Source of the DNA: Acidisoma cellulosilyticum
GTDB taxonomy: Bacteria > Pseudomonadota > Alphaproteobacteria > Acetobacterales > Acetobacteraceae
Length of the DNA: 64,000 nt
Assembly (NCBI RefSeq): GCF_020621385.1
Contig: NZ_JAESVA010000006.1
Location: forward strand, 124,001 to 188,000
Direction of reading: 5' to 3'
Of the stretch, positions 1-64,000 are shown one piece after another (positions within the stretch are counted from its first letter, which is position 1; each line of letters starts with the position of its first letter). The notes under the pieces were generated by a model. That model did not search any database. It was given only the letters and a program-made list of their open reading frames with translations, and had not been told where the DNA came from. The translations under genes and the position numbers were made by a program.

Positions 1-32
1 TAGGCGGTGTCTTCAGGCGATTATAGTTGCCG

Positions 33-54
33 AAATCTACACATATATAGATTT
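33..54. promoter_or_regulatory. Inverted repeat upstream of the deacetylase gene
   Basis: A perfect 7-base inverted repeat, AAATCTA at 33-39 and TAGATTT at 48-54, separated by 8 bases. Further AATCTA/GATCTA-like half sites follow at about 76-93. The region is AT-rich and lies about 95 bases before the likely start at 148, so it could be an operator for the first transcription unit. No regulator gene is adjacent within the window. Confidence 0.4.
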
Positions 55-147
55 GATTTATGCATTCATCGAAAATCTAAACTTGATCTATACTCACATA
101 CTGCGGCATCCTTGTCCAGCAATGGAACAAATGAGCAGCACGGCAGC

Positions 148-1206
148 ATGAAGGTTGTGTATTCCGCGAGACAGGAGGCGCATGCGCCTGAATACTTCCT
201 GGTGTCCGGCCGTCAGCGCGCGCATCCTGATGTCCCGGTGCGGATCGAAAGCCTGCTGAGCGGCGTCACGACATTAGGGCCTGACGTGATTGATGCCGCA
301 CCCGTGGCATTGCCCTATTTGAAACGCGTACACACCGCAGATTATCTGGCCTTTCTCGAAAGCGCTCATGCCCGCTGGACCGTCTTGCCGAATGCTGGGC
401 CCGAGGTCGTTCCGAACGCGCATGCAAGGCGCGACGGGGGCGGTTACCCGACCTCGGTCGTCGGTCAGGCAGGCTATCATCTGATCGATCTGGCCTCGCC
501 GATCGGTCGCAACACTTGGCCCTCGGTCTTGTGGAATGCCCATTCCGCAGCCACGGCCGCGTCCATGGTGCGCGACGGCGAAGCCGCCTACGCCTATGCG
601 TTGTGCCGGCCACCCGGACATCACGCCGGCCCGGATTTTGCTGCAGGATTCTGTTACCTCAACAATGCGGCAGTCGCCGTCGAAGTGCTGCGCGAACGCT
701 TTGCGCGCGTCGCCCTGGTGGATATCGATGTCCATCACGGCAACGGCACGCAGGAAATTTTTATCGACCGCCCCGATGTGCTTGTCGCCTCGCTGCACGG
801 CGATCCCGCAGAGTTTTACCCCTTCTTCTGGGGCTATGCCTGCGAACAGGGAACAGGCGCCGGGCTAGGCGCCAATATCAATATGCCGCTGGCGCGCGGA
901 ACCGGCGACGACGCCTATCTCACGGCCCTGGAAACGGTGTTACATCAGGTCCGCGCCTTTCGTCCGGACGCCTTGGTGGTCTCGGTGGGATTTGACGGTT
1001 TCATCGACGATCCGCTGGCATTCCTCGCCTTGACCACGCCTGGCTTTGCCCGCATCGCCCAATCCTTGTCTCGGCTGAACCTCCCGACGGTGCTCGTTCA
1101 GGAAGGCGGCTATAACACGCACGAGCTTGGCCGCAATCTTGCAGCATTCTTGCATGCCTTCGAAACCAGTTCCGACGAGGTAACCGGCTCGGCTTTCACG
1201 CAGTAG
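148..1206 (+). CDS. Histone deacetylase/acetylpolyamine amidohydrolase family protein
   Basis: Predicted zinc-dependent amidohydrolase of the arginase-deacetylase fold, removing acyl groups from N-acylated amines such as acetylpolyamines; the substrate is not determined by sequence. From the start at 148 the protein is 352 residues, close to bacterial acetylpolyamine amidohydrolases. Visible family motifs are RPPGHHA (His158/His159, proton relay), DIDVHHGNGT (zinc ligands Asp194 and His196), SVGFDG (third zinc ligand Asp283) and EGGY with the catalytic Tyr. The reading frame is open upstream to position 7, but those extra 47 residues are unlike the family and cover a palindromic, AT-rich region, so 148 is preferred. 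It is 11 bases ahead of the Rieske oxygenase gene and probably cotranscribed. Family assignment is secure; the biological substrate is inferred only. Confidence 0.9.
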   Translation: MKVVYSARQEAHAPEYFLVSGRQRAHPDVPVRIESLLSGVTTLGPDVIDAAPVALPYLKRVHTADYLAFLESAHARWTVLPNAGPEVVPNAHARRDGGGYPTSVVGQAGYHLIDLASPIGRNTWPSVLWNAHSAATAASMVRDGEAAYAYALCRPPGHHAGPDFAAGFCYLNNAAVAVEVLRERFARVALVDIDVHHGNGTQEIFIDRPDVLVASLHGDPAEFYPFFWGYACEQGTGAGLGANINMPLARGTGDDAYLTALETVLHQVRAFRPDALVVSVGFDGFIDDPLAFLALTTPGFARIAQSLSRLNLPTVLVQEGGYNTHELGRNLAAFLHAFETSSDEVTGSAFTQ

Positions 1207-1217
1207 GACCCATTATC

Positions 1218-2372
1218 ATGCCCGACAGCAATCAAGTTGGCCTCCCCCCCGACCTCGCGCGGACCTTTGAACCCGTTACCCGCGCCAGCCATGCGCCCGG
1301 CGCGCTCTATACGGACCCAGCCGTCCTGCAGCGGGAGATGGACAGCATCTTCATGCGGGAGTGGCTCTGTCTGGCCCGATCGGAGGAGATCGCCAGTCCC
1401 GGCGATTACATGACCTTCCAGGTCGGCAGCGAACCCGTCATGATATGTCGCGACAAAGACATGGCGCCCCGCGCCTATGCCAATATGTGCCCGCATCGCG
1501 GTGCCAAATTGGTGATGGGGCAAGGCAATTCCCGCGCCTTCGTCTGTCCTTATCACGCCTGGAGCTTCAATCTCGACGGGCGGCTGATCGGGGCAAGCTG
1601 GATGGCGGAAGCGGAGGGTTTTGATAAGACCACCTGCCATCTGCACGAGTTCCATCTGCGCGAATGGGGCGGTTGGCTGTTCGTATCCGTGGCGCCGGAT
1701 CCGCAGCCCTTTGAAGACTATATCGCCGTCTTCGATCAGAAATTCGGCTATGTGAAGATGGAGAATTTGAAAATCGGCGTCCGCCTGGATGCCGAACTCA
1801 ATTGCAATTGGAAGCTGATGGTCGAGAACTTCCTCGACTTCTACCATGGCAAGATCCTGCATAAGGACACTGTCGGTCGTTTTCTGTCCACGCCCGACGT
1901 CACCTATGACCTGCGGCCCGAGGGGCAGGTCTATGTCGACCATTACGATGTCGGTACCTTGTCCAAGGACGGCAAGATCTTCAAGAAGCGTATCCCGACC
2001 ATGGCCGACAAGCCCGAGCTTTTCGCTCAGGCAGCGGCGCTGCCGCCCAATCTCAGTGTGTTTCAGCGGCTGGACTATACGGTCTTCTTCACCAGCTGGC
2101 CGATCGGGCCGAACCGCATGCGCATGACCACCATGGCGCTATGGCAGGCCGAGGATCTTGAAGGCGAGAGCGGCAAGAAGATGACCGATGAATATATCTT
2201 CATGCTGAACAAGGTGTTGCAGGAAGATTTTGACATGGTCGAATCCCTGCAGCTGGCGCTGCAATCCACATCCTTTGTGCCGGGACGCATGTCCCGTCTT
2301 GAGCAGGGCGTACAGCATTTCGTCCAGCACAGCATCAAGCGCGCCTATGGAGACGAAGACTTCCGCGCTTAA
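1218..2372 (+). CDS. Rieske [2Fe-2S] oxygenase, large (alpha) subunit
   Basis: Predicted catalytic subunit of a Rieske non-heme iron oxygenase that hydroxylates or demethylates a small organic substrate using electrons from a separate reductase. The N-terminal Rieske cluster ligands are Cys91, His93, Cys110 and His113 (CPHRG...CPYHAW). The catalytic domain carries ENFLDFYH with His210 and His215 as iron ligands and Asp207 as the bridging acid; a C-terminal Asp in the QEDFDMVE segment would complete the facial triad. At 384 residues it is full length. No ferredoxin, reductase or beta subunit lies nearby, so the redox partner must be elsewhere. Pairing with the upstream amidohydrolase suggests sequential catabolism of an N-acylated or N-alkylated compound. 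Choline/carnitine-type and aromatic-type enzymes both remain possible. Confidence 0.92.
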   Translation: MPDSNQVGLPPDLARTFEPVTRASHAPGALYTDPAVLQREMDSIFMREWLCLARSEEIASPGDYMTFQVGSEPVMICRDKDMAPRAYANMCPHRGAKLVMGQGNSRAFVCPYHAWSFNLDGRLIGASWMAEAEGFDKTTCHLHEFHLREWGGWLFVSVAPDPQPFEDYIAVFDQKFGYVKMENLKIGVRLDAELNCNWKLMVENFLDFYHGKILHKDTVGRFLSTPDVTYDLRPEGQVYVDHYDVGTLSKDGKIFKKRIPTMADKPELFAQAAALPPNLSVFQRLDYTVFFTSWPIGPNRMRMTTMALWQAEDLEGESGKKMTDEYIFMLNKVLQEDFDMVESLQLALQSTSFVPGRMSRLEQGVQHFVQHSIKRAYGDEDFRA

Positions 2373-2436
2373 CCGGGAAGCCGGCACGCATTTTGATAGA
2401 CGATTGCGGCGTTTCATGCGCAGCGCGCAATGATGC

Positions 2437-2463
2437 CCGGGCGTCGATGCCCGGTCGTTTTTT
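2437..2463 (+). terminator. Rho-independent terminator after the Rieske gene
   Basis: Stem CCGGGC (2437-2442) and GCCCGG (2449-2454) around the loop GTCGAT, followed within three bases by six T residues (2458-2463). It separates the deacetylase-Rieske unit from the ABC importer operon that starts at 2684. Confidence 0.8.
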
Positions 2464-2683
2464 CGCCGGATCGTTTCGCCGCTTGATCGGTCCCCGATAC
2501 CGGTCAAGCCGCGCGACCCGACTGGAAGAGCCAATCGGTGAGGATTGCTTGAGACATCCACCCTGCCCGATCCCGCCTGGCCCGAAAATGCTTGCTGGTT
2601 AAAAATCTTCTTTAGCAAAAGAGCGTGATCATCTAGCGTCGGGTCAGCAGACCGAGACTATCCCCCATCTTGAGGCAAATAGC
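2464..2683. other. Intergenic leader of the first ABC importer operon
   Basis: The gene-free stretch runs from 2373 to 2683 and begins with the terminator described separately. The rest holds no convincing reading frame. A ribosome-binding site candidate (TGAGG) lies about 10 bases before the ATG at 2684. I could not pick a clear promoter. Confidence 0.4.
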
Positions 2684-4261
2684 ATGGATGAGTTTCGATA
2701 TCCCCCGCTTGCAAACGAGGGCCCGTTCCAAACGTCCCGGCGGAGCCTGCTGAAGGCCGGCGCCATGACGGCCGCGGCCGCAGGCCTGGTCGGTTTCGGC
2801 TTCTCGGATGCAGAAGCACAGACGGCGACACCCAAGAAGGGTGGAACCTTGCGCGTCGCGATGACCGGCGGCACCTCGGGTGACACGCTCGATGCCCATA
2901 ACGCGCTCACCCAGCCCGACACCTATCGGGTCATGGCGCTGTATGACGGTCTCGTCGGCATGGCGGCGGATGGGCAGGTGGTCAACGCCTTGGCCGAGAC
3001 GATGGAATGCGACAGCAAGGCCTCGTCCTGGACGATCCGGGTGCGAAGCGATGCCAAATTCCATGACGGGCGGCCGGTCACGGCCAAGGATGTGGCGGCA
3101 ACCTTCAATCGGATCTGCAACCCGACCGCGCCGACTGTGGGCGCCGTGGCTCTCGCCCCGCTCGACCTCAAGAATATCAGCTATCTTGACGAGCGTACGC
3201 TGCGCATTCCCACCCAGACGCCCTACGCCATCCTGCGCGATGTCATCGCCTGCCCCTTCATGGCCGGCATCGTTCCGACCGACTATGACCCCAAGAAACC
3301 CGTGGGTGCGGGTCCGTTCAAGTTCAAATCCCTGACGCCCGGTCAGCAGACCGAGTTCCTGCGTTTCGACGAATACTGGGGCGGCGCTGCCCATCTGGAC
3401 GGTTTCATTTTGCAGGAACAGTTCACGGACAATCTCTCGGCCTATAACGCCTTGCAGGGCGGTCAGGTCGATGCGGTTGCCAATGCACCGGCAAACCTCG
3501 TCCGGCAGGTCAAGAACAGCAGCACCCTCAAGGCCCTGGTGTCGGAACCTTCCGAGTTTACGCCTTTCACCATGCGGGCCGATGTTGCCCCCTTCAACAA
3601 TCCCGATGTCCGCATGGCGCTGCGGCTGATGATGGACCGCGAGCGCTTCGTCAAAATCACGCTCTCGGGCCTGGGCACCGTCGCGAACGACCTTTATGGC
3701 CAGTATGATCCGTCCTTCGACAGTTCCCTTGTCCGCAAGCAGGATCTGGACAAGGCCCGCTTCCTGCTGAAGAAGGCCGGCGTCACCGACCTTGAACTGA
3801 CAACCACCGACATGGCGAACGGCATTATCACCATGGCGGAAGTCTTCGCACAGCAGGCCGTCAAGGCCGGGGTCAAGGTGAAGGTCACCCAGGCCGATAA
3901 CAACGTCTATTCCACCAATATGTTCACGAAAGTCCCCTTCTCGCAGGACTTCTATTACTATTCGCCCATCATGGGTCAGGCGCCCCTGTCCTTCCTGCCC
4001 GGCAGCTTCCTCAACGAAACGCATTGGGCGGATGCCGAATACTTCAAAGTCTATGACGAAGCGAAAGGCATCGTCGATTTTTCGAAGCGGACGGAGATGA
4101 TCCACCGCCTGCAGCAGATCGAATTCGAACGCGGCACCTATATCATCCCGGCCTATAACTGCGTCATCGACCTCCTGGCGAAGAACGTCATGGGCCTGCC
4201 CAAGGCCCGCACCGGCTATGCCCTCGGCAATTTCTCGCTGACGAAGGCCTGGCTTGCCTGA
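2684..4261 (+). CDS. ABC transporter substrate-binding protein, family 5 (Tat-exported)
   Basis: Periplasmic binding protein of the peptide/nickel/opine (SBP_bac_5) family, which delivers substrate to the permease pair encoded immediately downstream. The first 45 residues form a twin-arginine signal (SRRSLLKAG, then an Ala/Gly-rich hydrophobic stretch and a cleavage-like AEAQT), so it is probably exported folded. The mature part begins with the typical KKGGTLRVA segment and contains the family pattern KFHDGRPVTAKDV near residue 125. At 525 residues it is full length. The gene is the first of a four-gene operon with overlapping or nearly overlapping reading frames. The ligand cannot be read from sequence; the oxygenase and amidohydrolase upstream hint at an amine or acyl-amine rather than a peptide. 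Confidence 0.93.
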   Translation: MDEFRYPPLANEGPFQTSRRSLLKAGAMTAAAAGLVGFGFSDAEAQTATPKKGGTLRVAMTGGTSGDTLDAHNALTQPDTYRVMALYDGLVGMAADGQVVNALAETMECDSKASSWTIRVRSDAKFHDGRPVTAKDVAATFNRICNPTAPTVGAVALAPLDLKNISYLDERTLRIPTQTPYAILRDVIACPFMAGIVPTDYDPKKPVGAGPFKFKSLTPGQQTEFLRFDEYWGGAAHLDGFILQEQFTDNLSAYNALQGGQVDAVANAPANLVRQVKNSSTLKALVSEPSEFTPFTMRADVAPFNNPDVRMALRLMMDRERFVKITLSGLGTVANDLYGQYDPSFDSSLVRKQDLDKARFLLKKAGVTDLELTTTDMANGIITMAEVFAQQAVKAGVKVKVTQADNNVYSTNMFTKVPFSQDFYYYSPIMGQAPLSFLPGSFLNETHWADAEYFKVYDEAKGIVDFSKRTEMIHRLQQIEFERGTYIIPAYNCVIDLLAKNVMGLPKARTGYALGNFSLTKAWLA

Positions 4262-4262
4262 T

Positions 4263-5279
4263 ATGGCCGAAGCGGTGCGGGCGGCACCCTGGCAAGGGGG
4301 CTGGGGATGGATCAGCGGCGGCACGATCGGGGCTATGCTCGTGCGCCGCATCGCGCTTGGCTTGGTGACGCTGCTTCTCGTCTCCCTGGTCGTCTTCGGG
4401 GCCACGCAGCTTCTGCCAGGCGACGTGGCGGTCGCGATCCTCGGCCGCACCGCGACGCCCGCACGCGTCGCGGCTCTGCGCGCGGCGCTGCATCTGGATC
4501 GGTCGCCGATGGCACAATACGGTCTTTGGCTGCTCGGTCTCTTCCAGGGCAATCTCGGCCGGTCGCTGGTCACCAATACCCCCGTCGCACAGGATATCGC
4601 GGGCCGCCTGCATAATTCGGCGATCCTCGTGTCGCTGACCGCCATCATCAGCCTGCCCATAGCGGTCGTCGCGGGGATCGCCGCAGCACACCGCCACGAC
4701 AAGGCGACGGATCACGCGCTCTCGGCCGTCGCGCTGTCGCTCTCGGCCCTGCCCGAATTCGTGGTCGGCATCGCCTTGATTGTCCTGTCCTCCCTCGTCA
4801 TTCCGCATTGGCTGCCGATGGTCTCCCTGGTCCGGCCGGGCCATTCGCCGCTGGAGACGCCGCGCATCCTGGTGCTGCCCTTGCTGACGCTGACCTTGAT
4901 CGTCTTTCCCTATGTCTTCCGCATGATGCGTGGTTCGATGATCGATGTTCTGGAAAGCGACTATATCGAGATGGCCCGGCTCAAGGGTGTCGCGCGCCAT
5001 CGCCTGCTCCTCGTCCATGCCCTGCCGAGCGCCCTGCCGCCGACAATTCAGGCGATCGCCCTGACCCTCGCCTATCTCGCGGGCGGGATCGTCGTCGTCG
5101 AATATGTCTTCGGCTATACCGGTATCGGCGCCGGCATCGTGCAGGCCGTCGTCTCGCGCGATCTGCCAGAGATCCAGGATTTCACGCTGATCCTGGCCGG
5201 CATCTACGTGCTTCTCAACATCGTCGCCGATACCTGCACGCTGGCTTTGACACCTAAACTGCGAACCGGGCGCCGATGA
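4263..5279 (+). CDS. ABC transporter permease, DppB family
   Basis: Inner-membrane permease of a peptide/nickel-type importer. The sequence has six hydrophobic spans and the BPD_transp_1 coupling region (DYIEMARLKGVARHRL, around residues 230-250). ATG codons at 4263 and 4335 are both possible. The family normally begins with a short basic segment followed by the first membrane span, as in MLVRRIALG, which favours 4335. The earlier start follows the binding-protein stop directly and would add 24 residues with no resemblance to the family. It overlaps the next permease by 4 bases (ATGA), which indicates translational coupling. Confidence 0.9.
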   Translation: MAEAVRAAPWQGGWGWISGGTIGAMLVRRIALGLVTLLLVSLVVFGATQLLPGDVAVAILGRTATPARVAALRAALHLDRSPMAQYGLWLLGLFQGNLGRSLVTNTPVAQDIAGRLHNSAILVSLTAIISLPIAVVAGIAAAHRHDKATDHALSAVALSLSALPEFVVGIALIVLSSLVIPHWLPMVSLVRPGHSPLETPRILVLPLLTLTLIVFPYVFRMMRGSMIDVLESDYIEMARLKGVARHRLLLVHALPSALPPTIQAIALTLAYLAGGIVVVEYVFGYTGIGAGIVQAVVSRDLPEIQDFTLILAGIYVLLNIVADTCTLALTPKLRTGRR

Positions 5280-6157
5280 TGACGGTCAGAACCTGGCTTC
5301 GCCGGACGGACTGGCCAACCGTCTTCGCGGCCGTCCTCGTCATTCTGGTCATGGCGATCGTCATCCTGGGCCCCTTCCTGGCGCCGCAATCGCCCACCGA
5401 TTCCGTGGACGATGTTTTTGCGTTGCCTGCCCCAGGCGAGTTGCTGGGCAGCGACGTTCTCGGACGCGACGTGCTGTCCCGCGTTCTCTCCGGGGGCTGG
5501 CGCTTCCTGACCATGGCCGGGGCGGCCACCATTCTCGGTGTCGGCTTCGGCAGCCTGATCGGTATCCTGGCCGCCCTCATCGGCGGGATCCTGGATGAAA
5601 TCATCATGCGGCTCGCCGATGTGGTGCTCGCCTTCCCGCAGCTCATCCTCGCTTTGCTGTTTGTGAGCTTTGCCGGATCAAGCCTCAGCCTCGTCGTTCT
5701 GGTCATCGCCATCGTGCATGTGCCGCAGGTCGCACGCACCTTGCGCGCCGCGTCGCTCAGGGTGGTGGGGGAGGATTATGTCCGCTATTCGGAAAGCATC
5801 GGCCTGCCCCGCCGCCGCATTGTCTGGCTTGATATCCTGCCCAATGTGCGGACCACGCTATTCGTGGAACTTGGCCTGCGTCTCACCTTTTCCATCGCGC
5901 TGATCGCAAGCTTGTCCTATCTCAGCTTCGGCGCGCAGCCGCCCTCGGCGGATTGGGGGCTCATGATCCATGAGAATCAGATCGGGATCGAAAGCAACCC
6001 CTGGCCGGTCATCGCGCCCGTCGTGCTGATCGCCCTTCTGTCCATCGGTATCAATGTCCTGAGCGACCGGCTGTCGCGCCGCCGTGGCAAGCGAGGCCGG
6101 TTGCAGACCGCCGCTCATCTGGCGCCCGTTCCGGCCAAGCTCGGCGAGACCGCGTGA
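5276..6157 (+). CDS. ABC transporter permease, DppC family
   Basis: Second inner-membrane permease of the importer. It shows the usual DppC layout: an N-terminal membrane span (about residues 15-38), a periplasmic stretch with GSDVLGRDVLSRVL that typifies the family, then five further spans and the coupling loop DYVRYSESIGLPRRRI around residue 170. The 293-residue length is normal. The start overlaps the dppB-like stop by 4 bases and the stop overlaps the ATPase start, so all four importer genes should be translated from one mRNA. Confidence 0.91.
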   Translation: MMTVRTWLRRTDWPTVFAAVLVILVMAIVILGPFLAPQSPTDSVDDVFALPAPGELLGSDVLGRDVLSRVLSGGWRFLTMAGAATILGVGFGSLIGILAALIGGILDEIIMRLADVVLAFPQLILALLFVSFAGSSLSLVVLVIAIVHVPQVARTLRAASLRVVGEDYVRYSESIGLPRRRIVWLDILPNVRTTLFVELGLRLTFSIALIASLSYLSFGAQPPSADWGLMIHENQIGIESNPWPVIAPVVLIALLSIGINVLSDRLSRRRGKRGRLQTAAHLAPVPAKLGETA

Positions 6158-8040
6158 TGGGAAGCCTTTTCGCGAAGACCATGGCGAAGCCTGCAGCGGG
6201 TCTGGGCGCGGCCAAGCCTACCAGTGCCGGCATCGCGGTACGGCAACTGACGATCAACACCACGGACGGCGGCGTGCCGATCGTGCGCGGCATCTCGTTC
6301 ACGGTGGCACCCGGCAGCATCCTGGGCCTGGTCGGCGAATCCGGCTCCGGCAAGACCACAGCCGGCCTCGCTTTGCTGGGCTATGCCCGATCGGGGCTCA
6401 AGATCGCCGGCGGCTCGGTCTCGATCGGCGGCGTGTCGATGCTCGATCTGCCGGAGCGTGAGCTAGTCGCCATGCGCGGCCGCGAAATAACCTATGTCCC
6501 GCAGGACCCGGCGACCGCTCTGCATCCGGGTCTGCGCTTGCGCACGCAAATGGCGGAATGCCTGCGGCAGCCGTCCGGCGCGCGTGAGCAGGCGCTGCAC
6601 GGCATGCTGCAAGACGTCGGCCTGCCGGATCCGGCGCGTATCCTCGCCAGCTATCCGCATGAACTCTCCGGCGGTCAGCAGCAGCGGATCGCGATCGCGA
6701 TGGCCTTTGCGGCAAAGCCGCAGGCCATTGTGATGGATGAGCCGACGACGGCGCTGGATGTCACCACGCAAACGCGCGTCCTGCAGCTGGTGCGCGCGCT
6801 TGCACAGCAACACCGTACGGCTGTCGTCTATGTCAGCCATGATCTGGCTGTGATCGCCTCTCTCGCCGATCAGGTGGCGGTCATGTATTCCGGGGAGATC
6901 GTGGAATCCGGAACCGCGGCCCAGGTCATCGGCCGTCGGCTGCACCCTTATACCCACGCGCTCCTGCGCGCCGTGCCCGATCCCGATCGCGCGCTATGGC
7001 TGGAGGGGCTGCCGGGCCAGGCGCCCGACCCGGCACAGCGCCCGCCGGGCTGCGTCTTCGCGCCACGCTGCGGCCTGGCCGAGCCAGCCTGCACCACGCA
7101 ATCGCCGGATCCGGTTCTGGCGGAGCCGGACCATATGGTGCGCTGCTTCCGCGCGGGCAGCCTGCATATTGCAGCCCCCCGTCTTCTGCCCGCCGTCCCG
7201 CGGCCAGCCCAGCCGGTGTCGCCCTTGCTGCGCCTGACTGCCGTCCAAGCCTGGCATGGGCGGAAAGTCCTGCACGACATCGCCCTCGATATCGCGCCTG
7301 GCCGCGCGACAGCGATCGTCGGTGAATCCGGTTCGGGCAAAACCACGCTGGTGCGCTGCATCGCGGGCCTGCATAGCGCCTGGACGGGTGAGATCGCGCT
7401 GGCCGGCCAACCGCTCGCGACCAAGGCCAAGGCCAGACCGCTGGAGCAGTTGCGGCGCATCCAATACGTTTTCCAGAACCCCTACGCCTCTCTCAATCCG
7501 CGCCAGACCATCGGGCAATCCCTGCTGGTCGCGGCCCGGCATCTGCGGCGGGGGGAGCGGATTTCCCGCAACGAGACCCTGGCGGTCCTTGCCTCCGTCG
7601 GCCTGCCCGCTGCCGTCATCGACGCGCTGCCCGGGCAGCTGTCGGGCGGGCAGCGGCAGCGCGCGGCCATTGCCCGCGGATTGATCTGCCAGCCTGAACT
7701 GCTCATCTGCGATGAGGTGACATCGGCGCTTGACGTCTCCATCCAGGCAACAGTGATCGAGCTGCTTACCCGCCTGCAGGCGGAACGCGGTCTGACCATC
7801 CTGTTCGTCGCCCATAATATCGGCCTCGTGCGCAGCCTCGCACAGGATATCGTGGTGATGCAGGCGGGGCAGCTGGTCGAATCCGGCGAGACCCAGACGG
7901 TCCTGTCCGCGCCCATTGCGGCCGAGACCATCCGACTGATGCGCAGCGCCCCCCGGTTCGGCGCGGCGGCCCAGGATGAGTTTCATGATGGCGCGGCGCT
8001 GGACGCGTCTGGGATGGAGGCTAAACCGCTTCGCGGCTGA
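6157..8040 (+). CDS. Double ABC ATPase (DppD-DppF fusion)
   Basis: Two complete nucleotide-binding domains on one 627-residue chain, energising the importer. Domain 1 has Walker A GESGSGKTT near residue 62, the signature LSGGQQQR and Walker B VMDEP. It is followed by an oligopeptide-transporter C-terminal segment with PGCVFAPRC. Domain 2 has Walker A GESGSGKTT near residue 390, the signature LSGGQRQR and Walker B LICDEVTSALD. In the second importer of this window the two ATPases are separate genes. Start codons GTG 6154 and ATG 6157 both overlap the preceding stop; ATG 6157 is preferred. The last 20 bases overlap an antisense gene remnant. Confidence 0.93.
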   Translation: MGSLFAKTMAKPAAGLGAAKPTSAGIAVRQLTINTTDGGVPIVRGISFTVAPGSILGLVGESGSGKTTAGLALLGYARSGLKIAGGSVSIGGVSMLDLPERELVAMRGREITYVPQDPATALHPGLRLRTQMAECLRQPSGAREQALHGMLQDVGLPDPARILASYPHELSGGQQQRIAIAMAFAAKPQAIVMDEPTTALDVTTQTRVLQLVRALAQQHRTAVVYVSHDLAVIASLADQVAVMYSGEIVESGTAAQVIGRRLHPYTHALLRAVPDPDRALWLEGLPGQAPDPAQRPPGCVFAPRCGLAEPACTTQSPDPVLAEPDHMVRCFRAGSLHIAAPRLLPAVPRPAQPVSPLLRLTAVQAWHGRKVLHDIALDIAPGRATAIVGESGSGKTTLVRCIAGLHSAWTGEIALAGQPLATKAKARPLEQLRRIQYVFQNPYASLNPRQTIGQSLLVAARHLRRGERISRNETLAVLASVGLPAAVIDALPGQLSGGQRQRAAIARGLICQPELLICDEVTSALDVSIQATVIELLTRLQAERGLTILFVAHNIGLVRSLAQDIVVMQAGQLVESGETQTVLSAPIAAETIRLMRSAPRFGAAAQDEFHDGAALDASGMEAKPLRG

Positions 8041-8164
8041 CATAGCCGTAGAAGGAGACGGCGAGCAGAATGACGATGCCGTTCACCACATCCTGCACAT
8101 GCGGTGAAATGACCATGATATTCATGAAATTGCTCAGCGCCGCCAGCAGCAGCGGCGGCGGCAT
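8021..8164 (-). pseudogene. 3' remnant of a sugar ABC permease (RbsC-type)
   Basis: Reading the minus strand from 8164 gives a 47-residue open frame whose sequence looks like the extreme C-terminus of ribose/xylose-type ABC permeases: LSNFMNIM, then SPHVQDVVNGIVILLAV and SFYGYVSR before a TAG at 8021-8023. It lies in the same frame as, and directly after, the SDR stop codon (8186-8188), and its last 20 bases overlap the antisense ATPase gene. No permease body, binding protein or ATPase of this class is nearby. I read it as the scar of a deletion or insertion that brought the SDR gene next to the tail of a lost sugar transporter operon. Homology is judged by eye and needs a database comparison. 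Confidence 0.65.
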
Positions 8165-8185
8165 GACAGCCGCCGCCTTCTTCTG

Positions 8186-8959
8186 TCAGCCGCGATAGGC
8201 CGGGGCGCCGCCCGGCGCGCCGGTAGCGCCGCCATCGACGACGATCTCGGTGCCGGTGATGTAGCGGGATTCGTCGGAGGCCAGGAACAGCGCGGATTGC
8301 GCCAGTTCATCGGCCTCCCCGAAACGCCCGAACGGAATGGCGGGCGTATACCTGGCTTCAAGCGCCGCCAATTCCGCCGGGCTCGGCGCCCGGCTGTTCC
8401 AGATCGGCGTGCGCGTGGCCCCCGGCGTGACCTGGTTCACGCGAATGCCGCGCAGCGCCAGATCGGTCGCGAAATTCCGCGTCATCGCCCGCACGCCGGC
8501 CTTGGTCGCCGCATAGCCGGCGCTATGCGGCAGGCCGAGCACCGCGTGAACGGAGCCGTTCAGGATCACCGAACCATGGTCAGGGATAAAAGGCAGCGCC
8601 GCCTGCACGGTGAAAAACACCGCCGTCAGATTGGTGCGGATGATCTGGTCGAACTGGGCGAGCGTCGTCTGCCCAAGCGGCGTCGGGCCGCCAATGCCGG
8701 CATTAGCGAAGACGATATCGAAATGCCCCAGCGCCTCAGCCGCTTCCGCCACGCCACGCTCCAGCGCTTCGATATCGGTGACATCGGCCTGAATGGCGAC
8801 GGTGCCGGCCCCGATCAGCGCCGCGGCCTCATCCAGCTTCTTGCGGTCCCGCCCGGTAATGGCGACGCGTGCGCCCTCGGCCGCGAACATCCTGGCCGTG
8901 GCCAGGCCGATGCCGCTATTGCCGCCGGTAATCAGGGCCGTCTTATTGGCTAAACGCAT
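8186..8959 (-). CDS. SDR family NAD(P)-dependent oxidoreductase
   Basis: Classical short-chain dehydrogenase/reductase of 257 residues. The cofactor motif TGGNSGIG is at residues 11-18, NAG at 86-88 and the catalytic YxxxK is Tyr149/Lys153, with a Ser at about 136. The PGATRTP segment after the active site is typical. The residue after the second beta strand is part of TGRDRKK, with basic residues that favour NADP(H). The gene is divergent from a TetR regulator, with a palindrome between them, and is probably its target. The substrate is unknown; the family covers many alcohols and ketones. Confidence 0.92.
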   Translation of the reverse strand: MRLANKTALITGGNSGIGLATARMFAAEGARVAITGRDRKKLDEAAALIGAGTVAIQADVTDIEALERGVAEAAEALGHFDIVFANAGIGGPTPLGQTTLAQFDQIIRTNLTAVFFTVQAALPFIPDHGSVILNGSVHAVLGLPHSAGYAATKAGVRAMTRNFATDLALRGIRVNQVTPGATRTPIWNSRAPSPAELAALEARYTPAIPFGRFGEADELAQSALFLASDESRYITGTEIVVDGGATGAPGGAPAYRG

Positions 8960-8990
8960 GGGATCTCTACCTTGTCTTGAACGATGAAAG

Positions 8991-9026
8991 GATTATGTTC
9001 ACAATCCATATCGTGAGATTATAATC
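8991..9026. promoter_or_regulatory. Candidate TetR operator between SDR and TetR genes
   Basis: The 95-base divergent intergenic region holds an imperfect inverted repeat, GATTATGTTCAC (8991-9002) and GTGAGATTATAATC (9013-9026). Inside the right arm GATTATAATC (9017-9026) is itself a perfect palindrome. The placement between a TetR gene and its divergent neighbour is the standard arrangement for an autoregulated operator. Confidence 0.5.
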
Positions 9027-9054
9027 ATAATCTTGTTTGTCAAGGACCCTTCCG

Positions 9055-9645
9055 ATGGGACGTTCCCAGGCCGCCAAGGCCGAAACGCATGACCGCATCG
9101 TCCGGATTGCCTCCGAACGGCTCCGCACCCATGGGCTCGACGGCGTCAGCGTGGCCGATCTGATGAAGGAGGCCGGGCTGACGGTCGGCGGCTTCTACAA
9201 GCACTTCGCGACGCGGGAGGATCTGGTGGCGGAAGCCGTCGCCTTCGGCCAAGGCACCTGGCAGGCCCGCATCGCCCAAGCCCCGTCGGAGGCCGAGAAG
9301 CCGAAGATCGGGGAGATGATCGACCGCTATCTCAGCCCCGCGCATCGCGATACGCCCGCGGCCGGCTGTCTGGCGGCAGCGCTGGTCGCGGAAATCGCCC
9401 GTGGCGGGCAGCAGACGCGGACGAGTTTTACAGGGGGGTTGACGAAAAGCTTCGACCTACTGGTCGAGCGCCTTCAGGCGGCGGGCAATACCGGCGATGA
9501 CGCTGCCCTGCGGGCCAAGGCCATCACGGTCTATAGCGCGCTGATCGGCGCCGTCGGCCTGGCGCGCGCGGTGGATGACCCGGCCCTGTCCGAGGAAATT
9601 ATGGCCAGCGCGGCTGCGCAGATCAAAGCGCTGGCCGCGCCTTAA
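9055..9645 (+). CDS. TetR/AcrR family transcriptional regulator
   Basis: One-component repressor of 196 residues. The N-terminal helix-turn-helix spans roughly residues 12-55, with the recognition region VSVADLMKEAGLTVGGFYKHF matching the TetR signature closely (V-x-x-L-x-x-x-A-G-x-x-x-G-x-F-Y-x-H-F). The C-terminal half is helical and would bind an effector. The ATG at 9055 is preceded by AAGGA at 9042-9046 with an 8-base spacing, which supports it over a TTG 18 bases upstream. It very probably represses the divergent SDR gene and itself through the palindrome between them. Confidence 0.92.
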   Translation: MGRSQAAKAETHDRIVRIASERLRTHGLDGVSVADLMKEAGLTVGGFYKHFATREDLVAEAVAFGQGTWQARIAQAPSEAEKPKIGEMIDRYLSPAHRDTPAAGCLAAALVAEIARGGQQTRTSFTGGLTKSFDLLVERLQAAGNTGDDAALRAKAITVYSALIGAVGLARAVDDPALSEEIMASAAAQIKALAAP

Positions 9646-9848
9646 CAGCCATACGCTGGGCCAAGATGCAGATACCGGGCTGCGGGCGGTCAAGCGACAT
9701 CTCGACCGCCTTTGTCATGCGCCGATCAGACGCGGCGTTCGGCCGTATGAAAGGCCGGCGCCTTGCGGATGCAGAATACGATGAGGACGACAGATTTTAT
9801 GGCACTTCCAACTAACCTGACGGACGCTGGTGCCTGACCGATGAAGGA

Positions 9849-12800
9849 TCAGGCCGCCGCGATTATGCTGGCGGCCCGTTCCGCCTGACGCGCGACGCTG
9901 GCCTTCACGCTGTCGACCTCAATCCCGGTCACCCGCAGCGGCGCCGCGCCGAGCGATTCGAAGATCAGCGCCAAGTCCTGCGCTTCGCTCGCCCAGCTCG
10001 GATGCAGGGTGACAGCACCGCCGCCATTCGCGAAGGAGCGGCGATCGCCGGTATCGAGATAGCTTTCCGTCGCCAGGCCCTCGGCCAGGATGATGTCATG
10101 CTGCGTCAGCTCGACATGGAAATAGGTTACGGCCTCTGCCTCGATCTGCCGGACGCTGGTGCCGTTGATGAGATGCTTGACCGGGATCAGCACGCCTTCC
10201 GCGAAGACCGCATGATCGGGCGAGAGATAAAGGTCGCGCGCCGGGACAGTCTCCCCGAAGGCACCGGCCGCGATCCGCACCGGCAGAACCTTCTGCGGCT
10301 CGGCATGACGGCGGCAGATGACCTGACGATGGCCGATCCAATTGACCGGCAGGGCCGCGCCGGAGGCGGTGATCAGCCTGTCGCCGATACGCAGATCCTC
10401 AACCTTCACCTCGCCTTGCTCGGTCAGGATCAGCGTGCCCGCCGCGAAGCAGGGCGCCGTAAAGACGATCTCCTCGCCGCCCGTGCCGTCCGCGACCAGC
10501 GACAGAGAACTTGAGAGGTCAGTGCCCGCGAAGGTGAAGGTTTCGGTCGTGCCGCCGCTGGTGACCGTCTCCTGCAAGTTGCCGCTGACGACCGCAGCGG
10601 TCAGCGTCGCCGAAGCGAACTGGGTCAGGTCAATCGCGTCGCCCGTGCCGAAGCCGGAGATGACCGCGCTGGTGAGCCCGTATGCGGCGGTGGTGACATC
10701 CGTCTCCTCAAGCGTTCCGGCGCCGGAGAAGACCAGGCTGCCCGACATATTGGCCTTGGGCGACTGCAGATTGATCACGCCGCCGCTCGTCAGGATAGTG
10801 GTGCCGGTGGCCGCGGCATTGCCGTCGATCGCCAGCGTGCCCCCGGCAATCGTCGTATTGCTAAGGACGGCACCTTTCAGAGTGACGTCGATCACGCCGC
10901 CGCCATAGACCGTTTCGCCGACAGCGACGGGCGCTGTACCGCTGACGGTCTGTGTGCCATAGACCTGATCGCCGGTCGCCGAGCCGACCAGCAGTTCGCT
11001 ACCGCCTGCCGAGATGACCGTGTCGGTTTCGCTGCCGTCCAGCGTCGCCGAACCGCCGGAGAGGATCGTCGTGCTGAGGACAGAGCCGCCGGCACTGACC
11101 GTCAGCGACCCGCCGCTGCTGACCGTCAGCCCAGAACTTTTGACCCCGCTGGAGACCACCGTCTCCGTCGATGACCCTGAACTGGAGCCGGAGCTGACGA
11201 CCGTGCCCGCGCCATAGACGATCGCCACGCCGCCCGTGCCATCGCTGGTCAAGGTCAGAGACGTGGCAAGGCCGCTGCCAGCGAAGGTGAAGGACTCACT
11301 ATTGCCGCCGCTGCTGACCGTCTCCACAAGATTGCCGCCGACAAACGCCGAGGTCATCACGGCGCCCGAACCGAAATTCGTCAGGTCGATCACGTCACCC
11401 GTGCCGAAACCCGAGATCGTGGCGCTGACGCCGAAGCTGCTGCTGACGATGTCGGTTTCCTCAAGCGTCGCGGCGCCCGAGAAAATCAGGCTGCCGAGCA
11501 GATTGGCCTTGGGCGATTGCAGGTCGATGACGCCGCCGCTCATCAGCACCGTGGTACCGGTGCCCGAGACATTGCCGTTGAGATTGAACGTGCCGCCGCT
11601 CGATATCGTGGTGTCGTTGAGGATCGCGTCCTTCAGATCCAGGCCGATCGTGCCGCCGCTAAAGACCGTCTCATTGAAGGCGGTCGCCGTCCCGAAACTG
11701 ATATTCTGGTAGCCGTAGATCTGGTCGCCGGTCGCGGTTCCGCTCAAAACCTCGATGCCGCCGGCCGAGATGACCGAGTCGGTATCGCTGCCGCTGACCA
11801 TTGCCGAACCGCCGGAGAGGATCGTCGCGCTGACGATAGAGCCGCCGGAATTGACCGTCACCGTGCCGCCGCTGGTGACCGTGAGGCCAGTGCTTGTAGC
11901 CCCGCTGGAAACCACGGTCTCCACCGGCGCGGGCGGGACATAGACGATTTCCGTGCCGCTGCCGGCATCGGTCGTCGTTGACAGATAGGCCCCGATATTG
12001 CCGGCGAAGGTGAATGTCTCGGTGCCGGCGTTCCCGACGAGGGTCGCGACCGTATTGCCGCTGACCAATTGCGTGGTGAGCGTGCCACCGCTGATCGCCG
12101 TGAGGTCGATCACGTCGCCGACGCCGAAGCCGGAAATGACGGCGAGGTCGCCCTCGTTCGAGCTGACGACCGTCGTTTCCTCGAACGTCCCCGAGCCGAT
12201 GAAGGTAAGCGAACCGCTGACGCTCGCCTTGGCGGAGTCAAGATCGACGATGCCGCCATTCTCGATGACGGTATCGACGGCGGTCGAACTGCCGTTGATA
12301 TAAAGCAGGCCGCCATTGTCCAGCGTGATATCGGTCGCCGTGACACCCTTGATGAGCACCTCGATCGTGCCGCCGTTATAGACCGTCTCGTCGCTGATAA
12401 TGGCGCCCGACAGATCGACGATCTGCATGCCTTGCACCTGATCGCCGGTCGCGGTGCCAAGAACGGTCTCGGTCGCGCCCTGAGCGATGGTGCTATCCGT
12501 GTCGGTCCCGCCGGCGGAAACAAGAATGGTGCTGCCGGACAGGGCAGTGATGTCGCTGATGATGCCGCCGCTCAGAACCGTGATCGCGCTGCCGCTGGTC
12601 AGGGTCGTGCCGCTCAGCGGGGAGCCGCTCGATACGGTCGTGGCCGTGGCGCTTGTGGTGGCCGAGGTCGGCGCGAAGGAAACGCCACGAATATTGGTAT
12701 CCGTCGCCGCCGTCTCTAGCACGACGAAACTCTCACCGGTCTGCGCCGTCGTGGCACTCAATTCGTCGGTGATGCCATAAAGATAGGTCTGGTCGAGATC

Positions 12801-13910
12801 GCCGAGGGTCGAGTTCGTCGCGTAGAGCAGGACCTCGCCGCCCGCCGTCACCGTGCCCGTCAGGCCGATCAGACCCGTGGTGCCGGACGTGGCAGTGTTG
12901 GCCACCAGATCGAGACCATCGGACAGAGTATAATCCAGCACCCAATCGGTGCCGTTGAAGGTCCATTTCTGCAGACCGCCGTCGCCCAGGCCGCCCGCTT
13001 TCGGATTGCCGCTATCGGCGACGTAGAGCGTATCGGCGTCCGCGAAGAAGTAGCTCTCGGGGCTCAGATTAACGATAGAGCCGACATCGGCCCCATTGAC
13101 GGCATTCGCGTCGGCCGTGGTCAACATCACGCTGCCGTCGATATTGGGCAGAACTTCCGCCGTGGTATCCGACACCGGCAGAAGCGTGCCGTAGGAGGAG
13201 ATCTCCGACGTGCCGTCGGTGCCGCCCTGCGTGCTGTCGCGGGAGACATAAAGGACACCATCGACGATCTGGGCGTCGCGCGTGTCGGTGGTGGTGTCGA
13301 TCGCGGTGGCGGAATTGGCGCCGTCCTGCACGTAGAAGACGCCCTGCGTGTCGTCGCCCTTCACGCCCTGGCCGGTTATATAGAAGCTTGTGCCGTCGAC
13401 GGTCGCGACGCTGCGGATATTGTTCGTATTGAAGACGTTGTAGACGGCGGTGCTGGTATCGACGCTGGTATCATAGCCGATATCGGCGATGACACGCGCA
13501 ACCGGCGTATAGGAACTGTCCAGAAGGCTGGTGGACTGCGCCAGCCGGGGATCGCCATAAACCGCCGCGCCGCCGGTATTATAGGTCGCGGCATTGACGC
13601 CATAGCCGCCAATGGTGAGAGACTGGCCGTCCTCGGACAGCTGCAGATAGCCTTCCGAGGAGGAGCCGTATTCGCCGGAAATCGCATATTCGGTGGTGCC
13701 GTTCTCAACCGTCGTGGTCTGCGGCAGCACCAGTTCACCGACGATGGAGGCGCTCGCCGTGCCGTCAAGCGACAGCTCTTCCAGGGCGATCGGCGTGGCC
13801 TGGTTGTCCGTATAGGTCCCGCTATTGTTGACGTCGCCTACCACGCTGATGACGAGGTCGCCTGCCGTGAAGGCCGTCAGCAGCTGATATTCTGTAGACG
13901 TAGACGACAT
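9849..13910 (-). CDS. Large AIDA-repeat protein with C-terminal Hint domain
   Basis: Predicted extracellular or cell-surface protein of 1353 residues. Residues 1 to about 420 form an acidic, Gly/Ser/Thr/Asp-rich region resembling a beta-propeller or beta-solenoid, of no family I can name. Residues about 420-1150 are three tandem copies of a ~240-residue module made of AIDA-type repeats (ETVVSSG, then LTVSSGGTVTV and ISAGG patterns) ending in a GFGxGDxIDLT element. Residues about 1154-1300 form a Hint domain: CFAAGTLI with the block-A Cys near 1154, DLRIGDRL, and LSPDHAVF with the block-B His. There is no Sec or Tat signal and no autotransporter barrel, so export by a type I system is plausible but unproven. 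The ATG at 13910 has GGAG upstream; a GTG at 13922 is less likely. Confidence 0.85.
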   Translation of the reverse strand: MSSTSTEYQLLTAFTAGDLVISVVGDVNNSGTYTDNQATPIALEELSLDGTASASIVGELVLPQTTTVENGTTEYAISGEYGSSSEGYLQLSEDGQSLTIGGYGVNAATYNTGGAAVYGDPRLAQSTSLLDSSYTPVARVIADIGYDTSVDTSTAVYNVFNTNNIRSVATVDGTSFYITGQGVKGDDTQGVFYVQDGANSATAIDTTTDTRDAQIVDGVLYVSRDSTQGGTDGTSEISSYGTLLPVSDTTAEVLPNIDGSVMLTTADANAVNGADVGSIVNLSPESYFFADADTLYVADSGNPKAGGLGDGGLQKWTFNGTDWVLDYTLSDGLDLVANTATSGTTGLIGLTGTVTAGGEVLLYATNSTLGDLDQTYLYGITDELSATTAQTGESFVVLETAATDTNIRGVSFAPTSATTSATATTVSSGSPLSGTTLTSGSAITVLSGGIISDITALSGSTILVSAGGTDTDSTIAQGATETVLGTATGDQVQGMQIVDLSGAIISDETVYNGGTIEVLIKGVTATDITLDNGGLLYINGSSTAVDTVIENGGIVDLDSAKASVSGSLTFIGSGTFEETTVVSSNEGDLAVISGFGVGDVIDLTAISGGTLTTQLVSGNTVATLVGNAGTETFTFAGNIGAYLSTTTDAGSGTEIVYVPPAPVETVVSSGATSTGLTVTSGGTVTVNSGGSIVSATILSGGSAMVSGSDTDSVISAGGIEVLSGTATGDQIYGYQNISFGTATAFNETVFSGGTIGLDLKDAILNDTTISSGGTFNLNGNVSGTGTTVLMSGGVIDLQSPKANLLGSLIFSGAATLEETDIVSSSFGVSATISGFGTGDVIDLTNFGSGAVMTSAFVGGNLVETVSSGGNSESFTFAGSGLATSLTLTSDGTGGVAIVYGAGTVVSSGSSSGSSTETVVSSGVKSSGLTVSSGGSLTVSAGGSVLSTTILSGGSATLDGSETDTVISAGGSELLVGSATGDQVYGTQTVSGTAPVAVGETVYGGGVIDVTLKGAVLSNTTIAGGTLAIDGNAAATGTTILTSGGVINLQSPKANMSGSLVFSGAGTLEETDVTTAAYGLTSAVISGFGTGDAIDLTQFASATLTAAVVSGNLQETVTSGGTTETFTFAGTDLSSSLSLVADGTGGEEIVFTAPCFAAGTLILTEQGEVKVEDLRIGDRLITASGAALPVNWIGHRQVICRRHAEPQKVLPVRIAAGAFGETVPARDLYLSPDHAVFAEGVLIPVKHLINGTSVRQIEAEAVTYFHVELTQHDIILAEGLATESYLDTGDRRSFANGGGAVTLHPSWASEAQDLALIFESLGAAPLRVTGIEVDSVKASVARQAERAASIIAAA
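10460..12645 (-). repeat. Three tandem ~720-base repeats inside the Hint protein gene
   Basis: Diverged direct repeats of about 710-750 bases, at approximately 10460-11170, 11215-11925 and 11940-12645. Each encodes the same succession of AIDA-type strands followed by EETxVxSS and a VISGFGxGDxIDLT element. The two units nearest the Hint domain are the more alike. The borders are read from the protein pattern and are accurate to a few tens of bases. Confidence 0.75.
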
Positions 13911-14157
13911 GGGGCTCTCCACAAACGGTCAAGGCATCGCGCGCGTGCCCCCTGTAAATGAGCGCCCTTGGCTTGAATAATGACAGTTCAATGGCAGCCC
14001 TGAGAGAAGGCCGAGACTCGGCCAATTCCGGCAGGACATTGATCAGGAAAATATGCGCGTCTCTCCAAAACGGTTCGACTCCTCGCGCGACGCCGCCCCT
14101 TGCCACCCCGGACAGCCCGCGGCAGACTCGCGTGCTCTATGCTTTTGGCCAGGTGTG
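13911..14157. other. Divergent intergenic region, Hint protein and methyltransferase
   Basis: About 247 bases between divergently transcribed genes. The methyltransferase frame is open back to 14053, but this upstream part is Pro/Arg/Cys-rich and does not look like protein. No clear promoter hexamers were identified. Confidence 0.3.
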
Positions 14158-14766
14158 ATGATCGATAATTCCGACGCCCGGACCCTCGCCGCCTATGACG
14201 CGGATGCGGCAAGCTTCGCCGAGGATTGGGAGAGCCAACCCAAGCCTACCGATCTTCATGACGCGGTGTGGCGGTTCTTTGCGCCGGGTCCGACCGCCGA
14301 TATCGGCTGCGGCAGCGGGCGCGACACCGCCTGGCTCGTTCAGAACGGCTTCGCGGCAACCGGCTTCGATGGCTCAACGGGATTGTTGCAGGAGGCAAGC
14401 CGCCGTCACCCTGGCATTCGCTTCGTCCAGGCCATGCTGCCGGAACTGGCCGGTCTCGCGGATGCGAGCTTCGCGAATATTCTGTGCGAGACGGTGATCA
14501 TGCATCTGCCGCCGCATGCGATTACCCCCGCCGTGACGCGGATGGTCGATCTGCTGATGCCGAACGGCAGCCTCTATCTCACCTGGCGCGTGACAGCGGG
14601 GCAAGATCGTCGTGACGACAATGCCCGGCTCTATACGGCCTTCGATCCTGATCGGGTGCTGCAGGCCCTGACCGGCACGACATTGCTATTGAACGAGCAA
14701 ACAGACAGTGCCTCATCGGGCAAGGTCATCCGCCGTATCGTCGCGCGTAAGAAATTTGCTGCCTAA
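14158..14766 (+). CDS. Class I SAM-dependent methyltransferase
   Basis: Predicted S-adenosylmethionine methyltransferase of 202 residues. Motif I reads ADIGCGSGRDTAWL around residues 43-56. The acidic residue closing strand 2 is in GFDGS. Motif IV is ILCETVIMHLPP (about residues 108-119) and a post-motif strand GSLYLTWR follows. These match the Methyltransf_11/25 type. The substrate is unknown. The start at 14158 gives a normal N-terminus (a helix before motif I). It faces the porin gene across a strong bidirectional terminator. Confidence 0.85.
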   Translation: MIDNSDARTLAAYDADAASFAEDWESQPKPTDLHDAVWRFFAPGPTADIGCGSGRDTAWLVQNGFAATGFDGSTGLLQEASRRHPGIRFVQAMLPELAGLADASFANILCETVIMHLPPHAITPAVTRMVDLLMPNGSLYLTWRVTAGQDRRDDNARLYTAFDPDRVLQALTGTTLLLNEQTDSASSGKVIRRIVARKKFAA

Positions 14767-14781
14767 CCGCTAAACGCAATT

Positions 14782-14815
14782 GCGGGGTTTCGACCCGAAT
14801 GGATCGAAACCCCGC
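14782..14815. terminator. Bidirectional terminator between methyltransferase and porin genes
   Basis: Perfect 12-base stem: GCGGGGTTTCGA at 14782-14793 and TCGAAACCCCGC at 14804-14815, with a 10-base loop. It lies between two convergent genes, so it can serve both. Confidence 0.8.
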
Positions 14816-14846
14816 TTGCTAACCAGCGAATGCTAGCCGCGTCAGT

Positions 14847-16133
14847 TTACCACTGGATCTGGGTGCCGACGCCGAAGAGCTGAGACTGGACCTGGTTATT
14901 ATCGGTACCGGCATTGCCGGTCGCGAAGTTATAGCCACCCTGCTGACGGACACCATAAAGGTAATCTGCGAACAGGTTCACGCCCGGCACCAGGGTATAA
15001 GTCAGACCCGCCGCGACACCGGTATTCTGCTGCTGACCGGTCGTCAGACCGGCGGAGGTGATGGTCGCACCTGAGCCAGCATCGATACCACCGGGCAGAT
15101 CGCCCGTCTGGTTGAAGCGGAAGAAGCTTGCACCGACAACCAAAGGTCCGGTCGTATACATGCCGCCGACCAGCCAGCCGACCGCTGCGGTGCCGCCATC
15201 GGGTTCAAGCTGGAAGGTGTCGCCGTCCGCCATATTGAAGGCACCGTAGGACGAATTGCCACCGACCGTGAAACCGGCATAGCTGACGGTCGCACCACCC
15301 GAGAGGATGCTCATCTGCTTGTAGCCGGTGACGCCGTCCGGATCACCGGTATTCGCGACCTGTCCGGCATTTGTGTAATCAAGTCCGATCTGCACGCCGA
15401 GAGGGCCGAACTTGTTTGTGTACTGGCCGCCGACGTCGATCATGTTGCGCGGCATGCCGCCCGCAATCGGCGTCGCCGAAGACGTGACCACCGGTCCGGT
15501 GTTTTCGGCCGTCTGGTTCGGCGTGAAGCCGACCGCAAGCTGCAGACCCCCGAAGGTCGGTGACAGATAAACGATCTTGCTCGACGCCTGATCATAGGCG
15601 CTGCCGCTGTCAGGGAAAGGATAGACCGCGATGGCGTTGCCCGGGATCATGCCCTCGATATCGCCGTTCCAGCCGCCGTCGTTGAACCCTTCAAAAGTGC
15701 CGGTTTCAAAAAGGACGGAAGGGCCGTTTTCCTGGCCGAAGCTGACCTGGCCGAGTTCGGGCAGGCCAAGATAGCCATAGGCCTGGAAGACATACAGCGT
15801 TTCGCTGCTGGCCGCCTGGCCGCCGTTCATACGGATTTCAGCGGCGGCACCATAATGCAGACCATTGGCGGCGACGCCGTCGAAGCCCGGATAAAGGCGC
15901 ATATAGCCAAGAAAATTATCCGTGCTGGTCTTTTCGCCCGTCGCGCTATTGTTATCGAGGGTTGATCCCTCAACACCGGCGTACCAGTTCACGCGTCCGT
16001 TCAGACGAACCGTGATCGATCCCGGGGATAGCTGGGAAGCGGCCGGCACCGTCTGCGCCATGGCCGAGCCCATAAACCCGATGCCGCCAACGCTCGCAAA
16101 CGCTGCCACTCCGGCTAAAAGTAATTTACGCAT
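14847..16133 (-). CDS. Outer-membrane porin
   Basis: Gram-negative porin of 428 residues forming a beta-barrel for diffusion of small hydrophilic solutes. The first ~28 residues are a Sec signal peptide (MRKLLLAGVAAFAS, ending SAMAQT). The mature part alternates short amphipathic strands and Gly/Asn/Asp-rich turns and ends with LFGVGTQIQW, the aromatic C-terminal residue typical of outer-membrane barrels. The start at 16133 has GGAG seven bases upstream; a GTG four codons earlier is less likely. It resembles the alphaproteobacterial porins often found in Acetobacteraceae. Specificity cannot be inferred. Confidence 0.9.
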   Translation of the reverse strand: MRKLLLAGVAAFASVGGIGFMGSAMAQTVPAASQLSPGSITVRLNGRVNWYAGVEGSTLDNNSATGEKTSTDNFLGYMRLYPGFDGVAANGLHYGAAAEIRMNGGQAASSETLYVFQAYGYLGLPELGQVSFGQENGPSVLFETGTFEGFNDGGWNGDIEGMIPGNAIAVYPFPDSGSAYDQASSKIVYLSPTFGGLQLAVGFTPNQTAENTGPVVTSSATPIAGGMPRNMIDVGGQYTNKFGPLGVQIGLDYTNAGQVANTGDPDGVTGYKQMSILSGGATVSYAGFTVGGNSSYGAFNMADGDTFQLEPDGGTAAVGWLVGGMYTTGPLVVGASFFRFNQTGDLPGGIDAGSGATITSAGLTTGQQQNTGVAAGLTYTLVPGVNLFADYLYGVRQQGGYNFATGNAGTDNNQVQSQLFGVGTQIQW

Positions 16134-16732
16134 TTTCGTCTCCACCTGACCGGCTTTTCATTCTTCTTATCTCGTTGCGATCCCTTCATTGAGGGAGCGA
16201 ACGTTGGTAGCACGGATAATTCGGTAATCTTTTCCACACGTGACTGCAACATGGAAAACACAGGAAAGTTCGGAATGTGGCCGGATTAACACATGCTATT
16301 TATGTTATAAGAGTCATGCATTGTTTATGATCTACCCCAAAGCGGCGCCGTAGTTGTAGGGAGTGCAACAGGAAATAGTCTTGTTACATAAAGCAAAGTT
16401 TCTGGCCGTTGATCTGTCCGCTCACGATTTTGAGAGCGGGTTTGGTGTTGAATGATAGAATCGGCCGGACTTGGCGTTCCGGCACGAAGTTTAGAAAGAA
16501 TAAGTAAAAAACAATCGACTTCGAATAAGTTCATGCCCTGAAACGAACACCGCCTCATTTTGTGCATTTTTGTCACACATCCCAGAGCTTGTTTTCGGAT
16601 GCGCTTTACTATGGGTGAAGGTCTTGTTTCTTTCGGCGACGATCAGGGATTTGATCGCGCATTGAATATTGACGCTTTTTCTTGAAGACCCCGTAAAAAC
16701 CAAGGCCTTACTCATCAAAAAGAGTAGAAACC
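16134..16732. other. Long AT-richer intergenic region upstream of porin and recombinase
   Basis: Nearly 600 bases between the divergent porin and recombinase genes, with lower GC than the surroundings. It should hold the porin promoter and 5' leader. The minus-strand open frame within it (16491-16880) runs into the recombinase gene and does not look like protein. I see no tRNA, insertion sequence or clear attachment site. Confidence 0.4.
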
Positions 16733-17563
16733 ATGATGCAGGCGCCCTTATCGGCTCCCATACGGCTGTCGCATTACCCAAGCGTGCTTGAAAGCCAATC
16801 GGTTGTTGCACTGCTCGACAAGGCCTATGCGAATGATTGGGCCCGCTTTCTCTCCTGGTGCGAGGACAAGCACGCCGCACCGATTGCAGCCGAACCGGAC
16901 AGCGTGGCTGAGTTTTTGGAAGCCGAAGCGGCTTTAGGCTATGGTGCTCAGACGATCAGGCATCGTCTTGCGGCGATCGGTCATATGCATCGGCGCCATC
17001 GGGCGGTGCCGCCGCTTCTGCATCGCGACGGAAAGGTTATTCAGCTTGCACTGACGCGCATCGGGTCTGCGCGGGGCTCTCAAAATCCCTGGCAGGCGAC
17101 GACGACGATTCTTCGAAGCATTCTTCTGAGTATTGAGGAGGATGCGCTTGAAGCCAGCAGAGACCGTGCGCTGCTGGCTCTTAGAATAGCGGGGGCTTTT
17201 CAGCTGTCCGAGCTCGCGACGCTGACTTTGGCCAAGATCAAACGCCAAGACCATCAGTTGGAAATTAGTCTTGGCAGTTGGGGCAGCCGTATCCCCAACC
17301 GGCGGAATGTGCTGACCATCGTCGATGATGCTGTCTTGCAACCTGTGGCATTGCTGGACGATTGGCTGACCCGATCCAAGCTGCGGACGGGCCGCGTATT
17401 CCGTCAGGTCGCTGCCAATCAAGCCAACGGCAATCCCATGACTAAGCAGGATATCGCTGCCGCCATTCAAGCCCGCGCTCTCGCGGCGGGGTACGGCGAT
17501 GATGTATTGGACCGCATCAATGCCCGGAAATCATCCGCCAATACGATTGGTTGCGCGGTATAA
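16733..17563 (+). CDS. Degenerate tyrosine recombinase/integrase-like protein
   Basis: The 276-residue product has the layout of a phage-type integrase: a core-binding helical domain (about residues 22-92, with the pattern ANDWARFLSWCEDK) and the start of a catalytic domain (RDRALLALRIAGAF, LSELATLTLAKI). The catalytic ArgI expected in GLRxSEL is Gln157 (AFQLSEL). The C-terminal HxxR, H/W and Tyr motifs are absent, because the protein ends at IGCAV where they should come. It cannot be an active strand-exchange enzyme as it stands. It may be the stump of an integrase, or a DNA-binding protein derived from one. A hairpin terminator overlaps its stop codon, which argues that the gene end is stable rather than a recent frameshift. 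Confidence 0.75.
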   Translation: MMQAPLSAPIRLSHYPSVLESQSVVALLDKAYANDWARFLSWCEDKHAAPIAAEPDSVAEFLEAEAALGYGAQTIRHRLAAIGHMHRRHRAVPPLLHRDGKVIQLALTRIGSARGSQNPWQATTTILRSILLSIEEDALEASRDRALLALRIAGAFQLSELATLTLAKIKRQDHQLEISLGSWGSRIPNRRNVLTIVDDAVLQPVALLDDWLTRSKLRTGRVFRQVAANQANGNPMTKQDIAAAIQARALAAGYGDDVLDRINARKSSANTIGCAV

Positions 17564-17597
17564 AGCCCCACCTCTCACGTCAGACAGGGCTTTATAC
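17558..17597. terminator. Terminator overlapping the recombinase stop codon
   Basis: GTATAAAGCCC at 17558-17568 pairs perfectly with GGGCTTTATAC at 17587-17597 across an 18-base loop. It sits between the convergent recombinase-like gene and the small gene at 17605, and includes the recombinase stop codon. Confidence 0.6.
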
Positions 17598-17604
17598 GGG
17601 CGAT

Positions 17605-17805
17605 TTACGCGTTCGTCCTAGCCTTCTGGACCGCATTGCTGCGGCGTAGGTCGGCGATGACCGAGGGCATCTGCTCCCAGACATGCCGCAATCCCGGATC
17701 TTGCTGCGTCATGATGGCGGCCCGCTCCTCGGCGATCGCCGCCGCCTGATGCCCATATCGTTTGATCAGAGCAAGTGCGATCTCGACGCTGTTTTCTTGT
17801 GCCAT
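17605..17805 (-). CDS. Small conserved-looking hypothetical protein
   Basis: A 66-residue, largely helical, soluble protein beginning MAQENSVEIALALIKRYG and containing AAIAEERAA and VWEQMPSVIADLRR. The pattern (a helix ending KRYG, an Ala/Glu helix, then VW followed by an amphipathic helix) resembles small alphaproteobacterial proteins of unknown function. The ATG at 17805 has a strong purine-rich ribosome site (GGGGAGAGGCAGG) upstream. No role can be assigned. Confidence 0.65.
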   Translation of the reverse strand: MAQENSVEIALALIKRYGHQAAAIAEERAAIMTQQDPGLRHVWEQMPSVIADLRRSNAVQKARTNA

Positions 17806-18104
17806 CCTGCCTCTCCCCTTGGTCGAATGATCCGGTCACATATGGCCGGGCGGCATTTTTTCAATCGATCTTTCGGTCGTCCGCAGACCGGCCGCTGCCT
17901 CTATCCCCGTCGAAGCTTCAGCCAGGGCTCGCGGCCTTGGGCCTTGCCTCGGCCCGGCCCCGCAGTGACCGGACAGGGTCAGCGCAAGGCTCTTATTCGT
18001 CTGTCAGACAAGGAAATTGAACAAAAGTTCCCCTTCGCCGCAAAAATTGCGATTGCGGCGCACAAAACCCTTGCGGAATTCAGAGGGGAATAGTAGGTAA
18101 TTAG

Positions 18105-18192
18105 TCGCAGCGACGGCGGTCCAGGATCGTGTCGCTGCTTTCTTGGACGTTTCCTCCCTAAACTTGGCGGTACTTCGGTACCGCTTTTTTTT
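18105..18192 (+). ncRNA. Candidate small RNA with UCCUCCC motif and UUCG terminator
   Basis: Two stem-loops lie in a gene-free stretch. The first pairs GCAGCGAC (18107-18114) with GTCGCTGC (18131-18138). The second is a textbook terminator, GCGGTAC-TTCG-GTACCGC (18167-18184) followed by eight T residues to 18192. Between them the single-stranded segment contains TTTCCTCCC, an anti-Shine-Dalgarno-type motif typical of trans-acting alphaproteobacterial sRNAs. The nearest upstream plus-strand frame, ending at 18093, does not look like protein. The 5' end is approximate and the promoter is not clear. Confidence 0.55.
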
Positions 18193-18553
18193 GCCTAGGG
18201 CAGCGCCTCTAGAGCACGCGGTTTCGGTTTTGACAAGGGATCATTTCCTCGGCCGTCATGTTCGCGCAATAATGTTCCAATATTCGCTATAACGAAGCAG
18301 CCCGCAACCGAATAGCACCGCGCGATCTGCCATAGGAAAGAAAGTGCCGACCGGCCTCCATCAGCACCGCCGAGCATGCAGCAGAAGACTGTGACCGATC
18401 GCGCCATCCGATATGTCGAAGGCCGAATCACGGAGTCTTCAAGAAATCGGTTTCCATAAGTTACAAAGTAATTTGTGCATTGCATCTACGGGAGACTTAG
18501 CATCGGCGGGGTAAGGCGCCGCTTATGCCGAAAGGCCAAGGGAGAACAAGGTG
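18193..18553. other. Gene-free stretch before a small gene
   Basis: About 360 bases without a convincing reading frame. The minus-strand frame at 18195-18485 has no recognisable features. A GGGAG-like ribosome site precedes the small gene at 18554. Confidence 0.35.
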
Positions 18554-18775
18554 ATGCAGACAGTCACCGTTTATAATTACTGGACCTGGGTGCCAGGCGA
18601 GGGTCTTGGCAAAATTGCCTGCCGCAAGCGCACGCAGCAGCAGATCGAGGACATCTCCGGCATTCCCATCCTGGTCACGCGGCAGGACGTGGATGAGGCC
18701 GAGCTCAGCCTTGATGGCTCCTACAAACCCGAAAGACGGGACGGCTGTCCCAACCAAACCGTCGCGGCGCTGTAG
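18554..18775 (+). CDS. Small hypothetical protein
   Basis: A 73-residue product (MQTVTVYNYWTW...) with a beta strand, a basic segment (CRKRTQQQIEDISG), then PILVTRQDVDEAELSLDGSY. The arrangement resembles short alphaproteobacterial proteins in which a strand is followed by RKATREAI-like and VDE segments. I do not know a function. The start may be the ATG at 18554 or the GTG immediately before it. It precedes a LysR regulator by 86 bases on the same strand. Confidence 0.55.
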   Translation: MQTVTVYNYWTWVPGEGLGKIACRKRTQQQIEDISGIPILVTRQDVDEAELSLDGSYKPERRDGCPNQTVAAL

Positions 18776-18861
18776 AACATCGATCACCATCTTAATCTTA
18801 GATGACTGGAAGGCTAGGTCAGCATTTGTTATGATGATTGGCCTTCAGTCTGGAGATCAGG

Positions 18862-19755
18862 ATGGAATACGCAGACCTGCGCGTTTTGGAAGCGGTCGCG
18901 CGGCACGGCAGCATGAACCGAGCCGCCGTCGAGTTGAATATGGTGCAATCCAATGTCACCGCCCGCATCCGCATCCTGGAGGATCAGGTCGGCACGCCGT
19001 TATTCGATCGCAGCCGGCGCGGTGTCGTGCTGACGGCGGCAGGGCAGCGGCTTTTGCCCTATGCATCGCGGCTCTCCGCCATCCTGAAGGAAGCCTATGC
19101 GGCGGCGCGGGATGATGGCGTACCACGCGGCATGCTGACGATCGGCTCGCTGGAAACGACCGCTGCCCTCAGGCTACCGCCGATTCTCGCATCCTTCATG
19201 CAGGCCCATCCCTCGGTCGATCTGGTTTTAACGACGGATACGAGCAATGCCCTGGTGGAAGACGTCCTGGCCCGCAAGCTCGACGGCGCTTTTGTCGCCG
19301 GCCCCGTGCAGCATCCGGATCTGCGGGAGGAGACGGTTTTTCAGGAGGAGCTGATGCTGGTGACCGCGCCCGGCGTGACCAGCCTCAAGGCACTCGCGCG
19401 CCTGCCGGAGGTCAAGATCATTGTCTTCCGGCGCGGCTGCTCCTATCGCCAGCGACTGGACAATCTCCTTGCTCAGCTTGGCATTCAGACCGCCAGACAT
19501 CTGGAATTCGGGTCGCTGGACGCGATCCTCGGCTGTGTCGCTGCCGGTGTCGGCATCAGCCTTCTACCCAGGGCTGTCGTCAGCCCCTTCTGGCAGGATG
19601 GCCGGGTGCTTGCCCATGAACTGCCGCCCCAGGACGCACGGGTCGCCACCATGTTCATTCACCACAAGGATGTTCATCCCAGCAGCGCGCTGCGGGCCTT
19701 TCTCGCCACAGCCAGGCCCTTGCCGATGCCGCCCCAACGGATGGCGGCCGAGTAG
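18862..19755 (+). CDS. LysR family transcriptional regulator
   Basis: LysR-type regulator of 297 residues. The N-terminal winged helix (residues 1-60) reads YADLRVLEAVARHGSMNRAA, then MVQSNVTARIRILEDQVG and PLFDRSRRGV, all standard. The remainder is the periplasmic-binding-protein-like effector domain. The ATG at 18862 is chosen because GGAG lies at 18852-18855. It is followed 97 bases later by an MFS transporter on the same strand, which it may control. Confidence 0.92.
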   Translation: MEYADLRVLEAVARHGSMNRAAVELNMVQSNVTARIRILEDQVGTPLFDRSRRGVVLTAAGQRLLPYASRLSAILKEAYAAARDDGVPRGMLTIGSLETTAALRLPPILASFMQAHPSVDLVLTTDTSNALVEDVLARKLDGAFVAGPVQHPDLREETVFQEELMLVTAPGVTSLKALARLPEVKIIVFRRGCSYRQRLDNLLAQLGIQTARHLEFGSLDAILGCVAAGVGISLLPRAVVSPFWQDGRVLAHELPPQDARVATMFIHHKDVHPSSALRAFLATARPLPMPPQRMAAE

Positions 19756-19852
19756 GCGATCACGAAACCAGATTACCCTTCTCTCGATAATTCGTTATCC
19801 GAGATTAAGAATTGCGCTTAGCTATCTCGCCGTCCGATTGCGAGAGAATGGC

Positions 19853-21076
19853 ATGCCCAAATCCCGATCCCGTCACGGCGCCAAGCCGGAGGTAAGCCCC
19901 GGCCGAGCAACCCTGGCGGCCGCCTGCGCCAGCCTGGTTGGTATCGGCCTCGCCCGATTCGCCTATGCGCCGCTTTTGCCCGCCATCATCGGCGCGCATT
20001 GGTTCGCACCCTCCGCCGCCGCCTATCTCGGTGCCGCCAACCTGGTCGGCTATCTGGCGGGCGCTTTGCTCACCCGCCCGATGGCGTCAAGGCTGCCGGC
20101 CCCCGCGCTGCTCCGCGGATTCATGCTGCTGGCGAGCATCGCCTTCTTCGCCTGTTCGGTCCCCGTCTCGCTGGTCTGGTTCTTCGTGTGGAGACTGCTG
20201 TCCGGCATTGCCGGCGGCGGTTTGATGGTATTGGCCGCGCCGACCGTACTGCCCTGGATTCCGCAATCGCGGCGCGGTGTCGCAAGCGGCGTCATCTTCG
20301 CGGGCATCGGCATCGGCATCGCGGCGTCAGGAACAATCGTGCCCCTGCTGCTGCAGCAAAATCTGGCCTTGGCCTGGGATGGGCTTGGCTTGCTCGCTTT
20401 GGTCCTGACGGCCGTTGCCTGGCGCGGCTGGCCGGCCAGATCGGCACCGGCGCCGACACTGGCAGCGCGGGCAAAGATCCCGGCGCATAGCCCGCTGCCG
20501 ACGACACGGCTACGCGCGCTTTATGTCCAATATGCGCTGAACGCCGCCGGGCTCGTGCCCCACATGCTCTTTCTGGTGGATTACGTCGCCCGCGGTCTTG
20601 GCCAAGGTCTCGACAGCGGCGCGCAATATTGGGTTCTGTTCGGGCTCGGCGCGATCATCGGTCCGGTCTTGACCGGTCATCTGGCCGATCGAACCGGCTT
20701 CGGTCCCGCCCTGCGGCTGGCCTTTTTCATCCAGGCCGGTGCCGTCATCTTACCGGCGCTCGGCACCGGGACAGCGGGCCTGATCCTGTCCAGCCTCGTC
20801 ATGGGTGCCTTCACGCCGGGGATCGTCCCCCTGGTTCTCGGCCGCGTCCACGAATTGCTGGCCCATCACCCATCCGCCCAGAAACAGGCCTGGAGCACGG
20901 CCACCACCGCCTTCGCCTTGCTGCAGGCCGGTGGCGCCTATGGCCTCACCTATCTTCTCACCGCGACCGGCGGTGACTACCGGTTACTATTCGTCATCGG
21001 TGCCTGCGCTTTCGCCCTGGGCCTTGGCATCGATCTCGTCGTCGGTGTTTCCTTATCCCGCAGACGCTTCGCCTGA
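19853..21076 (+). CDS. YbfB/YjiJ family MFS transporter
   Basis: Major facilitator of 407 residues with about twelve membrane spans. The N-terminus (LVGIGLARFAYAPLLPAI, then AAYLGAANLVGYLAGALL) is the hallmark of the YbfB/YjiJ family, for which no transported substrate is established. The reading frame is open far upstream, overlapping the LysR gene, but the family begins at this ATG. It converges on the next MFS gene with only three bases between the stops. Confidence 0.9.
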   Translation: MPKSRSRHGAKPEVSPGRATLAAACASLVGIGLARFAYAPLLPAIIGAHWFAPSAAAYLGAANLVGYLAGALLTRPMASRLPAPALLRGFMLLASIAFFACSVPVSLVWFFVWRLLSGIAGGGLMVLAAPTVLPWIPQSRRGVASGVIFAGIGIGIAASGTIVPLLLQQNLALAWDGLGLLALVLTAVAWRGWPARSAPAPTLAARAKIPAHSPLPTTRLRALYVQYALNAAGLVPHMLFLVDYVARGLGQGLDSGAQYWVLFGLGAIIGPVLTGHLADRTGFGPALRLAFFIQAGAVILPALGTGTAGLILSSLVMGAFTPGIVPLVLGRVHELLAHHPSAQKQAWSTATTAFALLQAGGAYGLTYLLTATGGDYRLLFVIGACAFALGLGIDLVVGVSLSRRRFA

Positions 21077-21079
21077 TCT

Positions 21080-22273
21080 TCAGCCCGGCAGGCTTCGGTT
21101 GACCCGCGCGAAAACGACGCAAGCGGTCAGCAGAAGCAGAATGCCGCCGGCCAGGAAGACGCCGGTGACACCGCTGAAGCTGAAGACCGATCCGCCGAGC
21201 GCGGCGCCGGCCGCAATGGCGATCTGCACGGCCGCGACCAAAATGCCGCCGGCACTCTCGGTCTCATCCGGCACGGAGCGCGCTGTCCAGGTCGACCAGC
21301 CGACCGGCACCGCGCCGAAGGCCATGCCCCAAAGCGCGACAAGCACCGCATGGGCCGGCAGGCCCAGATGCAAAACCGCAAGCCCCAGTCCCACGGCGCC
21401 GATGATCAGCGGCGCCAGTGTCAGCGTCAGGCGCAGGCTGCGCTCCAACAGAACGCCGGCCAGCATGGTGCCGACGAAATTCGCGACGCCGAAGCCCAGC
21501 AGCATCAGGGCGATCCCATTGGCGCCGATGCCGGCGGTGGTTTCCAGGAACGGCCTGACATAGGTGAACAAGGCGAAATGCCCGCCGAAGACGAGCACGG
21601 AGCAGATCACGCCAAGCCGCATGCCCGGTCGCAGCAGCACCTCCACCAAAGTCTCCAATCTCGCCGCGTGGTGGGACACCAACTTCGGCAGGAAGGTCAT
21701 CTGGCAGAGCAGCGTCACCACACCGATCAGCGTCGCGAATAAAAAGACGCTGCGCCAGCCATACAGCCCGCCCAGATAGCTGCCGAGCGGCACGGCCACG
21801 ATGGTCGCGACCGAAACGCCGCTGAACAGGATCGAAAGCGCGCGCGGCACCATGGGTGCCGGCACCAGCCTGATCGCAACCGCCGTCGCCATGCTCCAGA
21901 ACCCGCCCAAAGCGATGCCGAGCAAAATGCGTGCGAGCAGCAGCAGGATCAGATTGGGCGCCGCCGCCACCAGCAGATTGGACAGGATGAGCAGGACCGA
22001 AAAGCCCATCAGGACAAGGCGGCGGTCCAGCCCACGGGTGACGACGGCGGCCAGAAGGGCCGCCACAAGGGCCACCAGCGCGGTCGCCGTCACTGCCTGC
22101 CCTGCCAAGGCTTCGGAAATATGCAGGCTCGCCGCCATCGGCGTCAGCAGGCTTGCGGGCAGAAATTCGGCGGTCACCAGGCTGAAGACGCCCAAGGTCA
22201 GGGAGAAGACGGCCGGCCAGGATGCCTTCTCAGGCACCGCGACCGACCAGTTCGGTTCCACACAGTCACTCAT
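21080..22273 (-). CDS. MFS transporter, DHA1 (drug/metabolite efflux) family
   Basis: Major facilitator of 397 residues with twelve predicted spans. Family features include GVFSLVTAEFLPASLLTPMA in the first span, the motif-A-like loop TRGLDRRLVL after span 2 and ARILLGIALGGFWSMA in span 4, as in YdeA, YdhP and NepI-type exporters. It should export sugars, nucleosides or drugs, but specificity is not visible. The ATG at 22273 follows AAGGA by eight bases. The gene is divergent from an AraC-type regulator that probably activates it. Confidence 0.9.
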   Translation of the reverse strand: MSDCVEPNWSVAVPEKASWPAVFSLTLGVFSLVTAEFLPASLLTPMAASLHISEALAGQAVTATALVALVAALLAAVVTRGLDRRLVLMGFSVLLILSNLLVAAAPNLILLLLARILLGIALGGFWSMATAVAIRLVPAPMVPRALSILFSGVSVATIVAVPLGSYLGGLYGWRSVFLFATLIGVVTLLCQMTFLPKLVSHHAARLETLVEVLLRPGMRLGVICSVLVFGGHFALFTYVRPFLETTAGIGANGIALMLLGFGVANFVGTMLAGVLLERSLRLTLTLAPLIIGAVGLGLAVLHLGLPAHAVLVALWGMAFGAVPVGWSTWTARSVPDETESAGGILVAAVQIAIAAGAALGGSVFSFSGVTGVFLAGGILLLLTACVVFARVNRSLPG

Positions 22274-22372
22274 CACATTAGTCCTTAGTACGAACGGTTG
22301 CTCGCAGCATATACTGGGCGACCCGGACGAACTATGATAATAAGTCCGCGACTATTGATCGAAAGTCCGAAT

Positions 22373-23386
22373 ATGGCCTTGTCGAACCCATCCCTGCCAT
22401 CGCTTGATCTGATGAGCGAGTTGCTGCTCGGCATGCGGCTGCGCGGTATCGAGTATCGGCGGATCGAGGTCGCGCCCCCCTTCGGCCTCAGCTTCGGCAA
22501 TGCTTCGCAGCGCGCGCATCTCCATGTCGTGGTGTCCGGCGCGGCCTTTCTGCGCAGCGCGGAAGGCAGGATCTTCAGCCTGCCCGCTGGCACCGCTGTC
22601 TTTCTGCCGCATGGCGGCAAGCATCAACTGCTGTCGGCGATCGATATCCCTTGCCGCGATATCACAAGCTTTACGGGGGAGCCGCTCTGCGACGCGCTGT
22701 CCGAGATCAGGGATTGCGCCGGAAAACCCGGCTGCCCGGACAATACCCTCATTTTCAGCAGCTGCATGGAATTCGATCTCGGCGGCATGCAGCGCCTGGT
22801 GCGCCTGATGCCGGAAGCCCTGATCGTCGGCACGCTGTCGGAACGTCATCCTGAGGTCCTGCCGATCCTGACAGCCATGGAGAGCGAGGTTTGCGGACGG
22901 CGCGTAGGCTTCGGCGCCATTCTGGCGCGGCTCGCCGATGTCCTCTCCGCCATCATCGTGCGCGGCTGGGTGGAATGCGGCTGCGACGGTGCCGCCGGCC
23001 TCGTCGACGCCTTGCGCGATCCGCGCCTCGCCGGCGCCATCGCGGCACTGCATCGCGACCCCGGCCGCACCTGGACGGTCGCCGACCTGGCGGCGGAGAC
23101 CGGCGCATCCCGCTCCGTCTTCGCGGAACGCTTTCACGCCGTCACCGGCGTGACGCCGCTGCGCTACGCGGCCGAGTTGCGCATGCGGCTCGCGACGCAA
23201 TGGATCGGCAGCGAACAGATGCCGATCGATACCGTCGCCCATCGCCTCGGCTATGCGTCTCAGGCCGCGTTCAGCCGCGCCTTCAAACGGGTGACCGGGC
23301 AGCCACCCGGTATCGCGCGGGCATCACAGCTCAGGCCCCCAGATCAGCGGGCCGTCGCCGAGACCGCGTTCCCGCAGGAGCTGTGA
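22373..23386 (+). CDS. AraC family transcriptional regulator with N-terminal cupin
   Basis: Regulator of 337 residues. The N-terminal Cupin_6-type domain begins LDLMSELLLGMRLRGIEYRRIEVAPP (about residues 11-36). The C-terminal AraC DNA-binding domain has two helix-turn-helices: WTVADLAAETGASRSVFAERFHAVTG (about residues 225-250) and IDTVAHRLGYASQAAFSRAFKR (about 284-305). In-frame alternatives at 22334 and a TTG at 22298 would add residues unlike the family. Adjacent and divergent to the MFS exporter gene, which is its likely target. Confidence 0.9.
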   Translation: MALSNPSLPSLDLMSELLLGMRLRGIEYRRIEVAPPFGLSFGNASQRAHLHVVVSGAAFLRSAEGRIFSLPAGTAVFLPHGGKHQLLSAIDIPCRDITSFTGEPLCDALSEIRDCAGKPGCPDNTLIFSSCMEFDLGGMQRLVRLMPEALIVGTLSERHPEVLPILTAMESEVCGRRVGFGAILARLADVLSAIIVRGWVECGCDGAAGLVDALRDPRLAGAIAALHRDPGRTWTVADLAAETGASRSVFAERFHAVTGVTPLRYAAELRMRLATQWIGSEQMPIDTVAHRLGYASQAAFSRAFKRVTGQPPGIARASQLRPPDQRAVAETAFPQEL

Positions 23387-23432
23387 TTGACACAGCAAAT
23401 GCATATCGGTCCGGCGCGCTCTTGACCTGACA

Positions 23433-24662
23433 TCAGCGGTGCCGCTGTGATCTTGCGTAGCCGGCCAGGACCGCCATGCCGGCGAGCCCGCCGATACCCA
23501 AAGCGGCCAAGGCGCCCATAAGCCCGAGCGGGTCGATCAATGCGCCCGCCGCGATCATCCCGATCGGCCAGCTGCCGATGCAGACCGTGACCAGCCCCAT
23601 GACCCGGCTGCGAAAGGCCGGCGGCGTCTCGGTCATGACGATGGTCGTCTGATGGATATTGTAGACCGCACTGCCGACGCCACCTAGGGCGAAGAGCACC
23701 AGCATGGGAACAAGCGCATGCGGCATGCGGCCGACGATCGCCGCCGCGATCAAAACCGAAAACAGAAGCGTGGCACCGCCCGCCAGCCATCGCAGCGGAT
23801 GGCCCGGCAGCGGCCGCACGGCGACAAAAATACCAGCCAGCAGCGAGCCGGCGGGTTCGGCCGCCGCCAATACTCCGATCATGAACGGTGACAGGTCCAG
23901 CACCAGCTTGCCGATCGGCGTCAGTAAGGTGCTGTAGCTATAGCCAAAGAGATTGGTCAGGATCGTGACGCCCAGCAGCAGCACCAGCGTATGGCGGCGA
24001 ACGGCGAAGGCCAGACCGTCGCGCAAGTCCTGAAGCGCGCCCAGCAGCGACAAGCGACGCAGAAGATCCTGCCGGTAGTGGATCCGCGCCACCAGAATCG
24101 CCATCCCGATATTCAGACAGGCCGAGAGCAGAAACGCACCGGCCAGGCCGAAATATTGATAGGCCAAACCGCCGAGCAGCGGGCCCGCGCACCGCGTCGC
24201 ATAGCTCATCATGCTGTCAACCGCGACGGCGCGCAGCGCCAGCGCCGGGCCAGCGCTTTCGGCCACCATCCGTCGCCGCGCCGGCATTTCGGTCGCATAG
24301 ACAAGTCCGCTGATCAGCGCTGCGATCCCGATCTGCCAAGGCCGCAGAACGCCTATGGCCGCCAGCATGCCGACGGTGCCGGCCGAAGCGGCACTCACCA
24401 CCAGGCCGCCGACGACGATGCGCTTGCGATTGGTCGCGTCGGAAATGACGCCCATGAAAGCGCCTGTCACCAGAAGCGGCAGGCTGCGGGCGGCCGAGAC
24501 CAGGGCGACATCGAATCCCGATCGCGTCACCTGCAGCGTGAACAAGGCCGCTGCCAGAACTTCCAGCCAAAGCATGGCGTTCGCGGCCCCGCCTGCGATC
24601 CATAGCGGCACCAGGCCCGGCGCCTTCAACAGGCGCTGCGCTGAACCGCCAAGTATCAGCAT
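23433..24662 (-). CDS. MFS transporter (EntS-like)
   Basis: Major facilitator of about 409 residues with 10-12 membrane spans, of the MFS_3 (enterobactin-exporter-like) group: GVISDATNRKRIVVGGL after the second span and ATEMPARRRMVAE in the middle are typical. The start at 24662 overlaps the stop of the upstream LysR gene by 7 bases, suggesting coupling. An earlier in-frame ATG at 24698 is possible. The exported compound is unknown. Confidence 0.85.
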   Translation of the reverse strand: MLILGGSAQRLLKAPGLVPLWIAGGAANAMLWLEVLAAALFTLQVTRSGFDVALVSAARSLPLLVTGAFMGVISDATNRKRIVVGGLVVSAASAGTVGMLAAIGVLRPWQIGIAALISGLVYATEMPARRRMVAESAGPALALRAVAVDSMMSYATRCAGPLLGGLAYQYFGLAGAFLLSACLNIGMAILVARIHYRQDLLRRLSLLGALQDLRDGLAFAVRRHTLVLLLGVTILTNLFGYSYSTLLTPIGKLVLDLSPFMIGVLAAAEPAGSLLAGIFVAVRPLPGHPLRWLAGGATLLFSVLIAAAIVGRMPHALVPMLVLFALGGVGSAVYNIHQTTIVMTETPPAFRSRVMGLVTVCIGSWPIGMIAAGALIDPLGLMGALAALGIGGLAGMAVLAGYARSQRHR

Positions 24663-25588
24663 GGGCGCAGTGCCGGCGAATGGATCGATTTGACGCATTC
24701 GGTCGCGAGCCAGGTCTTGAAAGCCATAACCACGCTGCGTTGCGCGCTCCTCACCGGAATGGTGAGGCAATAGGGCTGATCAAGCGCGATCACATGACCG
24801 ACCGGCACGACAAGCTGACCTGCCTCCACGGCTTCCGCGCAAAACATGCCCTGGCCCAGGGCGACACCCAATCCGCCGATCGCAAGGTCCAGCGCCGCGC
24901 GGGAGGAATTCGCCGTCATGCCGCGCTGCACGTCGCGGTCCGCCGTCACGCCGGCACTGTCGAACCAGCTCTTCCAGGTCGGGAAAGACGCGGAGGACGG
25001 CCCCCAATCCGTATGGATCAGCCTAGCCGCGAGCAAGTCTTCGGGTGCCGCCAAGGGACCGTATCTCTCCAAAAATGCCGGCGCGCAGACCGGATAGACG
25101 CAATCCTGCGCAATCTCTTCCGTCACATGCTCCCGATAATAGAACTGCCCGTAGGACAGACGAATATCGATCAGGCTCCGCTCGAAGGGCACCGGGTCAT
25201 CTTCCCCGCGCAGGGATATGTCAATCGCACCATGATGATCCATGAAATCCGGCAGGCGGGAGGAGAGCCATCCCATGGCCACGGATTGTGCGACCGATAT
25301 GACGAGGGACGATCGCCGCTCGCCGCCGCTGAGGTCCCGCGACACGGTTCTGATGTCGCCAAAGGCGCCGGTGACCTGAAGAAAAAGCTCCCTGCCCGCC
25401 TCGGTCAATACGGTGCTGCGATTGACCCGGTTGAAAAGCTGCCGCGCGATCTGCTCCTCCAGCCCGCGCACAAGCTGGCTGACGGCGGCGGGAGAGACCG
25501 CCAATTCGTCGGCGGCCGAGACGAAACTGCCCAACCGGGCTGCCGCTTCGAAAGCCTGCAGACTGCGCAATGACGGTGGAACGGCCAT
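24656..25588 (-). CDS. LysR family transcriptional regulator (GcvA-like)
   Basis: LysR-type regulator of 310 residues. The winged helix reads SLRSLQAFEAAARLGSFVSAA, then VSPAAVSQLVRGLEEQ and LFNRVNRSTVLTEAGR, the pattern of the GcvA/DsdC subgroup. The C-terminal effector domain is complete. It is cotranscribed with the overlapping MFS gene downstream. The flavin monooxygenase gene at 25718 is divergent, 129 bases away, and is a second possible target. Confidence 0.92.
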   Translation of the reverse strand: MAVPPSLRSLQAFEAAARLGSFVSAADELAVSPAAVSQLVRGLEEQIARQLFNRVNRSTVLTEAGRELFLQVTGAFGDIRTVSRDLSGGERRSSLVISVAQSVAMGWLSSRLPDFMDHHGAIDISLRGEDDPVPFERSLIDIRLSYGQFYYREHVTEEIAQDCVYPVCAPAFLERYGPLAAPEDLLAARLIHTDWGPSSASFPTWKSWFDSAGVTADRDVQRGMTANSSRAALDLAIGGLGVALGQGMFCAEAVEAGQLVVPVGHVIALDQPYCLTIPVRSAQRSVVMAFKTWLATECVKSIHSPALRPC

Positions 25589-25717
25589 CGGCCCCCATGA
25601 CGGCTGACAGGATAGATAAGCTCAGCTTTCCTATTTCCTGATATTTATCGTTTTTGGCAAGGGCAAATCCTGCGTAGCATCGGCAGCACGGTGACTGAGC
25701 GCAAAGGATGATCAAGA

Positions 25718-27055
25718 ATGCCGAACGGAAAAATGATTTTGGCGGCGTTCTTCTACAACCCGCAGGGCGATCATCGCTTGTCCTGGCGGCATCCCCATGC
25801 ACCAGGGCGAGAGATTTTCGATCTGGACTATTATCGGCGGTTAGTCGGAGAAGCCGAGCGCGCCAAGATCGATGCCATCTTCATCGCCGACCATCTCGGT
25901 ATCTGGGACAATTACGACAGTGGCGTTGCGCATTACGCCAATGCGCGGCTGGAACCTATCTCTCTCGTCTCTGCCCTGGCGGCGGTAACGAAGGATATCG
26001 GTTTCATGGTCACGGCTTCGACCTCCTATAGCGAGCCTTACAATATCGCACGCACCTTCTCGTCCCTCGATCACATCAGCCAAGGCCGCATCGGCTGGAA
26101 CGTTGTGACATCAGCGCTGACGGAGGAGGCGCAGAATTTTGGCCTTGACGGCAATATCGACCATGCCCGCCGCTACGACCGTGCGGCCGAATTTCTCGAT
26201 GTCACCAAAGCTTTATGGGATAGCTGGGAAGACGGCGCGGTACTGATCGACAAAAGCTCGGGCTATTTCGCCGATCCCGCCAAAGTCCATTATCTGCATC
26301 ACAAGGGCGAGCATTTCCGCGTCAAGGGTCCGCTCAATGTGCCGCGCTCGCCCCAGGGATATCCGGTGATCGTGCAAGCGGGATCGTCGGAAGCCGGCAA
26401 GAATCTCGCTGCCCTGCACGCCGATATCCAATTCGCTGTCATCCGCAACCTCGAACAGGGCCTCGCCTACCGCCGCGACATGAACGAGCGATTGGCCAGA
26501 CAAGGCCGCACGCCGGAAAGCTTCCGCCTGCTTCCCGGCATCCTGCCGATTGTCGCATCCTCCAAGGACGAGGCTTTGGAGAAGCAGGCGGCGCTCGAAT
26601 CCCTGATGATCGACCGGGTGGGCATCGACCTGCTGTCCAGCTGGGCCGGCGTCGATCTATCGACTTTCCCGCTCGATGGCCCGATTCCCGCTTTGCCGGA
26701 TCTGGAAAGCTTCAACGGCTGGCGAACCTGGCTTAAGCTCATTCAGGAGGAATCGAACAAGGGCCTGTCCATCCGGCAATTGGCGCGCAAGATCGCGAAT
26801 ACCGGTTCCGTGTCGATGGTCGCCGGGACAGCCGCACACATCGCCGATCAGATGGAGGAATGGTTCGTTGCGGGGGCCGCTGACGGCTATAATCTGATGT
26901 TTCCCTTGCTGCCCGATGACTGGATGAATTTTATGCAGCAGGTCGTTCCGGAATTGCAGAAAAGAGGCCTCTTCAGGACGGAATATGAAACCGGCACGCT
27001 GCGGGACCGTCTGGGGCTGGCGCGACCGGAGAATTCCTTTGTGATCCCGAACTAA
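25718..27055 (+). CDS. LLM-class flavin-dependent monooxygenase (NtaA/SnaA/DszA family)
   Basis: FMNH2-dependent monooxygenase with a luciferase-like TIM barrel, 445 residues. Family signatures are the opening MILAAFFYNPQGDH followed by WRHP, YSEPYNIARTFSSLDHISQGRIGWNVVTS (about residues 103-132) and HYLHHKGEHFRVKGPLNVPRSPQGYPVIVQAG (about 190-222). Members oxidise nitrilotriacetate, dibenzothiophene sulfone, pristinamycin precursors, alkanesulfonates and similar compounds; the substrate here is not determined. A separate NAD(P)H:flavin reductase is needed and none lies nearby. AAAGGA sits about 10 bases before the start. Confidence 0.92.
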   Translation: MPNGKMILAAFFYNPQGDHRLSWRHPHAPGREIFDLDYYRRLVGEAERAKIDAIFIADHLGIWDNYDSGVAHYANARLEPISLVSALAAVTKDIGFMVTASTSYSEPYNIARTFSSLDHISQGRIGWNVVTSALTEEAQNFGLDGNIDHARRYDRAAEFLDVTKALWDSWEDGAVLIDKSSGYFADPAKVHYLHHKGEHFRVKGPLNVPRSPQGYPVIVQAGSSEAGKNLAALHADIQFAVIRNLEQGLAYRRDMNERLARQGRTPESFRLLPGILPIVASSKDEALEKQAALESLMIDRVGIDLLSSWAGVDLSTFPLDGPIPALPDLESFNGWRTWLKLIQEESNKGLSIRQLARKIANTGSVSMVAGTAAHIADQMEEWFVAGAADGYNLMFPLLPDDWMNFMQQVVPELQKRGLFRTEYETGTLRDRLGLARPENSFVIPN

Positions 27056-27416
27056 CCTGGACAGTCAAGCAGCCAAGCACGGCGTCCGCGATAGCACCAC
27101 CGTCACTTCGGAGTCGGAACAGTCCAACATCGTTCCAGGTCAGACGGTCCGATCTGGATTTTGCTTGTCATATCGTTATCGATATAAATAGAATGCCCAA
27201 GACCAGACCTTTTATAATACGGCCACCGGCTTCCGCGATTCGCGCCGGCCGCGACATCAGGCGCTGGCCCGTTCGGTCGGGTTTAAGGCATTTTTCTGCT
27301 TTGATTGACCGAAAGATTGAAGGCAAGGACCCGATTCTACCGATCTCATCAGGAGTTGCTTGAAAATGGCTAGCTTTGTGGCATAGAAGAACCTCCGTCC
27401 AACCTAGGATTGATCC
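27056..27416. other. Intergenic region upstream of the HU gene
   Basis: About 360 bases. A 56-codon open frame at 27193-27363 (MPKTRPFIIRPPA...) has no recognisable features and may be chance. A possible promoter for HU has TTGAAA at 27360-27365 with a weak CATAGA-like -10 about 16 bases on. Nothing else was identified. Confidence 0.3.
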
Positions 27417-27686
27417 ATGTCCAAAGCCTTCCTTGCCCAGGTCATTCAGGAGAGTCTCGAAACCACCGGCGTTGCGGCCAATAAGGCAGCGACCGATGTT
27501 ATCGATGCCATCGTCATGGAATTGAAGAAAGAAGGTGGTTTTACCCTTCCGTCCTTCGGAACCTTCACTGTCAAGAAGACAAAAGCGCGCAAGGCGCTCA
27601 ACCCTCGGACCGGTGAACCCGTCAAGGTCAAGGCAGGCAAGACCGTGCGTTTCAAGGCCTCGCCCTCTCTCAAAAAAGCCGTCTGA
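27417..27686 (+). CDS. HU family DNA-binding protein
   Basis: Histone-like nucleoid protein of 89 residues. It carries the family's N-terminal dimerisation helices, GFTLPSFGTFTVKKTKAR (residues 41-58, the HU/IHF signature region) and the DNA-gripping arm NPRTGEPVKVKAGKTVRFK. It bends and compacts DNA without sequence specificity as a homodimer or heterodimer. It is a single-gene unit followed by a strong hairpin. Whether it is the main HU or an accessory paralogue cannot be told from this window. Confidence 0.95.
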   Translation: MSKAFLAQVIQESLETTGVAANKAATDVIDAIVMELKKEGGFTLPSFGTFTVKKTKARKALNPRTGEPVKVKAGKTVRFKASPSLKKAV

Positions 27687-27723
27687 CGCGGCGTCTCGGC
27701 ACGCCGCCGAGTCGCACGCATCC

Positions 27724-27759
27724 CAGACGCCAATCCTCGGCGATGAGGATTGGCGTCTG
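27724..27759. terminator. Bidirectional terminator between HU and the peptide operon
   Basis: CAGACGCCAATCCTC (27724-27738) pairs perfectly over 15 bases with GAGGATTGGCGTCTG (27745-27759) around a 6-base loop. It lies between the convergent HU and DppA-type genes and can end both transcripts. Confidence 0.85.
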
Positions 27760-27769
27760 AACGGCTGTA

Positions 27770-28600
27770 CTAGTTTGTGGAAAGTCTGACGTGACCGCCA
27801 AGGCTGGAGCAGACGCGCATCCAGCGAATCGCATCCAGGGCCGTTTCTGTTTTGAACCCCACGGTCAGCGGCGAACGCCGCTCCGCGACCGGAATGGTTG
27901 CGCAGATATCGGCAAAGAAGACGCTCGTGAACTTGAAAGCAACATCGCAGGGCTCAGCGACGCGATAGGGTTTGATGTGATGAGCGTCGCGCACGGCCGC
28001 CTCGGCGGCCTTACGGATCAAGGCCTGTGCCGCCCGCGGCGACAAGGCACGCGCCGCACGCTGACCCAAAGCTGACTTTACGCGCGCGAAATGCGAACCG
28101 AGGAAAAGACTGCCGCAATGCGCCTCCGTCACGTCATCGCCTGACAGCATGATAACCGGCACGCCCATGGCACCCGCATAAGCGCCATAAAACATCGCCT
28201 CCGACGCCGGCTCCCCGTTCAGCCAGGTACGCGCGAAAGCGAAATCGCTCGTTGTATGGGCAAGGACACCGTAATCCGCCGCCCTCGCATGGTAGCCGAG
28301 GCAGATCACCCCAGCGTAGCTGTCGTCAAGGCCCGCGAACATGCCGCCATGTTTGATATTGCCCCGGATCAGTTCGGCGCGCGGATCAAGAAGATCGGGC
28401 AGGATATTGGTCATCGGACCGTGACTGTCATTGACCAGAACTTCGGTGGCGCCGCCGACGAAGGCGCCTTCGATCGCGGCATTGGTCTCCGCCGTCATCA
28501 GCCTGCGCGCATCCTCATATTCGGCATTGCCCGGCCGCTGATGTGCAGGGATGACGACACCGGCGACACCCTCGATATCGGCAGACATATAGATTTTCAT
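27770..28600 (-). CDS. dppA: M55 family D-aminopeptidase, second copy
   Basis: Zinc-dependent D-aminopeptidase of 276 residues, releasing N-terminal D-amino acids from short peptides. The residues corresponding to the metal site of Bacillus DppA are all present: Asp8 and Glu10 (SADIEG), His60 (NDSHGPM), His104 (GYHA), plus His115 and Glu134. The start at 28600 aligns exactly with the paralogue upstream; the frame extends to 28708 but that part overlaps the preceding gene. It is the last gene of the peptide operon, 34 bases after its paralogue, from which it clearly arose by tandem duplication. The retained active sites in both copies suggest different substrate ranges rather than decay. Confidence 0.92.
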   Translation of the reverse strand: MKIYMSADIEGVAGVVIPAHQRPGNAEYEDARRLMTAETNAAIEGAFVGGATEVLVNDSHGPMTNILPDLLDPRAELIRGNIKHGGMFAGLDDSYAGVICLGYHARAADYGVLAHTTSDFAFARTWLNGEPASEAMFYGAYAGAMGVPVIMLSGDDVTEAHCGSLFLGSHFARVKSALGQRAARALSPRAAQALIRKAAEAAVRDAHHIKPYRVAEPCDVAFKFTSVFFADICATIPVAERRSPLTVGFKTETALDAIRWMRVCSSLGGHVRLSTN

Positions 28601-28634
28601 ATCGGCTCCGCCAGATTGGCCCGTTCTTGCTTCG

Positions 28635-29453
28635 TTAGACGAGGTGACTGCCGAGCATGCAGCAGACGGCCATCCAGCGGATGGCGTCGCCGATCGACGG
28701 GGCCTCAAAGCCGACCGTCAATGCCGAATGGCGGCGCGCGACAGGAATGGTTTCGCATAGATCGGCTAACACCGCGCTGGTCAGATCCAATTCCAGCGCA
28801 CAGGGTTCGGCGATCGTATAGGGTTTGATCCGTGTGGCGGACTGAACGGCGCGCTCGGCCGCATCGCGGATGCGGGCACGGGCCATCTGCGGCGACAGCG
28901 CTTTCGCGGCGCGCTGTCCCAGGGCGGTCTTGACGGTCACGACCTCAGCGCCGGGGAAAAGAGCGCCGCAGCTTCGCGCCGTCACGTCATCGCCCGACAG
29001 AAGAATGACCGGTACGGCCATCGCCCCGGCATAGGCGCCGAAGACCATCGCCTCCGAGGCTGGCAGGCCGTTCAACCGCACAGCGCTGAAATCCCGCGTG
29101 CTATAGGTATGGGCCAGCACACCGAAATCGGCGGCGGCGGCGTGATAGCCGACACACATCGCACCGGCATAACTGTCATCCAGACCCGCGAACATGCTGC
29201 CCGGCTTGATCTGACCACGAATGAGTTCGGCCCGGTCATCCAGCAAATCCGGAATCAGATTGATCATCGGCCCATGGCTGTCATTGACCAGCACTTCAGT
29301 CGCCCCGCCGGCAAAGGCGCCGGCAATAGCCGCATTCGCCTCCTCCGTCATCAACCGCCGGGAATGCTCGTATTCCAGGTTTCCGGGCTGCCCCTGTTTC
29401 GGCACCACAACCCCGGCCACCCCCTCGATATCGACCGAGATGAAGATTTTCAT
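28635..29453 (-). CDS. dppA: M55 family D-aminopeptidase, first copy
   Basis: Paralogue of the downstream gene, 272 residues, with the same metal-site residues Asp8, Glu10, His60, His104, His115 and Glu134. The two proteins can be aligned without gaps over most of their length and share blocks such as GGATEVLVNDSHGPM and FAGLDDSYAG. It follows the C69 peptidase by 45 bases. In Bacillus subtilis dppA heads a dipeptide importer operon; here the aminopeptidases stand at its end. Probable role: cytoplasmic hydrolysis of imported D-amino-acid peptides. Confidence 0.93.
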   Translation of the reverse strand: MKIFISVDIEGVAGVVVPKQGQPGNLEYEHSRRLMTEEANAAIAGAFAGGATEVLVNDSHGPMINLIPDLLDDRAELIRGQIKPGSMFAGLDDSYAGAMCVGYHAAAADFGVLAHTYSTRDFSAVRLNGLPASEAMVFGAYAGAMAVPVILLSGDDVTARSCGALFPGAEVVTVKTALGQRAAKALSPQMARARIRDAAERAVQSATRIKPYTIAEPCALELDLTSAVLADLCETIPVARRHSALTVGFEAPSIGDAIRWMAVCCMLGSHLV

Positions 29454-29498
29454 GATTGCGGTTGCCTCGCCAATTGACCGGATGTGCCAGCAAACAGG

Positions 29499-30785
29499 TT
29501 AAAGTGAAAGCGACGCCTCGGCATTGAAACGCTGCCACATGGCGGCATAGCCCGCATGGTCAAAGGCATAGGATCTGGTCTCCAACCGCTCGATCCAGCG
29601 TTCCGTCGCCAGTGCGGCCGCCTGCCAGCACCAGGCGACGTATTCGCTCTTGAGCCTGCTGGATGCCGTCCGAACCGAGACGGATTCCGCATGGAACTGC
29701 CGCTCCAATGCGTCGAATTCGGCGCGTATGTCCGGTTTCACCGCCTTGTAATGCGCCATGGCACGCCGGTGCAGCCGCTCATGCCGCCACCACAGCGTCT
29801 TCTCGGTATCGATCCCGCCGGGCAGCAGGCCGACCTCCGGCAGGGGAATCCCAAACAGCAGCGGCTTGAAGATGGAGAGGTCGGTCGCCGAACTCCCCGT
29901 CATCCAAACGACGACGCTGTCGGCCCGCGTCTCGGTGATCATCGCGCCCGTCGCGTGCCAGAAACGGGCCGGTGTCGGACCCGCATGCATGCAGACACGG
30001 ACCGAACGCTCATCCTGCGTGACGTCATAGGTATCCTCATCGCCGACATCGCGCAGCACGGCGGCCATGTCATGCATGGTAATAAGACCACGCTTCCCCG
30101 CGAGCAGGCCGGCGGCACAGCTTTCACGCTCATCGGCGCCGGCCTCATATTCCCGCACCGGGTCCGCGAACATCGCGCGGAAATCAGCCTTGGCCCCACC
30201 GGCCGGCAGCGATGACAATTCCCAATCCGTGGTGATCTGGTAGCGGTTGGAGATCGCTTCCGTCGCTTTCGCGCGCCGCGCCGCCCAATGCTTGCCGGCG
30301 CAATTCACGACCCAGGCCTCGGTCCGATCCGATATCAGAAAGCCGCTGTCGAATTTGAAATTGCCCATCATCTGGACATTGCCGCCCTGGCCATAGGCCT
30401 CGACATGGGCGCCGATAACCGCGACCGCCTCGCGCGCCGTCGCCCCACGTTCCAATCCCAGACGCAGAAGGTCGAGGATGATGACGCCATCCTTCTCGGC
30501 GGCCTGGTTGCTGAAGGCCGCCTCATTGCCGATGGCGACACCATGCTCGTTGCAGCCGATCTCACCGCCCCAGGCCCAGAAGGATCGGTCCAGGATCACC
30601 TCATGCGTGTGCAAAGCCTGTGGAATAACCAGATGGCTGACGCGCACCAGGCTGCCCGCGCCATAATCCCGCGCCGGAAGACGCAAAATCTGCTGCGCCT
30701 CGTTCACTTCCGTATCGGCGTTCTTGGCCAGCAGCATGGCGCCATCGGCAGTCGCCTCCGGCAATGCGACGATCGTGTCACACAT
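29499..30785 (-). CDS. C69 family peptidase (dipeptidase/secernin-like)
   Basis: N-terminal nucleophile peptidase of 428 residues. It opens MCDTIVALPEATADGAMLLAKNAD; Cys2 is the expected nucleophile once Met1 is removed, and the CDT/NAD pattern is that of the secernin/PepD (C69) family. Further family elements are EIGCNEHGVAIGNEA (about residues 75-90) and LLRLGLERGATAREAV. There is no signal peptide, so it acts in the cytoplasm on imported dipeptides. It lies between the importer ATPase genes and the two D-aminopeptidases in one operon, 23 bases after the DppF-like gene. Confidence 0.9.
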   Translation of the reverse strand: MCDTIVALPEATADGAMLLAKNADTEVNEAQQILRLPARDYGAGSLVRVSHLVIPQALHTHEVILDRSFWAWGGEIGCNEHGVAIGNEAAFSNQAAEKDGVIILDLLRLGLERGATAREAVAVIGAHVEAYGQGGNVQMMGNFKFDSGFLISDRTEAWVVNCAGKHWAARRAKATEAISNRYQITTDWELSSLPAGGAKADFRAMFADPVREYEAGADERESCAAGLLAGKRGLITMHDMAAVLRDVGDEDTYDVTQDERSVRVCMHAGPTPARFWHATGAMITETRADSVVVWMTGSSATDLSIFKPLLFGIPLPEVGLLPGGIDTEKTLWWRHERLHRRAMAHYKAVKPDIRAEFDALERQFHAESVSVRTASSRLKSEYVAWCWQAAALATERWIERLETRSYAFDHAGYAAMWQRFNAEASLSL

Positions 30786-30808
30786 GGCCCGTCCTCCCTG
30801 TCCTTGCC

Positions 30809-31816
30809 CTATTGAATCGGGGCATTCATCGTCTCAACCGCGAAATGGCAGGCAGCCCAACGGCCGCCCGGCAAGGTCACGCGCGGCGGCGGGGTTTCGC
30901 AGATTGCCTGCGCATCCGGACAGCGCGTGCGGAACGGACAGCCGGATGGCGGGTCAACCGGGCTTGGCGGCTCGCCTGCCAGCGGCGTCTCGTCCCCCCG
31001 CAGGGCCGTCGGGTCCGCACGGGGGATGGAGGCCAGCAGCGCGCGGGTATAGGGGTGCGCGGGCTGCGCGAAGACCGCCGATGTCGGTCCGTTCTCGACC
31101 ATGGTGCCGAGATACATCACCCCCACCGTCTCACACAGATATTCGATGACGCCGAGATCGTGGGAGATGAACAGCAGGGTCAGGTCCAGATCCCGCCGCA
31201 GATCATCAAGCAGATTCAGCACCTGGGCACGGACCGAAACATCAAGGCCGGAAACCGCCTCATCCGCCACCAGCAGCTTCGGCCGCACCGACAATGCGCG
31301 GGCAATGCCGACGCGCTGGCGCTGGCCACCGGAAAGCTCCGACGGATAGCGATTGGCGGCGGAGGCCGGCAGGCCCACACGCTCCAGCAGACGTGCGACC
31401 TCCCGCTCCACCTGATCGGCCGGCACAATGCCATGCAGGCGCAACGGCTCGGCAATCGCGCGCCCGATCCGCATGCGCGGATTGAGCGAGGAATAAGGGT
31501 CCTGGAAGACCATCTGCATCTGGCGGCGCAAGGCGCGGCGGCTGGCCGGATCAGCCTTGGTGATATCCTGGCCCTCGAACCGGATGGCGCCGTCATCGAC
31601 CGAGAGCAGACCCAGCACCAACCGGCCGAGCGTCGTCTTGCCGCAACCGGATTCGCCGACAAGGCCGAAACTCTCACCACGGCCGATGGCAAAACTCACA
31701 TCGCGCGCCGCCTGTACCCGTCGCTGCGGCTGGCCCATGAGACCGGCAACCAGGGAGCGTCGTAAAAGGAAGTATTTATCGAGCCCGATCACGGATAGCA
31801 GCGGCTGTTCAGCCAT
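30809..31816 (-). CDS. dppF: Peptide ABC transporter ATPase, DppF type
   Basis: Nucleotide-binding subunit of 335 residues. Walker A GESGCGKTTLGR is near residue 63, the signature LSGGQRQRVGIARAL near 165 and Walker B LLVADEAVSGLD just after. The C-terminal oligopeptide-transporter extension with GCPFRTRCPDA is present. The start at 31816 overlaps the DppD-type stop by 8 bases and matches the family N-terminus; the frame is open further upstream but overlaps the neighbouring gene. Confidence 0.92.
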   Translation of the reverse strand: MAEQPLLSVIGLDKYFLLRRSLVAGLMGQPQRRVQAARDVSFAIGRGESFGLVGESGCGKTTLGRLVLGLLSVDDGAIRFEGQDITKADPASRRALRRQMQMVFQDPYSSLNPRMRIGRAIAEPLRLHGIVPADQVEREVARLLERVGLPASAANRYPSELSGGQRQRVGIARALSVRPKLLVADEAVSGLDVSVRAQVLNLLDDLRRDLDLTLLFISHDLGVIEYLCETVGVMYLGTMVENGPTSAVFAQPAHPYTRALLASIPRADPTALRGDETPLAGEPPSPVDPPSGCPFRTRCPDAQAICETPPPRVTLPGGRWAACHFAVETMNAPIQ

Positions 31817-32798
31817 GGGTCGCCTCCGCTGTCGCCAGTGCCGGATGAAAGCAGGCGAAGCCGCCGCCACCCGCATCCTGCGTCCAGCCCGGTGCCGAGA
31901 CCTCGCAATCCTCCTGCCGGTTCGGGCAACGCGGCGCGAAGCTGCAGCCCGGCGGCCGCTGCGCGGGGTCGGGCGGCATGCCGGCGATGGGATGCAGCGG
32001 ATGGCCGGCGCGCGTGCCGCGCGGGATCGAGTTCAGTAGCGCGACCGTATAGGGATGACGCGGTGCCTCGAAAATCCGCCGGATCGGCGCTTCCTCCACG
32101 ATACGGCCGGAATACATCACCGCCACACGGTCGCAGGTCTGGGCCACGACCCCCAGATCATGCGTCACCAGAACCAGCGCCATGCCGAGGCGCGACCGCA
32201 GGTCGGTGAGCAGACGAAGGATCTGCGCCTGGATGGTGACGTCCAGCGCCGTCGTCGGCTCATCCGCCAAAAGCAGCCGGGGGGAGGCGATCAAGGCGAT
32301 GGCGATCGCCGCGCGCTGCCGCTGCCCGCCCGAAAGCTCGTGCGGATAGGAAGCCGCGATGCGCGCCGGGTCCGGCAGACCGACAAGACGCATGGCTTCC
32401 AGCATCCGCGCCCGACGCTCGGGCGCCGATCGCACACCATGATACCGCAACCCCTCGGCGATCTGCTGTCCGACCGTGATGACCGGGTTCAGCGCCGTCA
32501 GCGGGTCCTGGAACACCATGCCGATACCCGCCCCGCGAACGGATTGCAGCGCGCTTTCCTTGGCCTGCGCCAAGTCGACACCGTCAAAGCGGACAGAACC
32601 TTGGGTAATGCGTGCCTTGCCCGTCAGCAGGCGGATGATGGCGCGGATCGTCGTGCTTTTCCCGCAGCCGGATTCGCCGACGATGCCGTAGCTCTCGCCC
32701 GCGCGAATGGTGAAGGAGACGTCCTCGACCAGCGAGACCGTGCTGTCGCCGCGCGCAATGCCGATGCCCAGATGATCGACGTCGAGAAGATCCACCAT
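31809..32798 (-). CDS. dppD: Peptide ABC transporter ATPase, DppD type
   Basis: Nucleotide-binding subunit of 329 residues. Walker A GESGCGKSTT is near residue 40, VFQDPLTALNPV is the Q-loop region, the signature is LSGGQRQRAAIAIAL and Walker B LLLADEPTTALD. A C-terminal cysteine-containing extension (GCSFAPRCPNRQEDC) is typical of this family and sometimes binds an iron-sulfur cluster. It starts three bases after the DppC-type stop and overlaps the next ATPase gene. Confidence 0.93.
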   Translation of the reverse strand: MVDLLDVDHLGIGIARGDSTVSLVEDVSFTIRAGESYGIVGESGCGKSTTIRAIIRLLTGKARITQGSVRFDGVDLAQAKESALQSVRGAGIGMVFQDPLTALNPVITVGQQIAEGLRYHGVRSAPERRARMLEAMRLVGLPDPARIAASYPHELSGGQRQRAAIAIALIASPRLLLADEPTTALDVTIQAQILRLLTDLRSRLGMALVLVTHDLGVVAQTCDRVAVMYSGRIVEEAPIRRIFEAPRHPYTVALLNSIPRGTRAGHPLHPIAGMPPDPAQRPPGCSFAPRCPNRQEDCEVSAPGWTQDAGGGGFACFHPALATAEATHG

Positions 32799-32800
32799 GC

Positions 32801-33616
32801 TCAGGCGCGCCCCAATTCTGGCCGCAAGGCGTCCGCCAGCCCGTCACCCAGCAGGCTGAGCGAGATCGCGAGCAGCACGATGGCAAGGCCCGGAAAACCG
32901 CTGATCCAGGGCGCCTGGCTGACGAAACTATAGCCGTCCGCGATGATCAGTCCCCATTCCGGCAGAGGTGGCTGCGCGCCCAGACCCAGCCAGCCGAGCG
33001 AACTGCCGAGGAAGATATCCAGCACCGCGTCCGATGTTGCGTAGACCGCCGCCTGGACAATGACATTGGGCAGGATATGGCGGGCCAGGATGCGGGTATT
33101 GCCGAAGCCCAATAGCCGCGCGGCCTGCACGTAATCCGCTTGCTTGACGACCAGAATCTCGGCGCGGGTGATGCGCGCGTAGCTGACCCAGCCGACCGCC
33201 GCGACCGCGATATACATATTCTTCAGGCCCGGCCCGAGCACCGCGACGATGGCGATGACCGCGACGAAGAAGGGAAAAGCGACGGCGATATCGACCAGAC
33301 GCATGGAGATGGCGTCCGTCAGCTTGCCGAAATAGCCGGCCGCCATGCCGACCGTGGTGCCGATGACGAAGGCTGGCACGACACAGAATAGCGCGATCTG
33401 CAGATCGATCCGGCTGCCATAGATAACGCGGGTGAAGACGCCACGACCCAGATTATCCGTGCCGAAGGGAAAGGCGAGGCTCGGCGGGTGCAGCGAATGC
33501 ATGAGGTCCATCGTCGTCGGGTCACCCGGCAGCAGCATGGGACCGAAGATGGCGACCAATATCCAGCCCAGCATCAGACCGAGGCCAAGCTTGAGGTTGC
33601 GTGGCCAGTGCTTCAT
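32801..33616 (-). CDS. dppC: Peptide ABC transporter permease, DppC type
   Basis: Inner-membrane permease of 271 residues with about six spans. GTDNLGRGVFTRVIYGSR (about residues 52-69) is the DppC family signature, and DYVQAARLLGFGNTRIL (about 160-176) is the ATPase-coupling loop. The start at 33616 overlaps the DppB-type stop by 4 bases (ATGA). The frame remains open on the other side of this start for about 500 bases, but that is antisense-type overlap with the dppB-like gene. Confidence 0.92.
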   Translation of the reverse strand: MKHWPRNLKLGLGLMLGWILVAIFGPMLLPGDPTTMDLMHSLHPPSLAFPFGTDNLGRGVFTRVIYGSRIDLQIALFCVVPAFVIGTTVGMAAGYFGKLTDAISMRLVDIAVAFPFFVAVIAIVAVLGPGLKNMYIAVAAVGWVSYARITRAEILVVKQADYVQAARLLGFGNTRILARHILPNVIVQAAVYATSDAVLDIFLGSSLGWLGLGAQPPLPEWGLIIADGYSFVSQAPWISGFPGLAIVLLAISLSLLGDGLADALRPELGRA

Positions 33617-34557
33617 CCGATCTCGCTCCGCCGCACCCGGGGGTCCAGCATGATCTGGCCAAGATCGGTGATCAGATAGATCAGCACGACGATGATGCCG
33701 AACATCAGCGTCACCATCTGGATGGTCGGATAGTCGCGCGTGCCGATGGAGCTGATCATGAGCTGGCCGAGACCAGGCACGGCAAAGACATTCTCGACCA
33801 GCACGGTATTGCCGACCAGAAAGCCGATATTGAGGCCGAGCACGTTGAGGGCCGGCAGGATCGCGACGCGCAGCGCATGGCTGAGCAGGACAACGCGGCC
33901 AGGCAGGCCCTTGGCACGGGCGGTATCGATAAAGCCGGCCCCCAGCGCTTCGCCCAGGCTTGTGCGCAGCGCGCGCATCACCAGCGGCGCAACGTTCAGC
34001 GCGCAGGTCAGCGACGGCAGAAACAGGTTGTACAGCCGCGCGCCCCAGGTATTGCCGTAGCCCGCGATGGGGAAAAGATGGAAGGTTACCGCCAGCAGCA
34101 GGATAAGAATGAAACCTGTCCAATAGCTGGGCAGGCCGAGCCCGGCGGTCGCGACGACGCGCAGCACGTGATCGGCGCCCCGCCCTTGCTGTGTCGCCGC
34201 CAATATGCCCGCCGGCACGGCGATGACCAGTGAAATGACCGTGCTGTACAGCAACAGGACCAGCGTCGGCACCATCCGGTTCAGCACCAGCCGCGCGACC
34301 GGCTGGCCGTAATAGTAGGAGATTCCGAAATCGCCCTGAACCAGACTTTTAAGATAAAGCAGGTATTGCACGCCGATACTGCGGTCGAGCCCAAGACGCG
34401 CGCGGACGGCGGCCATCAGCGCGGGCGTCGCATGGATGCCGAGGATGGCCCGCGCCGGGTCGCCCGGAATAAGCCGCACGAGCAGAAAGACCGCGAGGGT
34501 TATTCCAAGCGCCACCGGTATCATCAGCAATAGGCGGCGCAGAATATAGGTCAGCAT
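33613..34557 (-). CDS. dppB: Peptide ABC transporter permease, DppB type
   Basis: Inner-membrane permease of 314 residues. The N-terminus MLTYILRRLLLMIPVALGI is the usual first span, RLIPGDPARAILG follows in the periplasmic loop, and FIDTARAKGLPGRVVLLSHAL (about residues 210-230) is the coupling loop. Length and layout are normal. It lies 51 bases after the binding-protein gene and is coupled to dppC by a 4-base overlap. Confidence 0.93.
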   Translation of the reverse strand: MLTYILRRLLLMIPVALGITLAVFLLVRLIPGDPARAILGIHATPALMAAVRARLGLDRSIGVQYLLYLKSLVQGDFGISYYYGQPVARLVLNRMVPTLVLLLYSTVISLVIAVPAGILAATQQGRGADHVLRVVATAGLGLPSYWTGFILILLLAVTFHLFPIAGYGNTWGARLYNLFLPSLTCALNVAPLVMRALRTSLGEALGAGFIDTARAKGLPGRVVLLSHALRVAILPALNVLGLNIGFLVGNTVLVENVFAVPGLGQLMISSIGTRDYPTIQMVTLMFGIIVVLIYLITDLGQIMLDPRVRRSEIG

Positions 34558-34608
34558 GCTTGCCTCATCATCCGCCGGCCCGGCCGACGGATGTTCTCAT
34601 CAGAGGAA

Positions 34609-36192
34609 TCAGCTCTTCCACACATCTTCCAGCCAGTAATTGCCGGTCGGTAGGATCCGGAAGCCACGGACATCGTCGCGCAGGGCGGTGATGGCCGGCG
34701 TCCAGTAAAGCCAGAGATAGGGCGCGTCGGAGAAGATCTGCCGCTGCATGTCCAGATAGATGCCGCGACGCTTGGCCTCGTCCAATTCACCCAGCGCGGC
34801 CGTCGCCATCTGGTCGACCTTCGGGTTGTTATAGAAGGTCCAGACAGAATCGCTGCCTTCGTCACCCGCACCGGCAAAGGCCACCAACTCGCAGGGGTCG
34901 AAGATGTCGCTGGTCATATAGCCCTGCGCCATCTCGTATTGGGATGCGCTCACCTGAGCGAGCTGCGTGTCTTGCTCCTCCGGCACGATGGTCATCTTGA
35001 TGCCGAGCGGCAGCAGCATCTGCTGCACGATTTCGGCCACCTGGGCGAAGATCGTGTCCCCGCTATAGATCGTGCATTTCGCCGTGAAGCCGGTCGGCAT
35101 GCTGCTGGCCGCCATCAGTTCCTTGGCCTTGGCGAGGTCATAGGGATAGGGCTTGTCCGTGACATCGGCCAGGAACATCTTGGGCAGGAAAGTGGTCGGC
35201 ACTTCGCCATAGCCGAACAGGACTGCCTTGATGATGGCTTCCTTGTCGACGGCATAATTCATCGCCTGGCGGATCTTCACATCCTGGAAAACCGGCAGCT
35301 TTTCGTTGAACTGAATCCAGTCGATCCGGTCATAAGGCACGATCTGAATATCGATTCCAGACGCGTGCTTCAGCTTATCGACCTGGTTGAAGGGCACCTG
35401 CGTGCCGATATCGATCTCGCCCGACTGGACCTTTAACATCCGGACATTGTCGTCGGCGACGATCGAGAGCACGACGCCATCGAGGTAAGGACGCTTCGGA
35501 TCCCAGAAATGCGGATTGCGGGCGAAGGTGATGCTGTCGCCCTTCTTCCATTCCGTCATCGCGAAGGGACCGGACCCGATCGGCTTATTGCCGAAGACAT
35601 TGACGCCGACCTTGGTGAAATAGGCTTTCGGCACGATACAGGCGGCGTGAACAGAGACGGCCGCCAGGAAGGGCGCCCAATCCTGCTGCAGTTTGAAGAC
35701 CATGGTATGCGCGTCCGGCGTTTCCATGCTCAGCTTCGGAAACAGCGAGCCGCACCAGGAATCCTTATCGTAGATCGCACGATTGAACGAGAATGCGACG
35801 TCCTCGGATGTCACGGGCGTGCCGTCCGAGAAGGTCGCGGCCGGGTTCAGATGGAAGGTATAGGTGCGCTTGTCGTCCGAAACGTCCCAGCTGGTGGCAA
35901 GGTCCGGTACGACCGAATCGCCGCTCGGGCTGGTGCGGACCAGCAGCTGAAACACCAGAAGCTTCGCCCAGATCGACATATTGTCGGACGGCACCACAGG
36001 CTCGAAAGACACGACATCCGCGGTACGCGCCATGGTCAGCACGCCGCCGCGCTTGGGCGTATCATCCGCGCGGGCCATCGGGGAGAAACCCACACCGGCC
36101 AGCGCGGTCGCCGCCAAGCCGAGCGCGGAACTTTGTAACAGCCGGCGGCGCGACAGCGCCATCGGGCGTGAGAATCCAGAGGAACCGGTCAT
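34609..36192 (-). CDS. Peptide ABC transporter substrate-binding protein, family 5 (Tat-exported)
   Basis: Periplasmic binding protein of about 527 residues and first gene of the eight-gene peptide operon. The start at 36192 gives a twin-arginine signal peptide (ALSRRRLLQSSALG, cleavage near MARAD). The mature protein begins DTPKRGGVLTMARTADVVSFEP and contains YTFHLNPAATFSDGTPVTSEDVAFSFNRA (about residues 110-138), the SBP_bac_5 signature. The GAGGAC ribosome-site candidate is nine bases upstream. The C69 and M55 peptidases in the same operon suggest short peptides, perhaps containing D-amino acids, as the ligand. Confidence 0.93.
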   Translation of the reverse strand: MTGSSGFSRPMALSRRRLLQSSALGLAATALAGVGFSPMARADDTPKRGGVLTMARTADVVSFEPVVPSDNMSIWAKLLVFQLLVRTSPSGDSVVPDLATSWDVSDDKRTYTFHLNPAATFSDGTPVTSEDVAFSFNRAIYDKDSWCGSLFPKLSMETPDAHTMVFKLQQDWAPFLAAVSVHAACIVPKAYFTKVGVNVFGNKPIGSGPFAMTEWKKGDSITFARNPHFWDPKRPYLDGVVLSIVADDNVRMLKVQSGEIDIGTQVPFNQVDKLKHASGIDIQIVPYDRIDWIQFNEKLPVFQDVKIRQAMNYAVDKEAIIKAVLFGYGEVPTTFLPKMFLADVTDKPYPYDLAKAKELMAASSMPTGFTAKCTIYSGDTIFAQVAEIVQQMLLPLGIKMTIVPEEQDTQLAQVSASQYEMAQGYMTSDIFDPCELVAFAGAGDEGSDSVWTFYNNPKVDQMATAALGELDEAKRRGIYLDMQRQIFSDAPYLWLYWTPAITALRDDVRGFRILPTGNYWLEDVWKS

Positions 36193-36567
36193 GGGGCTTT
36201 GTCCTCGCAATGCCAAAGGGGAAAGGTCGAAGCAGGATGAGATGCACGGGCGCCGAAGCAATTCTGGGCGCAATTCGGACCCTTACTAAAGTTTCTGTCA
36301 AGAAAATTTGTGACTGGCGCGATCCGCGTCAGTTTGACCAAAAGGCGAGCATCGGCCTTACTTGGCTTTGCCACCAGTAAATCCCGATTTTTTCTATATC
36401 CGTTGTTTTATATGCATAAATACTGAGCAAATCATCCCGCTATCAGCTCAGTGCATTCTTCGCATTCAAAGTCTCGGGCGTTGAAATCACCCGAAGAGTG
36501 TGTTTCTTCTAAGAAAGACGTCGGGCCATCGGCTTGACGCTTAAGCTTATCCTGCGGGGAGCCCTTC
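36193..36567. other. Divergent control region of peptide operon and XRE-cupin gene
   Basis: About 375 bases between divergent units, AT-rich between 36370 and 36440. It should contain promoters in both directions. Apart from the palindrome listed separately, no element is clear. Confidence 0.4.
36503..36516. promoter_or_regulatory. Candidate operator palindrome upstream of XRE-cupin gene
   Basis: TTTCTT and AAGAAA form a perfect 6-base inverted repeat with a 2-base spacer, 51 bases before the XRE-cupin start. An overlapping weaker repeat (GAAGA...TCTTC) precedes it. Short symmetric sites of this size suit a dimeric XRE-type regulator, so autoregulation and control of the divergent peptide operon are plausible. 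Confidence 0.35.
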
Positions 36568-37176
36568 ATGTCGGCGGCCACACTGACCCAGACCATCGGG
36601 CGTACTCTCGCCGAGCTTCGACAAAGCCGGGGCTGGACCTTGAAGACCCTTAGTGAGGCCACAGGCGTCAGCGTGCCGGTTCTGTCCAAGATCGAGAACA
36701 ACCAAACTGGCATTTCCTTTGAAACCGCGATGAAGATCATGGGGTCTCTGTCGCTCTCGCTGGATGAATTGACGGGCGACAAGCGGGAGCCTGCCCTAGT
36801 CAGCGGACGGCGCGCGATCAACCCGGCTGGTACCGCCCTCAAGATCCCATCCATGGGCCGCAGCTACGAACTCTTCGCGACCGAACTCCGCCAAAAGCGG
36901 ATGGTGCCGATGATCACGACCGTCGATGTCCACAGTGCCGAGGAATGGGGTCCGCTCAGCCGTCATGACGGCGAGGAATGGATGTATGTGCTGGATGGAA
37001 GCATAGAATTACACACGGAACTCTATGCCCCGCTGACCATGAAAGCCGGCGACAGCGTCTATATCGATTCTGGAATGGGCCATGCCATGGTCGCGCTCAA
37101 CGACGCGCCGGCAAGGGTCCTGTCCGTCTATGCCGGCACAGGCGCGCCCTTCGGCATGCCCCACTCCGACGGGTAA
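36568..37176 (+). CDS. XRE family regulator with C-terminal cupin domain
   Basis: Two-domain regulator of 202 residues. The N-terminal helix-turn-helix (about residues 8-65) reads LAELRQSRGWTLKTLSEATG, then VPVLSKIENNQTGISFETAMKI. The C-terminal half is a cupin (SRHDGEEWMYVLDGSIELHT, MKAGDSVYIDSGMGHAMV), which would bind a small ligand or metal. GGGGAG lies six bases before the ATG. Relatives such as PuuR control amine and amino-acid catabolism. Its position opposite the peptide operon makes it the likely regulator. Confidence 0.92.
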   Translation: MSAATLTQTIGRTLAELRQSRGWTLKTLSEATGVSVPVLSKIENNQTGISFETAMKIMGSLSLSLDELTGDKREPALVSGRRAINPAGTALKIPSMGRSYELFATELRQKRMVPMITTVDVHSAEEWGPLSRHDGEEWMYVLDGSIELHTELYAPLTMKAGDSVYIDSGMGHAMVALNDAPARVLSVYAGTGAPFGMPHSDG

Positions 37177-37213
37177 CGTGACGCTCGCTCGGCGTCGCAA
37201 GCCCCTCCATCTT

Positions 37214-37258
37214 CGGTCAGGACGGCATCATCATCCAAGCGGTGGCAAGTCCTGACCG
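37214..37258. terminator. Hairpin between convergent XRE-cupin and pseudo-receiver genes
   Basis: CGGTCAGGAC (37214-37223) pairs perfectly over 10 bases with GTCCTGACCG (37249-37258), with a 25-base loop. There is no T-run. Its position between convergent genes suggests a bidirectional transcription end. Confidence 0.5.
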
Positions 37259-37312
37259 GGCTTGGTGACTAAGGAGGCAAATTCGGAAGATTGATCCGAC
37301 ACCGGATCCACC

Positions 37313-37756
37313 TCAGACTGTCACATTGCGCCTTGCATTAGCGAATTCCAGTGCCTCCACGAAAACCGCGATGCTGGTCACGCGCGACAGGAAATAAGTC
37401 GAGGCGCCGCTTTCCAGAGTTCGGTTCAGGACCAATTTATCCAGAGTAGAAGCATCCGATACCAAAATAATGCTCGCGCCCGGATAGGCATCGCTCAACG
37501 TCTCGACATCGCAAAAATCAGTGAACTCGACCTGATGGGAATGGTAGATGATCGTGTCGAACACTTGTTCGCGATGGAGCAGGCAATCATCAATGCTATC
37601 AAATTCCGTGATCTCGAATGAACTATTCGCGTTGAGGACAGCGCTGGAAAGCACTTCACGCGTCAGCGAAACCTCATCCACCCAAGCGATATGAGTGTTT
37701 TTCCGCCTATTTTTGAATAAAACCTCAGCATAGGCCCCGTTGATCGGACTAGTCAT
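37313..37756 (-). CDS. Stand-alone pseudo-receiver domain protein
   Basis: A 147-residue protein consisting of a single receiver-like alpha/beta domain. Strand 1 ends in AWVDEVSLTREVL, where receivers have their acidic pair. Strand 3 reads FDTIIYHSHQVEF, so the position of the phospho-acceptor Asp is occupied by the YHSH motif. The conserved Thr/Ser and Lys of strands 4 and 5 appear as LVSDAS and LSRVTS. It should not be phosphorylated in the usual way. It is a clear paralogue of the N-terminal half of the LuxR-type protein at 44728-45465 but lacks any output domain. GAGG precedes the ATG at the right distance. Possible roles are protein-protein signalling or titration; none is established. 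Confidence 0.75.
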   Translation of the reverse strand: MTSPINGAYAEVLFKNRRKNTHIAWVDEVSLTREVLSSAVLNANSSFEITEFDSIDDCLLHREQVFDTIIYHSHQVEFTDFCDVETLSDAYPGASIILVSDASTLDKLVLNRTLESGASTYFLSRVTSIAVFVEALEFANARRNVTV

Positions 37757-37860
37757 AAAAACCTCAACAAGATCTATTACAACTCAAATCTAGGCTTTCT
37801 TGTCCGGCGCAATTGAATGCACTTGATCCGCCATAAAAACATATGGGACCGGCCGCAAGA

Positions 37861-38985
37861 TCAAGCCTCTCCCTCGCTCAAAATCGCGAGAACGCTCGGC
37901 GCAAAAAAACTGCGATTCCGGCCTGCCTCGCCGTACAAGCGAAGGATCCCGATCGCGGCAAGATTGCCGACAACCTTATTCGCGGCCTGAGGACTGACGT
38001 CTAGCCGTTTGGCGACACTGTTCGCACTAACGACTGGATCGAATGCTAGTGACCGAACAATGGAGAAAGCGCTGGAATGCGCGTGAACACCGGCTGCCTT
38101 AAGAGCCTCGATCCATTCACTGGACAGTCGTTCCAGACCATCGAAACAGGTCCAGGTTTCAAGAAGAGAGTCTTCGATAATGTCCAGGAACGTAAAGCAC
38201 CACAGATCCCAGTCGCCGTTCATCTGCCCTGATTGAAGGGCTTCTTCAAGAGAAGCGGCATGTTTCGCGAAGGCGCGGGAGACAAAAAGGGGTGCCAGCC
38301 CTTCCCAACGCAGCATCATTGTCGTGAGCGAGCGACCAATAGTGTAACCGCCAATACTGCACGGAAAAATTGTACAAATTCGAGCAATTGCTATTGCCAA
38401 TCGCAAAAGCATCGATATTTGCCCGCCCGAATTCACAAATTCTGCGAGGGATTGAACATGTTCAGCGATCTGCGCGGACACATGCAAGCCGATTTGGTCA
38501 AAGGTCGTTGATAAGCGATTTGCACTTCGCTTGTTTGTTTGATGGGAATTCTCTCTTCCGGACATGGTTGTGGCATCGCCATCGGCAAGCCGCATTGTCT
38601 CCAGAAGTATCAAAAAATCCTCGGCGCTTTCCGGACGATTTGCCCGAAGTACTATGTCGCCGTTCTGCTTGGCGAGGCGGAAGATCGGCTGAGGTATACG
38701 AACGCCCGGGCCGTCTGCCTCATGAACCAGCAATTCCAACAAGTCGAGCGACGGCACTCTTGACCCTGTCGCAATTATAGCGTCCCGCCGGCTCATCAAA
38801 TGATAAAACTGAAACAGATCTGGGTTCTTATCGAGCCTTGCGTTACATTTTCCGACCGCGAATATCAATTTTTCGATACGCGTCTGAAAGCGGCAATGAT
38901 CGACATACCGTGACAGTTCTTCTGGAACAAATGATGTCATGCCATGACGGTTCGGCTTAAACTCGACAGAGCTATAATTTCCCAA
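37861..38985 (-). CDS. Fic-fold protein with lost catalytic motif and C-terminal winged helix
   Basis: The 374-residue protein follows the plan of bacterial Fic proteins: a Fic_N-like region (FVPEEL, KCNARLDKNPDLF, then RRDAIIATGSRVPSLDLLEL, about residues 20-95), a helical core, and a C-terminal winged helix (SANSVAKRLDVSPQAANKVVGNLAAIGIL). Where active enzymes have HPFxDGNGRxxR, this one has FPCSIGGYTIGR followed by SLTTMMLRWEGL. The catalytic His, the acidic residue and the anion-hole Asn are gone, as is the inhibitory EG of the SSxIEG segment. It is therefore probably not an AMP-transferase. The start is TTG at 38985; ATG 38940 is an alternative but would cut the Fic_N region. It may act as a DNA-binding regulator. 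Confidence 0.7.
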   Translation of the reverse strand: MGNYSSVEFKPNRHGMTSFVPEELSRYVDHCRFQTRIEKLIFAVGKCNARLDKNPDLFQFYHLMSRRDAIIATGSRVPSLDLLELLVHEADGPGVRIPQPIFRLAKQNGDIVLRANRPESAEDFLILLETMRLADGDATTMSGRENSHQTNKRSANRLSTTFDQIGLHVSAQIAEHVQSLAEFVNSGGQISMLLRLAIAIARICTIFPCSIGGYTIGRSLTTMMLRWEGLAPLFVSRAFAKHAASLEEALQSGQMNGDWDLWCFTFLDIIEDSLLETWTCFDGLERLSSEWIEALKAAGVHAHSSAFSIVRSLAFDPVVSANSVAKRLDVSPQAANKVVGNLAAIGILRLYGEAGRNRSFFAPSVLAILSEGEA

Positions 38986-39907
38986 GAAATTACAATCCCA
39001 ATGAATAGCAAGCTTTCTCGCGCGACGAGAGATGAACGCGCCGAGCTGGCAATTTAGTAATCAGACACAAATTTATAATATGGCATTATAACAAATCTCA
39101 CTCAACCAAAAAGGCGAACATCTCCCCCCAACACAGGATGAGCCTAGCCATAATCACGGCTTTATTCGACACTTGGCGGAATATGAAAGATCAACTGCAA
39201 ACACAGCCTATTCATTTCGCTGTGTCAGCTATACGCGATTATCGCTAGCCAACACAATATGGTTCTAACGAAAAAGTGAAGAATGGGGTGAATTGCCCGC
39301 GATCGCGATCGCGTTTTGGCATTTGAATCATAAGGTAGCAGCATTTTTCGAAAAATTTCCAAGGCAACACAATTGCGTTTCTGCTTGGCTGTATTGGCCG
39401 CCCGGCACCCTGTCTTTGCGATAAGTTTTATATTCACACATGCGAATGCAAGGTTACCGATTCAAAGTCTCCCAGCGGCGTGACTAATAAAACTTTCTAT
39501 CAAATCTCTTCGTGTTTCTAAAATTAGTGATCACAAGCCCGCTCTCTGCTTACCGCAAAGAGCCCGTATTTATTTTCCTAATGACTAATTCATTTCTATA
39601 AATACAATGCTGAACAAATGTTCACCCATAAATCCCGAAAAATTCACAAGATATTTCGTTTATTATACAATGCTGCCTTTATCGGCATCAGTGACATTGC
39701 CAAGCCTTAAGCCGATGATGGGCGGCAATTCTGCGCTCCCGCCTTTCTGTATCAGGCTTAACCCCAAAAAGGAGGGATGCTCAGACCATCATGCGGGCTG
39801 TCGGAGCCGTCAGGTATAGGAACCGCTCCAACAAGCCCGCACCAGAAAACCTGGCTCCCCGTTTAAAATCGATGAAGTCTCAAACTTTGGAACTCGCAAA
39901 TATCAGG
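38986..39907. other. Gene-free AT-rich region with a GCGATCGC-type palindrome
   Basis: Over 900 bases, markedly lower in GC than the rest of the window. It includes a perfect 16-base palindrome at 39298-39313 (GATCGCGATC core) and a hairpin GCTCTCTGC/GCAAAGAGC (39541-39563, one mismatch) followed by a T-rich stretch. Short open frames at 39225-39437 and 39607-39819 show no protein-like features. It may hold the promoter of the Fic-like gene, an undetected RNA, or simply foreign DNA. Confidence 0.4.
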
Positions 39908-41770
39908 TTATTTTGAGGTCGTTACCGCAAAATCAGAAGTTGTATTGCCGTATAGGGCTTGGTCACCGCTGAAGATGTCCGATCCGTTGAGCGTGACGCC
40001 ATTGACATAGAGATTGCGGTCTTCACTGTCAGAGCCGCCATAGGCGTCATTGACGAAACCGATCCCGATCGTATGCGCACCGGAACCGAAGTTTCCGCTA
40101 AAGGAAAAGCCTTGTGTGGCATTCGCCTCATGAAGTGCCGATACCACCTGCGGCGTCGTCACGGCTTTGCCGTCTATATAAAGTACGAAATCCGCATTCC
40201 CCTGCCATGCGTCTTCTGACAAGGTCAAGGTCAGATTATCGGCAGGACCCGTGCCGGTGGTAGCACCTGGACCGACCGAGAAGTTGTCGGTACTGTCACC
40301 GGGCATGCTAGCACTCGTGCCCGCATAGGTTACGCCATCATAGGCGATGGAATTGACATAAAGATTGCGATCAAGGCCCTGACCGCCGTAAGCATCGTTG
40401 ATGAAGCTGATCGCCACGTCGTTAACGCCGGAATTCCAATCACCGGTGAGCAGAAAGGTATTCGCGTCATCCGACGAATGCAGCGCCGATGTTTGATACT
40501 CCCCGCCGACCTGCTGGCCGTTGACCGCGACTGTGAAGGCCGCATCCCCTTTATAGGCATCCTCCGACATTTGCAGCGTCAGTGTATGCGCTGTCGCTGC
40601 TGGCGGATCGGCAGCGGGCGGACTAGCAGGCGCTGTCGCCGGATCGGTGGCAGCTGCGCTTTGGACGCCGAAATATTTGGCCCAGGCCGCCGCTTCCTGA
40701 GGTTTGTCATCCGACGCAGCCGAGAACGCGTAATTGCCGCCGAGGTCGGAATCCCATATGCCGACATACTGGATCTGAACACCGGCATTGGCGAGGGTCG
40801 AGGATAGCCACTGGACAAAAGTCGGATTGTCGGTCAGGTTGGAACCGTCATCCAGCGTATTCCCGGCGCCGGTTTCGCAAATGGCGATCGGCTTTCCCGT
40901 CGTTTTTGCAAAGTCAATGATATCCTGCAGGCTGAGGGCCGATCCGCCGCTGTCATCCAGCGAGTATTCGGAGGAAGCGGGATCCGTATAATAATGTTCG
41001 AGGTTGACGGGGTCTGCATCCCATTGCGCCAGGCTCGTATCATAGACGGGATTGGGAGAGTTCAGCTCCTGACCGCTTTTATCCCAGTCATATATCTTTG
41101 ACCCGTCATGGTAAGGAAACACATCGCCGTAAACATCGACGCCGATTGTATCGACATAGGCGTTACCAGGGTAAAGCGTCTGAGTCACGTTGTCGATATC
41201 GCTGAAATTGACGATCCCCGGGTTCCAGGCGACCGTCATATTGACGCCATCGGCTTGAGCCGCAGAATGGAGAACCGTATAGATATGTTTGAAAGCCGCG
41301 ACCCAATCTGCCTGCTCGGCCGCCGTACTGCCCGCAAATGACGTGGAATCGGCGAGATTCATCTCGACGCCCGGGCGCCAAACCTGCGTCATAAAACCCG
41401 CATCTGCCCAGGATTTGACCATGGATTGCAAGATGCTGTCATATGTGCCGTTCGCGAAGTTCTTATACATCTGATCGGCGGAGGGCGAGCCGGCTGCCGT
41501 CGAACTCATAGGCAAAGCGATCGTCGGAATTTTGCCTTGAAACGTCGGTGACGCCGCGGCCGATGTCGCCGACCACTCCACGTTGCTATCCCAATCGGTG
41601 ACGAGCTGGCTCGAATCTACCGAGCTATTCATGAAAGTCGGCTGCGCACCCATAAGGCTCGCAAACTGCGTATTCGCCGCATCAAATTCCGCCTCTGCGT
41701 CCGGGTCGCTGATATTCGGATTTCCGACGGAAACGCCGAGTGGAAACGGAAGCCCTGAACTTGTTGTCAT
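39908..41770 (-). CDS. GH26-like glycoside hydrolase with two CBM60-like modules
   Basis: Predicted secreted polysaccharide hydrolase of 620 residues. The catalytic TIM barrel (about residues 1-370) carries VWRPGVEMNL with the probable acid/base Glu near 135, TVAWNPG, YVDTIGVDVYG and KPIAICETG with the probable nucleophile Glu near 297, as in GH26 mannanases and related enzymes. A Pro/Ala-rich linker is followed by two ~110-residue copies of a carbohydrate-binding module (LTLQMSEDAYKGDAAF and LTLTLSEDAWQGNADF, each with FxNDAYGG and DRNLYVN), like calcium-dependent CBM60. There is no signal peptide, although the substrate must be outside the cell. AAGGAG lies just before the ATG at 41770. The substrate (mannan, xylan or the cell's own polymer) is open. 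Confidence 0.8.
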   Translation of the reverse strand: MTTSSGLPFPLGVSVGNPNISDPDAEAEFDAANTQFASLMGAQPTFMNSSVDSSQLVTDWDSNVEWSATSAAASPTFQGKIPTIALPMSSTAAGSPSADQMYKNFANGTYDSILQSMVKSWADAGFMTQVWRPGVEMNLADSTSFAGSTAAEQADWVAAFKHIYTVLHSAAQADGVNMTVAWNPGIVNFSDIDNVTQTLYPGNAYVDTIGVDVYGDVFPYHDGSKIYDWDKSGQELNSPNPVYDTSLAQWDADPVNLEHYYTDPASSEYSLDDSGGSALSLQDIIDFAKTTGKPIAICETGAGNTLDDGSNLTDNPTFVQWLSSTLANAGVQIQYVGIWDSDLGGNYAFSAASDDKPQEAAAWAKYFGVQSAAATDPATAPASPPAADPPAATAHTLTLQMSEDAYKGDAAFTVAVNGQQVGGEYQTSALHSSDDANTFLLTGDWNSGVNDVAISFINDAYGGQGLDRNLYVNSIAYDGVTYAGTSASMPGDSTDNFSVGPGATTGTGPADNLTLTLSEDAWQGNADFVLYIDGKAVTTPQVVSALHEANATQGFSFSGNFGSGAHTIGIGFVNDAYGGSDSEDRNLYVNGVTLNGSDIFSGDQALYGNTTSDFAVTTSK

Positions 41771-42659
41771 AACCACTCCTTGCGCACAAGAGCGCGGATC
41801 AGGCTATTGCTGGTCAAGCAAATGGCCGGGGTTTATCGAGCAACCGGACGCCCATTGGATGTCGGGTTGATGGTTATTGAAACCGCAACTAGAAAACCCG
41901 ATCGCACTCTCTTCGTCGGTAATTTAGCTTACCTCAATGGTTTGACGTTTTTGTTATTGCTAAAACAGCTGGCCGGCGAATCGGAATTGTACGATTTTTT
42001 GCTTGATCTTGATTGCGCTCACCTTTTTGAGAGACAAAAGTCATTGCGCTATCTCTTTAGCGTCACTATCTCGATCGCATTCAACATAAACGTTGTTTAA
42101 TCAACATTTTTTGAATATATCCAGCTGTATTGCTTTTCTTTAAAAACCATCTTATCGGCCGCTTGTTCTGTACAGTTCTTAATCGAGGTGATTTTTACTC
42201 ATAAAAATCAACAAAAAATTTTATCTTTACTCCTTCTTAACCTCTTGTCACGTTCCACCTGAATCGTCCTTATCCGGGCTTGCTGGCTTTGCGTGGGTAT
42301 TGCCATAAAGCAAATATTAATAATTCTCCTGCTCTTGTGACAGTCCTTACCTTTGGCCGACAGGACAGACGAATGCTCGTCGCGATCCGGGATATCATCC
42401 GCGGCATCCGTTGATGTCGTGTGGTGAGGGCTGGGCCATGTGCCGAATAGGAGGCTCGGGAAGCCAAGCTGCCAAACAGCGCCCTTGGCTCTGGCCGACC
42501 GAAAACCACGATCCCCCTCGGCGCGACCGCTTTCTCGCAAAAAGCCGGGCTGTGAAGATGATCTGTTTTGAATTAGGAACAGACGACCGCTGCACCGATC
42601 CCGGCGCGCATGCGACTGAGAAAGACCAGCACGCCCGACCGATGCGAGGACTAGCTCAT
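41771..42659. other. Long divergent intergenic region with AT-rich core
   Basis: About 890 bases between the glycosidase and the first Crp/Fnr gene, very AT-rich from about 42050 to 42240. Open frames exist through it on both strands (for example 41780-42100 and the upstream extension of the Crp/Fnr frame from 42411), but none has protein-like composition. Promoters for both neighbours should lie here; I could not place them. Confidence 0.35.
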
Positions 42660-43379
42660 TTGGCGCTATACGATCACCACATCGTCCAGAATCGCCTTCT
42701 CGCAGCACTTTCGGGCGAGGTGCTCGCTAAGCTGGCGCCGAAACTGACCTTGGTGACGATGACGCCGCGGCAAGACCTCTGTCAGCCTGAAGCCGTGATC
42801 GACTCCGTCTATTTTCCGGAAACCGGGATGATTTCCCAGGTCAGTAATCTCGATGAGGGGGAGCAGGCCGAGGTCGGCGTTATCGGCAGGGAGGGGATGC
42901 TGGGAAGCGCGCTCATCTCCGGCGTAGAAACCTCTTACACCGAGGCAATGGTTCAGCTCGCCGGCACAGCCCTGCGCATGAGCGCCCCGGATTTCAGCCG
43001 TGAAATGGAGCAAAACCTCGCTTTTCGCGAATTGTTGCTCCGCTATAGCGAGGCATTCCAAGCCCAGATCATGCAAACCGCCGCTTGCAACGGTCGACAT
43101 CCCCTGGAACAGCGGCTGGCGCGTTGGCTGCTGATGGCCCAGGACCGTAGCGGCGAGGAACAGCTTGTACTGACGCAGGAGTTTCTGGCGATGATGCTCG
43201 GTGTCCATCGTCCCAGCATCACGATCAGCGCGCGCCGTATGCAACATGCAGGGCTCATTCGCTTTTCGGCCGGCCGCGTGACCATTCTGGATCGCGACCT
43301 TCTCGAAGCCAGGTGTTGCGAATGTTATGGCGCGGTCACGCGCCGCTTCCTCGCCCTGCTTGGTCCGTCTTTTGGCTAG
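42660..43379 (+). CDS. Crp/Fnr family transcriptional regulator, first of a tandem pair
   Basis: Regulator of 239 residues: an N-terminal cyclic-nucleotide-binding-like beta roll (DSVYFPETGMISQVSNL, EVGVIGREGMLG) and a C-terminal helix-turn-helix (LTQEFLAMMLGVHRPSITISARRMQHAGLI). The roll lacks the RxS-type cAMP pocket motif and the Cys cluster of Fnr, so the signal is unknown. The start is uncertain: TTG 42660 has GAGGA nine bases upstream and aligns with the start of its paralogue, while ATG 42642 has no ribosome site. The frame is open back to 42411, but that part does not look like protein. It is a close paralogue of the next gene. Confidence 0.85.
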   Translation: MALYDHHIVQNRLLAALSGEVLAKLAPKLTLVTMTPRQDLCQPEAVIDSVYFPETGMISQVSNLDEGEQAEVGVIGREGMLGSALISGVETSYTEAMVQLAGTALRMSAPDFSREMEQNLAFRELLLRYSEAFQAQIMQTAACNGRHPLEQRLARWLLMAQDRSGEEQLVLTQEFLAMMLGVHRPSITISARRMQHAGLIRFSAGRVTILDRDLLEARCCECYGAVTRRFLALLGPSFG

Positions 43380-43508
43380 GAATGTAAGGAACCTGACAGC
43401 CGAATTGATGATACTGGCGCAAAAGTATTTAATCGCTACATTTATACCGGCTCGTACGCGACTGAGAGGCAACCCGCACTCCCGCCCGATCTGAGCGAGG
43501 AGTGCCGA

Positions 43509-44219
43509 ATGGCGCCTTTTCAATGCGGCACCATTTGCAATCGGCTGCTTGCTGCCCTTCCCCCGGATTCGCTGTCACGGGTCGTCGCAAAACTTAGTCA
43601 TTTTATTTTAACAACAAAACAGATCGTCCAACGCGCTGACGCGCCGATCGAGGCCGTCTATTTCCCGGCAAGCGGCATGATCTCCCTGGTCAGTAACCTG
43701 CGTGACGGCATGCAGGCTGAGGTTGCCGTTGTGGGTACGGAGGGGATGCTCGGGACCTCAGTGATTTCTGGCGCTGAGACGTCTTTTGTCGAGGCCATTG
43801 TACAGATGCCCGGAACCGCGCTCAGGATGGCCAGCATCGATTTCAAGCGTGAGATCGAGACAAATGCGCCCTTTCGTAACATCATTCTTCGCTACAATGA
43901 GGCATTGCAAGCCCAGTTCATGCAAACGGCCGCCTGCAATGGTCGCCACGGATTGGGCCAGCGGCTCGGTCGCTGGCTGCTGATCGCGCATGATCGGGCC
44001 GATCGGGCGGAATTGCTGGTAACTCAGGAATTCATTGCCATGATGCTCGGCGTTCATCGCCCCAGCATCACGATCGCCGCCGGCAATCTTCAGCGAGCCG
44101 GTTTGATCCGCAGTTCCGGCGGCCGCATCACCGTGACCGACCGGGCTGGGCTCGAAGCGGCCTCCTGCGAATGCTATGGCGCGGTCCAGAAGCGCTTCGC
44201 AAACCTATTGGGATCCTAA
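43509..44219 (+). CDS. Crp/Fnr family transcriptional regulator, second of a tandem pair
   Basis: Paralogue of the preceding gene, 236 residues, with the same blocks: EAVYFPASGMISLVSNL, GTEGMLGTSVISGAETSF, MQTAACNGRHGLGQRLGRWLL and the helix-turn-helix QEFIAMMLGVHRPSITIAAGNLQRAGLI. AGGAG lies six bases before the ATG. The two recognition helices are nearly identical, so they may bind the same sites and compete or form heterodimers. No cAMP-binding signature or Fnr-type cysteines are present. Relatives of this type are common near exopolysaccharide and stress genes in alphaproteobacteria. Confidence 0.88.
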   Translation: MAPFQCGTICNRLLAALPPDSLSRVVAKLSHFILTTKQIVQRADAPIEAVYFPASGMISLVSNLRDGMQAEVAVVGTEGMLGTSVISGAETSFVEAIVQMPGTALRMASIDFKREIETNAPFRNIILRYNEALQAQFMQTAACNGRHGLGQRLGRWLLIAHDRADRAELLVTQEFIAMMLGVHRPSITIAAGNLQRAGLIRSSGGRITVTDRAGLEAASCECYGAVQKRFANLLGS

Positions 44220-44727
44220 GCATCGGGGCCGGCCTGCCGTAACCGTTGCGTGATCCGTACTATATGTGACAACCCGCTGGAATTTAGATTGTTACACTCA
44301 GCCCTCAGGTGGGAGAGGTTTTGCGCCGATGCCCATCAATCAGGTCAATGAAAACGGCATTTTTCTTGGAACTCGGCCATGCATCGGGTGTTCGCCAAAA
44401 ATCAAGACAATCGTCCAGCCTGCGACTCAACCGCGGATGATCAACGAAATTTGAAGACCGCATGCGGCAAGGCAAAAACTGACGCTGAAGATCAAGCTAT
44501 TGACCCAGCCGGAGGGCTGCGGCTGATACGAGACAGGAACGGCGCTGTCATCGGTCTCTGGCAAACCAGGAGTAGCCGCGAAGGCCCAGATGACGAAATC
44601 GAGGCGTTTGTCATGACCTTGTTAGATATTCTGCACGCGGGTGAGGGAATCGGCAAAGCACGCCATCGGCCCAGTCCCGCTCATCAAAATGCTCCGGCCA
44701 ATCAAACCAGACCTTATTCAGACAATA
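44220..44727. other. Intergenic region after the Crp/Fnr pair
   Basis: About 500 bases. A 119-codon open frame at 44379-44738 contains GGLRLIRDRNGAVIGLWQ, which could be protein, but the flanking parts are low-complexity and polar, and its end overlaps the LuxR-type gene on the other strand. I do not call it as a gene. No terminator is clear. Confidence 0.3.
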
Positions 44728-45465
44728 CTAAGGATTAGCCTCTCCCGGCTTGTCCTCAACGGCCTGGGCCTTGTCGCTGGTGCCCGCTTTTCGCATCACA
44801 TTGCCGACATGCATTTTAACGGTTGCGAAACTAAGCTGCAGCTTTTTCGCAATAGCTCGGTCTGACTCCCCCAACCATAAATATCCCAGTATTTCTGCTT
44901 CGCGTTGCGTCAGCCCATGGAGCCGAAAACCCGCGGATGCTTGCTCATCACTCTTCCTTCGGGCTTCCTCCCCTTCGTCGGGCCCGTGATAGCCTCTTGG
45001 GACCGACAAACCGCCGGCACCCACCAAGGCCAAGGTCTTGGCGAAGACTCTCAAATCGCTGACACGAGAAGAGACATAAGCAGATACGCCAGCATTGAGC
45101 ACGACATCGACCACCCGTGAATCGACCGTGATCTCGTCCGAGATAATGATAAGATAGGATGCCGGAAAAGACCTTCGCAGAACTTCGGTTTCGCCAAATC
45201 GCTCAAATAGGATTTCATGGGAGTGATAGACAATAATATCAAAACATTGCGCCTTATGAGAGGCGCAATCACTCACCGATTCAAATACCGAGATCTGAAA
45301 TGCAGCGTCGATCTGGTTGATGACACGCGAAAAAACTTCTCGGGTTAGTTTTACGTCGTCGATCCAAGCTATGATGATCGGGGCGATGCTCTGACCACTT
45401 TGTACGGAACCTGGAAGCGACGGCATTGCATTTTTTAGGTCCGTTCCGTCTCTCTCCTCAATCAT
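44728..45465 (-). CDS. LuxR-type regulator with pseudo-receiver domain
   Basis: Response-regulator-like protein of 245 residues. The N-terminal domain (about residues 28-150) aligns with the stand-alone protein at 37313: AWIDDVKLTREVF, then FDIIVYHSHEILF, where the YHSH motif stands in place of the phosphorylated Asp. The C-terminal GerE/LuxR helix-turn-helix is intact (LTQREAEILGYLWLGESDRAIAKKLQLSFATVKMHVGNV, about 178-216). Without the acceptor Asp it is probably controlled by ligand or partner binding rather than phosphotransfer. It is the last gene before the exopolysaccharide locus and could regulate it. No histidine kinase is nearby. Confidence 0.82.
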   Translation of the reverse strand: MIEERDGTDLKNAMPSLPGSVQSGQSIAPIIIAWIDDVKLTREVFSRVINQIDAAFQISVFESVSDCASHKAQCFDIIVYHSHEILFERFGETEVLRRSFPASYLIIISDEITVDSRVVDVVLNAGVSAYVSSRVSDLRVFAKTLALVGAGGLSVPRGYHGPDEGEEARRKSDEQASAGFRLHGLTQREAEILGYLWLGESDRAIAKKLQLSFATVKMHVGNVMRKAGTSDKAQAVEDKPGEANP

Positions 45466-45834
45466 GAGACCATCCAGCGCTAATTTTTATCTTCTGTGCG
45501 AAGACGAAATTATAATTATTGAGATGCCTGTCCCAGTCAATAATCCGAATTATTTTTCTTGGGTTTTACTGCCTGCTTTTGTGGTCAGGGCTGCAAGCTC
45601 TTTTGCTAGGCTAAGAGAAAGCACCCTACAAATTTGACTAGATCATGGCGAGGTGAGCCGTTCAGGCTAAACCAGTAGCTTGTTGGCGCCTCGCTAGGAT
45701 AAGCCATCCTTATGATGATCTGGCAATATTTATGCCCATCGCAAATTCAGCCGCTCAGTGTTTGGACAATGCACTGCCGTCCCTTTGCCGTTGCTGCATT
45801 GCGGCAGCATCGTCGCGGTTTTTTGAGACAGGAT
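45466..45834. other. Intergenic region between LuxR-type gene and the polysaccharide locus
   Basis: About 370 bases. It should hold the promoter of the LuxR-type gene (minus strand) and the 3' end of the glycosyltransferase transcript. No reading frame or clear element stands out. Confidence 0.35.
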
Positions 45835-46923
45835 TTAGACCAGCACATTATCGGCCAGAGATTTCGACTCTGCCGTTAAGCCAGGACCGGTCGGCGCCAG
45901 CTTGCTTGCAACACTCTCCCAGTTGAACCGCTCAGCACAGGCCAGTTGAAAGCGCACCAGGCGGTCCCGCAATACATGCGGGTCCATTCGGCTGATCGAG
46001 GCGAGATGCATCGCAATCTCCCCGACGCTATAGACACGTCTCACAAAAAAATAATGATCCAGGACTTCGCTTAAATCCTCGTTGACATCCGACAATGAAA
46101 GAACAATCTGATTTTGTGCTATATAGGCTAATGTCTTGAGCTTGTGCCCCGATTCGAATCGGTCGGAAATGACCCCGAACCTGATAATATCGGACGCTTC
46201 GGACTCCGACGGCAGCGGCAATATCGACAGAACCTCGGTGGCGCGCCTCGGCAGCCTGTCAGACAAAATGGGAAAGCGATTTTTGCTCCTGGCATAATCC
46301 TTGGCAAATCGCACGGCATCCCGCCGCTTCGGCCACCAATCATAGGTGCCTGACAGGACAAGGTCGCTGACGACCCGCGCACCTGGCCTGAGCATGGTGA
46401 CCGGGGGCATTCCGGGCAAGGTCAGCAGCACCGGTCTTGCGCCCGGCAGACTGGCCACATAATCCTGATCCCGCTTTGAAAGCGTCGCGATCGCCGAAAG
46501 CTGCGGCGACCGAAAAATCCTCCGCTCCCATCGCCCCGCCTGAATGGCAAGAAGCCAGGCTATCGGATTGCGCGGGAATATCCTCGGCAAGGCCTGGCTG
46601 GTGATATTATGAGCGATCAGGATAGCCGGTCCCGTCAAGCTGGAGACCAAAGCGTCAAACGGTTCCCAGGAACAAATCGTCAGATCCTGCCCAGCCTGTG
46701 CCACCGATACCAGGGCACGATTGTCACGCGTTGCGAAACGAGCCCGGTTGCGCGGGATACCACGGAGGATATTCCAAAGCTCAAGCCAGCGCGGCGCCGG
46801 TTTCGGACAGACGGTGGTGACGATATGGCCCAGGTCCCGCAAAGCCTGGATAGTCTTACGGTCGAAGACCTCGTCTCCGGCAGCGCCGTCAACCGGAGAC
46901 TTGCCAATCCAAAGAATAAAAAT
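45835..46923 (-). CDS. Glycosyltransferase with disrupted or non-standard start
   Basis: Predicted GT4-type glycosyltransferase of the exopolysaccharide locus. The first conventional codon, TTG 46842, lies inside the conserved N-terminal fold (LRDLGHIVTTVCP). The same frame continues upstream with plausible protein: IFILWIGKSPVDGAAGDEV, then FDRKTIQA, a typical first strand and nucleotide-loop helix. That frame has no ATG, GTG or TTG before a stop further out. Either translation begins at ATT 46921-46923, which has AAGGGAG upstream, or a one-base frameshift separates it from ATG 46943, whose frame begins MARESET. The rest includes AHNITSQALPR and a C-terminal acceptor/donor domain without a clear EX7E. 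It may be a pseudogene if the frameshift is real. Confidence 0.65.
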   Translation of the reverse strand: MFILWIGKSPVDGAAGDEVFDRKTIQALRDLGHIVTTVCPKPAPRWLELWNILRGIPRNRARFATRDNRALVSVAQAGQDLTICSWEPFDALVSSLTGPAILIAHNITSQALPRIFPRNPIAWLLAIQAGRWERRIFRSPQLSAIATLSKRDQDYVASLPGARPVLLTLPGMPPVTMLRPGARVVSDLVLSGTYDWWPKRRDAVRFAKDYARSKNRFPILSDRLPRRATEVLSILPLPSESEASDIIRFGVISDRFESGHKLKTLAYIAQNQIVLSLSDVNEDLSEVLDHYFFVRRVYSVGEIAMHLASISRMDPHVLRDRLVRFQLACAERFNWESVASKLAPTGPGLTAESKSLADNVLV

Positions 46924-47222
46924 GTCTCCGACTCCCTTGCCATTTATTGGCCGCCGGAAAGCAATGGCCGAACCTCCTGGCTTAAAATCCAGACTCGCAA
47001 TCCCAAGCCGTTACGGCGACCACGCCCGCGCCGGTTGTCCGGAATTATCCAAGTCAAGCCCTCGGTTTGCCATTAGACATTGGGTACTAGACCACACGCC
47101 GCTTGCTTAGGGGAAACGGCCAGCTGATCAGCCAGGCTTCGCAATGCCTATCATAGAACAGGAGATTCTCCGATTTCTCCGATGGGTCGCAGGGCGCGAT
47201 GGCATAAAGGGCAGGATGTCGC

Positions 47223-48923
47223 ATGAGACAATTTGGCGAGGACCACGGATATGCCAGCCTCCTCATCGCCGCACTGCTGGGAACTGTCCTGTCGCTATTG
47301 TCGACGGGCTATCTATTCGCGACCGGCAATAATTTGTTCCATCTCGGTATCATCGGGGCTCTTTACGATCTGCCTCAATATCAGAACGACGCTTTCATCC
47401 AGTCGCTGCGCCACTACGCGTCAGGACCTTGGCTCATTCTGTCCGGCAAGGACAGAACGCTCACCGTTGACGGCCTGTTTTTTGTCCTCCTGTTCTTTTC
47501 ACGCTTTTTGTCCATCCTCGGCTTTCTGCTCTGCGCTGCCCTGCTCGGGCTGGTCTCTTGGCGCGAAAGGCTGGTCTTCGCCAGCGTCATCGCCACTTGC
47601 AGCATCATGCGCGGCCTGTCGCTTGCCGGTGGCGGCGGCCTGTTCATTCCAGAATTCACCCAGTCGGAAATCGCCAATGGCCTGACGCTGATCATGCTCT
47701 ACTGCCTCGGCCGGCGGAATCTGTTGGGCGGGATAATCCTCAACGCTTTGGTTTTCTTCACCAATGCCTTTTTTGCCGTCTGGAACGCCCTGCCCTTTCT
47801 GCTCGTGACCGGTTATTGGCTTCGGACGGGCGCTGTCAGCCCAAGGCAAGCGATGCGGCAGATCGCTCTGGCCAGCCTGCCGGCAATGGTGATCGCAGCG
47901 CCGATACTGGTCAATATCAGAAGCAATCCCCATTGCGGCCAGCCCATGGCGGTCGATTACCTGACCTTTCTGACGCAATACTGGCCGCTTCATTTTTTGA
48001 TTTGGTCGAATTCGCTGGGCGCGATCTTCGGTCTCGCCGTCATCGTCATTCTCGGCGCGTGGGGTCTTTGTCTGCTGCGGCCAGTCAATCCCACGATCAC
48101 CTTGTCGTCCCTGGCTTTTGTCCTGGTCTATGGCTTGGGAATCCTTGTCCCGATGGCGACGCACAATCCCGCCATCCTCAATCTTCATCTGCTCAGATCC
48201 AGCACCTGTCTGCACATCATGACCAGCCTGATTCTCGCCAGCCTGCTGACCCGCTGGGTTTTGAGTGGCGACCGCTTGGAACGCCGGGTACTCGGCCCGC
48301 TGCTGCTGCTGGCCTTCTGCTCTATCCGCGCCCTGGTGCCTTTGGCAGGCATTCCGCTCGCCATTGCCATGTCACCACGCCTGCAAAGGGTCGCGCGGCA
48401 TGGGATCGAGCGTCGCGGCATACATGCCAAATGGCTTGCCGTCGCTGTCGGCGTGCTGATGCTGGGGCTTTGGAGCCTCTACGGTCGGCAACAGATCGCG
48501 ACCCTGCGTCTCAGCCATCAGCAGGTCCGGACCTGGACCGCGATCGGGGAATGGGCGCGCAGCCAAACCCCGAGAGACGCCGTTTTTCTGCTTCCCACCA
48601 AGGACATCAGACCTCACGCGCCCGCGCCTTATTCCTATGCCGGCGATAGTGCGATCTTTGAATTCACTTCACATCGGCAAGTCTGGGTTGATTTCATCCG
48701 CGGCGCGGCCGTCATGTGGACGCCCTCCTATTACAGCGAATGGAATAGCCGTATCTGGCCGGTTCTGGCCCTGAAAACGCCCGGACAGCGGATGGACTAT
48801 GCCCGCCGGAAGGGCATCACCTATCTCGTCGAAGCCTGTACCGGCGGCAGTGCCGCTTTCGGCGTCGATGGTCTTTGCGTCTATGCGACAAAAGTCCCGG
48901 GCAAGCCACCACCCAGCCTATGA
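47223..48923 (+). CDS. Multi-span membrane protein, GT-C-like
   Basis: Integral membrane protein of 566 residues with about ten to eleven hydrophobic spans in the first 430 residues, then a soluble C-terminal region containing WARSQTPRDAVFLLPTK, SHRQVWVDFIRGAAVMW and YARRKGITYLVE. This plan (N-terminal membrane bundle, C-terminal extracytoplasmic domain with TPxDAxFL) is that of GT-C-fold glycosyltransferases and related polysaccharide proteins. The catalytic acidic residues expected in the first outer loop cannot be assigned with confidence. Its last 43 bases overlap the convergent polymerase gene. Probable role in assembly of the polymer made by this locus. Confidence 0.65.
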   Translation: MRQFGEDHGYASLLIAALLGTVLSLLSTGYLFATGNNLFHLGIIGALYDLPQYQNDAFIQSLRHYASGPWLILSGKDRTLTVDGLFFVLLFFSRFLSILGFLLCAALLGLVSWRERLVFASVIATCSIMRGLSLAGGGGLFIPEFTQSEIANGLTLIMLYCLGRRNLLGGIILNALVFFTNAFFAVWNALPFLLVTGYWLRTGAVSPRQAMRQIALASLPAMVIAAPILVNIRSNPHCGQPMAVDYLTFLTQYWPLHFLIWSNSLGAIFGLAVIVILGAWGLCLLRPVNPTITLSSLAFVLVYGLGILVPMATHNPAILNLHLLRSSTCLHIMTSLILASLLTRWVLSGDRLERRVLGPLLLLAFCSIRALVPLAGIPLAIAMSPRLQRVARHGIERRGIHAKWLAVAVGVLMLGLWSLYGRQQIATLRLSHQQVRTWTAIGEWARSQTPRDAVFLLPTKDIRPHAPAPYSYAGDSAIFEFTSHRQVWVDFIRGAAVMWTPSYYSEWNSRIWPVLALKTPGQRMDYARRKGITYLVEACTGGSAAFGVDGLCVYATKVPGKPPPSL

Positions 48924-50137
48924 TCGCGCAACGGCGCAATGCGGATAAGGGAGCCGAACAGAACCAGCATCATGACGCTCGTCGGCGCCACGATGCCACC
49001 CCCGAAAAATAGCTGCGGGATCAGAACCACCAAAGCCAGGCTGCGGCTGAAGGTGGAGCCCAGGACAGCCCAAAGCAGAAAGACGTGGAAGATGACGGCC
49101 GTCAGCAGCCCATATTCATAGATGAGCTTATTGGCCGGCCATTGCACCTGGTTATCGCCCTTGGGGGAACTGCCCGGCCCCGCGCCGATCAACAGAAAGG
49201 ACGGATCGGCGATCAATGTCATCGTATCCTCGAAGGGTAGGATGAGCCGCGCATAACCGCTGGAGTTGTGCGACGAAAGCTCGGTCGAGCGCTCCAGAAG
49301 ATGCGAGAAGGCCCCGTTCAGCCCGGCCAGCAGGATGAGCGGCAATCCTATGCCCATCGCCAGTTTGAGAAGCCGACGGTCGAGGCGAAACAGCAGCAAG
49401 GGCGATACCAGCGCGATCGCGGCCAGCCCCGTCCCCGCCATGCCGGCGACAAGCCCCGTCATCAGGATCGTCAAACGCCAGATTTTTCGAAACCAGAGCA
49501 ATTCCGCGGTAAGGGCGATGGCCAGATATTCCGAGGCGATCGAGGGTTCCAGAAAGAAGACCCCGTTCGGGGTGAGGAACGGCGAATTCCAACTATAGGG
49601 GCGCAAATAGGCAAAGCCGCGGACGAGAAGGCTGGGCGGCAGGATGTCATCCAGATTCGGCCAGAACCGATTTCCGACCGAGAATTGCACGGCCTGCTGC
49701 GCGATGATGATCAGCGCAATGACGAGCATGCCGCGTTGGAAAATATTGCAGCAGCGCATGGCGATATCGCGGCTGACATCGACACGGAAAACCAGACTGC
49801 TGTAGATGACCAGAAAGATCGCGACGGCCGGCAGGCTGCCAATCTCGCGCCCCGCGAAAGCCTCTCCAACCAAAGCGAATGTAACGCTGGCGAGAAGGGT
49901 GACGAAAAGCAATGCCCGCGTCGGGTCGATTACCGCCCGGCCGGTCAGGAAAATCCAGAACAGCGTTCCGAGCATGATAAAGACATCGATCCCGATGCCG
50001 CTGCCGGCCCCGGACGTCAGGCCGATTTTTTGAAGATATATCGCGGAGATGGCCAGGACGCCGAATGGCACAAGTATAGCGCTCTTGCCGACGATGACGG
50101 ACAAGCCAGCAGCATCGAGAGACTGGTCACGCATCAT
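48881..50137 (-). CDS. O-antigen/exopolysaccharide polymerase-like membrane protein
   Basis: Integral membrane protein of 418 residues with ten or more spans and a large extracytoplasmic loop (about residues 165-205, NLDDILPPSLLVRGFAYLRPYSWNSPFLTPNGVFFLEPS). The layout is that of Wzy/O-antigen-ligase family proteins, which join repeat units in the periplasm. Two segments resemble the family's arginine-containing loops (SSGYARLILPFEDTM). The ATG at 50137 has GAGGAAGG eight bases upstream; a TTG at 50155 is less likely. With the flippase and the Wzc-like kinase it would form a Wzx/Wzy-dependent pathway. The C-terminus overlaps the neighbouring gene on the other strand. Confidence 0.7.
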   Translation of the reverse strand: MMRDQSLDAAGLSVIVGKSAILVPFGVLAISAIYLQKIGLTSGAGSGIGIDVFIMLGTLFWIFLTGRAVIDPTRALLFVTLLASVTFALVGEAFAGREIGSLPAVAIFLVIYSSLVFRVDVSRDIAMRCCNIFQRGMLVIALIIIAQQAVQFSVGNRFWPNLDDILPPSLLVRGFAYLRPYSWNSPFLTPNGVFFLEPSIASEYLAIALTAELLWFRKIWRLTILMTGLVAGMAGTGLAAIALVSPLLLFRLDRRLLKLAMGIGLPLILLAGLNGAFSHLLERSTELSSHNSSGYARLILPFEDTMTLIADPSFLLIGAGPGSSPKGDNQVQWPANKLIYEYGLLTAVIFHVFLLWAVLGSTFSRSLALVVLIPQLFFGGGIVAPTSVMMLVLFGSLIRIAPLRDHRLGGGLPGTFVA

Positions 50138-50182
50138 CGCTTTGGCCTTCCTCAACGCAGATCCGGCAGGTGGATGGGATCG

Positions 50183-51085
50183 TCACGGCTTGGACGGCGC
50201 GTAGACGCGCACATAGTCGATCGCGATCGATGCCGTCTGTTCTGGATAGACCGCAGCCTTCTCCCAGGGAAAGCCGTAGGCCAGATCGAGAATGAGGAAT
50301 TGCGGCTGGTTCGCATCGGAACCCGCAGGATGCGCGATCCTGGCGACCTCCTGTCCATTCAGATACCAGACCGTCTCTGTCTTCGTCACCAGAGAGCCAA
50401 ATCTATTGAACCGATCGGCAAGATCGAGGTTCGTCCCGATGCCGAAGGTCCGCTGCATATAAGGTGCCGTGACATTCGGGCTACTCGTCCGGTCGTTCCA
50501 GTGAATCGACGCGAAATAGGTTTTGGCATTGCCGAAACTCTCGATCACATCATCCTCCCACTGCTTCACATAGCGATTGCTCGGCGGCCCGATGCCCTTG
50601 TCTATCCCCAAGGTCCAGAACGCGGCCCAAGCTGCGGGATTGTCGGAAAGCTTCATCCGCGCCTCGACATAGAAGGGCGGCGCGATGGCGAAACTGTTGA
50701 AGGTCGAGATGGCGCCGCCAAAATGGGTCGGCCGGCCACGCGTCTGCGCCGGATAGGATGCGGCGGAGGAGCGCGGCATGGGGCCGGCGGAGATTGTCAG
50801 AATAGAGTTTTCAACCGAAAATGGGCTGAATTTAGCGGGGTTTTCCGTCACAAACCATTCATAGCCGAAGCCTTCTTCGTTCTGCGGCGTCCAAACGCCG
50901 GTCCCCTTGTTGAGCCCTTCCATGCTCGGTCCGCCCGATCTCAATGACAGGCTGTCGAAATCGTCGTGAAAGACCAGCCTATAGCCGATCGGCTGGGCGC
51001 CCGCGCAGGCCGGCAGACCAAAAGCAAAGGCCGCAAGGCCTGCCGCTATCCATCTTGCCAAGGACGCCCTCCGCTTCTGGCTCAT
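50183..51085 (-). CDS. Family 16 glycoside hydrolase, exported
   Basis: Predicted endo-acting polysaccharide hydrolase or lyase-like trimming enzyme of 300 residues. The first ~30 residues form a Sec signal (basic start, ARWIAAGLAAFAFGLPACAGAQ). The jelly-roll fold is indicated by VFHDDFDSLSL, FYVEARMKLSDNPAAWAAFW and WEDDVIESFG, the last giving the ExDxxE catalytic pattern of GH16 (acidic residues near 170-176), plus DRFNRFGSLVTKTETVWYLNGQEV. It overlaps the flippase gene by 4 bases (ATGA), so it is part of the polymer operon. Such enzymes cut or size the polysaccharide in the periplasm. The exact linkage is unknown. Confidence 0.85.
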   Translation of the reverse strand: MSQKRRASLARWIAAGLAAFAFGLPACAGAQPIGYRLVFHDDFDSLSLRSGGPSMEGLNKGTGVWTPQNEEGFGYEWFVTENPAKFSPFSVENSILTISAGPMPRSSAASYPAQTRGRPTHFGGAISTFNSFAIAPPFYVEARMKLSDNPAAWAAFWTLGIDKGIGPPSNRYVKQWEDDVIESFGNAKTYFASIHWNDRTSSPNVTAPYMQRTFGIGTNLDLADRFNRFGSLVTKTETVWYLNGQEVARIAHPAGSDANQPQFLILDLAYGFPWEKAAVYPEQTASIAIDYVRVYAPSKP

Positions 51086-52542
51086 GGCCGACGCTGCCTT
51101 AGCTTCGGCAGACCAAAAACCACCTCATAGATCGCCGCATAGGCCAGGATCACGACGGCAAGGCAGATGCCGCCGAACAGCAGGCAATCAATCACCGCAG
51201 TCAGGGAATGCTGCTCGAATATCCAGCCCAGACCGAGATTGGCTGCCAGCCAGAACAGCGCGATGGCGACCAGAGCCACCAGGAAGGCGCCGCCATTGAC
51301 CCACAACAGCCGTCCCCGCAGGCAGGCCATGAAAACGACCCCGATCAGCACTTCCTGCGCCGCCAGCAAAGCGAGATAGACCAAGGTCGAGCCGGACCAG
51401 TAACCGAGGGCCGCGGCCAAAAGACTGGCCGTGATATAGATATATTGGCATAGGGCGACCCGCCTGATTTTGCCGGTGCGCATCTGCGTCGCGGAAATCA
51501 CCTGAAAGGCGTTCCCGGCCGCACCGATTGCGAAGGAGAGCGCGATCCAGGGTTCAAGCCTGGGGTCGCCGCCATTCAACCAAAGCGCCAGCAGACGTCC
51601 GTGATCGGCGATGATGACGCAGGACACCGCGCTGGCCACCAAGGTCGCGAGCAGAATAAAACCGCCCATGATCGCATCCGCCTGATCGGCGTCGCGCGAG
51701 ACAAGCTCGGCATAGCGGATAGAGGCGAAGCGGCTCAGCTGGCTGATGACCTGGCGCCCCAGACTGAACAAGGCGCGCATCGCGACGAAGGTCGTAAGCG
51801 TCGCCGGGCTCGCCATGCTCGCCAAAATCATGACCGGAAGACTGAAACGGATCCAGGTCGCTGCCGGATCGGCAATCGCCAGGGGAATCACCCGGCCGAT
51901 ACGCCAACCGATGTCAGGCCAACCCGATATGAAAAGGCCGAGCGACCTTGGCTGTCGCAATAGCCAAGCCTGCGCCACGACGGCGGCGACCCCCGTGCCG
52001 AGCATGACATAGGCGAGCGCCGCAGGCCCGCCGTGGAAAACGAGAAGCGCCACCACCGACAAGGCATTGCGGCAGGCCACCATGCTCAGAAAAAGCCCCT
52101 CGACAAGGCGGAAATTCCCGAGCGTATCCAGCCAATAGCCGCGTACGATGAGAAGCGTATCCAGCGACAGGGTAACGATCAGGGCGAAAGGCCAAAACTG
52201 GAAGGCCGCGCTGCCGCGGATGATGGGTAAAGCGGCCCCCATGATGACGACCGCCGTGAAGGCCAGCATGATGCCGCGCGTCAGCGCCCAGATCTGACGG
52301 AAATACGCCGCCCCCGCCGGATCTGCCTGACGCGTGCCGGAGAGCAACTGGGCATGCCCGATGCTACGCAAACCGACATCGCTCACGCTACAAAGATTCG
52401 CGATCGCCAGGATGACGAGCCAATAAGCCGTTTCCGTCTGCCCCCAGACGCGCAATTGCAAGGGGAGAAGAATCAACTGATTGACGGCCAGACAAAGCTG
52501 CGTGCCGAGCGTGATCGAGAAGAATTGCAGAAAAATCTTCAA
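51082..52542 (-). CDS. Polysaccharide flippase, Wzx-type
   Basis: Integral membrane protein of 486 residues with about twelve to fourteen spans, of the polysaccharide transporter (PST/MOP) superfamily. It should flip lipid-linked repeat units to the periplasm. Typical features are the first span ITLGTQLCLAVNQLILLPLQL, a charged cytoplasmic loop, and SRDADQADAIMGGFILLA around residue 270. The start codon is TTG (52542) with GGTGAAGA just upstream; no ATG lies in frame before it. It is the first gene of a minus-strand unit continuing through the GH16 enzyme to the polymerase. Confidence 0.82.
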   Translation of the reverse strand: MKIFLQFFSITLGTQLCLAVNQLILLPLQLRVWGQTETAYWLVILAIANLCSVSDVGLRSIGHAQLLSGTRQADPAGAAYFRQIWALTRGIMLAFTAVVIMGAALPIIRGSAAFQFWPFALIVTLSLDTLLIVRGYWLDTLGNFRLVEGLFLSMVACRNALSVVALLVFHGGPAALAYVMLGTGVAAVVAQAWLLRQPRSLGLFISGWPDIGWRIGRVIPLAIADPAATWIRFSLPVMILASMASPATLTTFVAMRALFSLGRQVISQLSRFASIRYAELVSRDADQADAIMGGFILLATLVASAVSCVIIADHGRLLALWLNGGDPRLEPWIALSFAIGAAGNAFQVISATQMRTGKIRRVALCQYIYITASLLAAALGYWSGSTLVYLALLAAQEVLIGVVFMACLRGRLLWVNGGAFLVALVAIALFWLAANLGLGWIFEQHSLTAVIDCLLFGGICLAVVILAYAAIYEVVFGLPKLRQRRP

Positions 52543-52791
52543 TCTTCACCGCCGCAAAGGACCGGATTGCCCGGCCGAGCGGCCTGGCGAGAAATCCTTG
52601 TCTAGCATTAGCTCTTGCCTCGGAACACTGACCCTTATGCTTAGCGTCCTCTCTCTTATTTCCTGGCCTTTCTTAAAGATCTGCCTCTCCCCGCCAGGGC
52701 AGTCACTAGCGAAGGGATTATAGACGCCCGATCCGTCTCATTGCAGCTTGTCGCACCTTTGCCCAATCCGGAGGGTCCGCAGGAGTTCAGG
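52543..52791. other. Divergent promoter region inside the polysaccharide locus
   Basis: About 250 bases between the flippase (minus) and the exostosin-like gene (plus). It should hold promoters for both. No palindrome or clear hexamer pair was identified. Confidence 0.3.
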
Positions 52792-53838
52792 ATGAAACTG
52801 GTCTGGCACGCGAATAATCTTCTCGAAGCCGATTGGATCAGGGACCTATTGGGAACCCTCATTGACCAGGAAGCGCTCGACCTTGATTGCTCATGCTTCG
52901 ATGACAATACGATCCATGTCGTGAGCAGCAATTGGAAGCCGCTGCCGCAGTATGAATCCTATTTCGCGCAATGCAGAAGCCGCTGCAAGACCCTCATCCT
53001 CTTTCACGCCAGCGATGAATATTTCTCGGGCGGCAATGCCCTGTATCGGCATTTCGACCTCGTACTGCGCAATTTCCGCACCTATCTGACGACAGGGCCG
53101 GGCATTCTGTCCTTGCCCTTCGGCTATTCGAACGGCACGCGCCGCAGCGGGGATAGCAAACCGGCGAAGGAGCGCCGCTATGCCTGGTCCTTCACGGGTG
53201 AGATCAAGGCCTCGCGCATCGATATGGCGGCGGCGATGGAGGGGTTCGGCGATAATCTCTTTACCCGCACCGCCTCCATTGACGATGCGGCGGGGCGCAA
53301 GCTCAGCAAAGCCGAATTCGACGCCATCCTCAGCGACACGGTCTTTTCGCCTTGCCCCATGGGGAATGTCATATTGGAGACTTGGCGGCTCTATGAAAGC
53401 CTGGAACTGGGATGCATCCCTTTGATCGAGCGCCGACCCAGTCTCGACTATTACCGTACGCTGCTCGGCGATCATCCGGTCCCGACCTTCGCCAGCTGGC
53501 GCAAAGCGCGGCTTTTTGCCGAAACGCTTTACGCCGACAAGCATAGCCTCGCGCAGTTGCAGACCCATATCGGCGATTGGTGGGCGACGGAAAAGGGCAA
53601 GCTCCGCGCGACGCTCCAGACAGCGATCGCCGGGCCATCGCAATCCGCGGCGCTCAACCGTTTCGCGGCCTTGCCCCATAACCGCTACCCGGTGCTCTAT
53701 GAGCCGCTCCGGCTCGCGGAACTGCTGCGGCACCAAAGCACCGCCAGTCTGCGCCGCCGGCTGATGCGACCGACGGGTCCCCTCAAGCGCATCACACGTG
53801 ACGCGCTCAGGCTGCAGTCACGAAAGCCAGCCTCATGA
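52792..53838 (+). CDS. Exostosin-like glycosyltransferase
   Basis: Predicted glycosyltransferase of 348 residues. It resembles the exostosin (GT47-type) or related RXYLT1 C-terminal fold: KTLILFHASDEYF, YRHFDLVLRNFRTY, LSLPFGYSNG, KERRYAWSFTGEIKASR and, near residue 200, SDTVFSPCPMGNVILETWRLYESLELGCIPLIE, which is the donor-binding signature of the family. There is no membrane span. AGGAG lies six bases before the ATG at 52792. It converges on the SGNH-RTX gene with a 6-base overlap. It probably adds one sugar of the exopolysaccharide repeat unit; donor and linkage are unknown. Confidence 0.8.
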   Translation: MKLVWHANNLLEADWIRDLLGTLIDQEALDLDCSCFDDNTIHVVSSNWKPLPQYESYFAQCRSRCKTLILFHASDEYFSGGNALYRHFDLVLRNFRTYLTTGPGILSLPFGYSNGTRRSGDSKPAKERRYAWSFTGEIKASRIDMAAAMEGFGDNLFTRTASIDDAAGRKLSKAEFDAILSDTVFSPCPMGNVILETWRLYESLELGCIPLIERRPSLDYYRTLLGDHPVPTFASWRKARLFAETLYADKHSLAQLQTHIGDWWATEKGKLRATLQTAIAGPSQSAALNRFAALPHNRYPVLYEPLRLAELLRHQSTASLRRRLMRPTGPLKRITRDALRLQSRKPAS

Positions 53839-56800
53839 CGTGGCGGTCCCCGTCAGGAATATGCTATTGCTAAGGCTGCCGGTGTAGCCGGCAAGATTGA
53901 CCGTCAGGCTCACGCCGAAAGATGACAGATCGACCAAGGATGACCCGGCCGATTGCGTGACATGGCTACCGAGAATGGCCAGGCTCGTCAGACCGGGAAT
54001 ATTGTCCCAGGCCAGAAAATCGCCTTGCGACGGGGTAAAATCGGCGATGGTGATCGAGCCCGCAACCGGTTTGATGTCGAATTCATCTGCACCCGAACCG
54101 CCGACGAAAATATCGTTGCCTCCACCGCCGATAAAGACATCGTTGCCGGCACCACCGCTGAGAATATTGTTTCCGCTATTGCCAATCAGCAGGTCATTCC
54201 CGGCTCCGCCCACGGCATTCAGCGTTGCCGGTGAGATGGTCGCAATCGAACCGCCAGGCGTGCCGCCCGATAAGGGTTGCTTGGCCAGGATCGCCGCATA
54301 CCAATTTTGCGCCAAAAGGGCATAGCCCGCATCGGTGGGATGCGTCCCGTCAAAGATCAGATCCGAGGACGGGAAATTGCTCTGGCTGACAAGGCTGACA
54401 TTCAGCCCGGCGGCAATGGCTTGCTGCACCATCGCATCGATCGCCGTATTCAGGGCCGGCACCGTGCTGACACCGGTATTCGGCGGCAATTCGGAGACAT
54501 AGACATGGGTCGCCGGGTTGGAGGCTTGAATGAGCAGAAGCATTTTGTTCAGATTGGCGATGATCGTCGCCTGCGGCACAAACTGCAGCAAATCATTGGT
54601 GCCCGCGAGAAGCAGAATGGCCTGCGGATTCTGTTCCGCCAGCAGATTGGGCAGCCGTTCCAGCAATTGCCCCGTCGTATCGCCGGGATAGCCGGCATTC
54701 TCCGGATCAAGCAAGGTCGATGGCCCGTCGCTTTGATCGCCGACGAAGTTCACCAGCGCGCCGGCGGCGATGAAGGATTGCCATAAGGGACCACGATAGC
54801 CCTGGTCCGTCGTGCTGCCCTGAATCGCCCAATCATTCGCTGTCCAGCCATGCGTGATCGAATCGCCGAAGGGCATGATCGATAATGCCTGCGACCATTG
54901 ATCGGTCGCGAGATTGACCACGACGCCTTTGGAGTCGCTCTGCAGATTGAGCGTATTGGCAGCGCCACTGGCGCCGGTGACATTGACCGTCAGCGCGGCG
55001 CCGAAGGTCGCGGTGCCAGTCGCATAGTCATTGGCGCTGACGGCCGTGCCGGTCGTGGCAAGATAATCGCCCGCCACCGTTCCGGGATTGAGCTGCCCAC
55101 CGAAAAACTCGAAAGTCCCTGTCGTGCTCTGCGTGCTGCTATGCATCAGCGCAATATTGGAATTTGCATTGCCGTCACCGGTGAAGGTGAAGCTCAACCG
55201 CTGCCAGCTGGTCGTCGCCGTCGCTGACTGCAGATAATCGATATTGGCAGAGCCACTATAGAAGTTGAAGCTGAAGGCACCGGATCCGCTGACCAGCTTC
55301 ACCCAGACGCTGAACGTATAGTCGCCCGCCACGGTCGTCGGATAGTACAGCCCCGAGGATGCCGCGGACAGCTTGACCTTGTCGGCCGTGGCTGTCTTGC
55401 CGCCCAAGGGACCGACCGCCGCATTGGCCGTGATGGTCGGCGCTGTGCCGAAACTCGTCCAAGGCGCGGCGTTGAACGCCTCCGACTGGGTGATGAGATT
55501 TTCGTCTATGATAGGACCCGGCTGGTTATAGGTCAGGCCGTCGCTCAGCGTATAGGCGAAGGAATCCTGCTCGATCTCGCCGAACAGCAAATCCGCGGTC
55601 AGCGGCAGCGCCGCGTTCAGGCTGTACGTGTAACTGCCATTCGGCTGAATGATCAGATTGCCGTAGAGTCCGGCGATCGTGGTGGTCGCGGTAATGGCCA
55701 AGCCGTCGACGCTCGCGACCGACAGCACTGTCCCGGTCGGGGTGGTATCGTTCGATAGAAGATTGCCGCTCGCGATTGTCGTGCCGCCGACCACCACCGC
55801 GCCATTGTCCGCCGTCGCGACGGGTGTCGCACCGGTCAAGGTGACGGTCAGCGTGCTGCCGAGGGGGGAGGTGACGGGCCCCGTGGTATTGATGATGCTC
55901 CCGGTTGTCGCGACATAGGTGGCGGGTGTCGACCCGCTATTGACCTGCGCGCCCCAGAGCTGAAAGACGCCGTCGTCCGTCTGATCCAGGCCATGCATGA
56001 TCGCGAGGGAGGAGGCCGCGCTGCCATCCCCCGAAAACGTAATGGAAAAGCGTTGCCAGGTGGAATTCGCGACAAATTCCTGCGTGACGGAAATGCCAGC
56101 GACGGCGCCGGCATAGGCCAGGGAGAATTCTCCGTTCCCTTGCACCAGCCTTATCCAGACGCTGAACGTATATTGCCCCGATACGGCGGAAAAGATCGAC
56201 AGACTGGCGCCCGGCCCGTCGATATTCGCCTGATCGGCCGTCGCCGCGCCGCCATTCGGACCGACAGCCACATTGGCTTGCACGATCATCGGCGGAATGC
56301 CGACAGCGGTCACCTTGGTCCAGATCGCATTGTCGAATGCCTCAGACTGGGCGATCAGATTCTGCTGAACCAGCGTCACCGTCTGCGTCGTGCTGATACC
56401 GTCGGTCATCGCATAGGTGAAGACATCCGTCGCCACCTGGCCATTGGCCAGCGCCAGAACGCTCGCCTCATTATTAGTCAGCGTATAGCTGTAACTTCCG
56501 TTCGCCTGAATGACCAGGGTGCCATAGGTGCCGACAATCGTCGTCGCGCCGCTGATCGTCTTGCCGTTGACACTGGTGACCGTCAGCGGCGAGCCGGTAT
56601 CGTTCGTCAGAACATTGCCCTTGGCGGCCCCGGTCGCCCCCTCGGTCAAGGCCGTGGTATCGGCCGAAGCCGTCGGCGGCGTGTAGGATCCATTACCCGT
56701 CACCGTCACCGTCAGGGTTGAGCTGATGGTGATCGGGGTGGTCACCGGCACCGTCGTATTCACGGCGGTGCCCGTGGTCGCCACATAGGTCAGCGGCGCG

Positions 56801-57570
56801 GTGCCGGCATTGAGCTGCGCACCCCAGAATTCCAGAACGCCCCCGGCGGCCTGGGCGGCCGTCAGCATCAGCGCGACATTGGAATTGGCGTTGCCGTCAC
56901 CCGTGAAGGTCCAGCTCAATCTCGTCCAGGTCGCCGTCGCCGTCGCGGTCACCAGATGGTCGGCACCGGTCGAGGCATCCCAGTAATTGAAGCTGAAGAT
57001 GCCGCTGCCGCTGACGAGCTTGACATAGACGCTGAACGTATAGGCGCCGCTGACACCGGTCGTCGTATAAAGCCCCGAACCGGCGGACCCGAGGGTCACC
57101 TTATCGGCGGTCGCCGCGCCGCCCGAGGGACCGGCCGCGACATTCGCTTGGACCGTTGGGCTGGCACCCGATGTCGCGAATTTAATCCAGATGGCATTGT
57201 CGAAAGCCTCAGACTGCGTGATCAGATTCTGCTCAACCTGCGTCACCGTCTGCGTATAGGTATTGCCGTCCGAAATCGTATAGGTGAAAACGTCGCTGAC
57301 CTGCTGACCATTGGCCAGCGACAGGACATTGGCTTGCGCGCTCGCCAGCGTATAGGTGTAGCTGCCATTCGGTTGAATGATCAGCTTGCCGTAGACCCCG
57401 GTGATCGTCGTCGTATTGGTGATCGCGGTTGACCCGACATTCGTCACCGTCAAAGGCAAGCCCGCCGGATCCGTATCGTTGGTTAATATATTACCGCTGG
57501 CGACAAGCGTTCCGCCCTCGGTCACCGCACCAATATCGGCTGTCGCCACTGGGATCCCGGACGCAGACAT
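53833..57570 (-). CDS. Giant modular SGNH/GDSL esterase with VCBS modules and RTX C-terminus
   Basis: Predicted type I-secreted protein of 1245 residues. Three diverged ~290-residue modules (about 1-292, 293-579, 580-880) each pair a VCBS/cadherin-like unit (VATADIGAV, SGNILTNDT, GSYTYTL) with a jelly-roll, CBM-like domain (NLITQSEAFDN, YTFSVYVKLVSGSG, FTGDGNANSN). A hydrolase of the SGNH family follows: FGDSITHG with the nucleophile Ser near 900, LLLAGTNDLL, and DGTHPTDAGY with the Asp/His pair near 1073. The C-terminus has calcium-binding nonapeptides (GGAGNDLLIG, GGGGNDIFVGG, about 1120-1165) and an unstructured tail. There is no N-terminal signal. It may remove acetyl or other esters from the exopolysaccharide. 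No T1SS genes are in the window. Confidence 0.87.
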   Translation of the reverse strand: MSASGIPVATADIGAVTEGGTLVASGNILTNDTDPAGLPLTVTNVGSTAITNTTTITGVYGKLIIQPNGSYTYTLASAQANVLSLANGQQVSDVFTYTISDGNTYTQTVTQVEQNLITQSEAFDNAIWIKFATSGASPTVQANVAAGPSGGAATADKVTLGSAGSGLYTTTGVSGAYTFSVYVKLVSGSGIFSFNYWDASTGADHLVTATATATWTRLSWTFTGDGNANSNVALMLTAAQAAGGVLEFWGAQLNAGTAPLTYVATTGTAVNTTVPVTTPITISSTLTVTVTGNGSYTPPTASADTTALTEGATGAAKGNVLTNDTGSPLTVTSVNGKTISGATTIVGTYGTLVIQANGSYSYTLTNNEASVLALANGQVATDVFTYAMTDGISTTQTVTLVQQNLIAQSEAFDNAIWTKVTAVGIPPMIVQANVAVGPNGGAATADQANIDGPGASLSIFSAVSGQYTFSVWIRLVQGNGEFSLAYAGAVAGISVTQEFVANSTWQRFSITFSGDGSAASSLAIMHGLDQTDDGVFQLWGAQVNSGSTPATYVATTGSIINTTGPVTSPLGSTLTVTLTGATPVATADNGAVVVGGTTIASGNLLSNDTTPTGTVLSVASVDGLAITATTTIAGLYGNLIIQPNGSYTYSLNAALPLTADLLFGEIEQDSFAYTLSDGLTYNQPGPIIDENLITQSEAFNAAPWTSFGTAPTITANAAVGPLGGKTATADKVKLSAASSGLYYPTTVAGDYTFSVWVKLVSGSGAFSFNFYSGSANIDYLQSATATTSWQRLSFTFTGDGNANSNIALMHSSTQSTTGTFEFFGGQLNPGTVAGDYLATTGTAVSANDYATGTATFGAALTVNVTGASGAANTLNLQSDSKGVVVNLATDQWSQALSIMPFGDSITHGWTANDWAIQGSTTDQGYRGPLWQSFIAAGALVNFVGDQSDGPSTLLDPENAGYPGDTTGQLLERLPNLLAEQNPQAILLLAGTNDLLQFVPQATIIANLNKMLLLIQASNPATHVYVSELPPNTGVSTVPALNTAIDAMVQQAIAAGLNVSLVSQSNFPSSDLIFDGTHPTDAGYALLAQNWYAAILAKQPLSGGTPGGSIATISPATLNAVGGAGNDLLIGNSGNNILSGGAGNDVFIGGGGNDIFVGGSGADEFDIKPVAGSITIADFTPSQGDFLAWDNIPGLTSLAILGSHVTQSAGSSLVDLSSFGVSLTVNLAGYTGSLSNSIFLTGTATS
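54960..57570 (-). repeat. Three tandem ~865-base modules in the SGNH-RTX gene
   Basis: Each unit encodes a VCBS-like segment plus a CBM-like jelly roll. Approximate units are 56695-57570, 55830-56695 and 54960-55830. Units 1 and 3 share near-identical blocks in the jelly roll (GDGNANSN, FSVxVKLVSGSG); unit 2 is the most diverged. Confidence 0.7.
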
Positions 57571-57765
57571 CTGTGTTTCTCTGGATTGCTAGGGCAATAT
57601 TCCTTCGAGCGGAATTGCCCGACGGACAGTATTTCTTTTCTCTAGACTCAGTATCGTGCAGGTTTCAGCAGTATCTCAGACATCCCGTCCGCCAACGTCG
57701 ATCTGACCGGCAAGACCGCAGACCGGGCGCCCGAACGCTCTGAATATCGGCGCCCGTCGCTGGCG
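57571..57765. terminator. Spacer with candidate terminator after the Wzc-like gene
   Basis: Between two minus-strand genes. GGGCGCC (57725-57731) and GGCGCCC (57749-57755) form a 7-base GC stem with a 17-base loop, 11 bases beyond the Wzc-like stop codon. There is no clear T-run, so termination is tentative. Confidence 0.4.
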
Positions 57766-59928
57766 TTATCTGGGACCTGTCTCGCTCCAGGCGGTATCGG
57801 ATCGATCCGGAAGCGCCGGTAACGGGCGGCGACCGCTATAGCCTGCATAAAAACCCATGCCCGTCAGCAGGCGCTTTGGTGCGCCCGTGATGATCGTCGC
57901 CACCAGCGCCCGACGGTCGGCCGGCAAGCGTTTCAAGGCTTCGACAATAATCCGCTGCGGTGTCCGCTCCGCTCTGACGACCCAGATGATCCGATCCGCC
58001 AGTCGCGACAGAACCAGGGGGTCCGGCACGCGCAGCAGGGGCGGCCCATCGATGACGACAAGATCATAGACCGACCGCGCATCCTCCACGAGCCGGCGAA
58101 AGCCCCGGCTATCCAGGAAGGTGATGGCATTCGGCGCGGCACCGCGCGCAAAGAGGCAATGCAGCTTTGTTTCCGCATGGATTTCCAGAAAGCTCTCCCG
58201 GTGCAGCTTGCCTGAGACTGCCGCCTCCAAACCGTGCAACCCCTTGCCCATCTTCAAATCCTCGGCCAAGGACGGCCGATGCAGATCGCCCTCGATCAGC
58301 AAGACACGCAAACTATCCCCGGCGGCCCGCAGCGCGACGGCCGCGGCCACGCTTGTCTTCCCCTCCCCCCGTTCCGCCGAGGTGACGAGTATGACGCTGC
58401 CACCTGGTCCTGGCGCGGAGTCTTGCAGACGCAAGCGAATGCCGCGCAAGGTTTCGGCAATCGCCCCATGCGGATGATCGAGAGCCAATCGCGCCAGCGT
58501 GCCGCGTCTTGAACCGATGATCGGCAGACAGCCGAGATTGGGAACGCGCAGCAAATCCGTCAAATCGTCCACCGATCCGATGAGAGCCTTGAAAAGTTGA
58601 CGCTGCACAAAGAAGGTCATGGCAAGAATGCAACCCATGACGAAACCCAGGATCACGCAAAGCGCGGTGCGGGTTGCTTCCGGGTGGAGTGCGACTGTCG
58701 CCGGCGAGACAATCTGCGCGCGGTTGAGCTGACTGGCGGCAAGCTCCACATCATGCAGGCGCGCCAGCACATTGTCGTAGATCGCGTGTTTGTTCTGCGC
58801 AGAGGTCAAAAGCTGTTGCAGCTGAAACTGATTTTCCGCGACGCCTGCCGCGGCGACTCCCGCCTTGTCAACCTCAGCCTGCAGCGCATCGACACGCGCC
58901 TGCGCGACGGCCACCCGCTCGCCGACCGAGCCGAGCGCCTTGCCGCTCGCCACCGCCATCTGGCGGCGTAGCGTCTGGATCTGGTTCTGCAGCGCCTGCT
59001 GGTCGATATTCGCTGCCCCCGCCGACGCCTGCACTGCCGCCAGCCTCTGCGACATTTCGATCAGATGCTCTCGCAAGCTTTGCACCTGGGGCGACAAAGC
59101 GGATGCATCGTCGAAGCCGGATTTGATGAGGTTTTGGGACAGCTCCGCTTCCGAAAGTTGCTGCTTGGCGGCAGACAGCAAATCCCATTCCCGGCTGAGG
59201 GTGATATCGGCATAGGATCCCTGGGCCGAGGCAAAGACGCCATGGCCATGGCGGAAGGCCAGGACAGCGGCATCCGCCGCCGCAGCATCCTGCGCGGCCG
59301 CCGCGGCCTGCGCCTTGAGCCAAGCCTGCGGGGCGGTGATGGCGGTGCGTCTGGCCTCGTAATCCGTCGCAATATAGCGCGCCATGAGGTCATTGACGAC
59401 CATCGCCGCCAGCCCGGCATTGCCGGCAGCCAGGCGGATCGCGATGACCCGGCTATCCGCGTCGCCCGTCACCTTCAGATTGGCGCGGAGATAGCCGACA
59501 ATGCCGTCAATATGGCTGCTGGCGCCGCCCCGCGAACGCGGCCCCAGACTGCTGCCGCTGTCGCCGCTGCCGCCGAGACTGATCCCGGTCTTATAGCCGA
59601 ACAGGGTCGCCGGCAGTTGTCCCATCAGCGCCCAAGGCAGCCTCAGGGCTGGAACCAGATCCTGGCTCCGATAGAGCGCAGGCAGGGTGGCGACATCAGC
59701 CAGAAGCGACGGCGACAGCAGCACGTCGATATCGGTCATGCGCGTCATCGTCTCGGTAGCTTGGTCTTTGGGCGCGTCAAGCATGAGAAGGCCGGTACTG
59801 CCGTAGCGGATCGGCATCATCTCTGACAGGAAGAAAGCAAGAAGAGCGAAGACCAGACCCGCGAATAAAATCGCCCGTTTGCGTGGCAAAACGATTTGAA
59901 GAATGGCACGCAGATCCACGCCTTTCAT
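57766..59928 (-). CDS. Polysaccharide co-polymerase/BY-kinase, Wzc-like
   Basis: Inner-membrane protein of 720 residues that controls chain length and export of the polysaccharide. The N-terminal Wzz domain is bounded by spans at about residues 17-36 and 435-455, with a long coiled coil in between (about 170-400). The cytoplasmic kinase domain has Walker A SAERGEGKTS near 520, Walker A' LLIEGDLHRP near 545 and Walker B VVIDGPP near 627. The C-terminal tail has only two Tyr (FYAGYSG) instead of the usual tyrosine cluster, so autophosphorylation may be limited or use these sites. It lies beside the SGNH-RTX gene and is the best marker of a Wzy-dependent exopolysaccharide pathway here. Confidence 0.9.
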   Translation of the reverse strand: MKGVDLRAILQIVLPRKRAILFAGLVFALLAFFLSEMMPIRYGSTGLLMLDAPKDQATETMTRMTDIDVLLSPSLLADVATLPALYRSQDLVPALRLPWALMGQLPATLFGYKTGISLGGSGDSGSSLGPRSRGGASSHIDGIVGYLRANLKVTGDADSRVIAIRLAAGNAGLAAMVVNDLMARYIATDYEARRTAITAPQAWLKAQAAAAAQDAAAADAAVLAFRHGHGVFASAQGSYADITLSREWDLLSAAKQQLSEAELSQNLIKSGFDDASALSPQVQSLREHLIEMSQRLAAVQASAGAANIDQQALQNQIQTLRRQMAVASGKALGSVGERVAVAQARVDALQAEVDKAGVAAAGVAENQFQLQQLLTSAQNKHAIYDNVLARLHDVELAASQLNRAQIVSPATVALHPEATRTALCVILGFVMGCILAMTFFVQRQLFKALIGSVDDLTDLLRVPNLGCLPIIGSRRGTLARLALDHPHGAIAETLRGIRLRLQDSAPGPGGSVILVTSAERGEGKTSVAAAVALRAAGDSLRVLLIEGDLHRPSLAEDLKMGKGLHGLEAAVSGKLHRESFLEIHAETKLHCLFARGAAPNAITFLDSRGFRRLVEDARSVYDLVVIDGPPLLRVPDPLVLSRLADRIIWVVRAERTPQRIIVEALKRLPADRRALVATIITGAPKRLLTGMGFYAGYSGRRPLPALPDRSDTAWSETGPR

Positions 59929-60021
59929 CCTCATGTTGATGACACGCCAGACAAGGGCTCGGGTGAGCCGGCAAGCCTGACGGTCAAGGAATAGGAACCC
60001 TGTCCGGGCCTTAGAGCTGAT

Positions 60022-60049
60022 CCCGGTCAGATGGACTCATCTGACCGGG
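60022..60049. terminator. Hairpin terminator after the epimerase gene
   Basis: CCCGGTCAGATG (60022-60033) pairs perfectly over 12 bases with CATCTGACCGGG (60038-60049) around a 4-base loop. It is 71 bases downstream of the epimerase stop on the minus strand and upstream of the Wzc-like gene, so these are probably separate transcripts. Confidence 0.7.
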
Positions 60050-60119
60050 TGAAGATTTTCGCAAAACAAAGCGGCACCTGTTAGCCTAGACGAACAGGAA
60101 ACGCTCTCACCCATCTTGA

Positions 60120-61109
60120 TCAAGCAACCCGTTCCACCGCCGCAAAAGACTGTTCCACCTGCTGAGAGACCCAGGCATAGGTTTTCTCGAGGCCGGCGCG
60201 CAGGGAGTCGCTCGGTGCCCAATCCAGTGTTTCCCGGATCAGCCGATTGTCGGAATTGCGACCGCGCACACCAAGCGGCCCAGGGATATGACGTTTATGG
60301 ATCTTTTTGCCGGCGATATCGGCCACCAGATCGACCATCTGATTGATCGTGACCATCTCGTCCGAACCGATATTGAGCGGACCACAACTGCCGGAGCGCA
60401 TCAGTCGCAGCGTGCCTTCGATACATTCATCGACATAGAGGAAGGACCGCGTCTGGCAACCGTCGCCCCAGACTTCGATTTCGTCTTCGGCCGCTGCCAT
60501 GGCGATCTTCCGGCAGATGGCGGCCGGTGCCTTCTCCCGCCCGCCCGTCCAGGTGCCTTCGGGTCCAAAGATATTGTGATAGCGCGCCACATGCACATCC
60601 ATGCCGTAGTTATGGCGATACGCCATATACAGACGCTCGCTGAACAGCTTTTCCCATCCATATTCGCTGTCGGGCGCCGCCGGATAGGCCGAGTCCTCGG
60701 CACAATTCGGATTGTCCGGATCGGTCTGATTGTAAGCCGGATAGATGCAGGCCGAGGAGGAATAGAAGATCCGGCCGATCGTCCGCCGATGGCAGGCGTC
60801 GAGCATATTGAGATTGATCGATGCGGAATTCTGCATAATGGCAGCGTCATTCTCGCCCGAAAAAATATAGCCCGCACCGCCCATATCGGCCGCAAGCTGA
60901 TAGACTTCGTCATAGTCACGATCGACGACCTTGGCCACGAATTGCTGGTCGCAAAGATCCCCGACCATGAATTCCGTCGCCAGATGTGACGCGTATTCAT
61001 GGCGCTTGCTGTCCACGCCACGGACCCAGCATCCTTCCTCCAGCAGCCGCCGGACCAGATGGCCGCCGATGAATCCACCCGCACCACATACCAGGACAGA
61101 CTTCGTCAT
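60120..61109 (-). CDS. NAD-dependent sugar-nucleotide epimerase, GDP-mannose 3,5-epimerase-like
   Basis: Extended SDR enzyme of 329 residues acting on a nucleotide sugar. The cofactor motif GAGGFIG is at about residues 9-15, SSSACIYP carries the active-site Ser and the catalytic YxxxK is in SEYGWEKL. Blocks such as LAADMGGAGYI, HNIFGPEGTWTGGREKAPAAICRK and GDGCQTRSFLYVDECIEG are close to GDP-mannose 3,5-epimerases, which supply GDP-L-galactose or GDP-L-gulose. The start at 61109 has GGAG nine bases upstream; the frame runs further but with no family match. It would provide an unusual sugar donor for the polymer. Confidence 0.88.
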   Translation of the reverse strand: MTKSVLVCGAGGFIGGHLVRRLLEEGCWVRGVDSKRHEYASHLATEFMVGDLCDQQFVAKVVDRDYDEVYQLAADMGGAGYIFSGENDAAIMQNSASINLNMLDACHRRTIGRIFYSSSACIYPAYNQTDPDNPNCAEDSAYPAAPDSEYGWEKLFSERLYMAYRHNYGMDVHVARYHNIFGPEGTWTGGREKAPAAICRKIAMAAAEDEIEVWGDGCQTRSFLYVDECIEGTLRLMRSGSCGPLNIGSDEMVTINQMVDLVADIAGKKIHKRHIPGPLGVRGRNSDNRLIRETLDWAPSDSLRAGLEKTYAWVSQQVEQSFAAVERVA

Positions 61110-61423
61110 CCGTTCATTCTCCAGATTTGTTTTGGTCAGATTGGCAAGCTTGCAACCGGCCGCCCATGCCTCAGTCAAAAGCAACGAAATCGCAACGGTT
61201 GCTCTTTCAATACAAGGGATCGATTTAAGAACCCAGCTGGATCAGCTAACCCAAAGGACTCAATGGCTCTATCCTCAACGCACAAACCATAATGACCCGA
61301 CTTCCTGTTTGGCGAGTAGATAGATGGAACTAGACCGAAGACGGCGGATGACCAGGCGCGTCCTGCCGACATAAAGACGCGAGGCCCAGCTTGGCTCAGT
61401 ACACTCTCATGAGGAGAGCGGTT
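61110..61423. other. Divergent region between epimerase and glycosyltransferase genes
   Basis: About 310 bases that should carry promoters for both genes. No protein-like frame; no clear palindrome or hexamers were identified. Confidence 0.35.
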
Positions 61424-62710
61424 ATGCGTGTCGCCATCCATGACTATGCCGGCCATCCGTTTCAGTTCGACCTGTCGCGGGCGCTCGCGCGCCTGGGCCA
61501 TGACGTCCGTCACTTCTATTTCGCGGATGATCCGGGTCCCAAGGGCGATAGAAGGGTCCGCGCCGAGGACCCGGCCGGTTTCTCGGTAGAGCCGATCCGC
61601 ATTCCGCTCGCCTATTCGAAAGACAGCATGCTGCGGCGCTTTATATGCGACCAGCTTTATGCGCATGCCGCGGCGCGCAGCATCGCGGCCTTCAAGCCGG
61701 ATGTCGTATTGTCCGGCAACGCCCCTCTGGACGTTCAACGCATCCTGCGTGCGACCGCACATCGGCGCCGTGCCAAATTCATCTTTTGGGTCCAGGACTT
61801 CTACGGATTGGCGATGCAGAAACTGCTCGCGCGGCGCTGGTTCGGGGCCGGACGCGTCATTGCTTATTGCTATCGCGCGAGCGAGATCAAGATCATGACA
61901 GGCAGTGACGCCATCATCCTCATCAGCCCGGGGTTTTTGCGCTATCTGCCGCCCGGCCTGAAGACCTCGAACCGGGTTCATGTCGTGCGCAACTGGGGAT
62001 CGGTTGCGCTGATCACCCCTGGCGCGCGGGACAATGCCTGGCGCCGAAAGATGGGGCTGTCCGGACAATTTGTCTTCATGTATACGGGCACGCTCGCGCT
62101 GAAGCATGATCCTCAATTGCTGCTCGCCTTGTGCGACGCTTATGCGCAGAATGAGGCGGTTCAAATTGTCGTCGTCGCGGCCGGGATCAATGCGCAGCGA
62201 CTGGCTGAGCTGCAAAGGCAAAGCCCGCGCCGCAACCTGACCCTTCTGCCCCTGCAGCCTGCCGAGGAGCTGCCGGAGGTTCTCGCCACGGCCGATGTGC
62301 TCTTGGCAATTCTTGAGGAGGATGCGGGGGAGTTTGCCGTTCCCTCCAAGCTTTTGAATTATCTTTGTGCGGGTAGACCGATCCTGCTCTCGGCACCCGG
62401 CGATAATCTTGCGACGGTCATTATGGAAGAAAGCGGCGCCGGACTGACGGTGACACCGCAGGATGCAAGCGGCTTCCTGGAAAGCGCCCAGGCGCTTCAT
62501 CGCGACGATGCCAGCCGTCAGCGATTCGGGCAATCCGGTCGCGCCTATGCGGAGCGGCATTTCGCCATTGAGGCGATCGCGCTGCGCTTTGACGGCATAA
62601 TTCGCCAGACCCTGTCACCCGCGCCTTTCTCCGCGGCTTCGACCGCGCAGAGCGAGAGCCCTTCGCCCGGCCCAGGCGAAGATAGGGTTAAGGACTTAGT
62701 CCAACCCTAA
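61424..62710 (+). CDS. Glycosyltransferase family 4 protein (WcaI-like)
   Basis: Predicted retaining GT-B glycosyltransferase of 428 residues. The N-terminal acceptor domain begins VAIHDYAGHPFQFDLSRALARLGHDV. The donor domain has VFMYTGTLALKHDPQLLL near residue 223, LLPLQPAEELPEVLATADVLLAIL, and EDAGEFAVPSKLLNYLCAGRPIL (about 304-327), the EX7E-like sugar-nucleotide site. There is no signal or membrane span. GGAGAG lies five bases before the ATG at 61424. Probable role: adding a sugar to the lipid-linked repeat unit. The last ~30 residues are Ser/Pro-rich and probably disordered. Confidence 0.88.
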   Translation: MRVAIHDYAGHPFQFDLSRALARLGHDVRHFYFADDPGPKGDRRVRAEDPAGFSVEPIRIPLAYSKDSMLRRFICDQLYAHAAARSIAAFKPDVVLSGNAPLDVQRILRATAHRRRAKFIFWVQDFYGLAMQKLLARRWFGAGRVIAYCYRASEIKIMTGSDAIILISPGFLRYLPPGLKTSNRVHVVRNWGSVALITPGARDNAWRRKMGLSGQFVFMYTGTLALKHDPQLLLALCDAYAQNEAVQIVVVAAGINAQRLAELQRQSPRRNLTLLPLQPAEELPEVLATADVLLAILEEDAGEFAVPSKLLNYLCAGRPILLSAPGDNLATVIMEESGAGLTVTPQDASGFLESAQALHRDDASRQRFGQSGRAYAERHFAIEAIALRFDGIIRQTLSPAPFSAASTAQSESPSPGPGEDRVKDLVQP

Positions 62711-62903
62711 GTATCCTATCTTTATGATTAGATATTTCCCGGAAATTTTGAGTGCCAGACCGGAATATCGGGACAGAGTGATTATAGAATTTTTGTTTTG
62801 AAATCGGCACATTTGTTCAAGACAGATGTCGGAACAAGCGCGGAGCCGGTCGCCGTCGCAGGATGGCCGCCGCGCTTACTGCCAAACAGGAGAATTCAGG
62901 GCA
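62711..62903. other. AT-rich spacer before the HAD-UbiA gene
   Basis: About 190 bases, AT-rich at 62710-62810, probably carrying the promoter of the HAD-UbiA gene. An AGGAG-like site lies about 12 bases before the ATG at 62904. Confidence 0.3.
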
Positions 62904-64000
62904 ATGCTGGACTTGCCTGACGCTGCCGAAGGGGCAGCTTTGCCTGGCCAAAACACTCCCGCAACGCTCGCTTCATCACAGGGCTCGATCCCGCTTTGTG
63001 TCGATCTTGACGGGACTTTGGTGAGAACCGATCTGCTTGTCGAGGGCCTGGTGTCCACTCTGATGAACGGACAGACCTTCCAAAAACTGCCAAGCCTGCT
63101 CACGCCTGATCGCGCGCTGTTGAAGCGGCGTCTGGCAGAGTTGGAAAATGTCGATGTCACGATACTTCCCTATAATGAGGCCTTGCTCGCCTATCTGGCG
63201 GAGCAAAAATCGCTGGGCACTCGCTTGGTTCTGGTGACGGCGGCCGATGAGAGACTAGCCCGCGCCGTGGCCGAGCATCTGGGACTATTCGATCTCGTTC
63301 TAAGCTCGGATGGCAGGACCAATCTCAAAGGTGAAGCGAAGGCGCGGATTCTTGTCGATTATTTCGGCAAGGGCGGTTTCGACTATGCCGGCAATGATCG
63401 GGCCGATCTCGCGGTCTGGGCTCAGGCACGGCGCGCGCTCGTCGTCAATGCGGGTACCGCCGTCAAGGCGAAGGCCAAGGCCTTGCCGGGCAGCGATCTC
63501 CGATTTGCCGACCGCCCTTCTGTCTTTCGCTATGCTTTAAAGGCCATGCGGCCGCATCAATGGTGCAAGAACGTTCTCGTCTTCGTGCCGATGGTCATGG
63601 CGCATGCGGTGGAAGATCCGCTGACCTGGCTTCATGCCATTGCCATGTTCCTGTCCTTCTGCGCCACGGCGTCCTGTATCTATCTGCTGAACGATATCGC
63701 CGATCTATCCGCCGACCGCCGGCATCCGCGCAAATGCCGGCGTCCTTTCGCAAGCGGACGGCTCAGCCTGCCGACAGGGTTCATACTCGCAGCATTCTGC
63801 GGCATTACTGGCCTTTCTCTCGCTTTTTTAGTCGGAGGTGAGGCGGTTATTTTAATTTATGCTGCAATATCCATCGCCTATTCTTTGGCACTCAAGGAAT
63901 TCCCGATACTCGACGTCTTTCTATTGGCCACGCTTTACACCATCCGCATGCTGGGCGGCGGCGTCGCGACCGGATACGACGTCTCTCTCTGGCTTTTGGC
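62904..64000 (+). CDS. HAD phosphatase-UbiA prenyltransferase fusion (partial, runs off the window)
   Basis: The reading frame is open from 62904 to the window end (365 codons). Residues about 30-200 are an HAD-type hydrolase (CVDLDGTLVRTD with the nucleophile Asp34 and Asp36, LVTAADE, GNDRADLAVW). From about 208 a UbiA-family membrane enzyme begins: MRPHQWCKNVLVF, NDIADLSADRRHPRKCRRPFASG (about 262-284, prenyl-diphosphate-binding Asp residues) and several spans. This fusion resembles decaprenyl-phosphate phosphoribosyltransferases, which make a lipid-linked pentose donor; the HAD part could remove the 5-phosphate. The 3' end is outside the window. It suggests that an unusual pentose such as ribose or arabinose enters the polymer. 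Confidence 0.85.
   Translation, partial: MLDLPDAAEGAALPGQNTPATLASSQGSIPLCVDLDGTLVRTDLLVEGLVSTLMNGQTFQKLPSLLTPDRALLKRRLAELENVDVTILPYNEALLAYLAEQKSLGTRLVLVTAADERLARAVAEHLGLFDLVLSSDGRTNLKGEAKARILVDYFGKGGFDYAGNDRADLAVWAQARRALVVNAGTAVKAKAKALPGSDLRFADRPSVFRYALKAMRPHQWCKNVLVFVPMVMAHAVEDPLTWLHAIAMFLSFCATASCIYLLNDIADLSADRRHPRKCRRPFASGRLSLPTGFILAAFCGITGLSLAFLVGGEAVILIYAAISIAYSLALKEFPILDVFLLATLYTIRMLGGGVATGYDVSLWLL

Follow-up and report, generated by a model that had tools for sequence, protein, structure and literature searches.

Two receiver-like proteins and their surroundings

The window (the whole stretch of DNA analysed, 64,000 nucleotides) contains two open reading frames for receiver-like proteins, P0001 and P0002, a degenerate Fic gene upstream of P0001, and a polysaccharide locus adjoining P0002 (Table 1). 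P0001 and P0002 showed 40% identity over 119 amino acids without gaps (E 8e-34), and their clades are sisters in the tree (support 100/98), in agreement with the paralogy proposed in the sequence-only reading. P0002 generated a hit on LuxR/GerE in Pfam (E 7.6e-14), its only family at cut-off in Pfam and NCBIfam. The P0001 product did not generate a LuxR/GerE hit or any Pfam or NCBIfam family at cut-off, and tblastn with a LuxR helix-turn-helix (HTH) domain of the family as a query produced no match when the 1.5 kb surrounding P0001 or its orthologue was scanned. Thus, one protein is a lone domain and the other is LuxR-fused, as had been described from the sequence.

Table 1. Features of the window discussed in the text
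Feature	Position	Strand	Basis or remark
P0001, lone pseudo-receiver, 147 aa, complete (beta-alpha)5 fold, without DNA-binding domain	37313..37756	-	ORF, Pfam, predicted fold
YHSH of P0001, residues 71-74; first His at acceptor position, second at D+2	37535..37546	-	coordinates hand-derived from residue numbers
Degenerate Fic protein, 374 aa, C-terminal winged helix	37861..38985	-	104 bp upstream of P0001, same strand; pair kept in A. silvae
16-bp block upstream of the degenerate Fic gene, identical in A. silvae; candidate promoter/operator	39263..39278	-	two-species comparison
P0002, pseudo-receiver and LuxR/GerE HTH, 245 aa	44728..45465	-	ORF, Pfam, predicted fold
LuxR/GerE DNA-binding domain of P0002, residues 185-236	44758..44913	-	Pfam; coordinates hand-derived
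YHSH of P0002, residues 80-83	45217..45228	-	profile alignment; coordinates hand-derived from residue numbers
335-aa protein without Pfam match, adjoining P0002	45835..46842	-	A. silvae copy (68% identity, 320 aa) adjoins the P0002 orthologue
Polysaccharide locus adjoining P0002	48881..62710	.	Pfam matches; synteny in A. silvae
Conserved proteins without Pfam match	48881-50155, 50183-51085, 51082-52542		polysaccharide locus
Weak GT47-like protein	52741-53838		below cut-off
GDSL/cadherin/RTX protein	53833-57570		polysaccharide locus
Wzz/Wzc-type protein	57766-59934		Wzz and GNVR matches near cut-offs
NAD-dependent epimerase	60120-61184		polysaccharide locus
Glycosyltransferase	61391-62710		polysaccharide locus

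A PDB search with P0001 alone yielded nothing under E 0.25. The family profile was aligned with the solved LuxR-family receiver 2qsj (E 1.6e-6), where the first His of YHSH coincides with the phospho-Asp and the second with D+2, confirming that YHSH takes the place of the acceptor in both proteins. Both are predicted to adopt the (beta-alpha)5 receiver fold. The acidic pair of strand 1 is kept (DE in P0001, DD in P0002), a Ser is likewise retained, and the strand-5 Lys is replaced by Ser in both. As the profile and fold match 2qsj while the phosphotransfer residues are gone, the two proteins were regarded as pseudo-receivers (ALRs). The pN values of the pseudo-receivers were 0.26 and 0.33 against pS values of 0.79 and 0.76 (the P0001 orthologue pair giving pN 0.26 and a saturated pS of 0.79), indicating purifying selection; the sequence-only reading had deduced selection from the conserved YHSH.

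A family of receivers lacking the acceptor Asp

Both proteins are members of a family of NarL/FixJ-type regulators that has expanded in this lineage and in which the receiver is no longer phosphorylatable in the usual way. At least 41 members were found in eight genomes, five from Acidisoma and three from other genera of the same bacterial family; because the best 11-14 candidates were scored in most genomes (profile A1), the family counts are lower bounds. When 32 members were known, 24 of them went into alignment A1, 28 into A2 and 24 into A3; those omitted (8, 4 and 8, respectively) were divergent, truncated or HTH-less. Scores do not mark off the family sharply, as six members reached 57-69 bits in the profile search (G000 C6:190k, G000 C19, G004 C3, G004 C4:308k, G004 C23 and G004 C34), none of them with Asp. 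A protein of G357, from another family, reached 69.9 bits with Gly at the acceptor position and no Asp, and was grouped with ordinary receivers in the tree. The fourth match in G079 (C104, E 4.9e-8) was excluded from the 41. Scanning of contigs with alignment A4 detected five loci, and the same scan with P0001 as a query detected no relative. A plasmid search gave no match to P0001 and 149 records for P0002, all below 60% identity. No description of the family was found in the literature at title and abstract level.

None of the 41 listed members carries the acceptor Asp on strand 3 or the catalytic Lys on strand 5, and Asp-bearing NarL-type receivers appeared among weaker matches only; the idea of an Asp-less receiver is therefore not refuted by common Asp-bearing homologues. 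The acceptor site is occupied by Tyr in 18 members and His in 17. The exact YHSH motif, taken as a conserved signature in the sequence-only reading, is present in only six of 41, and its conserved letter is the D+2 His (33 of 41). The Response_reg model of Pfam matched two of 28 members at E<=1, so that most of the family would probably be overlooked in PF00072-based surveys, which suggests that pseudo-receiver counts obtained in this way are too low.

The P0001 and P0002 forms occur together in two Acidisoma genomes, which are both genomes with either one, and orthologues of neither were found in three other Acidisoma genomes. The expected co-occurrence of lone and LuxR-fused forms was thus observed, in two related genomes that possibly reflect one event. 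Within the family, at least two and probably three separate losses of the LuxR domain took place. In the HTH-less member of a trio at a Wzc operon, a search of the other reading frames revealed no hidden HTH (best E 0.041, compared with 3e-12 for P0002 as the control), and a frameshift was rejected as the cause.

Genomic context of the two genes

A link to exopolysaccharide turned out stronger than the sequence alone had shown. Of 27 listed family gene clusters, ten have a Wzz-type capsule gene at a distance of 20 kb or less, against 0.48 expected, with gene midpoints used as positions; most of these clusters are related by common descent and hence are not independent. The other 17 clusters, among them the four of G079 and G256, have no Wzz gene within 20 kb, although one of three clusters in G079 adjoins a Poly_export gene instead, and Wzz proximity in G001 alone gave p 0.098. 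The proposal that the pair flanks a glycosidase did not extend to A. silvae, where the 7.1-kb contig carrying the 76% identical glycosidase has no receiver and shares nothing else with the window, and the P0001 copy lies inside a separate 135-kb contig, more than 34 kb from either end, so that it is not beside the glycosidase there. The P0002 orthologue and the glycosidase could still be neighbours in A. silvae, as the contigs that carry them both end. The glycosidase had no match in the eight compared family loci, and the second Crp/Fnr gene had no close relative in four other genomes (best 33%).

The constant neighbour of P0001 is the degenerate Fic gene, whose product was aligned with the Fic proteins 7cb8 (E 4.4e-7) and 9vjc (E 2.5e-4). 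Like SoFic-type adenylyltransferases in this alignment, it is unlike them in having lost the HPFx(D/E)GNGRxGR motif (HPFxDGNGRxGR in the SoFic type), which reads FPCSIGGYTIGR in the window copy and is unrecognisable in A. silvae; a non-enzymatic role is thus likely. Order and strand of the two genes are the same in both genomes with P0001, at unrelated places, and in A. silvae neither P0002 nor the glycosidase lies near the pair. Judged by operon structure, the degenerate Fic protein is thus a better partner candidate for P0001 than P0002 is. Two upstream blocks are conserved between the two Acidisoma species; in the 14 sequences scanned, neither turned up anywhere except ahead of the gene it belongs to, by which an operator common to several loci was rejected. 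A promoter and terminator scan gave no signal above shuffles.

Possible modes of action

ALR/PsR domains have a receiver fold without the phospho-Asp, and in several of them regulation depends on the choice of dimer, a ligand or the amount, according to two accounts (PMC12632262, PMC4395418). The present family shares this fold and loss, but differs in His or Tyr at the acceptor and the conserved D+2 His and T+1 Asp; Arg, Lys and His together make up 4% of ALR substitutions in one of these accounts (PMC4395418). P0002 is like VpsT, which was among its Foldseek matches. VpsT and CsgD consist of a NarL-type pseudo-receiver and a LuxR HTH and regulate biofilm matrix genes; neither is close to P0002 in sequence, and the likeness to the c-di-GMP-binding regulator VpsT is one of fold. 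In RcsA/RcsB, a NarL-type auxiliary retargets its partner in a heterodimer acting on capsule, and RcsA and WhiI have both kept the HTH. P0001, unlike them, has no HTH. A NarL-type partner is described as retargeting another regulator in WhiI/BldM (PMC12632262), and TrlR and CerN are described as HTH-less LuxR homologues that co-occur with full-length relatives and antagonise them (PMC11655674). P0001 likewise lacks the HTH, and a full-length paralogue encoded in its genome has the same non-DNA-binding domain, although this domain is a receiver instead of the autoinducer-binding domain of TrlR and CerN.

We tentatively favour, with a probability of roughly 0.4, the reading that P0001 and P0002 are phosphorylation-independent NarL-type regulators of surface polysaccharide, P0001 being the HTH-less partner or antagonist. 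P0002 and its paralogues would dimerise and use the LuxR domain to bind the promoters of surface-polysaccharide genes, their activity depending on amount, partner choice or a ligand instead of phosphate. P0001 would act by protein contact, most likely by pairing with an HTH-bearing family member, of which P0002 is the first candidate, and the resulting dimer may be inactive or retargeted in the manner of TrlR/CerN. The dose of P0001 may be set by its gene pair with the degenerate Fic/winged-helix protein. Against this reading, P0001 and P0002 lie on different contigs in A. silvae, and the two differ at 60% of residues, so that a common dimer surface is not guaranteed.

P0001 may instead be the dedicated partner of the degenerate Fic protein, with the receiver docking or sensing, the winged helix binding DNA, and P0002 uninvolved. 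The two-gene unit kept at unrelated places, the loss of the catalytic motif in both copies with its likely non-enzymatic role, and the 16-bp upstream block identical in both species all fit such a partnership, as does the lack of a P0001-type receiver in the approximately 1.5-kb flanks of the 13 Fic-related loci read out of 43 other matches. Motif loss is not special, however, since among these 13 proteins the motif was kept in eight, clearly lost in four and interrupted by an insertion in one. The Wzc-operon trio, with another HTH-less member, has no Fic-like neighbour among the genes examined, and the nearest relative of P0001 in the tree is an HTH-bearing regulator, so that its ancestor probably worked as such. 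We consider this partnership possible but somewhat doubtful. That P0001 is a functionless, drifting remnant of a duplicated regulator would agree with the recurrent HTH losses and the lower GC of the window region (0.52-0.55), and is very unlikely given the purifying selection between orthologues (with pS saturated), the conserved partner gene and the intact predicted fold.

The old active site has been kept polar, with DD1 Asp in 36, D+2 His in 33, Ser/Thr in 37 and T+1 Asp in 36 of the 41 listed members, and all four together in 29. This, and the ligand-binding pseudo-receivers described elsewhere (PMC12632262), are what a sensor domain binding a metal or small ligand through its His cluster would lead one to expect. 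The two His residues suggested for this role from the sequence occur together in only 11 of 41 members, eight members lack the second His, and the A. silvae orthologue of P0002 has FYSH; conservation did not bear out a two-His metal site as a family feature, and the His-cluster sensor appears unlikely, though a one-His/two-Asp site may serve as an alternative metal or ligand site. Phosphorylation on another residue or by other chemistry could draw on the retained acidic pair and Ser, and ordinary receiver genes lie less than 2 kb from three other members (G000 C5:291k, G004 C23 and G004 C34), some of which may therefore still work with two-component systems. With the acceptor Asp and Lys absent throughout the listed members, and a histidine kinase (HATPase_c within 30 kb on the same contig, some contigs being short) near none of the 11 members in G000 and one of the 12 in G004, that is, absent for 22 of 23, we give this hardly any credence; contig C6, which carries P0001 and P0002, had no HATPase_c match.

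Extending the favoured reading of phosphorylation-independent regulators, the capsule loci of Acidisoma could be run by a private, phosphorylation-free NarL-type network of 3-12 paralogues signalling by partner exchange, in which HTH-less receivers, arising by repeated domain loss, are Id-like and one set has a dead Fic protein turned DNA-binding partner. This is rather speculative and would more probably prove wrong than right. Since its domains are barely matched by Pfam, such a network would go unseen in receiver surveys.

Pseudo-receivers as a kind are already known, and this family is a variant of them. A 2025 perspective described the switching on and off of pseudo-receivers as a mystery (PMC12632262). 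The family offers a compact natural set for this question, with several paralogues per genome, many adjoining polysaccharide genes, and forms with and without the DNA-binding domain. Acidisoma is a culturable genus, and the set makes the idea of dimer exchange testable.

The receiver family and its old active site

A receiver profile search of 299 genomes sampled from the taxonomic family of A. cellulosilyticum, with strong matches defined as E below 1e-14, recovered 41 Asp-less NarL-type receiver domains (hereafter the family) in eight genomes: 11 in the window's own genome (6.0 Mb in 59 contigs), 7, 3, 3 and 12 in the other four Acidisoma genomes, and 1, 3 and 1 in three other genera. In a class sample of 385 genomes, two outside genomes came near the family score, G357 (69.9 bits, E 7.8e-19, Gly at the acceptor position) and G392 (55.5 bits, Asn at the acceptor position). 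A tree of 54 receivers (the 41 members and 13 others) placed both outside the family, among ordinary or other Asp-less receivers, and the acceptor was Asp in 30 of the 37 non-family receivers read. Thus, the family is an Asp-less clade beside a wider fringe of Asp-less relatives.

As the sequence-only reading had noted for two of its members, the acceptor Asp is missing (0/41); Tyr (18), His (17), Val (4), Cys (1) or Phe (1) takes its place. The Lys position is likewise never Lys (Thr 25, Ser 8, Ala 5, Arg 1, Gly 1, gap 1). The first acidic residue is Asp in 36 members, the Ser/Thr position is occupied as such in 37, and the T+1 residue is Asp in 36. The YHSH sequence, previously taken for a conserved motif, was exact in only 6 of the 41 members and both His were present in 11, while the His two residues after the acceptor position (D+2) was found in 33; what the family conserves is therefore the D+2 His and the adjacent polar cluster, rather than YHSH. 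According to a 2025 perspective (PMC12632262), working receivers mostly have a small residue at T+1, which gives the phosphate access; the T+1 Asp of the family argues against phosphorylation. The alignment also contains two conserved Cys, in alpha1 (33/41) and alpha2 (24/41), of which P0001 and P0002 keep the alpha2 residue and not the alpha1 residue.

Features of the window near the two pseudo-receivers
Feature	Position	Strand	Remarks
P0001, lone pseudo-receiver	37313-37756	-	
Degenerate Fic protein with C-terminal winged helix	37861-38985	-	Directly upstream of P0001; catalytic motif lost
16-bp block	39263-39278	-	CACTTTTTCGTTAGAA; upstream of the Fic-like gene
GH26-like glycosidase	39908-41776	-	Weak, below-cut-off GH26 match; two CBM60-type stretches
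Crp/Fnr-type gene, first of tandem paralogues	42411-43379	+	60% identical to the second; between GH26-like gene and P0002
Crp/Fnr-type gene, second	43509-44219	+	
P0002, pseudo-receiver with LuxR/GerE HTH	44728-45465	-	
1245-aa GDSL lipase	53833-57570	-	In polysaccharide locus; cadherin-like, Ig-like and RTX repeats

Descent of the lone and LuxR-fused forms

In the tree, P0001 grouped with P0002 with support of 100/98, each together with its orthologue from A. silvae (64% identical in the case of P0001), which would be explained most simply if the lone form arose by duplication followed by loss of the HTH. HTH-less members occur in two further tree regions. One holds the third gene of a trio on contig C5 of the window's genome together with the A. 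silvae orthologue of that gene; the other holds an A. silvae gene of 150 aa, whose placement is unsure because of its long branch. The expected co-occurrence of the sister forms was found, as the two genomes having either (the window's and A. silvae) have both. P0001 (pN 0.26, pS 0.79) and P0002 (pN 0.33, pS 0.76) are under purifying selection, with synonymous sites saturated or nearly so.

Polysaccharide loci and the glycosidase region

P0002 borders a polysaccharide locus that extends to position 62.7 kb of the window and carries Wzz/Wzc-type, epimerase and glycosyltransferase genes; the locus and the position of P0002 at its border are kept on A. silvae contig C25. The C5 trio lies directly upstream of a glycosyltransferase-Wzc operon, the Pfam domains of which were run on this copy only. 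The homologous operon is headed by two or three members in A. silvae and two other Acidisoma genomes (G001, G002), and by one in G006 from outside the genus. The HTH-less gene of the trio and the glycosyltransferase gene share 4 nt (ATGA in the window's genome, GTGA in A. silvae). Three members lie 3 kb from a Wzz gene in Acidisoma genome G003, and a locus of glycosyltransferase and Hint-domain genes on C2 has two further members at its flanks. A Wzz-domain gene was found within 20 kb of 10 of the 27 family clusters against 0.48 expected at random, these being mostly the same loci in related genomes and not independent. G079 and G256, outside the genus, have four clusters between them, none near a Wzz-domain gene; a Poly_export gene adjoins one G079 cluster. 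The exopolysaccharide neighbourhood proposed earlier is upheld. Large polysaccharide capsules occur in the two earlier-described Acidisoma species, according to a published account (PMC8537097).

The GDSL lipase is 74% identical in A. silvae. Hint_2 (hedgehog/intein-type) proteins lie near family members at two loci (L011 9272-14131, L012 9676-11049), and ordinary Pfam receiver genes lie <2 kb from three divergent or isolated members, one in the window's genome (G000 C5:290k) and two in A. silvae (G004 C23:27k and C34:1.4k).

The flanking of the glycosidase by the two receivers, in contrast to the sequence-only reading's emphasis, is not kept in A. silvae, because the P0001 copy is in the interior of a contig other than the glycosidase's; the glycosidase and P0002 copies are on contigs that both break off, and may or may not be neighbours. 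The glycosidase copy (L128, 76% identical) is on a 7.1-kb contig with no receiver and nothing else in common with the window, and the remaining ORFs there look transposase-like as read from sequence. The second Crp/Fnr gene has only distant relatives in the four other Acidisoma genomes (best 33%). GC is 0.52-0.55 at 36001-48000 against 0.57-0.66 in the rest of the window, which fits an inserted or shuffled stretch.

Candidate partners of P0001

The Fic-like gene is immediately upstream of P0001 on the same strand in A. silvae as well, where its product (L078 9770-10978) has an equally destroyed catalytic motif. Among 13 other Fic-related proteins read, the motif was kept in 8 and not in 5 (in one through insertion only), and the flanks read contained no receiver of P0001's family. 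The pair adjoins a cupin regulator in the window and is elsewhere in A. silvae, beside methionine-sulfoxide-reductase-like genes (named from sequence); therefore, it moves, or is retained, as a unit. The 16-bp block is identical in A. silvae (L078 11173), within aligned upstream DNA that is 47% identical between the two species. The two species also share a conserved 24-bp block, TGACATTTnTTTTnTGATGACAAG, in the DNA immediately upstream of a different family member (L011 5220; L079 10293).

P0002 would act by binding DNA and P0001 through protein contact. There are precedents: TrlR and CerN, without an HTH, antagonise full-length relatives (PMC11655674), and WhiI and BldM form heterodimers (PMC12632262). 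The contact slightly favoured here is P0002, at a probability of roughly 0.4. The Fic-like protein, the strongest of the operon-based leads for P0001, is only a little less probable as the contact. Sensing of a metal or ligand by the His cluster seems improbable.

A literature search of open-licence PMC found no paper on this receiver family. Pseudo-receivers within NarL-type matrix regulators are already known; what is new is an unnamed expanded family whose signature is a D+2 His with a T+1 Asp, in which the HTH has been lost recurrently and P0001 is paired with a dead Fic protein. Its members, P0001 and P0002 included, would be phosphorylation-independent regulators of surface polysaccharide.
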